Shown here piece by piece: positions 1-64,000 of a stretch of 64,000 nucleotides of DNA. Under the pieces are notes generated by a model that did not search any database, had not been told where the DNA came from, and saw only the letters and a list, made by a program, of their open reading frames with translations. The stretch is from Branchiostoma floridae. Taxonomy: Eukaryota; Chordata; Leptocardii; Amphioxiformes; Branchiostomatidae. The DNA lies in the NCBI RefSeq assembly GCF_000003815.2, contig NC_049996.1:10748838-10812837 (forward strand), written 5' to 3'. The stretch's first letter is position 1. Every line of letters starts with the position of its first letter. Made by a program: the position numbers and the translations under genes.

Positions 1-324
1 CACTTGCTGCCCTAAAATATAGGGTAGCGAGGGCAAGGAGCCCCGGTAGAAATAGGGTGGTACCCAGGATTTATACGCGGCACAGCATTCCCTGAGCCCA
101 TACCCTAGAACCACCTTATAGCTCCCCGTCTCCGGTCTTTCACCTGACTTCTACTGAATGCACAGCACTGTTCTCTCCTGTCTGACCAGACAATGCAAAC
201 ATCTCTGTGGTATCGGCCCGGATCAGAACCCAGTCAACCAGGTGTCCCCCGTCTCTGGACCAAGACTTTCCTTCATTAGTGACCTACTTTCCTTTAAAAC
301 CGTATCGGAGTACGTCTTAGGCGC
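1..324. other. no recognised feature
   Basis: I see no gene or clear repeat in this stretch. The 76-codon frame starting at 158 has no family resemblance and runs into the neighbouring MITE. Confidence 0.5.
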
Positions 325-515
325 TAGGCTTAGGTCACATTTGAAAACCGGATGTTTTAAGAAACGAAAAATTATAATATATACCTAGAGATATACATAA
401 ATCATGCCCATGAATCTTATTTTGACATTTGGTGTATTTTGATGCATTTTATATCATTCTTTTCGCCCCGAAAGCTGCCCGGCCGGCCCCGGTTTGGAAA
501 TGTGACCTAAGCCTA
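325..515. mobile_element. MITE with GGTCACATTT-type inverted ends (family A)
   Basis: Perfect 18-bp inverted ends (325-342 and 498-515, starting TAGGCTTAGGTCACATTT) enclose 191 bp without coding capacity. The inner part of the right end is rich in CCGG/GGCC. Related copies lie at 35773-35895, 43949-44310 (two back to back), 46765-46995 and 58662-58867. Some copies read GGCTAACGTCACATTTCC at the tip. It is probably a non-autonomous DNA transposon; the superfamily is not identified. Confidence 0.75.
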
Positions 516-890
516 ACCGAGCCTCCTTCCCATAATCTCCAAGCAGATCCTACGGTAGCCTAAGATAGTATCAAAAGCTGGCAGAGGAGTGAAGCCGCGG
601 CCTAACGTCTCTCTTTCTTTCTTTTTTAAAGATTTTCAAAAATACTATTGTATGCAAATATGGACCTTATTTGCAAAATCAAAGTGAAACATTTGTAATG
701 AGTTGTAAAAATAAACATCCTTTAGCGAAGGTATGAGGTGAAGGAACAGTGGTTATCCTTTTTCCAACAATCTTGATGGTAAGAAGTCGCTATAAACCTG
801 CTAATCAAATATCACTAAATCATCAACATGTTGCTGGAATAACAGGTGGCTCCCATGATGCACTGCGGCGTCTGGCGGGACTTCCAAATC

Positions 891-962
891 CAAGATGGCG
901 GAAAGAAAGGAACATTTTGTTAAAATTCGTCGTTGAAAGACGTGTGGCGTCCGTTTGGAGAG
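891..962 (+). promoter_or_regulatory. YY1-type element with downstream splice donor (possible first exon)
   Basis: CAAGATGGCGGA at 891-902 is the classic YY1 site that often overlaps transcription starts and start codons in animals. It is followed by GAGAG|GTGAGT, a strong donor with the exon end at 962. The ATG inside the motif opens only 13 codons before a stop. This therefore looks like a 5' untranslated first exon, perhaps of the non-coding exon chain further right. Transcription is inferred, not seen. Confidence 0.4.
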
Positions 963-965
963 GTG

Positions 966-2200
966 AGTTGCACTTTGTTATGTTCTGAACGTTTTTGTGA
1001 TTGTTTATGAAGGTCTTGCTTAGGAATGAAGTGGGATATGATGAAGAAAAGAGTGATATTTCTTGAACATGGCGCTCAGACCCCCCTCCCCCCAGCCTGA
1101 TGTCACACATGCACGTGTACGTGTGTATTTTTAACTGTGTGCGTACACATGGTAACGTTACATAGCTATGTTTGTGCAAGGAGGTTACCTCTTGGTTTGT
1201 GTAACTTCTATAAAAGTTGAAGGCATTCTACGTCCTTTCATTTTGTGTGTGTCCAAGGTTGGTCTTATATAATATTTGGTAGATGCAAGATGTGTCAAGA
1301 ACAGCTGGATGAATTGAATTTCCTATTTGGGGCAGTGGTGACAAAAACTGGAAATGATTAGATTTTGGACATGCAAGCTTACTAATAGCAATACAGAGAT
1401 GTACACAATTAAATGCAGCTTTGCAAATGCATCATCAATGAAATACCAGTACATGTAACTTGAGGCCTTAAATTCCCCTAGAGTAATAATCAGCTATCAT
1501 CAGGTATGAAAGTTATGACAGGCATAACATGAGCAGATAACAAACATACAATTTGCCTAATTTGCAGAACTTCCGGTGTTGATATCTCNNNNNNNNNNNN
1601 NNNNNNNNNNNNNNNNNNNNNNNNNNNNNNNNNNNNNNNNNNNNNNNNNNNNNNNNNNNNNNNNNNNNNNNNNNNNNNNNNNNNNNNNNNNNNNNNNNNN
1701 NNNNNNNNNNNNNNNNNNNNNNNNNNNNNNNNNNNNNNNNNNNNNNNNNNNNNNNNNNNNNNNNNNNNNNNNNNATTAAGCTCAAGACCGAGATGACGAA
1801 TGATTAACGTAACTAAATACTAATTGTTCAAATCAGGAGCTAATTTCCACGAGGAGAGTTTATTATTATATTATTAAGATTAATCTGCTGCATTCTATGA
1901 TGGGATGCTCAAACTTGTGATATATGTATATGAGGAAGAGAGGATTTTATGTTAATTTGTGTGAATGACGACCTAAAATAACCATAATACATGTAGGTGT
2001 AAATGAAGGGAATTTCATTTAGTTTTTGAGGAAATGGTACATAGCTTTCTTTGTTAAGATCAGGCTTTAATTCTTTAGAAAACTGAAAAGTATGTTGGAT
2101 AGGGCTGATGACAAATTGCTGTTGCTGAATGTACCTGCTTACTCAATTAGTCAAACAAATTCTTCATTTCATACAATCATGTAGTTACCTGTATCATGAG
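966..2200. other. no gene seen; assembly gap at 1589-1774
   Basis: Unique AT-rich sequence with a 186-base run of N. The frames crossing the gap are artefacts. Confidence 0.6.
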
Positions 2201-2339
2201 GGTCAGCCAGCCATGCAGGTGTTCCTGTCCTGATGAGATGCGACTTGTGGTGACAGAGGCACCAGGTGATTGGGTACAGGAGTACCGAGCCAGGTGAGAT
2301 CTCTGTTCTGCATTTTGTATGTACTATTTCCTGGTATTA

Positions 2340-2962
2340 TTTGAGACAAATGTGTAACTTTATGTCTGTATAGTTAGGTGTCTGCTGACTGCTGCAGTAG
2401 TGAGGACTCCTGTCTGAACCTGACAAGACTGGATTGGACCAGACCAGACCAGACCAGAAGATTTTAGGACACGAGAAGACTTTCAGGTGAGAAAAATGTG
2501 AATTCTCTATTTTACCAACCATTTTCTTCATCTTTTTTGAGACAAGTGTTTAACTTGTAATGTCTGTATAGTTAGGTGTCTGCTGACTGCTGCAGTAGTG
2601 AGGACTTCTGTCTGAACCTGACAAGACTGGATTAGACCAGACCAGGTGATTTGAAGACAGAAGAGCAAGACTGTGTACTATTTGTGACAAGTGAATAACT
2701 AATACTGTCTGTAGTTAGGTGGCTGCTGGCTGATGCAGTAGTGAGGACTTCTGTCTGAACCTGACAAGACTGGATTAGACCAGACCAGGTGATTTGAAGA
2801 CAGAAGAGCAAGACTGTGTACTATTTGTGACAAGTGAATAACTAATACTGTCTGTAGTTAGGTGGCTGCTGGCTGATGCAGTAGTGAGGACTCCTGTCTG
2901 AACCTGACAAGACTGGATTGGACCAGATGAGGGCTCAGCAAACCAGTGAAAAGTTTGTACAG
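2340..2962 (+). repeat. tandem repeat of exon-like units (about 143-198 bp period, 4 units)
   Basis: Four units share a GTTAG|GTG.CTGCTG start, a GTAGTGAGGACT core and CTGAACCTGACAAGACTGG. Units begin at about 2378, 2576, 2719 and 2862. The second and third are nearly identical over their 143-bp period. Each begins right after TTAG, and the first and fourth end at CAG|GTGAGA. Confidence 0.85.
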
Positions 2963-4481
2963 GTGAGATAATGATTTACAACTGACATGACTTCTTGTGT
3001 TCAGAAGAAGGAGCATTTTCAACATGTATTGAAACGGAGTTGTAGTCCAATTATGTTAAGGATATTGATCCAGTTTACCTCACTGAAGAATTATATTTAT
3101 TCTACTGGTCATGACAGAGAAGACAGACAATATGTACAGTATTATTTTAGAGGTTCATTTTTATTGGAAAAATGCCCTAGCTCTTCCCAACAAGCACAAT
3201 GAACATTTGACCACGGCTTAATGTCCCATCCTTGTTGTTGGTTGAGCGACACAGTTGGAATCAAACTCAGCTTCTAGTGCCAGAGGCAGGGCCACTAACC
3301 AGTGCACGCTATGCTAGACGACTTGTCCTTGTAGTTTAGTTGTGCTATTTTTTGTGGTCATTCATTGTTTAGCTGGAAATATTTTTTGAATAACACTAAT
3401 AATCCTTTCATGTCCCTTAGGTGTGTCTTGAGGGTCAGCTGTCCTGACTTCCGTGGTGATGATGGGCAAAACCTGAAGACGGCTCAGCAAACCGGTTGAT
3501 TTGACAACACTGAAGGAACTGTACACTTTCCACAGGTGAGTCTGTATATCACTACATATTGTCGCTGGCCTTTATGTGTGATAATTATGTAATGGTATGG
3601 TTGCTAAGTACCGTAGAAGCTTGTTAACTGCACGCTTCTGTTAATTGCCCCAAATCCCCAACTGCTGTCCATCCACTGACTTTTGTTTCTCTGTCTTCAA
3701 GACGTGACTCCGGAGACTGGACTGCAGCCTGGTGGGCAGCAAAACTAGCTGAAAGAAGATTGGGGGAGTTGTGAGTATGGTCTCTTTGTTAACACAAGAC
3801 AACACCTCACCGCACACACTTTCAAGTACACACACAGCACCCCTCTTTAGTCAGCAGGCATGACACAAATGCAGTCGTTTTCCCAACAGTTAGAACCACC
3901 ACATGTCACGGACCTTTACAAATAACATCCCTCCACATAGATTTTATCTCACATTGGAGCACCTTCCTCAGACACTTAGTGAAAATTTTACACAGTATGT
4001 CACACCTTCATACAGTAACTTTCCCACATTTAGGACCTCTACACTTTTCACATTGACTTGTACAGCACACCACTACATCAGAGGAGCTTTCCAAAATGCG
4101 ATTGTAATGGTCTGTTTGTTAACACAAGACAACGCCACATTACATCCAGTCACTTAGCTTCCATGGTATATCACTCTTAGATTCCCTACATCAGAAGCAC
4201 TTCTCCAAACACTTAGAATTAATTTTGACACAGAAGGCCAAACACTTCTACACGGTACGTCACACCTTCATGCAGTCACTTTATCATACTTAGGACTTCT
4301 TCACTTACATTTTTACATTGACTTTTACATCAGAACACTTCATTGTAATTAGTTGTCCAAACACTTAGAATAATTTTACTCCTGTCAGCAATGCATACAG
4401 TGTGCTCCCCAGGGGAGGTCTTTGCTAAGCTGAAGACCCGGTGCTTCGAAACACCAGCATACCTTGGCAATGACTGATCAG
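2378..4481 (+). ncRNA. candidate chain of non-coding exons (lncRNA or 5' UTR)
   Basis: Segments bounded by plausible acceptors and donors are 2378-2486, 2576-2645, 2719-2788, 2862-2962, 3421-3535, 3702-3770 and 4389-4481. Acceptors include CCCTTAG, CTCTGTCTTCAAG and CTCCTGTCAG; donors include CAG|GTGAGA, CAG|GTGAGT, GTT|GTGAGT and CAG|GTAAAT. The fourth and fifth exons share GGCTCAGCAAACC near their ends, as if duplicated. No reading frame stays open across the joins; only very short frames occur. I read this as a spliced non-coding RNA or a long 5' leader. It could equally be chance splice signals inside a repeat array. Confidence 0.35.
3205..3320 (-). mobile_element. tRNA-headed SINE (body with GGGACATTAAGCCGTGGTC)
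   Basis: Read on the minus strand, a tRNA-like head with a B box near 3256-3268 (GAGTTTGATTCCA) precedes a body containing GGATGGGACATTAAGCCGTG. This body resembles the module seen at 24440, 58495 and 60185. Confidence 0.6.
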
Positions 4482-4713
4482 GTAAATAACTTAGAATTGA
4501 AAATACAAAAAAAAATACTTAGCTATATATACTTGATAAATAGATAGAAAAAACAATATATACACACAAACCAACCACCCCCTTACTATTTTAAGAACGT
4601 GTATATTATGCGCACTATCTCCCAGGAATACTGACATCAAGCAACCAAACCTAGCGTCGAAGCCTGGAGAAGAAAACCTCTGGGCCAGGGTAAAAAAAAT
4701 CCACATAGCCCCT

Positions 4714-4773
4714 CTCCTTTAGCGTAGTAGGCCTGATGACGGACAGAGCTGTTCGTCAACAGGTCTACTACGC
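4714..4773. repeat. hairpin inverted repeat
   Basis: GCGTAGTAGGCCTG at the left and CAGGTCTACTACGC at the right form arms of about 25 bp with a few mismatches around a short loop. It is probably a small foldback element or part of a larger decayed one. Confidence 0.6.
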
Positions 4774-5126
4774 AGAGTTGAGGCATGTGTAAGTTATAAC
4801 CCTGGGACAGAAGTTCCTCCTCCAGGCTAAGCCCAGAAAGAAATAGAAATTGAACATACAGAAAGAGAGGAATTGTGTTTCCATGCAGTGATGCAAACTC
4901 TCTTCAGGCTTTGTTAGCACTGTTTCTGTACTTGTAACAATTCAAACATCCTGCTCCAAAATTCAGGTCCAGTCTCAAGTTCATCAAATAAAGTCTGTCA
5001 GCATAAAACATCACTGTCAAACTCTACTAGATCAACATGAGACGAGCCCTAAATTTTGCAACGGGAAGTTGGGATTGTCACAGCTACATAAACAATGATA
5101 ACAAAGTCTGATATCAACATGACTTA

Positions 5127-5622
5127 AAGAAATCGGCCAAACAAAACTAAACCTGTCATTTCCTCAGAGATTATTCACTCAAAAGTTCTTTCCCTAGATC
5201 TACGAATTATTATCTGTTCTCCTTTGCAACTGCCTTTGTGTCACACAATACTCGTTCTATACAGGAGAATTTTTATACAATGTAGTTAAATTATCTAGTA
5301 CCTAAATTATCTATATAGTTATATGTACCTAAATTATCTATATAGTTATATGTACCTAAATTATCTAGTACCTGAACTACTTGTTAAAATTCCCTTAAGA
5401 AACTTGAATTCTGTAAAAACAGGTCAACCTCAAACTGCAACTCTGGGTCTGTCTAAAGTACATAGAATTAACTATCTATTAAACTATTGCTTTGAAAACC
5501 AGTCTCACTGTCTTAAGTACCTTTTATCTATTAAATCTATCCCTGACTACATTTCAAGTAGAAAGAAACTTAAGAGTATATAATCCTTAAAGAAATTACA
5601 GATATTGTTTGGCCGATTTCTT
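5127..5622. mobile_element. element-like segment bounded by 18-bp perfect inverted repeats
   Basis: AAGAAATCGGCCAAACAA at 5127-5144 recurs inverted at 5605-5622, about 460 bp apart. The interior carries a local repeat of TACCTAAATTATCTA around 5290-5370. There is no coding capacity and the element class is unknown. Confidence 0.4.
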
Positions 5623-5869
5623 GCACACAATTCGTCTCTTTCCAACATCACACACTGCGGGCTGAGCTTACCTGTAGTACATTTCACTCTACAGAAAGAA
5701 AGCACAACATTGTCTTTTTCATTTTCTGTAAAGCAATGGGACATATTTTCAACAAACATAGCAGACTACAGACATAAATAGCTGTAGACAACAATAGTGT
5801 TTGCCTCACTCCTATATTGTAGAGTTTTAAGATTTATTCTGTATCCACTTTTTTTTTACTTTGTATTTG

Positions 5870-5930
5870 ACAATGCAAAAGTCACTGTACTTTCTGTCGT
5901 GTCAATAAAGCTTGTATCGTATTAAAATTT
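5870..5930 (+). terminator. polyadenylation-type sequence
   Basis: CAATAAAG at about 5903 follows AAAAGTCACTGTACTTTCTG. A near copy (AAAAGTCGATGTACTTTTTG, then CAATAAAG) sits at 63530-63570. The shared tail suggests the 3' end of a dispersed retroelement rather than a host gene. Confidence 0.4.
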
Positions 5931-6232
5931 GTTTGAATAATCTTGATTGTGTTTCAGCTACCATCCAGGCACTTGCGACTACCAGGCACGAACAAGAGGA
6001 AATATAGACTAAGGTTAATTGTTAGGTTCCTAATTTATCATGTTTATAATACGTCATTCCATGAATTTGATCAAATCATTCAAACAAGGGTTGCACTTGA
6101 ATTTTTTATTACACTGCACCAGAAACATATTTAAGGAAAAAATACAGCAGGGTAGATTTGAATTTACTACTCAAGACAAATGGTAATTTGTTCAAAATCT
6201 TGTTGTCATTATTCAATATTGTTTCCAGTTAA

Positions 6233-6661
6233 GACCATGTTGATTTCATTATATGGATGACATCCGCATACACATCAAATTTTGGCCATTTACAAAAATG
6301 AAATAAAGTTTTCAACCATACAGTAAATCATACAAAGCAGCTGCAAAATGAGAAAACACATGCCGAAGATTGCAAGAAATAATATCCGAAAACGGAAATA
6401 CTTATGCCATGATCATAGAATGCCAATGTTAATTCCAAGGTCAGAAAGAATAGAAATGAAGAATCTATTCTTTAAAATACCAAACATACTCCATGTGTTG
6501 AGTCATTATTTTGTTCAACCTTCCAGACAACTTAAATTTCATATTGAAGACAGCTTTTTCTTAGGCCAAACATTTTTATTTTCACACTTATTTTTTATTT
6601 TCAGTTTGGAGGTTCCAAGGTTCCAAGAGGATGTCATCCGTATAATCAAATAAACATGGCC
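6233..6661. mobile_element. MITE with GGATGACATCC inverted ends (family B)
   Basis: Left end CCATGTTGATTTCATTATAT then GGATGACATCC. The right end is its inverse with a few changes (GGATGTCATCC.TATAATC.AA.AAACATGG). Length is about 429 bp. The 101-codon frame inside resembles nothing I know. Related ends occur at 23669-24075 and 29671-29705. Confidence 0.7.
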
Positions 6662-6663
6662 TA

Positions 6664-7730
6664 ATCTGTGTCTAGTAACAACTTTATCTTGTTTTGAAAC
6701 TAAATAAAATGTTGGTTGGACAATTTTGAGTCTGTTGTTACTGAATCACTGCAACTTGTGCACTGCAATTTTATAGTACCATCTCAGTTCATAGTAATTT
6801 TGTGACTTTCTTTATATATTGCTATGTATGACAAGTCACAGTGTCATTTGGTAAAAATCGATAAATACTGGTATTTGAAGAAAGTAAATGTTGTTCCATG
6901 CATCTATCCACCAGCATACTACAGCTTAATTTATGATATGTTGGTTCCATCTTATTCTTCCTTTTTGGCTTCAAAAATCATAGTCTTCTTTGTCTAGTAA
7001 TACATTTTCTTGTTTTAATGACTGCTTCCTCATGTACATTTTCTTTCTGTCACAATAACAATTTTCAGTTTAAAAACGGCTTCACTAAGGGCAGATGTTA
7101 AAGATAATGAAGAGTATATCAGGGAAAACAGTTTGATTGCAAATGAGTTTGAAACTATCCTCCATTGCCTTACAGAATGAAACAACAGACAATCGTACAA
7201 GTGCTCTCTTCAATAGGATAATGTACTGTGTTCTCCACCATATCTGCAATAAAATATAAATCACAACCTTAATCTAGATATTAGTATAAGAAATGAGAAC
7301 TCTTTCAGAAATGACAACAAACAGCAGGGAGGGCTACTTTTGACAATGATGTTTGGAACTAAGAATTCAGAGGATTGCCAACTATTGCCCTTTCCCAACA
7401 TTTTTTGTTGTCATTTTTGGGAATCTGCAGGGTAGGACCCGATTAAACTTTTCGCTCGATTCCATCAGTTAGCAGTCACATATTACGCTTTATTCGCACG
7501 GGCTGGACGCTTTATGCACAATGCACAGACTATATTGTATGTATCATAACATCAGAGCTGCAAAATCTAGCGCAAAATTAAAATGGCTAATTATGCAAAA
7601 CAGTTTATTACGCCTTGCAGCATGCAGATCTCCATGTTTGAAAGAGTTCTAAAAGTAGAAACTAACTCACAGTCAAGTCCAATGTTCTCTTGTCTTGAGC
7701 AGACTGAGGTCTCTGGCACACAGGAACATG
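6664..7730. other. no recognised feature
   Basis: AT-rich unique sequence with no frame or repeat that I can support. Confidence 0.5.
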
Positions 7731-7732
7731 AA

Positions 7733-8042
7733 CAGGTCCTCCTGGAGTATGGACAGGTACACAGGATAGCTGACAGGTCCCACAGGAACACAGACAGGTC
7801 CTCCTGGAGTATGGACAGGTACACAGGATAGCTGACAGGTCCCACAGGAACACAGACAGGTCCTCCTGGAATATGGACAGGCACACAGGATAGCTGACAG
7901 GTCCCACAGGAACACAGACAGGTCCTCCTGGAATATGGACAGGCACACAGGATAGCTGACAGGTCACACAGGAACACAGACAGGTCCTCCTGGAATATGG
8001 ACAGGTACACAGGATAGCTGACAGGTCCCACAGGAACATGGT
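7733..8042. repeat. 62-bp minisatellite, 5 units
   Basis: Units start with CAGGTCCTCCTGG at 7733, 7795, 7857 and so on, spaced exactly 62 bp, with very few differences. Overlapping open frames on the minus strand rich in CVPVGPVSY-like repeats arise from this array and are not genes. Confidence 0.95.
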
Positions 8043-8186
8043 CAGGTATACAGTATCAGCTTTTACTTCACACATCCTAGGGTCTAAAAGAAAAACTCAT
8101 TCAGAAAAATCATTTACCAAATTTACATACACCAGCAATACTCACAGAGCATGCATGTCATCAGACAAGATATATTTCACAACATT

Positions 8187-8286
8187 NNNNNNNNNNNNNN
8201 NNNNNNNNNNNNNNNNNNNNNNNNNNNNNNNNNNNNNNNNNNNNNNNNNNNNNNNNNNNNNNNNNNNNNNNNNNNNNNNNNNNNNN
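8187..8286. other. assembly gap (100 N)
   Basis: The gap falls exactly at the left end of a large inverted repeat, so it probably replaces hairpin sequence that failed to assemble. Confidence 0.95.
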
Positions 8287-8865
8287 AAACGACCACAAAC
8301 GACTTTAATATGCTGTGTATATGGGTCAAAAACCTCGTGTGGCGCTCTGGAGACATTGTTTATACATTTATGAATTTAAAAAATGCAGCAAGTCCTACGT
8401 ATTCACCAGTAATTTCGAGTCAGTCCGCCGGTTTGAAGATCGAAGCGATTCTTTGCCGCCATGGTGGATCGCCTGTGCTACGAGGCTGCATGGGGAAGCT
8501 CTCGATACCTTCCTCGGCTCCTTAGACGACTGGACGATAAATCTATGGAAGCTGTTGGTTCATACCGCAATTCTATCATTGTCAACTTATGAAACATGTA
8601 TATTAAGTGTTTTTCAGTCTCAAAGGCGAACACGCGCGATCCAAACATGGTGGCCAAGAATTGCTTTGATCTTGAAACCGGACTGACTCGAAATAACTGG
8701 TGAATACATAGGACTTGCTGCATTTTTTAAATTCATAAATGTATAAACAATGTATCCAGAGCGCCAAACAAGGTTTTTGACCCATATACACTGCATATTA
8801 GAGTCGTTTGTGGTCGTTTGTGGTGTTTCTAAGTCGTTTGTGGTCGTTTGTGGTGTTTAGGCAGA
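8287..8865. mobile_element. foldback/MITE with arms of about 200 bp
   Basis: The left arm (8287 to about 8490) matches the right arm (about 8625 to 8822) in inverted orientation, including ATATGGGTCAAAAACC and its inverse GGTTTTTGACCCATAT. The loop is about 130 bp. The right end continues with repeated TCGTTTGTGGTCGTTTGTGG; the matching left tip lies in the gap. Similar frames read outward from both arms only because the arms are copies. Confidence 0.85.
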
Positions 8866-8869
8866 CCGA

Positions 8870-10070
8870 ACAGAATACTTAGTATTCAGGTCAAAAAACA
8901 TAATTATTACTTGGCAATAAACTATTGTTGTATCTGAAGATCAATGATATACTTCAGTTCAGGTTCTGAACAGTTACCAACAACACATGAAACACATGTT
9001 AAAGCTCAAAGTTCAAAACTCATTTTCACAGAACATCTAATAAGAGCATGGACATGCCCTTCTCAACTAAAGCAGTTTACAACAGAACATCAGAACATCA
9101 CAGTAAACAGCACGTGTCATTAAGATAATGAATTAGAATAATTACCAATATGTACATTTTGTATTATAAAAACAAGACAAGAGTAGAAGTATGCATGAAG
9201 ACATCTATCAACTTAATAAGATCATTGAAATAAAACCAAGTCAGAAATTCATGTTAAATAGCAATGAGAAGTATCCATAACATGAATTTATCAATTGATT
9301 CACATTCAGTTAAGATTGTCAGAACAATAAACATTTGGTCAAACACGTATCGCTGTTAGAGGAAATAAAATTTGTAAAGAGCATGTCAAGTATACATCAT
9401 GATACATCATCAAAAATAAACACGAAACCAGTCATCATTCTGAGAGATGTTCAAGAATCTCAAAATACATCATGGATAGAACTGTTCAGTACTGTAGAAG
9501 CCAGTTAATTCCACACTGGATATATAACCACACACTTTGGTCAATTGCACAGAATCCCCAAATCCCAAACCCATTCACTCCATTGTTAGTGACTTCCCAT
9601 ATCTGCATATGTCGAATAATTGTACGAAATGCTGTCCTCGGTGCTGAACACCATCCATTCACAACCATGTAAACATGACCATCATCCAGCCAAACATACC
9701 TGTCCTTGGTGCTGAACACATTTCACTCGTAACCAAATGTCCCTGAACTCCTTCCACTCACAGCTAACATATAAGAGCAGCACATTCACATGGAATAAAG
9801 TCACAAGAACAACTTTGTACACCAGACCCAATGTGAATGTTGTCCTTAACTGAACATGGTGTTTTACACTTACCTGTCAGACAAGGCAGGTAGCAGAGGT
9901 GGATGTCTTAGACCAGTTTTACATCCCAGGTACAAAGGTCAGTCCATGACTCATTCACTGAAGAATACAACTAAATGATAAGTAGACAAACATTCATAAA
10001 AAATATAGACTACACATGTTGATGTATCAATATCATACTAAATAGGTAGACTCTCTCTCTCTCTATATAT
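8870..10070. other. no gene seen
   Basis: AT-rich sequence without a supported gene. It ends in a short CT/TA microsatellite at about 10049-10074. Confidence 0.5.
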
Positions 10071-11112
10071 ATATAACGGGAGGTGCCCCAACACGGTACG
10101 CTTTTTCTAGCGCTCAAACTCATGGCGCTCCATCGCTAGTTGCCTGAGAGTGGTCAAATTTTGATGACTGAATTTTTTACACATAGATTTGAACAACATA
10201 CTTGAATAAGAAATGCATTCAAGTGGTTCATGAACCTTTCGCGCTGCGTGTTACAAGCGGCAAACACTGTGAGACAATTTTGTGCTACGCTGGACAGTGT
10301 GCTTAACTTGGTACGCTTTTTTTACATTTTGCTCTCTTCAGAAGTAAGTGGTAAATTTAAGTACACAGAAAAAAATTAATAGTATAATATTTTAGCTTTC
10401 TTTTGACAGTTAAATCGTGATTGTATGTATTTCTTGTCTCACATGAGAAAGGCTGTGCCTAGAACAATCCAGCTGATGTGTTTACGGGCAATGGGCTGAA
10501 TGCACTGATTGTGAATGGCCGACTAAAAAAACATTACGAAAAAACGACACCGCCAACATCAACAAAACTCTGTCTGATTATATGAAAATATCATCTACAT
10601 CTCTCTATAAAGTCTTATTTTCATAGACAGCACGAATCATTTGTTACAGTCAAATAAACCTTTGGAGCGTTCTCTAGTCTGCCACCTTCACAGCCACACT
10701 CCCTTGGGAGTACAATGGTGGCAATGTTTATGTCACTTCCTTTTGCTTGCTTTTCTACTCAACAAACAAGACCCATATTCATAGTGTTTAATGGAGCTTT
10801 ATTTATGTGTATCATGGCAGTTGTGTGACTGCTTGAAAGAGTTCGTATAGTTAGCGACACGAGCCGCCAATACGCAGAGGCCGGTGACCGCACTGTCAAC
10901 GTCACTGTTAGAATTCTGAAGTAAACATAAAGTAAATATGTTAAAGTATACTTGGAATGCAAATTGAAGCTGTCTGCATGGAGTTGGTTTATTTACCTTT
11001 GTAATCAGCATAGTCAGTGGTAACAAACACGGTGTACTTATGGATAATAAGATCAGCAAAAAATCCGTGCCGTCTTAGGACGGGAACCATCTTAGGGCAG
11101 CCCCCGTTATAT
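10071..11112. mobile_element. non-autonomous DNA element, about 1.04 kb
   Basis: Left end ATATAACGGGAGGTGCCCC matches the inverse of the right end, ATATAACGGGGGCTGCCCT, with continuing partial match. GGTACGCTTTTT occurs at the left end and again at about 10310. No transposase frame is visible. Confidence 0.55.
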
Positions 11113-11819
11113 ACCTAGATTTTATTCAGAATTTCCATAGGTCTGGCCGCCACACCACTCTATTTTGTTCGTCCTCGACAAACAATGAATGAAGAGAACA
11201 GCACGAAATGATAAAGAAGTAAGAATTGTCAGCTGCAATAGTATTGTGAACCCCTTTGCTTTCTTGATAAGGCAATGCATTTCACCGTCTGATCAAACTG
11301 TGTAGACAATGTAAAAATTCCTCTGATCAAAAGCACACAGCAACTGACACAGACAGAGTAGTGCAAATGCCATCATGATGATTCTGAATAGTTTTCATCA
11401 ACTTAATTATCAACACTCCATCTCACCTAAAACATCACTTTTCTCTTACAGCAATTCTGCCAGGACCTAATGTATTCCAATTGGATTTAAGCCAAGAGAT
11501 CCAGAATGTGAATTAAGCTTTCTGAACCTTGCAAGACCAGCTAGAGTGCCTTGACTATGCAACACGGACACAGGAGAACAACTTTGTACACCTTCTCGAT
11601 ATCTCATTCATCAAACCCTGTTATCAATTGTCGGCGACGGAAAACCCATTTCTACATAGAAACACCAAGACTTTCGCCCCAAAAAAAGTTACAAAAATGC
11701 AGTTGTTTTAATCAACACAGCGTATGTTGATTACTGGATACACTATTAGTGACGTCTAGCGGCGGATATGCAAACTGCAGTTATAACATGCACGCCACGT
11801 GAACGCGCACGGTCTAAGA

Positions 11820-11833
11820 GCGCCCTCTAGTGA
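11820..11833 (-). promoter_or_regulatory. CTCF-like motif
   Basis: Read on the minus strand, TCACTAGAGGGCGC fits the CTCF core CCASYAGRKGGCRS at 13 of 14 positions. A weaker second match (CCGCTGGAGGGCGT) lies at 12087-12100 in the same orientation. Occupancy is unknown. Confidence 0.4.
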
Positions 11834-12316
11834 TTCAATCACTAAGTGCAGCATAAAAATTGCTATATTGGCTTTGGACAGTCTGCATATGTAAACCACG
11901 GTACAAAACACGGCGACCTCATTATCTTTCTTAGCCTCTCTTTACTGTGTGCCTTCTTTTCTTTTGAAAAGTGATTTGACCTTATCCAATGGCAGAGATC
12001 AATGGGGTTATATCTCCCTGCACGGCTTGCAGGGGAAACAATTATTTGGTAGCTATAAGGTCCAAACTCTCAAACAGCGCTTAGGAACGCCCTCCAGCGG
12101 TCGTTTTACTAGGTGCAGGACTTAACCCAGGAAGCAATCGCCGCAAATAATCTACGCCATACTGCATTTTCATTTCATTTCTCTGCAGTTATGTCCAGTC
12201 CAAATATTCACGAAAATATAGAGGACAATGTTGAGTACCACTCACCACATACAACGGACGTTGTGCGCCTTCTGTGAGCTGTTTTAACCGCCGTGTTCTG
12301 CCCCTTTACAGACACA

Positions 12317-12327
12317 CCGCCATCTTG
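12317..12327 (-). promoter_or_regulatory. YY1-type motif
   Basis: CCGCCATCTTG on the plus strand is CAAGATGGCGG on the minus strand, in a locally CpG-richer stretch. It could mark a minus-strand start site, but no exon is recognised next to it. Confidence 0.3.
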
Positions 12328-13082
12328 TAACGGCGTGGTCTCACTACCTGTTGATAATCATTATTAAAATTTGCATGTCGTTTTTAATGAAGTCGAAAAT
12401 TAGATTAGCCATAATGCGATAGACGAGTTAACACAGGCAAAGTTGATATGATTTTATTGTGGTTTTGCATTTTTACAAGTATGTTCATTAAAAGATTTGT
12501 AAATTTGTTCACACAAGTTTCAAAAAGAGAGAAGAGACTAACGGCGTTATGTAGATTTTAGATGATATAAGATATAACCTCAGATGATATAAGATGTAAC
12601 CTGTTTCACGTATACTTAAGTTATCAAACCCAATGCATTTAGCTCATGTTGGGCAGGAATATGCAATAAAGATCATTGCCAATGTCATTAACTTAATTAA
12701 ATCTCAAGAAGTCTTTTCATTTTACTTTGATAAATCATAATTTACAGGCAATAACTAAATATGTGGAACGGCCTGCTCAAAAGGTGCTGAACTTACGGTT
12801 TAAAATCATTTATCTACGTTGGCTACAATGCCCTACTATGACATATAGACGCCAACTACTGCACGCACTAAAAGAAGATGCTGTGGCTCATTTGGATGTA
12901 GCCCCAGTAAAATCATCGCGCTCTTGTCGGCCGGCCCTGCGGTCATTAACCCCAGCAAGAGAGAGATTGTGTAACACAGTTATACATAGGCTAATCTGGA
13001 TTTAAAATTGGGAATTTTTTCAGTTAATGCAAAATTCAAGCGGTCACAGCGGACAAGCGGTCAAACTGTGCTGCAAACCATC

Positions 13083-13196
13083 TAATTGGGTAATCAGGGA
13101 AAAGAATTACGCTTGTGACCTATGACCTTCATTCACAGTGACCCGCTCTTGTGGGGAGGTCAACGCTCTATTCTATACCCTGATTACCCACATAGA
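13083..13196. mobile_element. small hairpin MITE, about 115 bp
   Basis: TGGGTAATCAGGG at the left and its inverse CCCTGATTACCCA at the right, with weaker pairing extending about 35 bp inward. Confidence 0.6.
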
Positions 13197-13199
13197 GTA

Positions 13200-15030
13200 G
13201 TATAGCCACCTGTTGATTAAAACGAAATGTGTCTTTTCCAGGTATCGAAAATGTCGTTCCTTTGAGTGGCATCAACGCCACAGTACAAGAGCTGGTGTCT
13301 GTTGTCTATACAGTTATATCAAAATGCCGCGAGAACCCCGCTTTGGGGGGAGGGGGGCTTTAATTTGGCTCCATAGTCAATCCCAAGCCACACGTTGGGG
13401 GTTCTATGTACCCGACGGTACTTTAAACGTATTGGAGCAATGTAGGGAACTCTGGCTTCCATTATACTCTGGCTTCCTAGCTCGGTAATGAACCTACCAG
13501 GGGCTTCCCCGACATCCTCGGCACTGTGAGCGTTGGTCGCCGCCTGGGTCAACTGGTGCACGCCGGTGATTTTTACGGGGAGTGTTGGACTAACTCGCTT
13601 CCGATCAGAAAGGCCTGATGTTTATAGAGTGAACTCGGTGTGGTTGAGCGCCCCGGTGCCGGGAGCATGCGATGGTTTATACTACAAGTCTATAACCAGA
13701 TACAGACACTGTTGCGGAAAACTCGTGCTGCAGTTCTTCAGTCAGCCGTAGCGCGTCGCTTTTGAACCACGTTAAGTGCAGGTGTAGAACTTCACTTATC
13801 TCGCTCATTAGCACGAGGACGCTGCAGTTAGTAGCAAAACTCGTTTACCGTGACTGACTGAATAAAAGTACTGACCAAACAATATATGTGATTGATTGAC
13901 TGATCAATTTATTGTACCTTAACTTCGTGAAAAATTGTTGATGTAAAGTGTTGAGATCATATCTGCTGTACATGCTGCAGTATTTCATTCGACCGTTAGT
14001 CGTCTCTTTTACTCCGTCTTCATCGGACTCGTCTACCGTTTCAAAGCAAATTTAAGCTATTGGTGACCAATGCAAATTGAGGATCTTCTGAGGGTTCACT
14101 CCAGTTCTTTCTTGCTCTAACGATGTTCTTGCTGTTCATCCCAAATACATAAATATAAGATGTGTGAATCATGCAATATACATGCGACATCACTATGGGA
14201 CAGTAGAGGAGCAAGGAAAGATTGAATTTTTTATGATTCAACTGCTACTGTGATCAATCCTTAATTAGATTTTATTCCACATTAACACTCAATGTGATAC
14301 AAAAAGGACGTACTTATATTGAACAATACATCCCCTTCTGCTCTAGATTGCTACTCAGACCCTACCTTAAAATGAGAAAGATCTAGAAGAAATACTTGGA
14401 AACTGGTTGGAAACTTTATTTTTGGTGACATAGTTCAGCTTACATGGTATACTGGTGGGAGAAAGTCAATCATTTTTCAACCCTGCCAGTCCTCAGTAAT
14501 AAGAAATGAGTTAATTTACTAATGATCATTATCAGCAATATCACTATTGAATGAAGCAAGGAGTCCTGGTTAAGAAAGAGCCTCCTTGATTGAATTTGAT
14601 ATCTTTGTTGGACACAGAGACCTGGTGAGGATTTCCACCTCAGAGACTGAAGTGAATTTGCTTTCTACTCTTGTTCCTTTAGAAAGTTTCCTGTTTGTCA
14701 GATAAATCATGTAATGTTAATGTTAACACCCTAGGATAAAAAAATTCACATGGCAAGTTACCAACAATGTTAATATAACACTTCTTGCAACTTTGGACTT
14801 GGAAATACAAGCAAACTTCAAATTAATATAATCTAGTTCATTTAATTTAATTCAGTGTTTTCAGCTATACCTTTAAAGTCTCATCTCAATATCATCAACA
14901 CAAAACACTGGCTGCTTCAAATTACATAATCACAACTTATAAATTGTGTTTACTATAAATTCTTTCACATTGAAATTGACAAAGGGAAGTTTTCCATTTA
15001 ACAACATTCAAGATACATGTATCTATCCTT
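13200..15030. other. no gene seen
   Basis: Several 60-90 codon frames around 13213-13751 lack any family resemblance, and the rest is AT-rich. AATAAA on the minus strand (15032-15037) may be the poly(A) signal of the SGPL1 gene, about 880 nt past its stop codon. Confidence 0.45.
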
Positions 15031-15913
15031 TTTTATTCCATTTTTGAAGACATTATGCAACAGAAGAATGAAAATCACACCTACTAAAACATATATTGTA
15101 CTTCTTTAAAGGTGTGCATTGTAGAATTTCGGGGCAAACACTACAAATATGTAAAAGTCTCCATTCAGATTGAGATTTGCAACTAAATATTTGCATCATT
15201 TTCCACATTTCCAGTGATGGTAAAGAACGGGAAACCAAACTACATGATGTACACTAGTTGCCTGGCAACCAGAAACTCCCTGAGCTGTTGGAAAGTTTAA
15301 GACCAATGGCTGATTACTCAACTTATGGTGTGGGAGGTGCACATATGTTCTTACAACACAAAGTCACATTAACTTTTATATGCTGAAAACATAATGCTGT
15401 ACAGTGTGATAAGGTAGATGAAAAAATGATGTAGAATATGGCAAAAAGTAACTGTGACTTTGCTTTAAAAAGTGATTGGTCAGATTCTAACACATGCTGT
15501 TAACAGAGACAAGATCATTGTTGTCAAAAGTTACAAATGCATACGTGTGCTGTGTTAGGGTGTGTTCACACGTGCGTGAATATTTAAGGCTGTATGAGGT
15601 TCGTATGAAAATCTTAGATTCTACCAAGCTACAAAAGTTGCTGGAAAAACAATAGAAATTGCACAAATACAACCATGCCAGCAGAGATAGCACATCACAA
15701 ACCATACTCCTAGGCCAGCTAACTGGAATATTATGCGTCTATATTTGTCCAATTTCTACTATTTTCCAGCAACCTGTGAAGGCTGGTAGAGGCTAAGAAT
15801 CCCTTACAGACTAATACAGACTTGAATATGTATGCATGTGTGAACCTGGCTTTAGGGGTGGTGTCGAAAACTTGTACAGCATTGCATAGATGAGGAGAGG
15901 GTTCAGCCTGTCC

Positions 15914-18900
15914 CTAGCACTTTGAGTAAAACTCCATGTACATCTCCTTAAGGAAGTCATCGACAAGGCCTTTATCTGGAATTTTACTGGCCAGACCATA
16001 AGCCATGGATGCTCCTTCCTCTGAAGATGTGTTGTGAATCTGAAGGAAAAGGAAAAGATATCTTGTAGCAATGAAAAAAGTACTACATTTAGAAACAATT
16101 ACCAGGCTGGAAATACTTGGTGACCTGCATAGAAATTGGTGCAGGTACATAAGATTGGTCATTTCTTCAGGTACTTCAGATATCTAGTGCGCCACCATGT
16201 GAGTATTTAAATGTATGATTGTGTATTTCACTGATTGTACTGATTGTTACATTAATTGAGAAAATGATTTTTTTCGCATGCAGGTTACCAGTTTGGTCCA
16301 TTATAAAAGTTTGTATAATATTGTTTTCTGGCAGAGCAGTGCATGCATCCAAACTTGGGAATCAAACTCATGACCTACCGAATTCAAGGCAAACAGTCTA
16401 CCCACATTGCACTGGATAATAGACTGTACATATCAAGTCTTATTGAGTCAATCCTTGCATCCGTACCTTCACATACTCTGCTGCAGCAGTCAGATCCTCC
16501 ACAAACTTGTCACGAACATTGGTGTGACTAGGCATGACGGTGCAGTGGAGGCCGTTAGGGTTCTGTGTCCTCTCCATCCTCCAGCCTGGGGAGTAGTAAG
16601 AGTTACTGTTACATTGTGAAAGGTTTTTTTGAAAGGTCTTGAACTTGTCAGTAGTTGAACAAAATCCATGTGGCATCCCAAGAGGAGATGGGCAGACTGT
16701 GTCAATGAAGATCTTAGAAAACTGGACTTGCAAAAAGCCATCCCCTTGACAAGGGTGGATGGAGGGCAGCAATCAGACTGAAACGACTTGACAAAACGTC
16801 CAACTCTTGCAAGAGTTGAACAACAGACGCTAAACCGGATAGTGAGTGAGTGAGTGAGTGTGAAAGACTTAATTTTCAGCAAGAGGACATCTGTTAAAAA
16901 CATACCCATCACTGTCTAGTTACTGACCAAGTTACGCCAAGGAAAAATATTGTGTTCCCTGTTTCCCTACCCTGTGACCCTAGAAAAACCTGCCAATCTT
17001 TTTTTGAGTGGGCAGTGGAGTAACATTATGTTAGAATCTTTATTCAGCCTGCTTCCTATTGAAGTAAAAACACTGCTTCAACACAGTCCTATATGAAGGA
17101 TGAATATATCTATAATGTAAAAAATTAAAGTTTGACATTGAAATACCTTATGCATTTCAGTTTAAATTGTTCAACTGTATTGTACATGTAATATGTATAA
17201 ATAGAGTCAGCCAGCCTAAAAAAGTAACCCAAAAAAAAAGAAGATCCTTACCTACTGACCCTAATTTTTTCAGGACTGAAACAGGAAACACAATGTTTTT
17301 TCTTAGGCCTTACAACACTCCAAGGAGATAAAGCTGATATCACATTCCACTATGTTTCCTTCTTTATTCCTGAAGACACAGACAAGACTTGATCGATCAT
17401 CACACCTTTACTCTCCATCTCATCAGCTAGAGCCAGGATGTTGATGCCCCTGGAGCCGATTGCAAAGGCTGTCATATGAGGCTCTCCGAGTATACACAGG
17501 CCCTGTATGGGGCAAGAGACGGTAAACATCATTGTTCTGGTAGATGAGTTTGTCAATGAGTTCTTTTTGTACTTCATAGTCTTCACAAAGGTTGAATCCC
17601 TGTGAGAACAGTTTCTCTTTCAATCAATGTTGCTAAAGTAGTATATTGTTGTCCAACATGACATTTACCCTCAGATATCCACTGAATTAGTCATGTACTT
17701 GCAAACAATAATAAAGTTTATAATAACTATCCTGGGGTAGAAGCCTTTTGATAGCCATGTACAACAGGGTTTATTAGCAATTTCCATATTTGTGCTTTCC
17801 CATTCTGTAGTGAAAACAAATGGAAGGAGACTCAGTTTAGCTTCATCAAACAAATGTTCAACACTTAAGACTAAATGCCATGTAATCTTAATAAGAAATC
17901 CGATTCATAACTTATTACATGATACCCACTGGAATGTTCTTGACATTGCTGATCATGAACTGTGTTGTTTCCATGACTTCCTGAGCTGTTTTCATGTAAC
18001 CATCTTCACCCATAGCCTTCAGGACGGCCCAGGCTGCTGCAATGTTTCCTCCTGGGTAAATCAAACAATTTGGACAGTTTCTCACAAATCAAAAGGTAAG
18101 GTAGAGGATAATACAGGTGTGGTACTGGACTGTACAGGGATGGTACAGGAGAGTACAGGGTTACTAAGAAAAGAGATGGCACAGGATAGTACAGGGTGGG
18201 GAATGTCCTTCAGCACCAAGGAAAGGGACAGTGCAGCATAGTACAGGGTTGTTATCCACTGGCACAGTATTGGGAGGCAGAGCCCATCTGTCTCCTTCAA
18301 CCACCATTTGCCTACCCCCCTCCCCCAGCCAAAGTCAGGACCCAATTTTACAAGTGAAGTCAAGTTTATTGCACAATGATTGCATCAGGTACAATGTATG
18401 ACAAGTAACATGTATTACTAGCAACTACAAACTATCTACATCAGTATACTAATCTAACATAATAGAAGGTCGCATAGTATATTTCAAAATTGTTAAAGCA
18501 CTACTTCTCTTTTGCATAGCATTATATATATATACTGACCTAGGTGGACAGATATGTATCTGGGTAGAAAAGTTATGTAAAGTGCTTTTCCTCAACGTCT
18601 GGTTAGGAGTGACAGGAACCAAACCCCTGACCCCTCCATCTTGTGTCATTTGCCTGCTCAACCACTAAGGCATTCAATGCTAAGAAGTCTAACATGGAAC
18701 AAATTAAAGGGAATGTTTGCTTAGCCACTAAGGCATTCATTGTTTAGAAGTTAAACATGGGACAAATCAAAGTAAACGTTCGTGTAGCCACTCAGGCATT
18801 TGATGCTAAGAATTTAAACATTGGACAAATTATAGGAAACGTTCGTCTAGCCACTAAAGGCATTCCATGCTAAGAATTTTACCATGGGAAACATCAAATG

Positions 18901-21900
18901 AGACTTCTGCCTCACCTGGTCTGGACCCAGCCATGGAGCAGGACCCAAAAATCCCCCCTGGCCAGGTGGAGCAGGAGAACATCTGGTACCGCCAGTAGTC
19001 TGTCGACTGGTACAGAACTACACTCGCACCCTAGTACAGCAGGTAAGCAACAAAAATGTCACCAGCAGAGGGCATGGTAGACCAAGAAAATCTTGGATGG
19101 AATGTGTTAGGAGGAACATTGAGACGTGCTTTCTAACTAGGGTTAGCCTGCTGGACAGAGCTGCATGGAAGCATGGCATGAAGACTAGCCGACTGCTGCC
19201 TACCCCTCTGTTGAGATCCATGCAGTAGTTATTAATCAAATACTGGATACTGCATCAGGGAGTAGAATGAAACATTGTGTAACTTCATATAGGGAACAAA
19301 GTTGCCCTTTAGATGAAAGGAGAGAGGCAGTTCCAAAGGCAACTGTTACTGAATATAAACAAGGTACACCCTTCAGTTATGGTACAAACTGTTATGTTGG
19401 CTGTCCACAGAGTTTTAGAACACAGAGAACTTACACTTTAACAACAGCAAACTACAAACAAAATTTCTATGGTGCCTCCTTGCAGATGTTTGTTGTTTGT
19501 TTGTTTCAAACTATCATCTAAATCCATACTTATGCAAGTTAACAACTTGTTATGTAATAAAATCATATCATCGAAGGAAGCCTACCTTGACCCCATATCC
19601 ATACTTGTGGATATCTGCTGACATTGAGGTGACTCCAGGGTTCCTGAAGTCAAAGGTGGGGACGGGATAGCCCAACTTCTCAATCCTGGAAGGCGAGAGG
19701 AGAGGAGGGATTTTAAGAGTAACCCTACAAGTATGGGCAAACTGAAGATCAATATCAACAGTTAAGTGTTAACTCAAAATGTCGCTCTTTCCTCAAACTA
19801 CTGTAGACGGTTTAGTATCCACTGTATGGATTAAAATCAGCATTGATAAGGGACAGTATGGGATAATACAGGTAGGGGAGGTCTTCAGCACTAGGGAAAG
19901 GGATGGTACAGGACAGTACAGGGTGGGGAAGGTCCTTCAGCACCAAGGAAAGGGATGGTACAGGATAGTACAGGGTGGGGAAGGTCCTTCAGCACCAAGG
20001 AAAGGGATGGTACAGGATAGTACAGGGTGGGGAAGGTCCTTCAGCACCAAGGAAAGGGATGGTACAGGATAGTACAGGGTGGGGAAGGTCCTTCAGCACC
20101 AAGGAAAGGGATGGTACAGGATAGTACAGGGTGGGGAAGGTCCTTCAGCACCAAGGAAAGGGATGGTACAGGATAGTACAGGGTGGGGAAGGGTCCTTCA
20201 GCACCAAGGAAAGGGATGGTACAGGATAGTACAGGGTGAGGAAGGATCTTTCAGCACTAATGAAAGGGATGGTACAGGATAGTACAGGGTGAGGAAGGAT
20301 CTTTCAGCACTAATGAAAGGGATGGTACAGGATAGTACAGGGTGAGGAAGGATCTTTCAGCACTAATGAAAGGGATGGTACAGAATAGTACAGGGTTGGG
20401 GAAGGTCTTTCAGCACCAAGGAAAAGGAAAGTACAGGACATACAAAGTGGGGAGGGTCCTTCAGCACCAAGGATGGGCACCGGAGGAAAGTGTGTCTACA
20501 ACTCTAGTGTTTTATGCGAAAGGCTTCCGAGACTAACTCATGATTAAATCACCATGGTAACATGAATCCCCCAAAGCAGGCATCCACGTGTAGCGGCAGC
20601 CCCCTCCTGAGCGCCATGGCTGAGACTTCAGGGATGGGGTCCACAATGCCGTGCGCATACTGAGGGGCAGATGCACACAGCAGTATGGTGTTCCCTGTGA
20701 TGGCCTACACAATATAGCAACAGGAATACATGTGATACAGGGTCTACAACACCGTGGGCGTACTGGGGGGCAGATGCACACAGCAGTATGGTGTTCCCTG
20801 TGATGGCCTACACAATATAGCAACAGGAATACATGTGATACAGGGTCTACAATACCGTGCGCATACTGAGGGGCAGATGCACACAGCAGTATGGTGTTCC
20901 CTGTGATGGCCTACACAATATAGCAACAGGAATACATGTGATACAGGGTCTACAATACCGTGGGCGTACTGGGGGGCAGATGCACACAGCAGGATGGTGT
21001 TCCCTGTGATGGCCTACACAATATAGCAACAGGAATACATGTGATACAGGGTCTACAATACCGTGGGCGTACTGGGGGGCAGATGCACACAGCAGGATGG
21101 TGTTCCCTGTGATGGCCTACACAATATAGCAACAGGAATACATGTGATACAGGGTCTACAACACCGTGGGCGTACTGGGGGGCAGATGCACACAGCAGGA
21201 TGGTGTTCCCTGTGATGGCCTACACAATATAGCAACAGGAATATTTATTGATACAGACACACACACACACACAAAAGGTACTGCTCTTGGTGGCAAATGT
21301 GCAAAGTTGGCACACTAGTGCACCAAAGCCATGTGTTTTTTTTGCACACTTTTTCACTGATAAACCAAAGATTCTCGACAGGCATCACTGCACTGTCAGG
21401 TCTGGTCAAGGGTAGAATTGAACCCTGGAACTATTGGTTTTGAGCCGAAATCATATGAGGTCTGTGTTGCACAACTTTGAGATACAGACAAAACTGCTCA
21501 AGACCACCACCTACGGGACCAATAAAACCCGGTCTATGTAAACAGGTGGCCACTTGGTGGCCCTTAAGAAGATTTTAGTCATAAAAATCTTTTTTCTTTT
21601 CTCATATTTTCTCCAGTTTGTGTTGTAAGTTAATGTAGAAGATAAACTTTTTTTTTTTCAAAAACAGCATATCTTAAACCGTAAATTGATAACATTCACA
21701 TAAGTCAACATTTTGAAGGTTAAAAATGCTGTGTGTACCTGTTCCATAGCTGTAACATCTGCCCTGAAGTCCGGCCCCACAGGAACGTGCACCATCTTCA
21801 CACAGAAGTATGCTGCAGCCTTCTCAAATGCAGGGTGGATGGTGATGGGTGCAACCTGTTGAAGGCAGTAAGTTTCAGAAATTGAATCCTACTACTATTG

Positions 21901-24900
21901 GTAACCTTAAGTTTGCAAAGCTGGACCAGGTGTGTTATCTGAGTCTACAACTCAGAAAGAGCAGATTGTCTGACTTCCGTGGGTAATAAGAAAATAGTAA
22001 AACATGTCCAATCGGGAGTGCATATCTTCATAATCTGCCATGGGAATTACCCTATACATGTACCTGGCAAATTGGCACTAAAATGTATTGTGGACCCCTG
22101 AGAAGTGACATTTTGTACTATCTCCTTACCTCTTAAACTTCAATTCAGTTCCTAGAAGTGGTCGACACCAGTCCTTGCATCGAACAACACTGTTAAAATA
22201 CCACCCCAAGTACAACTTTCTGCCAAAAGTGACCACTCTAGGGATTTGACTGGTCACATTAGACAAGTGCCTAGTATGTATAAATGGCCAAGTGGTCCCT
22301 ATGCAGAGGTATGACTACATCTACCAACAAGTATGTGAAATGACCTGGTCAATTGGTGGTCCCTACACACACATCTATGACACGACCGTCGGCCGTCGGG
22401 CGATCCTTCCCGCGTTCGGGCTGGTACCTCGGGTGACACGGAATACACCTTGATGTATTCTATATTGTATCTAACTGAAAGTTACTGACCATCTCTGGCT
22501 GTGTGATCTGTGGGTAGAGTTTCCTGGCTCGGTCTCGGTACGCCTTCACAGCCATCAGGATACTCTCTGTTCCACCCGAGGTCAGTGACCCCACCACCTG
22601 GTCGTCGCCATGGAGAAATGATGCCACCATGCTCACTGTCTCTATCTCAAATCTCCTGCAAATGTGTCATGGAATAGAATTTACACACAATCATGTGGAA
22701 TGCAAAATTTACAAACTATGAATTCATATCAGCTACTTGTAGTCTTATGTTTCTAAATTTGCAGGCACGTGAAAGAATCTGTGATCCAACACACACACTC
22801 AAAAACACATATGCACATACACAATTAGTTAACACATGCACACACACAAACACACACACAAATGCACATACACACACGCAAACACACACAGTCACACAAA
22901 TACACACACACACAAACACACACAGAAACACACAGCCACACACACTCACACACACATATGCACATACACATATAGTATTACAATTGCACACACACAAACA
23001 CATGCTCACAAATGCACATTCATACACACACGCAAACACAAACACAAACACACACACAAGCACAAACACACACACACATATGCACAATCTCACATAGTAT
23101 TATCTAAAACACAAATTTTAAAACAAATACCATTTAAGTACTGTAAATGCATTTAAGTTCGCGGGGATTTAATTTCGCGGTAGCGGGAAAAAGGACTTTT
23201 AGCGGTGGTTTCAATTTCGCGGTAACACCATAGACTGCAGTCTCATACCATGATAGAAAAATATTCGCGGTGGTTTTAAATTCGCAGTGAAGTGGTCACC
23301 GCGAAAACCGCGAACATTAATCCACCGCGAACATTTCTGCATTTACTGTAATGTGTCTGGTATAAGTCCCATCCTTACCTGAGAGCGGGGAATAGAAGAG
23401 GGTTGAGTGCGTTGGTGTGGAGGAAGGACTGGTAGACTTCCTGCACGAACCGGTCATGATCGTCTCCCAGCCCTGTCTGCTCCATAAACATCTCTACTGC
23501 CTCCTGAGCAGACAAAAACAGTACGGGAAATTCAATCAGGAAAAAAGTGGAGCATACACATACAAGCAGATACATGTAGGCTTGATAGGCTGTTAATTGG
23601 CTTCGTTCTTTTCTACAATGAGGTGTTGCACTTTCGTGACAGTCGAGTTCAAGCCACAGAGATGGTATGGCCACACTGACTTAATTTTCGATGACATCCT
23701 CTGGAGAACCCAAAACTAATGTGCGAGGGCAAAAAAAAAATCTTAGAGAAATCCTGAAAAAAAGTGCTGCTTAACATCCAGTCCATTCTGTATTCTGTAT
23801 TGTATTATGTTCATCTCTAGTAAGACTGTAAGAGACAATCATCACCATTTCAATAATGCTTTTATTCTTGTTTACAGAGGGAAACAAGTCTAAGGGTGCT
23901 GCGCCCCAAGCCCTGACCATGTGCCCACTTTGTCAGCAGATCCTCTGGCAAGCATAAAATTCTAATACATCGGGAATGCTATTGGGTGACATGTGGCCAC
24001 AGTTTTTTTTCTTTGGAAAACAGGAAGAAATCAATGCACACGTGGATGTCATCCATGAAATTAAGTCAATGTGGCCTAACAAGATTGTTTACCTTTTGTT
24101 TAAACCTTTATCTGTGGAGTGACCTCGTATAGCCTTATCATCTGGGATATAAAATTGAGGGACAGTGATTTCAATTTGCAATATTTGGAAGATATTGTAA
24201 TTTGAAACCACTGTCCATGTATTTGATATCCTTGAATACCTTGTTATCAAACACAACGGATATTGGTTACCCAGCGAATAAAGGTTAACCACCATTATAT
24301 GTTTGCCGCATTGCGCGTTGGTCCACACGATCCCTCGATCTTGGAAGTTAAGCACTGCGGGGTCCGGACAGTACTTGGATGGGAGTCCAACCAAGGACAA
24401 CCGGATTGCTGTAGCCTCACGAAGCTTTCCACGAAATCGTCTTCCGGAAGGGACGTAAAATGGGGGTCCCATGCTCAAAGAGGTGCCTCGACCACGTTTA
24501 ACAACCTCATTACCCACTCTTTGGGTACCTACTGGCTGCAAAATACACCCAATATTATTATCATTTACCTTCTGTATTTTGGATGCATCATCTTCCTTTA
24601 GAGTATAGACATAGGCAAACATCCTCCCTGCATGGGGGTCTGCATCCTTCTCCTTCTGTAACCTCTTCATCTCCTCAAGTATGACTTCATAGGACAGACC
24701 TGCGAATATGTCACAACAACTTGGTTTTATTTTCTATTGTTTGCTTCTCGTAAGAACATAAAAATGACAGTGAATTAATAAATGATTTATAATACAATTT
24801 CCTTGGATTGGCATTAGTCAAAATACTGGACACAAGTTGCCTAATAGAAAGTGTTTGACATTGCACATAGTTACTATTAAATATACAATGTATCACATAC

Positions 24901-25688
24901 CATTATTATTACCAAATGACTGCCAGATACAAGATACATGACTGTAAGAGTGTATAATTGTAACTAGCTACCCAGTAGTACTTTGTTATGGTATCAGAAT
25001 GTATGTGAGCACTAACACATGAGAAAGAAATAGAGAACTTAACTTGTTTTAACATCTTGTAATGATAGGAAACTTCTGACATTAAAAAAAATGGAAACTT
25101 TTTATACATGTTTAGTGGGTATTGAAATGGAAAAAAAACCCCACAAACTTACTAGTAGATTGCTGCACATTGACGATTGAATGATTCTTGTCTCTATATG
25201 AAACATTGTGCTTTCTGATGAACAGGCTTTTAGTATTCATCACTTAGGGTTCATCAATGATGATGTGTCCCTGTTCACACTACCAGAGTGTATTCTAGGA
25301 GTATACGTGCCTCTTGGCTGGGCACTGGTAGATGCCACTTTATGTCTCATTTTGAATAGCAATGCAGTGATGAATGCAGGGGTAAAACGAGCTTCAGATA
25401 CTCTGATAAATGTTGTTTTCTGATGTTGACCTAACCTTTCTTAGGCAGAGCCACGCGAGGAGGTTTCTTGTCCTTCTTGCTGGAGCTGCCACCTGTCAGT
25501 TGTGGAGCGAACTGCGCTGCCATCATGCGGACGATCCAGTTGATGAGTTCCCCGATCCCCGGCACGTAGCGCAGACCCACGAGCACCGCCCGCAGGACCC
25601 CCTGCAGTCCCTCCGTCACCGCCAGGCGTACCAGCGCCGCCATGAGCAGCGAAACTAGGATGTGTTCTGCCCACAACAGCCACTCCAT
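15914..25688 (-). CDS. SGPL1: sphingosine-1-phosphate lyase, 12 coding exons
   Basis: PLP-dependent enzyme of the endoplasmic reticulum membrane that cleaves sphingosine 1-phosphate to phosphoethanolamine and a long-chain aldehyde, the exit step of sphingolipid breakdown. Exons (transcript order): 25436-25688, 24569-24699, 23379-23503, 22490-22655, 21739-21855, 20553-20704, 19586-19685, 18916-19030, 17930-18051, 17406-17502, 16467-16585, 15914-16039. All introns are GT-AG, phases join without a break, and the total is 1623 nt (540 aa, near the family's usual ~570). The start MEWLLWAEH opens a hydrophobic N-terminal anchor followed by a lysine-rich linker. Key motifs are TSGGTES (195-201), LHVDACFGG (302-310) and the PLP lysine in [10 protein letters not shown] (K342), then AGSRPGG. 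The C-terminal exons match the family, ending FYSKC. An upstream in-frame ATG at 25751 exists, but the N-terminus fits MEWLL better. The structure is inferred from motifs and splice sites. Confidence 0.95.
16345..16415 (-). mobile_element. tRNA-like SINE head
   Basis: Minus-strand reading resembles a tRNA-derived head with an A-box-like part and a TTGATTCCC-like B box. The same head (CTACCGAAT.CA.GGCAAA on the plus strand) recurs at 49605-49670 and 49705-49775. It lies between the last two SGPL1 exons. Confidence 0.5.
16663..16763 (+). pseudogene. LINE reverse-transcriptase C-terminal fragment
   Basis: The plus-strand frame [20 protein letters not shown] continues to a stop. A basic stretch followed by RW.DCV.EDL is typical of the C-terminal tail of non-LTR retrotransposon polyproteins. 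It is a short remnant lying antisense in an SGPL1 intron. Confidence 0.6.
18107..18255. repeat. degenerate minisatellite related to the 52-bp array at 19.9-20.5 kb
   Basis: Contains GGATAGTACAGGGTGGGGAA and CTTCAGCACCAAGGAAAGGG, matching the unit of the larger array one intron away, plus more diverged partial units. Confidence 0.8.
18590..18670 (-). mobile_element. tRNA-like SINE fragment
   Basis: Minus-strand sequence GCCTTAGTGGTTGAGCAGGC begins like a tRNA A-box region, with GGTTTGGTTCCTG later. It abuts the 62-bp repeats to its right. Confidence 0.45.
18655..18895. repeat. about 61-bp tandem repeat, 4 diverged units
   Basis: Each unit has CCACTAAGGCATTC or close variants, then GCTAAGAA.TT.AACAT and CAAAT. 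Units begin near 18660, 18722, 18784 and 18847, just downstream (minus strand) of SGPL1 exon 8. Confidence 0.85.
19061..19228 (+). pseudogene. LINE reverse-transcriptase C-terminal fragment
   Basis: An open frame contains [16 protein letters not shown] and ends LLRSMQ-stop, matching the usual end of non-LTR retrotransposon ORF2. It lies antisense in an SGPL1 intron. Its edge is only about 30 bp from the acceptor of exon 8. Confidence 0.7.
19850..20450. repeat. 52-bp minisatellite, about 11 units
   Basis: GGATGGTACAGGATAGTACA repeats at exact 52-bp spacing from 19901 (19953, 20005 and so on), with GGAAGGTCCTTCAGCACC in each unit. Units after about 20220 share a variant (GATCTTTCAGCACTAATG). 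It lies in SGPL1 intron 6. Confidence 0.97.
20637..21255 (-). repeat. 103-bp tandem array made from the start of SGPL1 exon 6
   Basis: Six copies include the genuine one. The intron/exon boundary TAG|GCC lies at 20704, 20807, 20910, 21013, 21116 and 21219, exactly 103 bp apart. Each extra copy has 69 nt of exon 6 (23 codons, starting [19 protein letters not shown]) and 34 nt that begin with GT and end with AG. Within the exon part the copies differ at eight sites. Seven are synonymous third positions; the eighth is Ile/Val. The 34-nt part is the same in the copies. Confidence 0.95.
21345..21480 (-). mobile_element. possible tRNA-like SINE fragment
   Basis: Minus-strand GGGTTCAATTC at 21415-21425 fits a Pol III B box. 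The surrounding sequence is only weakly tRNA-like. Confidence 0.25.
22790..23090. repeat. CA-rich microsatellite
   Basis: About 300 bp of imperfect (CA)n with AAA and TGC interruptions in SGPL1 intron 3. Long His/Thr-rich and Cys/Val-rich frames over it are artefacts. Confidence 0.97.
23139..23350. mobile_element. MITE with TACTGTAAATGCA ends and TTCGCGGT repeats (family C)
   Basis: Left TACTGTAAATGCATTTAAG and right TGCATTTACTGTA form inverted ends. The inside carries many TTCGCGGT/ACCGCGAA blocks in both orientations. Partial copies lie at 31234-31328 and 32889-33000. It stops 29 bp from the donor side of SGPL1 exon 3. Confidence 0.8.
23669..24075. mobile_element. MITE with GGATGACATCC inverted ends (family B)
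   Basis: GGCCACACTGACTTAATTTT followed by ATGACATCC at the left is mirrored by GGATGTCATCCATGAAATTA then GTGGCC at the right. It is about 407 bp and lies in SGPL1 intron 2. It shares end motifs with the element at 6233-6661. Confidence 0.75.
24295..24545 (+). mobile_element. 5S rRNA-headed SINE (SINE3-type)
   Basis: Sequence from about 24300 to 24417 follows 5S rRNA. It has GATC..TCGATCTTGGAAGTTAAGCA, then CAGTACTTGGATGGGAG (the internal control region) and a GCTGTAGCCT end. It runs into a body containing TCTTCCGGAAGGGACGTAAA and GAGGTGCCTCGACCACGTTT. The same body follows a tRNA-like head at 60110-60250. It sits in SGPL1 intron 2, about 24 bp past the exon 2 donor. It is diverged from a working 5S gene, so I call it a retroelement. 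Confidence 0.8.
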
Positions 25689-25980
25689 GCTGGATGATTT
25701 TGAAAGTTTATCGCAAGTTCTTGCCTGAGGGCTAATTGCAAAATGTGACAATGGTAAACAGTATACAGTAGTAAGTGACTAACTCTGGTGCACCCTCACA
25801 CTCAGGGTTGACAATCACGGCAAGGCCTATGATATCAACCCTGACAAATCAGCCACAGTATTCGGTTATTAGGGGTGCCTTGCTTATGAATATTAATGAG
25901 CTTGCCCTTATATGGGCAGTCAGCCGTTGGGGATCGGGCGTTGGCATGGTGAGCAAACAAAGTCATGGTAATACGTAACA

Positions 25981-26063
25981 TGATTGGCTGATAGCTTCCC
26001 AGCGGCCTTTGCGAGACAGCTTGCGACAACAACAAGCCCAAGGAAGGCCTGTTCTCTGATTGG
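25981..26063 (-). promoter_or_regulatory. two CCAAT boxes upstream of SGPL1
   Basis: TGATTGG at 25981-25987 and 26057-26063 reads CCAATCA on the minus strand, about 295 and 370 bp before the SGPL1 start codon. Paired CCAAT boxes suit a TATA-less housekeeping promoter. Nearby, GTTGGGGA.CGGGCGTT occurs twice (about 25925 and 26142), a short direct duplication. Confidence 0.45.
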
Positions 26064-26751
26064 TTGACAGCTTGTTTGTGGCGACAATCATAATACCCGT
26101 AGGTAGGGCCTGGGACAGCAGGGCCCCATAAGGTAGTGCCGTTGGGGACCGGGCGTTAGGAGGATGACTCTGGTGATAAATTCAAATAAACTAAACAAAG
26201 CAAAAACTTGGCTATTGGGTTTGACTTCTTATACGGAGACAGTAGAAGACAAAGGATCCCACCTTTTTGATAATGTGCGGGTTTTGTAATGTTAAGAGGA
26301 TGGTAGTTTTCTTTTGTCTGTAAACGTGAGAAGACATGGGCGGACTTCTTGATCATAGAAGGGATGGTATGAAATAAAATGGGGTTCGTGGAGTTACCAT
26401 GAAAATTATAGCTGCAGGGTAACTTATGTCCATTGTTTTTAAGGTAGCCAGGAGGTATGTCTGAGCAAGATTTCTTTCCGAAAAATAACCATCAATGTTA
26501 GTAGATAGGTTCTTCTATTTTAATAAAAATAAGATACTTGGCCATCAAATGTTGTTTTTGTTGGCCAAATTTCAAGGTCAAAGTAGCTGTCTCAAATTAC
26601 ACAAAAATTTCAAACTCTTCACAGCTTTTCAAACTTGACATCATTGGGTAGGTCTTAGTGAAAGAAATAGAATGGTTTTTATTGCGAAAAAATCGGACAT
26701 ACCGTTAGAGAGTTATGGCCATCAACGGCCTGAAAATTACGCCATAATTTC

Positions 26752-27050
26752 TCCGGGTCAGCTAATTAAATATGCAAGATTACAATATCTCCACAGTCAT
26801 ACAAGATACAAGGAAAAAACTTGGTATACTGGGGTTTTGTAACATGCTGAATTGAACTATGGCCATGAAATTTACATATCTAATTCATAAATGATAAATA
26901 ATCCTGAATAATTAAGTTCCAGGGGTAATAAAATCTGAGTCAGCTAATTAAATATGCAAAAACACCATATTTTCCCTCTCCTTGAAGATACAAGAACAAA
27001 ACTTGGTATACCGAGGTTTTAGCACATGCCGAATACAAATCTGACCTCAA
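26752..27050. repeat. 181-bp direct repeat, 2 copies
   Basis: GTCAGCTAATTAAATATGCAA at about 26757 and 26938 starts two diverged copies. Both contain AAAACTTGGTATAC and GGTTTT.*ACATGC.GAAT. Confidence 0.75.
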
Positions 27051-27630
27051 AATATCATTTTGATTTTTTTATGACCTATAAAAATGGATTGCGTCACTAC
27101 TACCACCACAATGTGATTATCGGAGCGACACGCCCCAAAAACTGGTCATCAAAATTAGTCAAAATGGATCTTATTTTGAAATATACCCTGTAAGGTAGAA
27201 TGTCTCGCGCAGCCGCCTCGAAAGGGTGCTATTTAGTGCTCCCAATTGCTGGTAGCAAAAGGGGTAATAAAAATTTGAGAAAAAAAATTCATAAAAAATC
27301 AGCATTACAAGATATGACAAAATCCACGCACAGATCTTTTTAAATGACCATTATATACATTACTGTAAAGTATCAACAACAATCGTCAAATTACAAGCGG
27401 GGCAAAACACTTTTCTGGCATTTTTTCCCCAAATGGGCGTGGCCATATAGCTCTCTATGGCATCATCATGACGTCATGATAATTTGCATAAATCACCTTT
27501 ATGCAATAAGGTACTTCCTAAAAAAAACTAAAGACCCATGCATTATCCAAACATGATATTTTCATGACACCAAAAACACCCCCAAACGCCTCAGTTACCA
27601 CTCTTTATGGCCTTAACCACAGTGTATGTA

Positions 27631-28209
27631 CGAGGGGCGTTCAATAAGTTATGCCCCTGACTCACTTCCAGTTGTTTGATCTTAATGAAATTTTGCATTT
27701 GTACTGATTTATATCTCTATGAATTATGTTGCAAAAAAACAGCTCTGAACTAATTGAGGTTTCTGATGTACTGGTGTTTGAACAGAGTCAGGTGTGAAAT
27801 GGAACAGGTGTGAAATGGAGCCAGTTGAGTGTCGCGCAGTGATCCGGTTTTTGTATTTGAAAGGACGCAAACCAAAGAAGACTTTTGATGAAATGAAAGA
27901 AACTTATGGTGATGATGCCCCATCATATGACCTTGTAAAACGCTGGCATCATGAATTTAAACATGGCCGTAAGTCTGTGGAAACAGTTCCCAAACCTGGT
28001 CGTCCCTCTTCTGCCATTGATGAGGCATCTGTTGGAGGACCAACCTGGGGTCTTCTATAAAAACGGTGTCCAGAGCTGCATCAAACGATGGAAGAAATGC
28101 ATAACTCTGGGTGGTTCCTATATAGAGAACGACTAATAACTGTGCCAAGTTTCATTAATCTCCTGCTATGGGAAATGGGTCAGGGGCATTACTTATTGAA
28201 CGCCCCTCG
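27631..28209 (+). mobile_element. internally deleted mariner (Tc1/mariner) element
   Basis: 31-bp inverted ends start CGAGGGGCGTTCAATAAGT at both sides with a single mismatch. They are flanked by the TA target duplication (27629-27630 and 28210-28211). The element is 579 bp, against about 1.3 kb for a full mariner. Its interior has only the first and last parts of a transposase, so it could move only with outside help. Confidence 0.93.
27815..28136 (+). pseudogene. mariner transposase remnant (N-terminal HTH plus C-terminal tail)
   Basis: From the ATG at 27815 the frame encodes the paired helix-turn-helix DNA-binding region of mariner transposases: RAVIRFLYLKGRKPKK, GDDAPSYDLVKRW, then PKPGRPSSA. 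After the deletion point, near 28038, a different frame gives the usual end, NGVQSCIKRWKKC...GGSYIEND, stopping at 28136. The central catalytic domain with its acidic triad is absent and a frameshift separates the halves, so the product is not functional. Confidence 0.9.
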
Positions 28210-28229
28210 TAGGGATATCAAGTTGACAG

Positions 28230-28372
28230 ATGATACAATAGTTTGAAGGAGGAGTGAAACTATGATGTGTTCCACTCAGGACAGCAACTCCATGCTGGGA
28301 ATATATCCTGTTATAGAAAATCATAACACTTTATATCCACCGGGCTAATGCCAAGTAGCAATTACTCATTGA
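28230..28372 (-). pseudogene. decayed copy of SGPL1 exon 1 and its upstream flank
   Basis: On the minus strand from 28293 the frame reads MELLS-stop-VEHIIVSLLLQ, against [17 protein letters not shown] in the intact gene 2.6 kb away. The TGG tryptophan codon has become TGA. Similarity continues upstream (GGGCTAAT.GC.A) for about 80 bp and fades near 28230, about 20 bp from the mariner end. It is a remnant of a tandem duplication. Confidence 0.75.
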
Positions 28373-29670
28373 CAAGCAGTGACAAAAGGTAACTGAGTGG
28401 ATGCTACGTGAAACGACTGACCATAATCATATCTAATTGCTTGAGTAATTGCTTATTATCTGGAAGTCTCAAACCTTTAACAATTTAACAGTGCATATTG
28501 AAATGTATCCTAAAGGACACTGGGCTCAGGTTTCAGTTTCCCCTGGGGTTTGTTGGCCTTTGAGTGACTGTGACAATAAATATTAAAATGTGGAGACTTA
28601 TCATTCACATTCATAATACGATAATTTGCTCCCATCCAAGGGAAAGGCCAGCAGGAGAGATAGGCTGTCAGAAAAACGTCTATAAGACCTGGGTTGGTAG
28701 AACACCCCTAAGTAGGCCAGGGAATGGTTACCAGGCTACTGTAGACATAAGAGTCCAAAGTTCAGTGTGCAGAAACCCTTAACAGGTGGTTACTGGACTT
28801 GAGCCCCTAGCCATTTGACCAGAAATGGGGTTGCTTGCTAATCACAGAGTTTAGTACTACTACTACTACAAAATACCTTTTAATGTATTTCGTAGTCTAC
28901 TACAACCTGAAATCATACTTTAAACTAAAGTAGGATTTTAGGTTCAGGCCAATAATTTGCACATAGGCGAGAAAAACAGTGAACAGTAAAGACTAAGCTC
29001 TCTTGAAATAAATGTGTTATTTGAGTTCTGTGGATCATACATTGCCCCCTCAGTTTTGCGATATGCCCCGCCCCCACCATACTACTATCGGTCGGCATGC
29101 ATGTTCCAAAGTCCGTCCACTCCTCTGTCCGTGTACGCAGGCTATGCCTTGGGGTGAGGTACCTCATAATTACTTAACGCTACAACTTACAAGACATTTA
29201 TCCCGGAAGTGAGCAAATGAAGCTTCGTGTATGTGACAAAGTAGAAAGTGAGATTTGCCCAATATCGATGCTATAACCGACCTAACATTATGTTAAATCA
29301 TGATGTGACATGTATGATAAACATGTTACAAGGGCTTTTAAGTAACAGGCCTAGGATAAAGAGAAAACTTTCCTTCAGAATAGAATTATATAGAAGGTCT
29401 AATGAGCTGGCCATCGTAAAGTAAAGACATTGTTATGCCCTTGCCGTGACGTTAACGACAGTGCACTGTCTAATTCTATAAACATATTACATAGTTCTTG
29501 TTGATATGACATTTTACCTGGTCAGATGACAACTGTAACAGTACAGCGAACCGACACACACGTCTTTTCGGCTTTCTCTGTTGATGAAGTTTGGACCGTA
29601 AATCTCGTGACCCGTAACGAGTGCAAGGCACAGAGTGCAAAGGTCATTTTGTAACTCTAACTCTACTTTT
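28373..29670. other. no gene seen
   Basis: Unique sequence without a supported frame. Confidence 0.5.
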
Positions 29671-29705
29671 GGCCACAGCAAGTAAATTTTATGGATGACA
29701 TCCTT
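29671..29705 (+). mobile_element. solo inverted end of MITE family B
   Basis: GGCCACAGCAAGTAAATTTT followed by ATGGATGACATCC matches the left end of the element at 23669. No partner end is seen nearby. The 91-codon minus-strand frame here partly reads through it. Confidence 0.5.
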
Positions 29706-30075
29706 TGCAGACTGCAAAAAATGATGAGATGGGTAAAAAACGACGTGGGTAAAAAAATAAAATGTCAAATTTTGAAAACAAAGACACAACCTATTTGCTC
29801 ATTTTAGTCTATCAGACCATCCCTGAAGTAGAAAAAAATCATTTTTTTTCAGGCGATAATTAATGAGCGCGCGAAAGTCACCCATAAAAGTTCATTTGCT
29901 GTAGCCCTATTAAAGTTCAACCAAGGAGTAAATAGTTGGTAACATTGGGGCCTTGTTGTTTTCCCCCCCGCAATTCCCCTGTGTATTAGCTTGTTCTCTA
30001 TGATCGCGAAAAGAAATGAGACAATTGTCAAGAAACTGAGTGAAATGTCCGACTATCACAAAACGCTACCTACTG

Positions 30076-30410
30076 TACGAAGGACCATTGGGACAAAACC
30101 TGTTTTAGCGAAGGAGCTGTGTGCTCACAGCGAAGGGGCTGCATGCTCGGCGAAGGAGCTGTGTGCTCACAGCGAAGGGGCTGCATGCTCGGCGAAGGAG
30201 CTGTGTGCTGACAGCAAATGGGCTGTGTGCTCAGCGACGTACCTGTGTGCTCGGGGAAGGAGCTGTGTGCTCACAGCAAAGGGCTGTGTGCACCAGGCTG
30301 AAGTTGGCCGCCGATTGGTAGCCGCCGATCCAGCCGCCGATTCGTCATTAGACAAAATATAGCATCCCATTCAGACGCCCATTCGAAGAAACAAAAAATT
30401 CCTAATTTCC
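30076..30410 (+). repeat. inverted repeat, left arm, with 42-bp minisatellite
   Basis: Starts ACGAAGGACCATTGGGAC, then repeats of AAGGAGCTGTGTGCTCACAG alternating with GCTGCATGCTCGGCG, then GGCTGAAGTTGGCCGCCG and CATTCGAAGAAAC. The same series, inverted, is at 33679-34055. The basic unit is 42 bp, so an open frame (KELCAHSEGAACSA repeats) survives through it. Confidence 0.9.
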
Positions 30411-30570
30411 TTTAAAAGCTTATTAATAAATGGATATCAATAACTGCTAGATATTGTCTGTTACCGCCCGATGTACGTATGTATAAACATAAATAATAAC
30501 AGAAAGTATGATATCAACGATTAAGCACAAATAGTAGGCCCAATGGACGGCCAACTTCAGCCTGGTCTAA

Positions 30571-31155
30571 AATCGGCTGCCATACGTATACGGCTTGTAG
30601 AGCAATCTGCTACTTATCTAGACGTGGCCTGTGAATTTTTAAGACGAATTTAGATAGCGCATACCCTAACGTATTCAAAACAAGTATCAAATCTTACGGG
30701 CCGAATTTAATTAATGATAGAGGGGAATTAGCCTCCATAGCAGGCTCTCTATGGCCTTTTTTGGCNNNNNNNNNNNNNNNNNNNNNNNNNNNNNNNNNNN
30801 NNNNNNNNNNNNNNNNNNNNNNNNNNNNNNNNNNNNNNNNNNNNNNNNNNNNNNNNNNNNNNNNNNNNNNNNNNNNNNNNNNNNNNNNNNNNNNNNNNNN
30901 NNNNNNNNNNNNNNNNNNNNNNNNNNNNNNNNNNNNNNNNNNNNNNNNNNNNNNNNNNNNNNNNNNACCTCTCCCGTGAACCCAAGCAAAGGGGATGCTA
31001 AAATCGGCTGCCATATGGCTTGTAGAGCACTCTGCTACTTATCTAAACCTCTCCCGTGAACTTTTAATACGAATTTAGATTGCATATACACCAACGTATT
31101 CAATACAAGTATCAAATCTTAAGGACCGGATTTAATTGATAAACTAGAGGGGAAC
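30571..31155 (+). repeat. direct repeat of about 150 bp around an assembly gap
   Basis: AAAATCGGCTGCCATA, then GGCTTGTAGAGCA.TCTGCTA and CAAGTATCAAATCTTA occur at 30575-30720 and again at 31000-31155. The 201 N between them (30766-30966) probably hide further copies. Confidence 0.8.
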
Positions 31156-31233
31156 GTATTATACTAAAAACTTTCGCTGGCGTTTTAATGTAAGCATCAT
31201 TAACTGCCTGTTTAGATCAAGTTTGACTGTATA

Positions 31234-31328
31234 TACTGTAAATGCAGACTCTTTCGCGGTGGCGTTATATTCGCGGTTTTCGCGGTGGCCTCTTCATAGC
31301 GAACTCAAAACCACCGCAAACATTTCCC
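31234..31328. mobile_element. partial MITE family C
   Basis: TACTGTAAATGCAGACTCTT then TTCGCGGTGG and ACCACCGC blocks; the right terminal part is missing. Confidence 0.6.
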
Positions 31329-31439
31329 TTCTGTGTTCTGTCCGTGCCGTCTACGGCACTCCCTTCTCACAACATGTATGTAGTGTAACGTTACATGATG
31401 AAAGTATGATGACATTTAGTTCGCATTCATTCATTTCTA

Positions 31440-32820
31440 CATAACACCTACTGTATAACACCATGGTATACAACTACAAGTATTACTGTACTAGTAATCA
31501 GAGGGTAGATATGGTTAGATCAGTGACTGTCACAGTTGATCACGCCAGCACTGTCAAAGTCAAAAGTGGACTGTTCTGGTCGTTTGTAGCGCCCTTGACA
31601 TGTAAGACTTTTTCTTTGGTTTGGCAAACAATATAGTCATTGTTGACGTACGTCTCTTTTAAGAATTTATCTTTGAAGAAAATAAGTTTTGGTGACAATA
31701 TACAATATAGTGTTGACAATACAGTGCGTATCTAATTTGAATATTCTCACGACACCCCCACATCTGGTGATCGTCACGAGACTTACAAATACGTGTACAA
31801 TACTTGCTCTGTTCTTTTACACATATATGATTTACTGGTCTTAAATGTTCTTGTGTCCCATCAACATGGGTCAACACCTGATCATTTTGTGCTTCTATCA
31901 AACGTTATTCTATAAACCACAAGCGTATAAAATGAAAACTATGTCATAGTCGATCCAGGAAGTTATCAAATATTGAGTTCGGACACCTTACTGGATTTCT
32001 AAGCATACCATTTTTGTGAGCATGTTGTTTAAACTTCGTCCAAAAATGCACACAAAATCATAGTTAATTCATCTTAGTGGAAACCGCAGCATCAGTGTCG
32101 AATGTACACTACACATCGCTGAGTCCTTACCTGGGAGTTTACTTGTCGTGCCTTCTTCCTCTGAATGCAGAAGTCAAAAGAGACCGTGTGATGTGTTCAT
32201 TTAGAGTTATGTCAGCTGTATATTCAGGTGTTACCCATTTAGTTACAGGGGTGTTTAAACGTAATCTGAGGCGTATTGTCGGAATTCAGATGGCTGTAAA
32301 TATTTTGTATTTAAAAAAATTCATTCAGGTTGAATTTGCAACTTGTTGCGTTACTTTTTTTCCACATTTTCACCATCAGTATACAATAGCAAGCCGTGAA
32401 AATATGTGATAGCCGATCGCGACCAATTCCCATTTGGACAAATATGGCTGACAAGTCAAGTGGTTGTGGGACTAGTTTATATTTAAAACATTCCCACGGC
32501 AAAACAAAGTCGTTTTCATACGCCGTGAACATCACTGTTTAGTGTTACTGTAGTGTCAACTTATGTTGTATAAAATTGTGACTTGATGACAAGATTCTAT
32601 AATACATACTTTTTTCTGCTCAGGTGCTGTGAATACACATGAATACTTTTTTTGGGGTTCGTAATTATTCATTTCACCCTGTATAACACCATGGTAGGAA
32701 AGTTGTACTGTCTGTACTATGTATTAAGAGAGTATTTACGGATCAGTAACAGTTGATCACGCCAGCACTGTACATGTCAAAGTCAAAAGTGGACTGTTCT
32801 GTCCGTTTGTAGCACCTTTG
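31440..32820 (+). repeat. pair of direct repeats about 1.2 kb apart
   Basis: CTGTATAACACCATGGTA followed by GTTGATCACGCCAGCACTGT and AAAAGTGGACTGTTCTG occurs at about 31450-31600 and 32680-32820. Confidence 0.75.
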
Positions 32821-32888
32821 CCGAGTAACCACTATTTGTGGCTTCCGACTGGCGGTTGGTAAATGTGCCAGGTTTTCCATTACAGTGC

Positions 32889-33000
32889 AGTACTCACATG
32901 CATGGATGGTTCACCCGCGAACTCAGAACCACCGCGAATACTCCATTTCCCTCTACCGCTAATTCTAAATCCCCGCAAACGTAAATGCATTTACAGTACT
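32889..33000. mobile_element. partial MITE family C
   Basis: ACCCGCGAACTCAGAACCACC through CGTAAATGCATTTACAGTA; the family C right-hand part. Confidence 0.6.
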
Positions 33001-33678
33001 CGGTAAAAATGACTATAAACTCTCTACGCTCTTGTTATTTGCGTCGACATGTAAGCCCCAAACATATGGACGCCTGTCAGTATAATTAGTTCATTTTCGA
33101 ATCGGTACAACATCAGGTCCACTGTTTTACGTCCGGTTTTACTGGACAGGTCCAACAAGAAAAATCGGTATAATTATACTTCACTGCACAACCTTTTCAG
33201 CCATGCTAATATCTATTGTCGTGTTGCAGCAGAATATGAGAAATGTGAACTCAAATTTTGGACTCTTGAAACCTCTTTCACGGTGTACTTTGTTATGATG
33301 CTGACTTGAACCTTTTTTCTACCTTAAAATAGTATGAACTTCTTAATTTCATTATGTGACAGACGAATAAATTACATGTAGTAATTTGGGTGATTTGGTA
33401 TAGGGGAAGTTTTTGCACAAAATGTGGAGAGAAGTACCACATTATAGATCCAGTGTACACTGCATCAAAGGTACATAAAGTCTGTTTTGTTTTCCTAAAA
33501 TCAGTTCCCCTCAATATGCTGTAAAATACAACAGGTTTTTCATAAAAGCAACAGTTGCCATGTAAAATCTAGATCTGGCTTCTTTTGGCTCCACCCCTAG
33601 ACTTGTTTCCATTTTTGTACTGAACACATATGCCAAGTTTCATGCAATTTTTGCACCAATCCCCTAGACAATTCCCTA

Positions 33679-34055
33679 TGAAATTAGGAATTTTTAGTTT
33701 CTTCGAATGGGCGTCTGAATGGGATCCTATGTTTTGTCTAATGACGAATCGGCGGCTGTATCTTAGGCTACCAATCGGCGGCCAACTTCAGCCTGGTGCA
33801 CACAGCCCTTTGCTGTGAGCACACAGATCCTTTGCCGAGCATGCAGCCCTTTGCTGTGAGCACACAGCTCTTTCGCTGTGAGCACACAGGTACTTCGCTG
33901 AGCACACAGCCCATTCGCTGTGAGCACACAGCTCCTTCGCCGAGCACGCAGCCCATTCGCTGTGAGCACACAGCTCATTCGCCGAGCATGCAGCCCCTTC
34001 GCTGTGAGCACACAGCTCCTTCGCTAAAACAGGTTTTGTCCCAATGGTCCTTCGT
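33679..34055 (-). repeat. inverted repeat, right arm, with 42-bp minisatellite
   Basis: Minus-strand copy of the arm at 30076-30410, with more minisatellite units and an open frame of the same KELCAHSE-type repeat. The two arms enclose about 3.3 kb that contains an assembly gap. Confidence 0.9.
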
Positions 34056-34667
34056 AGTACTGTAACATTATTAACGGTATATATCGTGTATTTGTGAACT
34101 TGATTTTGTTTCAATAAGACAAGGCACTGAGTCAACAGTGGTATTCATAACATTGTAATTGGGAACGCACTCTTTACATTGTTAAACATTATATAACTTA
34201 CAAGTATCTACAACAAGTGACAAACATCAGAAAACATTGAACGCAGCTTATAGTGACAAGGTCATTGACTGTCTTATCATCCTTTATGATACACGTTGAA
34301 TACATTTGAAGTTCTTTTGTTTTACACCATCAAGCATTTGCTACCTATCAATGTTTTACCAGGGCGTAATCTTAAATGGGCCCTGAAGATGTTATTCATA
34401 TAACCGTGGATTAGAATATGGTCGTTCAATAATACCTAAATGATCTTAACATGGTGTCAATAATCCACAATGCATTTGGTTACTCAGTTAGCCCAGTTTA
34501 AGCCCTTCCCTAAGACATGCGTTGTTGTTGCAGTGAACTTAAAGTAGCAGTTACTATGGTAGCATATTTCTAAGGGTAACTAGCTATAGAGACTTAATTC
34601 CACCTGACTAATACATAAATTCATGGATGCTGTTCGGGTGAAACAGACCACTTAAAACACAGAGTAT

Positions 34668-36617
34668 TTATTTCATTCTAACCAGGACGAGAACCACCGC
34701 CCCCACCAGCCCCCACAGCAATGTCGTCTGCGGTGTCATGGCAACCGCCCCGGCGACGTTACACTTGTCCTCCCAGCAGCAGTCGACGCATGCGTACTTG
34801 TCGCCGGTCATGTCTGCGCGCCAGCATGGCAGGCCGCTCTCCTGCTCCAGCTCACAGGCAGACTTCACGGAACACGTCTTCTCTATCTTCATCTTCTGGT
34901 GCCACGGCTCGCGGATCTCTGGGAAAGGATGAAACATCATCAATTAATTGATTGATTGATTAATTGATTAATCAATACGTTCGTTCATTTATTACTACAC
35001 TAGTTCATAAATTAATCCATCCATTAATCATTCGTTGGACCGTTCGTCCGTCCATTCTTTCATTCATTCGTCCGTTAACGTTGTTCGTTCCTTCCCTCCC
35101 TCATTGTTTCATTAATTCATTTGTTCGTTAATTGGTTGTTCATTCATTTATTTACAGAGCTAGCATCCAAAACACAGTAGTGAGTATTTGACCCTATTCT
35201 CGACGTCTACCTCCAGCTTATAAAGTAGCTCTTTTGAACTTTATTGTTGATAAAACTTTGTTCTGTACTTGAGCAAAGTGTTTTTCAAAGAAAAAGTTTA
35301 TCTATTCATAGCAACACCCTTTCTTTCAGTCATATAAGAGTCATAGATGATCAATCATTGAGTCACGTTTGGTATCTGACAAACATATGCAGGATGTTGA
35401 GCGGTGTCTTAATTATTCCTGACGGTTCCCACGTAGTTCTCACGCGAGTTGATCTTTCTGAACAAGCTCTGACGTCAGAGATGAAATTAGTCGCAATCTT
35501 TCAATTTTATTATGCATGTAAATATCTGAGTCATCTACGCAAATTGCCAAAAAAGAGCAATGTATTAAGTACTATACCAGGTGCAGTGGTTTTGATAACG
35601 GCCCTATCACATAAGTGGTACGATTGTTGTACGATCGCACACTAACAGCATTCTTTGTATAGCCGTGCATATATTGTGCAAATTTCACTTGTCTCGTTAC
35701 AGAAAGTTAATGTTACAGAACTTTGTCGGGGTTAGTTTTGCCACAGCCTTACCTGAGTATCACCCTGCTTAGCTTAGGCTAACGTCACAAATAATGCCCA
35801 AGACTATTCTCTTTACGTCTTTTCTATCATACTTCTCGTACCGAAAGCTGCCCGGTCGAGCCACGGTATACCGGTAGGAAATGTGACGTAGGCCCGACCA
35901 GGATGATAATCAGGCTAGCTATAGTCACAGCCCCCTACGACGTCAAAATCGCACGACGAATGTGGCAACCTTTATGTCGGAACACGTTCAGTTCTGCGGC
36001 CCAACAGCCCACACAGAGTACAATTAAGAGTACTTTTAGTGAGAATGAAAACTCACTGTCGTAGTCGATGGTTGTCATGCAGGTGTCCATCTCAGCCTGA
36101 GGACAGTCCACCACCCACTTGTCCGTGTTACACAGCCGGTTGTCGTGCGTCTGTTCACACGAGTAACATTTCAGACTCAGTCCTAGTAGGAAGAATAAAC
36201 AAAAACGACAAACGTGTTTAGATCCCTGTTAGAGCATATTACAAAGAATTAGAAAGAATCGAAGAAAAACCAAACAACGACAAACATCTGTTTAGATCCC
36301 TGTTGGGGCATGACTAAGAATAAGAAAGAATCGAAGAAAAAATGACAAACTTGTGTTTAGATCCCTGTTTGGAGCATGACTAAGAATTTATTAATAGAAA
36401 GAATCGAATAAAAAACACAACGACAAACATCTGTTTAGATCCCTGTTAGAGCATGACTAAGAATTGTTGAGAATAAATGAGATTCGCCCATTCATTTGAC
36501 GGCTAGATATTCATCTTAAGTATGAACCGACTGACGAGAAGAACTCACGAAACGTTTCCTACCTGTTTTTACCAGAAATGCGACAAACAGCCACAGTGAA
36601 CACGTCCTCAGTGCCAT
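34668..36617 (-). CDS. Ly6/uPAR-domain (three-finger fold) surface protein, 3 exons
   Basis: Exons in transcript order: 36563-36617, 36057-36182, 34668-34918; 432 nt, 143 aa. Introns are GT-AG and phases agree (1, 1). Residues 1-18 (MALRTCSLWLFVAFLVKT) form a signal peptide. The next exon gives LKCYSCEQ, the standard opening of an LU domain, with further cysteines. The last exon carries CSVKSACELE and the closing YACVDCCWEDKCN, where C-x2-CC-x4-CN is diagnostic. A hydrophobic tail (TTLLWGLVGAVVLVLV) then suggests GPI-anchor replacement rather than a lasting membrane span. The family acts in cell-surface binding and receptor modulation; the partner is unknown. The orthologue cannot be named from sequence alone. 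Confidence 0.85.
34940..35150. repeat. low-complexity TTGAT/TTCATTCG tract
   Basis: ATTGATTGATTAATTGATTA passes into TTCGTTCATT/CCATTCATTCG runs inside the second intron of the Ly6 gene. Confidence 0.8.
35773..35895. mobile_element. partial MITE family A
   Basis: TTAGGCTAACGTCACA at the left and GGAAATGTGACGTAGGCC at the right, with CTATTCTCTTTACGTCTTTT and AAAGCTGCCCGG inside. The left CCGG block is deleted. Confidence 0.65.
36205..36470. repeat. tandem repeat of about 65-80 bp, 4 units
   Basis: GACAAAC followed by GTTTAGATCCCTGTT recurs at about 36207, 36278, 36343 and 36422, with AGAAAGAATCGAA in between. It lies in the first intron of the Ly6 gene. Confidence 0.85.
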
Positions 36618-36639
36618 GCTGGTCGTTGCAGAGAAATGA

Positions 36640-37540
36640 ACAAAACTGCTTCTAGATCTTTTTCCTGCCTGTGACGTGCTTTCGGACAATGCGATACTGT
36701 CAAAACAGATCAAGCCATTCTTTACCAACTGCCTAATGTATCGTTTCCACTATATGAATAATTGATACCAACAACGCAATGGCATAACTCAGAACAATTA
36801 ACCACACACGCCATCGAGTGTCCCTATTGTTGAGAAAGAATGCTGCACGGTTCCCGAAGGTTCTTTGCGGTTGGATGTACGTGAGAATTTTTAGCTTTCT
36901 GTATTGTCAGATGCAATCTTTGTTCTCTTGAACAACATATTGACTCGTATTGGTACGCTTGTTGTAGTGCACAGCGAATAATCAATCGTATAGCCATACT
37001 CATAGCAATACACAGAAAACCAGAACCAGATGTTGAAAATACAGTTGACCCAAGAATAGCAGTGAAGACATTCAAGATGACTGCAATAAAAGATTTGAAA
37101 CCGTTAAGAATGTCTAAACGTCTTTCTTGTTCATATATCTGTCATCTGCTTAAGATCCTCGTTGACTGAAGATCTAGACATGTCAAACTGATATCAAAAC
37201 TGCTGTAAGATAAGTGAGTACGCTGCAGCTGAAATGTAAACGTTACAAACATATAGTAGCACCAGGTTGGCATGAGCTGCACATGTCCAACAATATTTCT
37301 TAATCGCCTTTAACAACAGTAGAAGTTACTTCATTCATGATAACTTGCGTGTGAGAGGTTTACTAAAACTCAGTTTCTTTAGTCACCTGCTGTTCAAGTA
37401 ACGGTCTAGTCTTTGTTTAAAAAGTTAAAACACTTCCCACACGATGTATAGGATAGTGCACACCTTCGTTTCTATAGCCCTTAGGCCAAGGTTTTTATCT
37501 ATTGTACGTTCTGAGTGCTAAAAAGAGAAAACACTATGTA
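36640..37540. other. no gene seen
   Basis: No supported feature; the 83-codon minus-strand frame at 36824-37075 has no recognisable domain. Confidence 0.45.
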
Positions 37541-37625
37541 TGTTTGGTATGACCCGACAAGGCTTTGAAATCGCGACCTCTTGAATGTAAAGAGAGCACT
37601 CTACCCACTAGGCTGTTGTACCGGT
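37541..37625 (-). mobile_element. tRNA-like SINE head
   Basis: On the minus strand GCCTAGTGGGTAGAGTGCTC (A-box region) is followed by GGTCGCGATTTCAAAG (B-box region) at tRNA spacing. It is not a tRNA gene: no cloverleaf closes. Confidence 0.6.
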
Positions 37626-38061
37626 GTCTGGCCTTGGTGCTGAAGGAGACATCTGTGGCGCCGCTTTGTTTTTCTACCAGTCTGTACTCCGTTAGAATGT
37701 GTGCGGACTAGCCTGCTGTTCCAGAGTTACTTCTTCCTTAGACTGACTCTGACAACAACGCCGTGGGCGAGGAAAGCCGACGAGACAGTCTACCAGTTTA
37801 GCTAGAAGTGTGCACCATTTGTTTTTCTCTTCAAGCCACCACAGACAAGTGACATCTTACCGGCGAAACAAGGCAAACCAATTTCTGCAATAAGACCTTA
37901 GGTTTCGTTCTATTCTTTTGTCAATGCTGAGCCAAAGCATAGATTACCAGATAGATTACCTATCATGTGGTTGACATATTTAGTTGAAAGTTTCTTATAG
38001 CTTACGAAAAATCTTTTTTTTACAACCGACGATAAATAATTAAACGTACTGGAAACAATTA

Positions 38062-38118
38062 TAAAGAAGAGTACTTAACCAAAGAGAATGAAGAAGAGTA
38101 CTTAACCAAAGAGAACAC
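38062..38118. repeat. short tandem duplication, about 29 bp twice
   Basis: AAGAAGAGTACTTAACCAAA then GAGAA occurs twice in a row. Confidence 0.85.
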
Positions 38119-39223
38119 AAAATCAGCACGGGCGCATTCAAATGTAACAAATAGGGAAATTGCGCCAAGCAAATATGTTTGCACTTGATATGTTCAGACT
38201 TTGTAACGATCTGACAAAACGTGTCATCTTTCAATACGTAACGTATGTTCAGCAAACTTCAACTCGACACCAGACGCATTCACGGCAATTTTACAAACGA
38301 CTTGAATATGCTAGCGCGTGTTATCTAGCAGCACGCACATTGATAATGCCTATTGAGAAGCCTTAGTCTACAAAAAAATGGGTAAGTCTTTCCACAAATC
38401 TTGGCACCAACTACAAACACGTCTAGCGTCACGTTATGTTCTCTGACAAAAGGGGGTAATAACTTGGATCCTTGCAAAGCTGAGGTCTTAAAGAAGACGT
38501 GATGGCATGCTTAGAAGTTAAAGACGTGTTGAACAGTGGGTAGATTTGTCTGTTGATGTTAACTCCCAGTGCGGAAGATTGGGCTCAATTCAGCGAGATT
38601 ACGGGGCTGAATTGCGATCATCTGCCCTTTAACATCGCGGCATCTATAGGGATTTCATCTATTTCTATACAGCTGGAGTCAGACAGTGTGGCATCGCCTA
38701 CAGCCAGGCAATTTTAGCCGCGTGTTTGTTCTGATGAACTCTAGATGAGGATGTCCCAATTGCCACCAAGCTCAGTATAGGGGCATCCTTACTAGATAGC
38801 TCCAAACTACACTTACAGCTAAATGTGCAAAGGTTGACAGGTTGTTCAGTGTAATATAACCAGCTGCTGCCTTACGTGTTATGCCTTGAGGTGGTTATAC
38901 CGACTATACAGCTGTCTATAACGGAATTTACACATGGCAAAGATTTAGGACTCAGAATGCATCGAAATGAGAGACATTGGATTTCTAGCGCAATTCCGTA
39001 GCCTAATTGGTAAGGTTGTGAGAGCAAAAAGTTTATAATATAAAGTACTGAACCTTCTTTTATTCTATGCGTTAAAATATCAAACTTCAGAACCAATAAA
39101 AATGTAACTGGTGATGTGTCTCAAAAGTAGTGGAATACAAAGTACGAAGTTCGTATCTAATTATACCTTCTTAGCGCAGTTTTGACAATGTTCCTCGGAA
39201 AATTTCGACTTATGCTATTAAGC

Positions 39224-39302
39224 ACGCACGCACACACATTCATCCACGCACAGACGCACATACACACACACACACACACACACGCACACACATACACACA
39301 TA
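39224..39302. repeat. CA microsatellite
   Basis: Imperfect (CA)n with GCA interruptions. Confidence 0.9.
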
Positions 39303-39309
39303 TGCAAGA

Positions 39310-42300
39310 TGCACAGAAACGCTCAAACTCAAACTTTCAGACACACAAACATATAATTGTCCTGAAAAAGATTACCACTGTGCTCTACACGCCGCTATAT
39401 AGCTTAACCCTTCTATACAATAATCCAAGTAAACTACCAAACATCAATAAAGAAAACTGCACACTGTAGTTCGTCTGTGACACACTTTTTGTGGAGATGT
39501 ACAGAAGTTTCTGCACGGCTTAAATACCGTTTCGACTCTCTTATCACGTCCAGCAGGTGTTTTCCAGTCTTCCTGTTGTTCTTTGTCATACTTAGAGAGA
39601 AGTGACTTTGAGTACTATTTCCAGTGTTCTTGAGACCTCTTTGAGTTGTATTTTCAAGAAACCTTTTACGAAATGTGGTAATTTTCTGACAGACATAGTT
39701 TCTTGAGGGTTCAGACGAGGACGATGCAGGCGAAGTCTGTATGTGAATTTAAAGTCTCTGCGGTTGCTGCCATAGTTCCTAAAGACTTTTAACGGTTAAA
39801 ATGATATCATAACCCATAATTGCTCCGGTTGGTTCGATTCATTCAAGCTAAATAACGCCAGTTTAAGCTAAATAACGCCAGTTTATTACCTGATACACTT
39901 ATGTCTATGTGGTGTTGTCATCAAAATCAAATTCCCAGTAGGGAACAAATATGGAAACTTTGTTTTAAGATAGACCATGGGCTATGAAAATCCCGTAGCC
40001 CTTTTTGTATCTTAGCATGTGGAACCATAAGGACTTGCACCAAATACGATGCCGGCAGCCAGCAGTATATATAGATTAAATGTACCAGCAGCTTTGACAA
40101 AAGCGGAGAATGTGTATGATTCTGTGTTCAACTTTCATTGTACGGCCGTTTTTCTAACAGTTCCTATGGTTGGTAATCTGAAGGCACACGTTTCACACTT
40201 TCACATCAATCAATGTATGTGTTGACAAAACAGAAACAAACACTGGTGTACTTAGCGTAATCGGTAAAGCCACATAAGAAACATATCACGAATACTAGGA
40301 TTATCTTGATTCATTGAACTTGCCAAAAAGTGTTTTCATGTTTCTCTCAGAAATCCATCAAAAGATTAAGTCCATGATAAAGACTGATGGGTCCTTTTAG
40401 AGTCGTGAGAAGAAAATAGCTCAAGGAGACATCTGAACATGCTCCATGAATTCACCAAAGCGATGCTGCCTCCATGTATTTGTTGGTCCTCGTGAAAGAG
40501 CATCACTGCTTCTCACATCTTCAAAACTTTCCTTATTCCATTCCTTTTGTTTCCCTGTAGAACTTCTCAATCTTTTCACCATGAATATCAAGACTGATAA
40601 AAGTTTTAAGAAAAGTAAAGCGACTAAACTGTTTATCATCATATCTTATCGCTCCATCTCTGAATACAGCAACAGGTTGCCTCGTTGTAGCCTCGTATTC
40701 AGCCGTATTGTAGCTCCCGAGTCTCTTATGTCCTGTGCGTAATACGGCTGGATACCAGGCTAGCCTCTTTGGCTTCTGGTGAGTTTATTCGACCATTGTC
40801 GATTTTACACATTTAGAGTTCCACACCCCGTCGGGATTTCATATAGAGCCTGTCGATATGATTGCCAGCTACTCCCTTTAATGCACTGTCTGGAGGCTAA
40901 TCCACTGACAAGTCCACGGGGATCTGTGAAATAATTGCTGAGTGGAGCCCGCGTGTCGGCACGGCCGGAACCCACAAATCAACCATGCATTGGAGCTGCG
41001 GAACTGGCCAATGAGAGGCACTTTGCTGCCGCGCCTCTTACAAGACTCCCGCGTCGCCAGGAAAAACACAACAACAGCCGAGAACAAGGCAACTGGTCGG
41101 CATACAACATTCTGACAGAAAATGTGAGTACCTTTTACAACTTCTGACCATTTTAAAACTATCCCTCCCCCGTAGAAGAGTTGTTGGTCGTTAGTTGTTA
41201 GTATTAGGTAGTTAATTGTATTAGAGCTACGATGACTTGATTTTGGTGAATCTTAAAATGTGGGTCTTCTACTGATGACGGCGTTTGCAAGAGTGCTGCC
41301 AGAAAGATGTAAATTCTTCCAATTAGCTAACTTACGTTTATTCAAAATGCTGCACAAAGTTGATTGAAAACAACGAAAACTAGGCAAAGTTCTTCCGGAC
41401 AAGTCGAAAGGAACGAGAGAGCGCCATGCATTGCCAGTAAGTGCAGAATAGAGGTATCATCACTAGATAGCTTCAAACAACGGAGTTAGTTTGCAAAGAT
41501 TAGAAGCAGTCGTGCAATACCGCCGCGTCCCGTACCTGCGAAGGGCGGTCATACCGGCTATACAATACAGACCACGGTAGACCAAGCCTTTCTTTGTAAA
41601 ACACGTCCTTGGAATATTCTTTGTAAAATGCCGGCTGTTAAAAGCTGGAAAGAAATTGAAAAAAATGAGATAAATTTGAAAATCTTTGTAAATGAAATAA
41701 CTAGAAATGGCATGACATAAAAGTAAACGCGTTCACTTATTTGCAAGATCAAAGATCCAAGAAAAATATGAGTGTTTAAATCAATTTGATTTTCTTCGCC
41801 ACTTTTGATAACAGTCATTAAACTGCAAGTTTTGCAACCCAGCAAAAAATGCTGCAAATGAAACAAAGAGCAAACGCAGTTTCACACTATGAGACACATC
41901 ATGCATATGTAAAAATGAAAAATGTTTATGCGGAGAAAAAAGACTAAAGATTCGACGTTAACCACGCCGTAAATAGCAACCCAGATGGGCTGTTCTTTAC
42001 TGTAATGTGTTCTCTCACTCTTAAGAGTCGTTAGTATATATTGCCTTTCAATTAGCACTATATACAGCGCGAGGATGATAGAGACAGAGGATCATAGGCT
42101 CAGTAAAAGTACATCATTACGGACTCTCACCGTAAAATCTTTAAACGTCCATTCTTCAATACGCGAAATGAGGTGAAATGCTTGTCAAACTTTTATTAAC
42201 GCGTAGTTTTGATCACGTTTTGATAAAAACGTTCACGAAGTTTACAAACCTCTACGCTAAGAGCATTATTGTTGGTTACCTGCTTGTTTTACAATGTAAC

Positions 42301-42600
42301 CGTTCTGTAGGACAACATATAATGGACATCTGCTAAACACCGGCGTCATGAAAAAAAATTACGTACCAAGAAACTACAATGCTGCGACAGGACGAGCCTG
42401 AAAACACCAACATTACAGAAAACGATGCCATTAAACAATGCGGTAAGAGAGATTCCATAAAACCCCAGGGGAAATAAGTGTGGTAATGGTATGGAACAAA
42501 TGGCTGTAGAGATTGCCAGTAGTGTTTCGACTCCACCGTAGACTCCGTAATCATCTATACCGTACATGCCGTATGTGTGCGGGGAGTTTACGCGTTACTC
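39310..42600. other. no gene recognised
   Basis: A 20-bp unit (AAGCTAAATAACGCCAGTTT) is doubled near 39846-39886. Around 41000-41125 a GC-richer patch with CCAATGAGA and a GTGAGT donor could be a 5' exon. It might even be an upstream exon of the orexin gene at 47 kb, but nothing links them directly. Confidence 0.4.
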
Positions 42601-42620
42601 TGTAATGACTGAAAAATTGA

Positions 42621-42768
42621 CATAGGAGAAATTCAATACTTTCACACAACCAGTTTTTATTTACGTTTTGATGTCTCTCAGACGCCTTCCTCAGAACTAC
42701 TGAGAGACATCAAAACGTAAGCAATGTAAGTACAAACTGGTTGCGTTAAGTTAAAGAATTCTCCTATG
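42621..42768. mobile_element. hairpin MITE, about 148 bp
   Basis: CATAGGAGAA at the left and TTCTCCTATG at the right, with AACCAGTTTTTA/TACAAACTGGTT and ACGTTTTGATGTCTCTCAG/CTGAGAGACATCAAAACGT as nested inverse blocks. Confidence 0.9.
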
Positions 42769-42930
42769 TGCTATATTCTACCAACCACATGAATTTATTT
42801 CTTTTTTTCTATTTGGTTTTGGACAGACAAGGACAATGTGGCACTGCAGTCAAGTCGGTAACTTAAATCAATAGTGCCACATGCACAGTACAGACAGAAT
42901 GTAAAGGAAGTCTTTCCTTTTACCTCCTCG

Positions 42931-43083
42931 ACCAAAGTCGGGTACCTATTTTTCACCTAGGTGAAGTGATGAAGGTCGTTTAGAGTGCCTTTCCCAAGGG
43001 CACAACGTCGAGGGCACGGTGAGTATCGAACTCGGGCCCACTAGATTCCGTGTCGAACGCTCTACCAGTTACACCACACCGGA
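42931..43083 (-). mobile_element. tRNA-headed SINE (GGGAAAGGCACT body)
   Basis: On the minus strand GTGTAACTGGTAGAGCGTTC and GGCCCGAGTTCGATACTC are clear A- and B-box regions. The body has TTGGGAAAGGCACTCTAAAC and AATAGGTACCCGAC. This is a different body from that at 24.4 and 60.2 kb. Confidence 0.85.
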
Positions 43084-43948
43084 CGCCACATAATGAGTGA
43101 AATGATATAAATTAGAACGTTCGAACATGTTTTTCCCACATATATATACAACTTAACATGATTAAACACTGTCTGAAGTTCCAGCCAAGCATTACAGTAT
43201 TTGCAACCTCAATCATAGTAGGTAAGATAGTGGATAAAGGACTGGCTCTTAAGTTGCGATTGTCGTATTGACGTCATCAAAACCCGATAAGACAGAAGTT
43301 AAGATCTTTGTACAAATCTAAGTAATTCTTAAAGATAAGGCAACCAATGAAGCGAATCTGTTTGTACGCACAAAGTACTTTCTCAAGTTGGAAGATTTGG
43401 TCAAAACACATTATTCTTGTCCAAAAGTTTTTATTGTACTTTCTTTGGATAAGTACATTTCTCAACAGAAGAGCGTGTACATGTGTGAAGATCTTGTATA
43501 GGGCTGACATGTGGAAATGAAGCCATTATATTTGTGTGTAGCGCATACTGCAATTCAAACATGATTTATGTCAAGGCTATTCATCGTAAGGACATATCTG
43601 TAGGGGAAGATTTCACACAGGCAGTGGACGAGATAACATGTAGTCAATGGCGTAAGTTAAGTTGGAGCCAGGCATTGTAATCAGCTTTCAACGTATGACT
43701 GCAAAGACTTTTACTGAATATGATCATGTGAGTCTTTCGCTTAGACAAGCGCCCTCAGCGGCAAAGGCAGGCCTGTATGTGGATTATACTCAAATCTATC
43801 TATCAAACAATCTAGTCATGAATGAAATTCGAAATGGTATGGTACAACTCTAGATCTAGTACAAAGCTTTAATATGGTCTTCATAAGAGTCCAGTGAGCA
43901 TGGTTTTCACGGCTGTAGTCAAGAGAAAATCGGTGCCACAACACCAAG

Positions 43949-44310
43949 TAAGGCTAAGGTCATATTTCCAAACCGGGCTCCGGCCGGGTAGCTTTCGGAA
44001 ACGAAAAATATGATAAGAAAGGCAATAAAACACACAAAATGTAAAAAAAAATTGCCAGGAGCATAATTTCTGTATATTCCTTGGAAAACACTTTTTGAAA
44101 ACGGGACCTAAGCCTAAGGCTAACGTCACATTTCCAAACCGGGGCCCAACCGGGCAGTATGTGGAAACGAAGAATAGAAATGTATTCATGCAAATATACA
44201 CAAACAATGCTCACGACTATTCTCTTTACGTCTTGTGTAGTTTGGTGTCTTTAATATCATACTCTTCGTTTCCGAAAGCTGTCCGGCGGGGCCCAGGTTT
44301 GAAACATTTG
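43949..44310. mobile_element. two back-to-back MITE family A copies
   Basis: The first copy runs 43949 to about 44116 (AAGGCTAAGGTCATATTTCC to GGGACCTAAGCCT). The second starts at once with AAGGCTAACGTCACATTTCC and ends near 44310 at GGGGCCCAGGTTTGAAAC. Confidence 0.75.
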
Positions 44311-44319
44311 GAACGGCAT

Positions 44320-46100
44320 GGTCACATTTGTCATAGATTGTCGTCTGGTTTTGATGTTGTTGAAATTTTTAAGCAGGGTGTGACACATCCGGCCTCCAAC
44401 TAGGATGTAAGACACTTTCAAGACTATCCCAAGATTGCCGTCAGTTCGTGATCGTACGACGAATATGACTGGGCCCAAAGTAGAAAGGACAGCAATTCCT
44501 TCTTGTATATGCGTGCAATGTATAATGTAGTCGTCAATGAACAACATTACCGAAAGTCTCATTTTGTGCTTTCATACAAATCCTACATAGAGTTTGAAAA
44601 AAGTTGAAACGTTTATGTTCTTACAGATGGGAGAAATTCCGAAAACCGTAAGCTGCATTCACATGGCTATAAGTTGGTTTTCGGTTTGAACTGCTCATGT
44701 ACAGCGTGAATGTGCATTGTGGGTAATATGTCAAAGTTCAAGGTCCCTGATACATAAAAGAATCACAATCATCTAGACATGGTATCAAGCATGGCCCGGA
44801 CAAGAACTATTTGCGCTGTCGGAACCTTGAAGTGGCTCATTACACTGTCCTTTCTCCAACTGATGAACTTTAGCGTAAAGCGAAGACGGAGATCAGTGTA
44901 CAGAAATAGCCGAGGGGCAACTTAAGGTGAAAGACGAACATCTATAGAGCAGACCTTATATCGAGAACATGCACAAATATGGACTGTAATTGTAGTGCTT
45001 TCTCGGAGAATTAATGACAGTTTTGCATCCCAAACAGATGAAAACAGTTCATTGTTCGCTGACTTACTACGAGCTTCTGTTTCTATAGAGAGAAAGGATG
45101 CCAATCATAGGCGTAGTAGTGAAGACCTCTATGTACCCTTCGTCAGTAGCCTAGGTTGACTCTTACCACACGCCCCTTTAGTATTTGTGATAATAAGAAA
45201 AGTCGATAGGTAGCGTTGCTTATACATGCGACAAAAGAGATACGTTGGCAGGACCTCTATCTTGGAAAAGAAATGGCAAAGACATGTACTGCCCTACCGG
45301 TGATGATCGGCAGATGGCATTTCTTCCTGAGATTGCTCTAGACAGCGTTACGCGTTATGAGCCATAAAAACAGGTTGATAAACATCAAACGTTCATTAAC
45401 TATCAGCACAATCAATAAAGTTATAATGCGCCCTAACTTCTCATTACTTCACAGGTACCCCGTTAGCAGTTTTGTTACACTTAAAACCACAAACTGTGAT
45501 TATACTACTAAACTTGAGTGCCTTATGTCCATGGAGATTTGAATTTAAGTGTTATCTATGGCTACGAAATCTACTGTTGATTGCAATAATGCCACAGTTT
45601 GTCAAACAAGTAATCTAAGTTCTTCATCGTTGCCATCAAAGTGGTGCCAACAGCCAAACTAATTTTACCCTGATTACACGTGGGTTACCGTACCAGGCCC
45701 TTTGGCAAGATGGCGCGTAACTTTGGTCACCTCAATCTTCTCTCATGGAAGACAGTTAGAGGCTGAAGACCATATCTCAGATATGACATCATTACATCAT
45801 TACCTCCGTGAGCGCTTATGCAAATGAGTACTATGACGTCAGTGAGTACTGGACAATGAATGTGGATGTCATGACCCCAGCGTTCTGTAACATAGACGTC
45901 CACTATGTATATCTGTAGCGCGGTTTCATTTCAACTAACCCCTATAAGTCGTGATGATGCCAACACTGGATGGTACTGTTGTAGTAATACATTGACACGA
46001 CAATGTCATTGCTAAGTATCCATTAAAGTCTTAATTACACTATTACGCAAATGTTACATTACTGGTATAAGCTTGCAAACAATTAGCATTCATCTTCATT
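44320..46100. other. no gene recognised
   Basis: CAAGATGGCGC at 45706 is YY1-like. TGACGTCA at about 45834 is a CRE, followed some 70 bp later by TATGTATAT. It is a possible promoter on the plus strand upstream of the orexin gene, not proven. Confidence 0.3.
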
Positions 46101-46101
46101 A

Positions 46102-46373
46102 AGAGTCTCGGTCTATACCGATGTGGAGAAAGATGCTGTTCTATCTTAATTCATCTCTTATTGTAGAGTCTCGGACTATACTAGACTATAGCGATGTGAG
46201 GATAGATGTTGTTCTATCTTAATTCATCTCTTAATGTAGAGTCTCGGACTATACTAGACTAAAGCGATGTGAGGATAGATGTTGTTCTATCTTAATTCAT
46301 CTCTTATTGTAGAGTCTCGGACTATACTAGACTATAGCGATGTGAGGATAGATGTTGTTCTATCTTAATTCAT
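46102..46373. repeat. 73-bp tandem repeat, about 3.7 units
   Basis: AGAGTCTCGGACTATACTAG with GATAGATGTTGTTCTATCTT recurs at 46165, 46238 and 46311; the first unit at 46102 is diverged. Confidence 0.95.
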
Positions 46374-46764
46374 GTCTGCTTAACTGTTGAATATGTAATC
46401 TGTAAACGTAAATCAGTAATCACAGGGATACGTGCAGGTCGCAACTGCTATTGCTACCGTGAAAAATGGTGGAACAAAAATGCATACTCTTTGGCTTGTT
46501 TGTATGTTTGTATGTCAGTGTATCCATTAGAAGAACCTCTTGATGGATTGTGATGATATTTGGTACATTAGTAGATGTTATGAATACGGAGGACAACGTC
46601 GATGTTGGGCCCTCTGTCGACTGGCCTTGGTACTGCAACAAAAGTTCATTTTTAGCATCTTTTGTCCTGGACATGCAATGGTCTTAGTATAGTCGATTTC
46701 AATAACTGAAATGCATATGAGCATCTTTGGAAGATGTTCTTGGATAAACTTAAGAATCTGTTAA

Positions 46765-46995
46765 TGACCTACGCCACATTTCCAAACCAGGGCCCGGCCG
46801 GGCAGCTTTCGAGAACATAAAGTAAGATATAAAAGGCAGCAACCTACACAAAACGTAGAGAGAATAGTCATGGACATTTTTTGTGTATATTTTTAAGCAA
46901 CACGTCAGCAGATTACGTATATGTATGCATTTCTATTTCTTGTTTCCACAAACAGTCCGGCCGGGCACCGGTTTGGAAATATGACGCTAGCCTTA
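46765..46995 (+). mobile_element. MITE family A copy just before the orexin exon
   Basis: Left GACCTACGCCACATTTCC, right GGAAATATGACGCTAGCC, with GGGCCCGGCCGGGCAGC and GTCCGGCCGGGCACCGG inside. It ends about 38 bp before the acceptor of the orexin exon at 47034. It contains a TATAAAAG string at about 46832. Confidence 0.8.
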
Positions 46996-47037
46996 TTAGG
47001 AGTATTTCACCATGTTTCTTCCCATCTGCACAGCTCA

Positions 47038-47565
47038 ATGGCTGGCAGGCAGGTTGCTGTCGCTGTGTTGGTCGTGGCCATGCTGTTCCGCTGTCGCGCC
47101 CAGAAGCCAGCGTGCTGTGAGTCCGGCTCATGCATCTGTCCTTACGTCAGCCGCCTGCACAGCCCGGGGAATCATGGTTACGGGATTCTGACGACGGGGA
47201 AGCGACAGTGGAGACACGGCCCGGCCACTCTGTCACCTGATCAACTTGTCACTGCGTCTCACGGACAGGGCGTCCCGGTTTTAGAGGGTTCAGACAGGTG
47301 AAATAACTATGTTTGAACTTCAACTTGAAATATACATAGAACAATGCTAAACTTTCTTCCAAACAAAAGTATACATGGATCAAATTTTCAACGACCACTG
47401 TCGATATCCGCGTATACTGATGAGTTGGAAGAAAGTTAAGCATTGTACTATAACAACTACCAACACAGATTAGCTTCCATAATGAAATATACTTGTAATA
47501 TCTTATTTTGCAGGTTCGCATGCACCCATAGTCTAATTGGAATTACGTGGGCTCGTAAACAATAG
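47038..47565 (+). CDS. orexin/hypocretin-type neuropeptide precursor 1, 2 coding exons
   Basis: Coding exons 47038-47297 and 47514-47565, 103 aa. An acceptor (TCTGCACAG) ends at 47033, four bases before the ATG, implying an upstream untranslated exon. Residues 1-21 (MAGRQVAVAVLVVAMLFRCRA) are a signal peptide. Cleavage would leave an N-terminal Gln able to form pyroglutamate. The mature peptide has CC-x4-C-x-C, the orexin-A disulfide spacing, then GNHGYGILTT-GKR, giving C-terminal amidation after Gly and dibasic cleavage. The precursor tail has no second clear peptide. The second intron (CAG|GTGAAA ... TTTTGCAG) is in phase 2 and the last exon ends WARKQ. ATTAAA strings follow at about 47620. 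Orexins act through class-A GPCRs in arousal and feeding in vertebrates; the role here is not known from sequence. Confidence 0.9.
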
Positions 47566-47609
47566 GTGTGGTAGAGACATAGGAAAAATACATACGACAA
47601 GGAAAGCGA

Positions 47610-48320
47610 TTGACATTTATTAAATTAATTAAAATTAAACTAATTTAAATCCTTAACGTTATGTTGGATATATCTACATGTAGACAATATATAGAATGTA
47701 TAGCAGCTATATATACAGGACGTAGGATATGTTACAACTATGTTTCACCATCAATCGTGTACAATAATGAGCACTTTTTGAATATCTTTGCTCTACATAT
47801 ATGAAGACGAAATGCACTTTAAACCATACAACTTGTGATTTATCCGACGCATTGTAATTTTCATACAAGGCTTCTACATGACCTTGGACAACTGAAAGAT
47901 GTTTTGCCATAGAGACCATTTAGACGTGGGGAATTAGACCAGGTTTCCAAACGCATGCGTTCACCCAAAATCTTTTACCTAGTTGGTTTAGAGCAGAATC
48001 TGCAATAAGCATAATAGCTCTAGCGAAAAGATGTAACGCCAAGACACAAAAGTTAATGTCACACATTCGTACCTATCCATACTCTATTTGACCAGAGATG
48101 GTACGGTACTCCCGATTGAATACTGCTGTCAGGTCTTCCGGCAAAGACGTGACAACGTGGGATCTTAAGACGGAGAGGTAAGCTTAGTACCAGGCGGAAG
48201 CCTCAGAGGGCTAAGCTTTTAGGAAAGCACGGCAAGCGATCATCTGTTGTAATGTTTAATGAAACCTGTGCAACTGGCACTAAAAATGCCGTTGAGTTGA
48301 CCATAGAGCATCCGCATTGA
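47610..48320. other. no gene seen
   Basis: AT-rich 3' flank of orexin 1; nothing else is supported. Confidence 0.5.
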
Positions 48321-48327
48321 TACGGAA

Positions 48328-49385
48328 CGTCTGTCATGTCTGATAAACATCTAGTTCTACCATCCCTGAACTCTCACTTCCGAAAGTTTAGCCATCTTCC
48401 TACTCCCTTCCTACCACTCTTCTGACAGTGTATCAAAATATCTACGAACTGTGCATCTGGCGCTATACTGATGGTCAATGAGTAGACAACGGTCTATAAT
48501 GTATCGCTGTTTATTCTGTTACTTATGAGATTGGTTTCTGGAGTTTCTCTCAACAGGACCAACTACACCTTAGGTATCATATGGTTAAGTTTTGTCCTCC
48601 TGATGATTTAAAGGCGCCCACAAGTCTCCCAAATGGTTGCTGAAAGCCATATGTGCAATTACGTCCTAGACACAATACTGACCCGGAATTACCCGCGAGA
48701 TGTCGGCTCTGGTTGGACGACACCATTGCCAGCCTTACGGATAGCCACCGGTTCTTCTTTTGATCTTAGGAATGTCTCAACATCCCGTTGGACACCTTTT
48801 TTTACAGGAAAACAATTATCCATCACAGACAGACAAACCAGCTAGAACTGTTGGCTCTAGGGAAAGAATGATCGAAGTAGATGCAGTGATGTCGTCAGCT
48901 GATCATTTTTGGATATGGTAGAATATTCCTTTAGGTGGAATAAAACAGGTGCATTGCTATGGAAATGCGCACATCAATACCGTTTGCAAATCATGTCTTA
49001 TGTAAGTCAATTGTTTTATAGCATCCTGTGAGGAGAGTATTGATTACCGATGTCATTTGCCATAAGTCGGTGGGTTTCTTCGTAGCGAGGTTTCGTCTAT
49101 CTTGTTTACTTATTAGACAGCGTGTTGTGTGCCAAATTATATTGTCAAACCATTTTTGTCCATTGGTCACTTCTGTGAAAACACGAACAGATAGACCAAG
49201 GCAACACCTTCCCATGAGGTAGTTTAGTGGCAGTAGCCTGGAATGACAGTCATGTCTGACGAATAATTAGTTCTACAACCTCTGAACTCCACTTCCTGTC
49301 ACTCCCGAGAGACCGAGAGTTAACACCATATTCCCATTCTCTTCCTGTCACACTCTACTGACGATTTATTCAAATAGCCACGAAC
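48328..49385 (+). repeat. two direct repeats of about 125 bp, 920 bp apart
   Basis: GTCATGTCTGA.*AGTTCTAC, then CTGAACTC.*CACTTCC and ACTC.CTTCCT. occur at 48328-48450 and 49248-49385 in diverged form. Confidence 0.65.
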
Positions 49386-49599
49386 ACACGAACACAAACA
49401 TCTACTCTAATAAATAGACCTCCGTACGTGGAGGCAACATGTAAGGAATTCCAAGACACACTTATGCAAGCCAATACAGCAAGGAGCTAGTCCACTGGTA
49501 CATTGTGCTGATGTGTGTTTAACTCCCATACCCGTCCTCATTAGTGCTGAGTGCTAAGCAGATAAAGCAGCATGTACCAGTTTAAAGTCTTTGGTATGA

Positions 49600-49790
49600 C
49601 TTGGCCGGGAATGAACTCACGTCCTACCGAATGCATGGCAAAGACTCTCCCACTCGGCCATTGCACAGGAAAGAATACATTATCAAATATGATTTCTTAT
49701 GATTCAGAGACGGGATCAAACTCACAACCTACTGAATGCAAGGCAAAGACTCTCCCACTCGGCCATTGCACCGGAAAGAATACATTATCA
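49600..49790 (-). mobile_element. tRNA-like SINE head, tandem pair
   Basis: CCTACCGAATGCATGGCAAA and CCTACTGAATGCAAGGCAAA, each followed by GACTCTCCCACTCGGCCATT, are about 96 bp apart. Minus-strand reading is tRNA-like (AATGGCCGAGTGGGAGAGTC). Confidence 0.65.
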
Positions 49791-49859
49791 AATATGTTTC
49801 CTTATGATTCAGAGACGGCCCCGTCATCAGTGTCCGTGTCCGACTGCACCGCCTGGCCG

Positions 49860-51850
49860 AGCGACTCCACAACCTCAGAGGTAAGTGCACCCGACCCTAA
49901 TATCACTCTAACAATCTGTGTGCTTCCATTGCGATGCCAGTTAACGAGTGATATGCAATCAGAACTCAGCCTTTGTGTGAGTCTACAAAACACCACAATT
50001 GTGGTGTTTATCTGCCAGTGAAAGTTGAGTGACATCCACGCGCTTGGAATGATCCCCTTTTTTTATTGCCGCATGTTAACAACATGAGTAAGAATACAAA
50101 GCAAGAAAGGTTCATTGACTTTTTCTCTTAGGGCACCCTGTACTTATAGAGTGATAAAATCTTCTGAACCTCGGCTTACAAGAATTATATACGATGTGAA
50201 CATCATAAAACCCATGGAATATTGAAACTATCCTCTAACCAGATATTTTGGTCTCTGCCAACTGGAAGGATGAAAGCAATAAAAAAGGTTTATGTATAAA
50301 AAGTGAACAACTCAGTGACTTTAGGCAGGTTTTTAAACTGCAGCACAATTACTCGTATATAACATGGTAAGACACCACAGTACATGCACGGTACTAGATT
50401 GTAATTTCATGATTATGAAACGCAAAGTGGTCGTTAAAAGTTGTTCTCACCAAAAACTGATAAAATTTCTCCAGAAGGCTAAAACAACCACCAAATGGCA
50501 GCCTTTTATCCTACACCTCGGGAGAAAGTATAGAAATCAAACAGGATGGATTCAGTGACTTACTTGAGGGGGTGGCTCACGTAGTAATCTAGATCCCATT
50601 TCTTTTCATGTAGATAGAAAGAGATTACGTTAATCCGTTACTTTAGGAGCGATGATCCTGAAACAATTAGACCCTAAGACACGCCAATGGCAGGTAATTT
50701 GCTTGAATCATAAAGGTGTGATGGTGAGATAAAAACATGATCGTAGCGTGGGGCTGATAATGCGGAGATTAAGTTGTACTCCATTCAGGAATGACTGTAA
50801 ACAAAACAGCGCTTCGACAGATTAAGACAAGTCTCAGCTTCTGACGCCAACGGTATGCCTGTGAGGGTGTAAGAGTTGAACTTTTACCTATAGCCTCAGA
50901 AGGCATTTTCATCTAGTTCGTCATGCTAACCAAATGGCTTCTAGCATGATAGGCAGTGGAAAGGCAAAGGGGAAACATATGTGCTTCATAGAGGCAAGTT
51001 TTTTTACCAAGTTTAAAAGTTTGAAGGCATTCACCAGTACCAATTTAAACACGCTTGTGATGTAAAGGATTGCCATAGTGGGAAATGTTGTTCAATACAT
51101 CAGTTACACGAATGCTTATATTCAAGTCCGTATGACTTACGTATTTACATTTTTTGGCTTTTAATAGGTAAAGTTTGCTTTAAAGAAGCTAACTTTTTCT
51201 TTGCCTTGACCGACAGTTGCGCAGCTTGGTTATCTAACCGAAAATATTACTTCGTCGGCCTCAAAGTGTACCTGAGCTAAAATAAAGTCAACACGCAGCT
51301 CATACGGACTTAAATATGCGCACTAGAGTGACTGATCCCGTACGACGAACGTGACCATGACGTTCCAGATGATGGTGCTCTAACAGGTGGAACTGTGTGC
51401 ATCTCTAGGTAGTTGGCTCAGTCCCACCTAGTGCAGACTCAGCAATAAGTAAGGCATGAGGGAAGCCTCCTTACACTTATCCCTTAATCGCACCATTCAT
51501 CAACCATACTGTGTCTGAGTCACTTCGAGCCAGGGGAGATTTGTATCTCACTGCAAACCGTGAAAACAAACAGACATACTGGCACCCGCTGAAGGCCGCT
51601 ACCGTCTGTGGAGCAGTCTGCATAGGTCACGGAGAAGCAGAGATGCCGGAAGACTCGGGAATCTAACGTTAAGGGGAGCCAATGTCGTTCAAAGATCTGT
51701 ATCCAAATTATTTCCTGCGATAGCGGGGGAGGATTTGGGAAATGTGGCTTTCCGTTGGAACGGTTTCTAGTGGTGGTACTAGCCTGTGGCGGCGTCGTGA
51801 GTCTGAGTGTACTGAGAGCAGGGATGGCGTCACTCAACGACATGTGCTTA
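49860..51850. other. no gene recognised
   Basis: Open frames up to 114 codons (minus, 51520-51864) show no domain, signal peptide or splice context that I can defend. Confidence 0.45.
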
Positions 51851-51851
51851 A

Positions 51852-52210
51852 GAGGGTATCTCATTGAACTGTGCTAGGGATTTGCGTCAACTTTGCGAAT
51901 TTGTGTCGATTTCTCCCCTTCGGCCACAATACTGACTTGCGACGCATTGCGTATGAACCCAGATGAGCTAAAGAAAATTGCCGCGCCTTGAATGTCAGAT
52001 TCTTAGTTTCAGTGTCTTTAACAGGAATCGCAGTGATGCCATAGAATTTAAAACTAATGTCCAACGATTCAAAATGTACCAAAAAGAGATTTGAAGTGTA
52101 AATAGACGATCATCATTTTGCGATGTTTCGAGAAAAATTGTGCCGATTGACTGATGTGCGACATTTTGCGAATGTCTGACGCAATTTGGAATATACCAGT
52201 GAGATACCCT
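51852..52210. mobile_element. DNA element with AGGGTATCTCA inverted ends, about 360 bp
   Basis: AGGGTATCTCATTG at the left and CAGTGAGATACCCT at the right. Inner parts also pair loosely (TTTGCGTCAACTTTGCGAA against TTCGCAAAATGTCGCAC on the inverse strand). No coding capacity. Confidence 0.65.
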
Positions 52211-52214
52211 AACT

Positions 52215-55200
52215 ACACGAAGGGTATTACAAACTGACACAACAAGTATGGAAAACGTGAGTGTTGCACTAGCTACAGCTACTTCGATTTCAAATTCCTA
52301 CAGATTTATCTTGTAACGTGTTTACTCATTGATGTCACAGATAAATCGTTGACGAAAGCTTCCCGACTGTGGCTGAGCCCCGGCCCGGGACTCACCCTGG
52401 TGGAACCGCCGGCCTCAACACAGCAGCGCGCTACGGACCGGCGGTAGAACTGGTCAACCCGCACGGGGATAAGTCAACCGGTACTAGAGCCAACCAACCA
52501 GCAAGCAGGAACGAAATTTGAATAACAACGGATTTATGATGCCGTTATGACGAAGGCAATCACGAAATGTCATGGACTTTGTCCTGTATTTCGTTGATGA
52601 TGATGATTAAAGAAACGAGTATTCTAAGATAAAACGTAAGGCGTATATGATTACTTCGCAAATATCTTTACGATCACAAGAACAGATTTGTTGTTATATT
52701 ATGGAAGAACCGTTTCTCTCTATGTACTTTAAACAACGATTACTACCTGAAATCATGACCTGGCAAGTACTTTACAAACACATGAAAGCAAGGAACAACA
52801 AATCCTTGTGTTAATGTTTTCCAGCCTATGTTATAGATGATTGCGATATCTTTTGATTCTTCAGCGCATCTATAGCACTCGGTGAATGACATATGTAGGA
52901 TCTTATCATCTTTGACAAGAAATGAAATTTCCTGATTGAGGTTGGTTTGTCTGCGTATGTTTACTACTAGATATACCATACACCACTAGTTTTACTAATT
53001 CATTCCGAAAGTTACTCGTTAAACTATGTATAATGCGGTGTACAATTACAAGGCGAAAAGTCTTATTTTATTCGCAAAAGAGGTTTCCAAAAGGCTCGCA
53101 CAGAAAAGGAAAAGGATGTACCCATGATAGCATTTCAGAGTACCTAACTAAATAGTTTGTAACGGTGCAGGGAAACCCATACTTTGTTTTTGAAGACAGA
53201 CATCTAAGACATCTTGCTCGATCTAAGTTGGTAAAAAAGCTCAAACTTAGTAAACTATTTTTCTCAATAATACTTGGTAAAAATTACAAACAGACGAAGC
53301 AGCAATTCGTATGATAACTCTTAGCAGTCAATTTCTTAACTGTGAAGATGAACAAATAAAACTTGATAAAACAAATGTCTGATGGCATAACATTATTGAG
53401 CAGGTAAACATGTACATGTATGATATACTGTTTTTACCATTATAGATGAGTTAGGTCATTGGGAGAAAACCACTCTTTAAACAAACCTTAAAGCGTTTTC
53501 CATTAAGAATTGAATGGAATGAAGATGACGAGCCTTTATGCCACACCGGGCATTCGATGGTTAAATAGCTTTATTACATCAAGTATAATGTGACACAAAT
53601 CTAGTTCAAATCATAACAGCATCCGGTCATAATATGTGGGGTAATTGGGGAGTCAGTGCTGGAAGTATGACAAAATATGACTTATTATTATAGTATTTAC
53701 CGCTTATACGGTACAGATACCGTTCCATTCCAGTGATCCTAAATCCAGAAGCGACCCTACGATAAGCTATTGTAACACTAGCTATTATATTTGTTATCAT
53801 GACATTTTAACGGCCTAGAAGTTTGGTAACCAATCCTGCTAAAATACCATATTTCATATTTGCTACGAAATTGTCCTTTTTAAAAACAAATGAACGGAAG
53901 AAGAAAAAAGTTCATTTTCAGGTATCAATATTCATCATCATCCTCGCCGCATATTAGTCCAGTCAGTGTTTACTCATACTGGAGCGGGCCGTCATTGTTA
54001 TACACAGTTTCCTATCAATAGTGTAGACATCCGGGAAAAAAAAAGAAAATTCACATTGAGGTGTCATAGGGCTTTCCACCTTTATATACTTACAATGTGC
54101 GCTGCTGAATCTCTACTATACATGTTAATTGCTTGTGTTTCGTACACCCTAACATGAACCTACTACCCATACACACGACACAAAACCCTACATGATACTA
54201 GAGGATTGAATGCTTTGACACGTTTAGAGTTTGAAGAAATATCTGTTTGTCCTAGGAGCTGCCGTAGGTGCTGTGCTATCTTCTGTCGTTATGACGTAGG
54301 TCACAAATCCACCTTAATCTTACGGAGCGTGACACTGGACAAAGGTTAAAACATTAGACAGTTTTCCTCGCGTAGTCTTCCTAGAAATAGATGTCCTGCC
54401 TTTCACTAAGGCTGGGAGAGAAAAAGGGTAATCTATATTACACTCATAGACAATCCTTTAATGGTATGTCGTATTTATAGCTTATTTTCGGAGTATGATG
54501 CGTTATAAGACGGGCGTTACGGTACGAGAAAACCAAGGCTGAGGACTTTTGGGGTCTTCAAAAAGTACATGTTGCAGTTATTAAGTTTTTCTCATAAAGT
54601 GTCTTATTGCAAGCCGGTAATTTACGCAGATTTTTATGACGTCACGATGACGTGATTTGCTTTCGAGAAAGCGATATTTTTGTTTGCTTGGCTCACATGT
54701 TCCAAACAGTGACATCACCGGTTTGTGAGTCTTCAGGAGGACCTGTTCTATACCTCTTGATTAATTCTAGTTAATACTTTGTCTATTTGAATGTTTTGGG
54801 GCTACAGAAAGGCATGCATTCACACGCGGCAAAGACTGCAGTACTGTTACAAAGCGCTAGCCCCGTGGCAAAATCAACAATAAGAAACGAAAGAAGAAAC
54901 ATTGACCATGTTGCCGCAACAATCTTTATATTTGGTCGTATTCTACTGCATCAATGGCGCCGAATCACACGACGTTGAAGTGAGTAGTTCACTGAATTGC
55001 GTCAAATTGCGCCGTTGCAACTTTAGAATTTTCGCCAATTTTCCCTTGCCGGTACACATAACGTTGGACCCACATTCTCAATTTCGACTCCAAATCACGA
55101 GCAAGATAACTTTATTGGAAATTAAAGTTTTGCCACCAAACCACCAATGTACAGTGGTTAAGATTCATTTGCAGTGCAAACAACTTTCACAATTTGGAGC

Positions 55201-56960
55201 AGTTTAGAGAGATAAACGCTTTACCGCACTGTGAAACACACGAAACACCTACTGCAACAGTGAGATTGCCTAGTTTCTTACATAGCTCTTTGTTTGCTTT
55301 GGATGAACATGCTATTCCATCAACCCCAGGGACACTATCTACGTGGTACTTTAGAACAGCTAGGCATTCTTAACACACTCAAACTGAAAAACGTTTCAAT
55401 GAGAAGGTAAGTATCTATAGAATTCCTGGTAACTTATGGATTAGTTGAGACCGATAAGATCCGCCTTGGAGTAAACAAAAAGCAATGCAAAGTTCAAGAC
55501 ATGGCTGGGAATCTTGGAATTCATTGTACCAACTCTTTCAAGAAACATGCATGCTTATATGAATACATGTGTTGTTTAATTGAATGGGGCATAAAATGCT
55601 CTAACATCGCGAAAAAGGCGTCGCGTTAATTGCTAATAAATGTGCGATTGGACCAAACTTATAAAGTGCAAAATTCCTTCCAAATAAAATATATTTTCTT
55701 TTCATTTTCAAGTGTCAATTTTTGCTATCTTTCACGGAAATTGAAAGCACAATGTGAGATTAGGATCATCCTATATTTACTGCTTTATTACTGCAGCATT
55801 CAGCCGGAAACAGGTTTGTGCAGTAAAGGTGCAGTAAAGTAAGATCGGCGTCTTAGTTTCCAATTGCAAAAAAAATTGTCGGGGGGTCAACTACATTTTG
55901 TAGATATAATGAAACAAAAAAGATAGTTCCCTACTTATTTTGTTTAGTAATGTGTTTAAGCTGTTTGAAATGTACATCAGTTTTATCGACTCAATTATTA
56001 CAGATAAATGTGAGTTCAACAATGTGGCCTTTGTTTGGATATATGTTTACTTTCTTAATCACTTAATGTTGTTTGTCTTGGGTCACGTCCTTATGTGGGG
56101 TGCCTTTAACGGCGCATTGATATCTGCCAATGTCTCGGAGTAGTTTCGTATGGCTGCAGTTCGGTCTGTCGTCTTCTAGATCTGGCGTCAGCCTCAGCTG
56201 TGGGAAAATAGGAAAAAATGACGTCAGATATTTTGACGGTTTATCATCATCTGACCGTCAGACGGCTTATCTACCACAATTACTTGTTGACACTGTCACT
56301 GTGACAATGAATACGGTCTCCTTCGGTCAATATTGACCATGGTAAAATCCTAGTTGATAGCCCTACAGCGTCGACTGTGGCTATCCTTATGCAAGAATGA
56401 CAGTCTCTGCCACATGAAGCACGTCTGTAGGCTGACTCAGTTCTTTTTGCAGGATCCGCTTTAATTTCATCTGCCATGCGCATCAGTCTGGTTTCTCCTG
56501 ATTTATCTGCCTGATGTGCCTGTGTGTCTCTGACTTATAACCTATTTGCATACCATGTTACATACTTAACGCTAATTAGCATACTCATTTGCATACTTGG
56601 GAAAACATAATGAAACCGCTACCAGCCCACCTGTCAGATTCAGCAGCCGGCGAAGATGGTGCAGGAGTTCCCACACCTTGGAATGTTCAAGCTGGTTCTT
56701 CCGCTCACTGCGAAACAATAGAGAGGAACTTCCCGTTAGTGTGAAAGATCATTCGCAAAGACGAATAACATTGAACTCTGCCTAAACGACGGAAGGAGCA
56801 GGCGACGACAAATCCCACTAACTGTCGTTATACAGAGACAGAGGGCGATACAGGCTTTATGCGTGGTCACGTGTTTGTAAGGTCACGTGTCCCAAGTAAT
56901 GGGTCAAAGGGCTGTACGAGCAATCTCAATCGATGAGCTCTGCAGGTTGCTTGTACAGCT
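52215..56960. other. no gene recognised
   Basis: AT-rich sequence. A double CRE-like string (TGACGTCACGATGACGTGA) lies at about 54638-54656. No exon is recognised near it. Confidence 0.45.
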
Positions 56961-56968
56961 TCTATGGG

Positions 56969-57119
56969 TAATCCTTAATCTTCAAGCAGATTTTGCTGTG
57001 GCAAATGGAAAGGAGTTTAGCCGGCAAAGGAGTTATTGGCTTCGCTGTGGCCATTAACTCCTCGGCCGGCTAAACTCCTTCCCATTTGCCACAGCATGAT
57101 CTGCTTGGAGATTAGGTAA
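56969..57119. mobile_element. near-perfect hairpin MITE, about 150 bp
   Basis: GCTGTGGCAAATGG.AAGGAG and TTTAGCCGGC at the left are mirrored by GCCGGCTAAACTCC and CCATTTGCCACAGC at the right. The arms are about 65 bp with a short loop near TATTGGCTTCGCTGTGG. Confidence 0.92.
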
Positions 57120-57124
57120 TTCTT

Positions 57125-58480
57125 TCAAAGACATCATTGGAACTGAAAAAAATCGTCAGCCATCGTACGCAGCAAAAAGCTTCTGGAGGAAAATGCAACG
57201 TGACAACCCATGTAAAACAGACTCGTATCGTATGGAGACTGTTTTAGGCAATTGCCAGAACCAATTACCACTTACAGATGCAACAGCATCTCCATCGTGT
57301 GATTGGCTATTCCATCAGACAATTTTATTTGATAGTGTCTATCCAACAGGAGTCATTCGTCCAGAGGTTATCAATCGTCCTAGTTCCTGAATGCTGGGCA
57401 ACATAATAATTTGCTGCTGTCTTATACGTGAGGAAACTAACACATATTTCTTGTCAGCACTAGCCTTCATGGCTAAAACAATGCGATTTCTTGTCTTTAG
57501 TCATCAAGAAATCAACGTCAGTTCAACATTCAACCAACATCAAAGACTTATGGCCTATATGGCAGACGACATTCCAATGGCGAGGTTATCAAGAATGGCC
57601 GACCTTTTAACTGTCATAGTGACGAACTCGAGCAATGTAAACCTAAACCGACATGGAATTGTGACTTAGGGCTCTCTGTTGTCACCTTTGGTTTGAAGGG
57701 GTGGATTTGACATTTATCAGAAATCACGTCCCATTTCTCGATGATCCCAGGTGACCTCCTCACATGAATCAGCTTGTCATCAGCTATATTACAGCCACGG
57801 GCGAAGGGCAGCACCTTACAAGTCTCCTGTTCAACACCGTGCCGTTAACTTCTGATTGCTTTCTCCGTGTGGAATTCCAACAGATACGCCAGTTGTTCTG
57901 TGTGGTGCATGTCTATTATGATTGACCAGTGGTATTGCTGTAAGCTAACCCCTTATCCGTAGAGATCTACTTACTGGTATATAAGTAGTATTAGACTGCA
58001 TGATTTTTAAAGATACGATCATGTTATTAGATGTCTTTTGTCGTTTCAGTATGTTCAAAAGAAGACGAGGTCACTGATAACTTGTAAGGATATGGGTCTC
58101 TTCTAGTCTCTCCCCGTGGCAGGTTGACCACAGAAATATTGTTTTATCACATTTCAAACATGATTTGATCTTTACTCCAAGGCAGGGATCGATGTGTTAG
58201 GAAATTTCCAAAGGGAGTCGGTAAACATACTGAAACGAAAATAGTTTGAAATCTGCCTAAGGCCTATGCGTTTTGTCTGAAAGTATGATTATCTATACTG
58301 GACTTTTTGATCTCGATGATTTGTATATCGTTTAAAACGAAAATGGTCGTATAGCCTAACATATAATGACCCATCACTTAGGGCAGAAAGTTTCCATAGA
58401 AAGTTTCAGTAGCAGGATATGTTTTTACAGGTAAGAGTTGTTCGCCCTTTAACGTGCCAGCCCATTTGATATGTGACTCC
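57125..58480. other. no gene recognised
   Basis: Frames of up to 92 codons (57193-57669) lack recognisable motifs. Confidence 0.45.
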
Positions 58481-58489
58481 AATATTACG

Positions 58490-58595
58490 TCCCTTCCGAA
58501 AGACGGATACAGCCCCAACGAAGATGCCCCGACCAAGTTTTGAACCACGGTCTCCCTGTTACCAATCAATTGGAACCAGGTGCTTAACTGTGAGG
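58490..58595 (-). mobile_element. tRNA-headed SINE (CGGAAGGGACG body)
   Basis: On the minus strand a tRNA-like head with GTGGTTCAAAACTTGG (B box) leads to GTCTTTCGGAAGGGACG, the start of the body shared with 24.4 and 60.2 kb. It is truncated after that. Confidence 0.65.
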
Positions 58596-58661
58596 CTGCT
58601 ATAGGGGCATTCCTACCACTTTTACAGACAATAGGGAACTAGGCGTGAGGAGATCCCTTGT

Positions 58662-58867
58662 TAGGCCTACGTTACATCTCCAAACCGGGGCCCGGCCGGA
58701 CAGCTTTGGGGAACGAAAAATGTGATATAAAAGACACCAAACTACACAAGACGTAAAGAGAATAGTAGTGGGCGTTATTTGTGTATATTTTTACGTATAC
58801 ATTTCTATTTTTCGTTTCCACAAACAGCCCGGCCGGGCCCCGGTCTGGAAATGTAACGTTAGCCTTA
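58662..58867 (+). mobile_element. MITE family A copy just past the orexin 2 exon
   Basis: TAGGCCTACGTTACATCTCC at the left, GGAAATGTAACGTTAGCC at the right, and GGGCCCGGCCGGACAGC/CAGCCCGGCCGGGCCCC inside. It ends 74 bp from the coding exon of orexin 2. Confidence 0.85.
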
Positions 58868-58940
58868 ACAGCAATGGTGATGATGACGATCATGATGAAC
58901 ACAAATCGCCTGACCTTATCTGATAGTGAACGGAACTAAC

Positions 58941-59266
58941 CTATAATCGTGGTCTAACGTAAGTTCCGGTAACCCTTCCAGTCGGTCCAGGTCTACCTGG
59001 GCCCGGTCGTGGAGGTCCACCAGAGAGGTGGGGAGTCCTCCATGGGAGGGGTCGTGTTCCCCTCGGGGGAGGGACTTGTATTCCCCCTCGCCTCTTTGCC
59101 TCTTGCCGACGGTGAGGATGCCGTGTCCATGGTTACGGGGACCGAAGAGACGTCTGAAGTGCGGGCAGTTGCACGTCCTTCTCCAGCAGCATCTCGGGAA
59201 GGCCCATGATCCTTTGCACAGCAGGCCAACGAACAGCACCGCCAGGAGTACATGCATGCAACGCAT
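58941..59266 (-). CDS. orexin/hypocretin-type neuropeptide precursor 2 (main coding exon)
   Basis: From the ATG at 59266 the frame encodes a signal peptide (MRCMHVLLAVLFVGLLCKGS, then WA). A mature peptide with CC-x4-C-x-C and RNHGHGILTV-GKR follows: orexin cysteine spacing, amidation Gly and dibasic site. Compared with orexin 1, the first Gly of GNH is Arg and the predicted N-terminus is Phe, so no pyroglutamate is expected. The acidic tail follows. The exon ends GATTATAG|GTTAGT in phase 2 (after 108 codons), the same phase as in orexin 1. The final exon was not found; reading on gives a stop after only a few more codons. The acceptor CCTCCCACAG lies four bases before the ATG, as in orexin 1. 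Confidence 0.85.
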
Positions 59267-60109
59267 CTGTCTGTGGGAGGAGACAAAAATGCGTTAGAAA
59301 GTTGTTACGGTTGAAGCATTTGGAAAGAATCCATTTCCATGTATATATGAATCCCAAACGCCAAGTTGGAGTAGTCCATTTGATTTCTCAACTCCAACAT
59401 CGATGACAAAGATGAGGAAGTAGCAAACTCAAAACGCACAGAAACAGAAAAGAAGAACAAAATCACTGAAAACAGTAAATCACACATACATATTTAATAC
59501 ATGGAAAGTGCCCACTGTAGACACACAAAAACAGAATATCTTTGATGGTTCAAAGGACACTTGTTGCGAAGTTAACCAGGCCCAACAAATCACGACCAGA
59601 AGCCAGTTTCTAGAGAACGATACCCGCCGCCCATTATTCGTAAGTGTCAGCAAGAAATGATATTCAAAGTGACTGTAAGTGGATTGTAAATAAAGAAATT
59701 TGTAAATGCTCCACACAAATCCATTAGATTTTAAAAACCATTTGTATAGGATGGAACAGGACCATTACTTTTGAACGTCAGTTGATTTAGTAAGCACTAT
59801 TGCAATTATAACTGGAAAGAGGTAATTTACATTAGCCATAACATCATCTACAGGAAATTATGAATCTAAAATACTGTGCTATGGTCAGGGCGCAGCAAGG
59901 GTAGATAGATTCAGATTAAACGTACAGTAAACCGAGTTCAACACATGGTAGAAAATATTCTCGCTTGTCAGCCAACTTGTAGCCCATTATTTGTTGAGAC
60001 CGAGAAGTTCGAAGAACCAAGTTACAATTAACGTCAAAGGCATTTAAGACAGCCGTTTGACACTCAGCAACGCCGAAGGAATGCCTCTGTGACTCAACTA
60101 AATCTAATA

Positions 60110-60260
60110 GTAGCCTCATGGCCCAGGTCCTGGTCCCATGAAAAGCGAACCTTGGAGATACCAGTTCAAATCATGCACCAGTCTTTCGGAAGGGACGAAA
60201 AATGAGGGTTCTGTGTTAGAGGAGGTGCCTGGAGCACGTTTAAGGGAAAGGGCTACAGAA
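60110..60260 (+). mobile_element. tRNA-headed SINE sharing the body of the 5S-headed SINE
   Basis: A tRNA-like head with B box CAGTTCAAATCATG is followed by GTCTTTCGGAAGGGACGAAA and GAGGTGCCTGGAGCACGTTT. The latter is nearly the same as the body at 24440-24510. It lies in the presumed first intron of orexin 2. Confidence 0.75.
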
Positions 60261-60362
60261 ACAAAACGAAAAGCTACTCACCTACGCTCACTAAGTACTA
60301 CAAGGTGAACAACAAAACTGATGAACGAAAATCAAACATTGATGAAATGCTCGCAATCTCAC

Positions 60363-60475
60363 CTAATAATACTGTCGTCAACTAATAATCCCTAAAAGTT
60401 GGAGTAATTCAGCAACTAGTGTCGGTTGATTTCGTGTCCTCTGTGCAGTAGAGTTTATCCGTATTTATATAATAA
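60363..60475 (-). promoter_or_regulatory. TATA box and untranslated first exon, probably of orexin 2
   Basis: TATAAATA on the minus strand (60462-60469) predicts a start near 60438. About 75 nt later comes ATTATTAG|GTGAGA, a strong donor with the exon end at 60363. This fits the acceptor just before the orexin 2 start codon, leaving an intron of about 1.1 kb. A CRE (TGACGTCA) lies about 105 bp upstream of the TATA box. The link to orexin 2 is inferred from position, strand and splice sites. Confidence 0.55.
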
Positions 60476-60904
60476 ATCTCTAATCCATCAATTCCCACAA
60501 CACGCCAACGCCTTCTCGCCTCGTGACTCAACATACGTCACCAACACTTCATTGAAAGTTTGATGCAATGACGTCATCTCAAAAGTCAGCCTACAACTTC
60601 ACCGATCAAACTCGTATCAAAGTGCGGTTCAAACACCTCATATGTGAAATCCTTAAGGAGTGAATAGATAGAAGATGCGCAAACGTCTTGTGACATTTTG
60701 TAGGCGAAGGAAATTGAAACCAGGGAAGCGAAGACGCCCTACTCCTACGTACGAAATAGACTGGGGACATCCAGAAGGCCAAGAGGTATAAACACAAAAT
60801 TGCTCCCCGCGTCCAATTTGCACCGATTCGCCGCTACAATTTCCCGTTGCGTAATACTTTAGATAGAAAACTCAAGGACAGTCATGACATGTGCCTTCTT
60901 CGTG

Positions 60905-61480
60905 TTGTTTCACCACTTTAATAAGGCATCGCAGCCGAACGTTTTGCATCTTAGGTCAAAGAAGCCAGTGCTCTGGTGAGAAGTTTAACAGGATATACAA
61001 ACATGTACATTCATTTTGTTGTCCCAGCAAACCTCCAGTGACCGGAGCAAATCAGATGAACTGCTCAAATTAGTCACACAACAACTCCCTCTCTTTCCCC
61101 TGTGTCTTGCCCTGGAACCTTTTGCATTGGAGGCCAAATTTTAAACAACCCCTTTCTCTGATGAGAAGTTGTATACGTACAGGCTAAACAAACTAGCCAA
61201 CATTTGGTTGTCAATATGACTGGTACAAATCAGATGGACAAATTAGCCACAAAACAACTCTCTCTCTCTCTCTCTCTCTCCCTGTGTTTTATCCTTGAAC
61301 CTTTTGCATTAGAGGCCACCATTTCTGGTGAGAAGCTGCACAGGTTGAACAAACTAGCCATGGCGACATTTGCTTGTCAACGTTGGTACAAATCAAATGA
61401 AGTGACCAAATTGGCCACAGAACAAATGTTTCATTCAAATGGGTATTATACAGGCTTTGTATGCATGGCCGTTGACATCA
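60905..61480 (+). repeat. about 180-bp tandem repeat, 3 diverged units
   Basis: CTTTTGCATTGGAGGCCA/ CTTTTGCATTAGAGGCCA, GGTGAGAAG.T, AACAAACTAGCCA and CAAATCAGATG recur at about 180-bp steps. A (CT)n run interrupts at 61258-61282. Confidence 0.8.
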
Positions 61481-61764
61481 AGGACTGATTTAAAATGACC
61501 CATGCTCTCACAGTCTTTTTCCCAAACCGGTAGTTGCCAAAGGAAACCAGATGCCTTTGCAAGAGGTACTGAAAGGTGCACTGTCTAGACATCAGAGGTG
61601 GAAGTACATCGAGAACGTTAGCGAAATATACAGAAACAGCAAAGAACTTGCTGACACTCTGAACTACATACAATTGTCTGAACGAACAAACGAGAGAACT
61701 CGATTGATCCAACACACAAAAGCCATCATCCAAGAGTAGAAACGAACTGGAACTGGTAGAACGT

Positions 61765-61985
61765 GACTGTTTAGACGTCCGATATGGTCGTGAGGACACA
61801 ACTATATCAACCCAGGCTTTACAGCCTTACTCGCGGGAAAGTAAATGTTTTTAAGTTCTTGTCCAATAGGACAACTGAATTCTAGAGAAGTTGTTCAACC
61901 TTATCTAGATGTCCGATATGGTTGTGAGGACACGACTATACCAACCCATGACCATGCTTCACAGCCGCACTCACGGCAATGCTTA
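61765..61985 (+). repeat. tandem duplication, about 137-bp period
   Basis: GTCCGATATGGTCGTGAGGA and GTCCGATATGGTTGTGAGGA, each with ACAACTAT/ACGACTAT and CACAGCC/TACAGCC downstream. Confidence 0.8.
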
Positions 61986-61999
61986 GTCAGACCGGGGCT

Positions 62000-63720
62000 T
62001 CAAAAGTGCACTTACAAATCTTGTCTATCCAAACTTGGGTTTTATGGAAGTAAGGCTTAGCCTTGCAACCGTTACAGAAATGCCAGATTTAAATGATAAA
62101 GGCTTTAACCACTGATGTTATGCAATACTAATGGTAGACTTAAACACGAAAAAGTTCAAAACACGAAAGCGGTCCTACGTATGGATCAGAAGACCCGAGC
62201 AGCAATAAGATATATAAAAACATTGGCGACATGCCAACTGTAAAAGTCATGCAGATGCTAACGTTAAGTTATAGAATAAAAAGAAAGAAAAGTTTATCTA
62301 CATGGCATTGTCCTCTCTAAATATGCTTTCTTGGTAATGTTATACTTCTTTTACTTAGTCATTTCCATTGTAAAATTTTACGATGTAATATCTATTAAAC
62401 AAAGTGTAATGCCGCACAGTCTAGACAAACACCTGGTAGGGTAAATAAAGAAAGGATGGAACTATCTTGCTTTTAGACAAGCTTTTAGACTCAGCATTTC
62501 CTTCATAGCTTTCATACCTACTACATCTACATATTTATGAACACACTGGCTGACAAACATTTTCAGGTATTTTATGTTATTACTTACCATGTAAAGCTGT
62601 ATTCTTTTCGTAGAAAAAACTATGAACATTAATTCCTGTTGCACTGAAGGTGCGCTTGTGAACACAACATGGCTGTTTAATTGTAAGCAGTCGTTAGCAC
62701 AGCGACAGGCGAGAATCAATACTCACGTCGCGTCTCCGTTAATTTGAAGTTGGGATTGCTTAAATGAAGCTACCCAGCGGGAATAGTGCATTTACCGCCT
62801 CAGCGTCCCAGTTAAGTAATCATTAATGTGACAAGAAGCTATTCTAAGACGAGTTTGTCGGGCAGGGTTCTCCCGAGCGACATAGACACAGACATGGACC
62901 CGCTAACAGGGTGTAAAATGACATTTGCAGCACAGTCTGACTGACTGCGATGTAATTAACAACTGGAGTGGATAATCAGAAGCTGGTTTGAAAGCGTAGG
63001 TGTTGCTTTGATGATAGATGTAAATCCCTATAGAACAAACACTCCCAACAAGAGTTCGGAGACATCATACATCCATGAAATATCTAAAGGTTTTGTAAAT
63101 TTCTTTTTTTACTTTACGCTTCTGCAGTTCTAGAGATAGAAGGCTACACCTACACCACAAAAACATCTGCCAACAGAAAATTAATACAATACATGTACAT
63201 GTAGTATGTCAAGGACAGAAGATGCAAAAGCCGGACGATCTTCTCAACTACCAAAGTCAAACACCAGGGGGAGAACTTGACCTTGATCTTTGCATGTCCA
63301 AGACCTACCCAAACACAAAATGTCATAATAGTCAAGAGTTATGCTAACCACAAATATCCAGAAACACAGACTGGCAAACACACACGCCAAAAAAACGATA
63401 CTTCCATTTTTTGATATTTCTGTTCAGAGGCAACTGATTTGATTGTAACAACTTGAAGATATTACAGATTTACTTATCTTAGCCTTTATTCCATAATAGA
63501 TTTGTATTGTTGTAGTTTGTAGTTGACCGTACAAAAGTCGATGTACTTTTTGTCAAGTCAATAAAGTTTCTTTCCCAACATCAGTTGATTCAGCGTCAGT
63601 AACTTGCCGCTAGGCAATCTTGTCGCAATGGGACATGCTGTGGCAGATTTAGCACTCCTGGCGGCATATCACAATCAACAATTAATGGACCTTCCGACAA
63701 CGATTATCTGATTAATCTAT
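62000..63720. other. no gene recognised
   Basis: No defended frame. The retroelement-like tail with CAATAAAG lies at about 63530-63570. Confidence 0.45.
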
Positions 63721-63729
63721 CGCCGGAAG

Positions 63730-63767
63730 TTATATAAGGAGAAGATTATCCATCGACAAGAAAGATG
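63730..63767 (+). promoter_or_regulatory. TATA-like element before a short ATG frame
   Basis: TTATATAAGGAG at 63730-63741 is followed about 27 bp later by AAGATGGCTATGG. The frame from this ATG ends after 13 codons. It could be the promoter of a gene continuing beyond the window, or chance. Confidence 0.25.
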
Positions 63768-64000
63768 GCTATGGATACCAGTCCTTGCCTTCAGCAAAGA
63801 TGCTGAACTTCAAGATGAAAAGCGGCCACGAGAGAAAAATGTTTCTCCTCCAGCAAGGAACAACGCATCGTGCTTAACAGCAAGAGAAACGATTTTATAA
63901 CGCCTTCCGGAGAGATGTTTTTATGACGCCATTTGGTGATGCCGAAGGACGAAATGTAAACAGCTTTTAAGACGAGGCAGATAAGGATATTCACTCAGTC

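Follow-up and report, generated by a model that had tools for sequence, protein, structure and literature searches.

A probable pair of paralogous prepro-orexin genes lying tail to tail in the lancelet Branchiostoma floridae

The window, that is, the whole 64,000-nucleotide stretch of Branchiostoma floridae DNA that was analysed, contains two orexin-type precursor genes in a convergent, tail-to-tail arrangement, with gene 1 on the plus strand and gene 2 on the minus strand (Table 1). From one coding exon to the other the distance is 11.6 kb (47297 to 58941), and between the two ATGs it is 12.2 kb. Each main exon encodes a hydrophobic leader, one orexin-A-type peptide and a GKR site. The first-pass annotation had read here two precursors with a CC-x4-C-x-C frame, NH-x2-GIL and GKR, converging on opposite strands about 11 kb apart, with Gln at the N-terminus of peptide 1 and Phe at that of peptide 2; all of these elements were recovered where it had placed them, and the terminal residues and the separation agree with its account.

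Table 1. Positions of the predicted parts of the two genes in the window
Feature	Position	Strand	Basis or remark
Gene 1 predicted acceptor AG, 5' intron	47032..47033	+	98.1 percentile of 7559 AG sites
Gene 1 main coding exon, prepro-orexin 1	47038..47297	+	Pfam PF02072 Orexin
Gene 1 probable signal peptide, 21 aa	47038..47100	+	Hydropathy, -3/-1 residues
Gene 1 predicted mature peptide, 32 aa, QKPACC...GILTT	47101..47196	+	13/28 core residues identical to human orexin-A
Gene 1 GKR amidation and dibasic cleavage site (GILTTGKR)	47197..47205	+	Motif
Gene 1 predicted donor GT, phase 2, splits AGG	47298..47299	+	98.2 percentile of 8133 GT sites
Gene 2 predicted acceptor AG	59271..59272	-	99.6 percentile of 7559 AG sites
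Gene 2 main coding exon, prepro-orexin 2	58941..59266	-	Pfam PF02072 Orexin
Gene 2 probable signal peptide, 22 aa	59201..59266	-	Hydropathy, -3/-1 residues
Gene 2 predicted mature peptide, 31 aa, FPRCC...GILTV	59108..59200	-	13/28 core residues identical to human orexin-A
Gene 2 internal Arg-Arg, hinge	59150..59155	-	Cleavage there would leave LFGPRNHGHGILTV-amide
Gene 2 GKR amidation and dibasic cleavage site (GILTVGKR)	59099..59107	-	Motif
Gene 2 predicted donor GT, phase 2, splits AGG	58939..58940	-	98.2 percentile of 8133 GT sites

In gene 1, four exon bases (CTCA) separate the predicted acceptor AG from the ATG (47038-47040), and the exon comprises 260 coding bases, or 86 codons plus 2 bases. 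Its leader reaches a hydropathy peak of 3.26 over 11 residues, and positions -3 and -1 are occupied by Cys and Ala, respectively. The Gln at the N-terminus of the predicted peptide 1 is able to cyclise, and GKR is the sole basic pair in the exon, none lying inside the peptide. In gene 2, the four bases preceding the ATG (59266-59264) are ACAG, and the 326 coding bases make up 108 codons plus 2 bases. The gene 2 leader peaks at a hydropathy of 3.25 over 11 residues, and its -3 and -1 residues are Ser and Ala. Peptide 2 carries internal Arg-Arg sites; a cut at the second of them would release a 14-residue amide that lacks cysteines and resembles a short orexin-B.

Repeat elements lie near both orexin exons, and three of the four matches obtained by blastn between the two neighbourhoods are to a repeat element. 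The fourth match (62%, E 6e-6) pairs 46490-46674, upstream of gene 1, with 63391-63206, which lies 4 kb upstream of gene 2. Rfam gave no match in the window at the gathering threshold, and none of the 10 frames searched against Pfam, from the 32 long open frames of the window, matched. A second set of nine frames, mostly chosen by eye from a listing of 45 out of 600, gave two Pfam matches, both weak and under the cut-offs; the minus-strand frame at 24092-24733, which belongs to both sets, had no solved-structure match.

Both precursors belong to the orexin family. Specifically, both exons pass the cut-off of 22.6 for the Pfam Orexin model, gene 1 with 33.3 bits and E 5.5e-08 (run on 47038-47300) and gene 2 with 36.5 bits and E 5.6e-09 (run on 58919-59266), and human orexin-A is the top solved-structure match for both in one ungapped register, which bears out the orexin-type assignment made from the letters. 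Read in all six frames, the window contains the combined pattern CC-x4-C-x-C-x10-NH-x2-GIL twice, and 60 simulated (order-1) windows do not contain it at all; NH-x2-GIL alone likewise occurs twice against a simulated mean of 0.033, and GIL-x2-GKR twice against none. A three-sequence HMM finds the two orexin fragments at about 1e-18 or better, scores that are not independent because both sequences are in the model, and it detects no third orexin copy in the window, where the next best fragment has E 0.15. That the cysteine frame comes from another peptide family and resembles orexin by convergence is extremely improbable. CC-x4-C-x-C alone is indeed short: the window has three occurrences where simulation gives 0.25 on average, and the third (52800, minus strand) is unrelated; however, in both genes the NH-x2-GIL tail follows exactly ten residues past the last cysteine and a GKR site is also present. 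Additionally, on the point raised by the first-pass annotation of a better fit to another family, neither exon matched any other Pfam family, even with E values up to 1 admitted.

Genes 1 and 2 can be aligned over leader, peptide and GKR, and 15 of the 28 core residues are identical, so the paralogy proposed earlier stands on protein and site similarity rather than on silent DNA. Indeed, third codon positions agree at 10 of 32 sites, against a mean of 9.9 after shuffling, and no blastn match between the neighbourhoods joins the two coding exons. Because silent positions are saturated, the duplication must be old. Taken together, these findings suggest, with a probability of about 0.93, that genes 1 and 2 are two paralogous prepro-orexin genes lying tail to tail in a lancelet.

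How old the duplication may be, and whether both copies are still in use, can be weighed from the same comparisons. The saturation of silent positions, together with the report of two orexin-type precursors each in sea urchin and starfish (PMC4772807), would be compatible with a duplication that predates lancelets, one of the two genes then representing a lineage lost in vertebrates. We consider such an origin rather unlikely, since the close linkage of the two genes suggests local duplication and the shared residues lean weakly towards duplication within lancelets: by hand count over the 28 core positions, 11 are common to both genes and human orexin-A, 4 are shared only by genes 1 and 2, 2 only by gene 1 and human orexin-A, and 2 only by gene 2 and human orexin-A. 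It is very improbable that one gene is active and the other a decaying copy, a reading to which the stop of unspliced precursor 1 right at its donor, the little resemblance between the post-GKR tails (30 versus 52 residues) and the nearby repeat elements might lend some colour. An unselected copy would be expected to lose its leader, cysteines, GIL or GKR, yet the open frame and all of these, including the four cysteines, are kept in both genes despite saturated silent positions, and both genes pass the Pfam cut-off.

Introns at matching positions in the two genes, which had been put forward together with the paralogy, are partly supported. The predicted acceptor four bases before the ATG and the phase-2 donor are found in both genes and score well, whereas neither the 5' exons nor a third exon were found. 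All four predicted sites rank at or above the 98th percentile among all GT or AG sites of both window strands, as scored with splice-site matrices. An alternative AG immediately 5' of the gene 2 ATG stands at the 98.5 percentile, and the spacing of four bases is thus one of two choices in that gene. If unspliced, both frames end by their own stop shortly past the donor, gene 1 at a TGA (47299-47301) that straddles the donor and gene 2 at 58918-58916, so that a third exon may exist without being needed. AATAAA or ATTAAA was sought within 1.5 kb of each donor; gene 1 has three ATTAAA signals, at 47619, 47628 and 47634, which would agree with its ending unspliced, and none was found for gene 2. 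When stop-to-stop fragments of at least 12 residues were compared, 322 downstream of gene 1 against 322 downstream of gene 2, no shared third exon was evident among the 40 best matches listed, of which the strongest are palindromic repeats meeting themselves.

The pair is genuine, though for the most part already known. For B. floridae, two orexin precursors of the four-cysteine kind, OX-type 1 and 2, have been reported (PMC4772807, section 3.3.8, Figure 15 legend), and like the present pair they each contain one four-cysteine orexin-A-like peptide; the comparison is by description only, as that text gives accessions without letters. The B. floridae records for such a comparison are GI:260807454 and GI:260780718. 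The gene arrangement is absent from the section concerned, and our literature search found no account of a tail-to-tail arrangement of two lancelet orexin genes. The peptide strings had no match in literature text, a search that letters shown solely in figures or supplements would escape. A cephalochordate orexin peptide with a receptor and physiological effects is also described for the amphioxus B. japonicum, according to the account of Wang et al. 2019 in PMC10987541.

According to PMC4772807, four cysteines in the mature peptide are a chordate trait, in contrast to six in ambulacrarians, and each of the present peptides has four. The sole published tunicate candidate, with cysteines at 6, 7, 18 and 25 (PMC10987541), differs in spacing from both. 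Human HCRT/orexin-A has the same cysteine frame and NH-x2-GIL-T tail as both lancelet genes, and human prepro-orexin has an intron near the start of the signal peptide, broadly as predicted here (PMC6031739). The vertebrate gene has a single intron, which in human follows 7 residues of the signal peptide, whereas here both an acceptor just before the ATG and a second, downstream intron are predicted. A second NH-x2-GIL is present neither in the two precursors nor elsewhere in the six frames of the window; with one per precursor there is no orexin-B repeat, which argues against a vertebrate origin.

Ambulacrarian orexins and protostome allatotropins are placed in the same wider family as chordate orexins by receptor orthology and precursor structure (PMC4772807, PMC5860471), and PMC5860471 describes a cryptic domain, carried by allatotropin and Saccoglossus precursors, as lost in chordates. 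Unlike those precursors, the present pair yielded no such domain in a search of the window. In particular, a strict motif for the C-terminal allatotropin domain had no occurrence in six frames of the window; two relaxed motifs gave downstream of both genes a single match at 52515, flanked closely by stops; and an insect domain had a best E of 6.4, compared with 1.6 for its reversed control. An allatotropin-type precursor was on these grounds rejected, the third exon that was not found being the weak point of the rejection.

Judging from what is established for the family, each gene would give rise to one secreted precursor from which the signal peptide is removed, a prohormone convertase would cut at GKR, and the exposed Gly would be converted to a C-terminal amide. 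The CC-x4-C-x-C head would be held by two disulphides, and the NH-x2-GIL-T-x tail, once amidated, may insert into an orexin-type G-protein-coupled receptor; the pair itself arose through an old duplication. As the first-pass annotation proposed, the two peptides may differ in stability and in receptor preference. A more speculative and distinctly doubtful proposal is that labour that vertebrates assign to one gene is split over two, with gene 1 supplying a long disulphide-bonded orexin-A-like peptide, probably pyroglutamate-capped, and gene 2 supplying also a 14-residue cysteine-free amide, LFGPRNHGHGILTV, as a functional orexin-B counterpart. Some activity is reported to persist in orexin fragments of as few as 12 residues (PMC4469407). 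If the proposal holds, the gene 2 counterpart would have arisen independently, via processing at the hinge Arg-Arg and not through an internal repeat; the internal Arg-Arg of peptide 2 offers a simple test at the peptide level.

The pair leaves the overall view of the orexin family unchanged. The tail-to-tail order suggests that the reported lancelet precursors are products of local duplication. Lancelets are early-branching chordates, so a pair of orexin genes lacking the orexin-B repeat is relevant to the time at which the vertebrate orexin-A/orexin-B precursor arose.

Two prepro-orexin genes are arranged tail to tail in the window, with gene 1 running rightward, gene 2 leftward and 11.6 kb between their coding exons, as the first-pass annotation had proposed for a convergent pair on opposite strands. 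A six-frame scan of the window finds the complete pattern CC-x4-C-x-C-x10-NH-x2-GIL two times, solely in these two genes, and none of 60 order-1 simulated windows built from the window's own base-to-base steps contains it; its presence in both genes is not due to chance. The short frame CC-x4-C-x-C by itself is weaker evidence, because it is found three times in the window against a simulated mean of 0.25. The Pfam Orexin family scores 33.3 bits for gene 1 and 36.5 bits for gene 2, both above the curated cut-off of 22.6, and no other Pfam family matches either exon at E values up to 1, which upholds the earlier assignment to orexins over another peptide family. In line with this assignment, the top solved-chain matches of each gene are two human orexin-A entries, in gapless alignments of 29 and 31 residues (E 2.2e-4 for gene 1 and 7.5e-5 for gene 2 with the better entry); the gene 2 search returned one extra weak match, to an unrelated enzyme (E 0.67). 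Within the 28-residue core, the two genes are identical to each other at 15 positions, and either one agrees with human orexin-A at 13.

Features of the window, with positions and strands
Feature	Positions	Strand	Remarks
Gene 1 exon	47038-47297	+	encodes MAGRQVAVAVLVVAMLFRCRA-QKPACCESGSCICPYVSRLHSPGNHGYGILTT-GKR-...
Gene 2 exon	59266-58941	-	encodes MRCMHVLLAVLFVGLLCKGSWA-FPRCCWRRTCNCPHFRRLFGPRNHGHGILTV-GKR-...
Short repeat elements	46758-47000, 58656-58871, 43941-44304, 391-504, 35786-35892		one family
Sphingosine-1-phosphate (S1P) lyase gene exons	20552-20704, 22463-22666	-	best solved matches are S1P lyases
Exon-like frame	35941-36228	-	weak u-PAR/Ly-6 match, 18.7 bits, below Pfam cut-off 24.8
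N runs (assembly gaps or masking)	1589-1774, 8187-8286, 30766-30966		487 bases total

Third positions agree in 10 of the 32 codons aligned between the genes, a figure reached by 57% of 10,000 randomizations of these bases (mean agreement 9.9), and the same codon is used at 4 of 19 shared residues, where base usage alone predicts 5.8. Silent change between the two genes is therefore saturated, and the duplication is old. That the leader, the cysteines, the tail and the GKR site have survived for so long speaks for selection on both genes. A blastn comparison of the two neighbourhoods gave no match linking the coding exons.

The predicted acceptors four bases before the ATG and the phase-2 donors of both genes rank at or above the 98th percentile of all GT or AG sites on both window strands, as scored with splice-site matrices. 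The matching introns of the first-pass annotation thus hold as regards the strength of these sites, but a firm claim is weakened by a second gene 2 acceptor immediately before the ATG (98.5 percentile), by in-frame stops in the unspliced frames (47299-47301 in gene 1, 58918-58916 in gene 2), by further gene 2 donor candidates, two weaker ones within the exon at 58996 (94th) and 59020 (84th) and one just beyond the stop at 58914 (98th), by three ATTAAA signals 0.3 kb beyond gene 1 with no polyadenylation signal within 1.5 kb for gene 2, and by a search that found no downstream exon common to both genes. Additionally, the true start codon could lie in an upstream exon, because the four bases before the ATG amount to a phase-2 junction plus one codon. 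The vertebrate orexin gene has two exons and one intron, which in human follows the first seven signal-peptide residues and leaves the remaining frame in exon 2 (PMC6031739). By this comparison, the 5′ intron of genes 1 and 2 may be shared with vertebrates, whereas the predicted downstream intron, if real, would be extra.

According to PMC4772807, orexins have four cysteines in chordates and six in ambulacrarians, and B. floridae has two precursors of the four-cysteine kind (GI:260807454 and GI:260780718). The four cysteines, the lack of orexin-B in either gene and this reported pair make a lancelet the probable source of the window. The pair is probably already known as proteins, and the identity of genes 1 and 2 with these precursors is likely (PMC4772807, whose text identifies them by accession number); in a different lancelet species, the pair would add a further member to a known type. 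The two GI numbers are numerically far apart, which suggests that the published precursors are not neighbours in that annotation, or could alternatively mean that they differ from genes 1 and 2. In the largely open-access literature searched, neither the tail-to-tail arrangement nor a match to five peptide strings was seen. PMC10987541 lists B. floridae, B. belcheri and B. japonicum as species with suggested orexin-like peptides, puts forward the first candidate from a tunicate, in which the cysteines are widely spaced, and describes a cryptic peptide as absent from orexin sequences except in Saccoglossus.

Two copies of the short repeat flank the orexin exons: the first ends ~30 bases short of the acceptor of gene 1, and the second follows the donor of gene 2 at a distance of ~70 bases. 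The elements span ~200 bases with ends near GGCCCGGCCGGG, and all three of the copies that were tested contain inverted repeats; the copy beside gene 2 matches its own reverse complement at 70% over 219 aligned columns. Upstream of gene 1, 46490-46674 matches 63206-63391, 4 kb upstream of gene 2, in gene orientation (~190 bases, 62%, E 6e-6); the match may represent a further repeat or a remnant of the duplicated 5′ region. Elsewhere, a tandem repeat at 20637-21243 (103-base unit, 5.9 copies) overlaps the S1P lyase exon at 20552-20704. Inspection by eye places the start of this exon, with its acceptor, within the repeat unit, which suggests that a piece of coding exon was expanded into a minisatellite. 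Two tandem arrays, 30107-30291 and 33798-34025, lie 3.5 kb apart in opposite orientation with units that look alike by eye (GCGAAGGAGCTGTGTGCTC and its reverse complement). On the minus strand, 34671-34943 resembles by eye the last exon of a u-PAR/Ly-6-type protein and gave no Pfam match.

Both leaders contain a strong hydrophobic core, followed by Ala and the peptide, and in both precursors a GILT-x tail precedes GKR, so a C-terminal amide is predicted. With the ends read from the leader, the predicted N-terminal residue is Gln in peptide 1, the product of gene 1, and Phe in peptide 2, in agreement with the first-pass annotation. Orexin-A likewise begins with Gln, and this residue would allow pyroglutamate formation in peptide 1. 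Gene 1 has one basic pair, the KR of GKR, and gene 2 has three, this KR and two Arg-Arg pairs within the peptide, of which the first lies between the cysteines and the second in the hinge. If the hinge pair were cut, a cysteine-free 14-mer, LFGPRNHGHGILTV-amide, would be released, which we consider improbable because folded, disulphide-bonded peptides often keep internal basic pairs uncut. Both orexins are active after trimming to 19 C-terminal residues, and some activity is left in fragments down to 12 residues (PMC4469407). Vertebrate precursors also hold orexin-B, unlike genes 1 and 2; if made, the 14-residue amide of peptide 2 would be an orexin-B-like product arising by processing.
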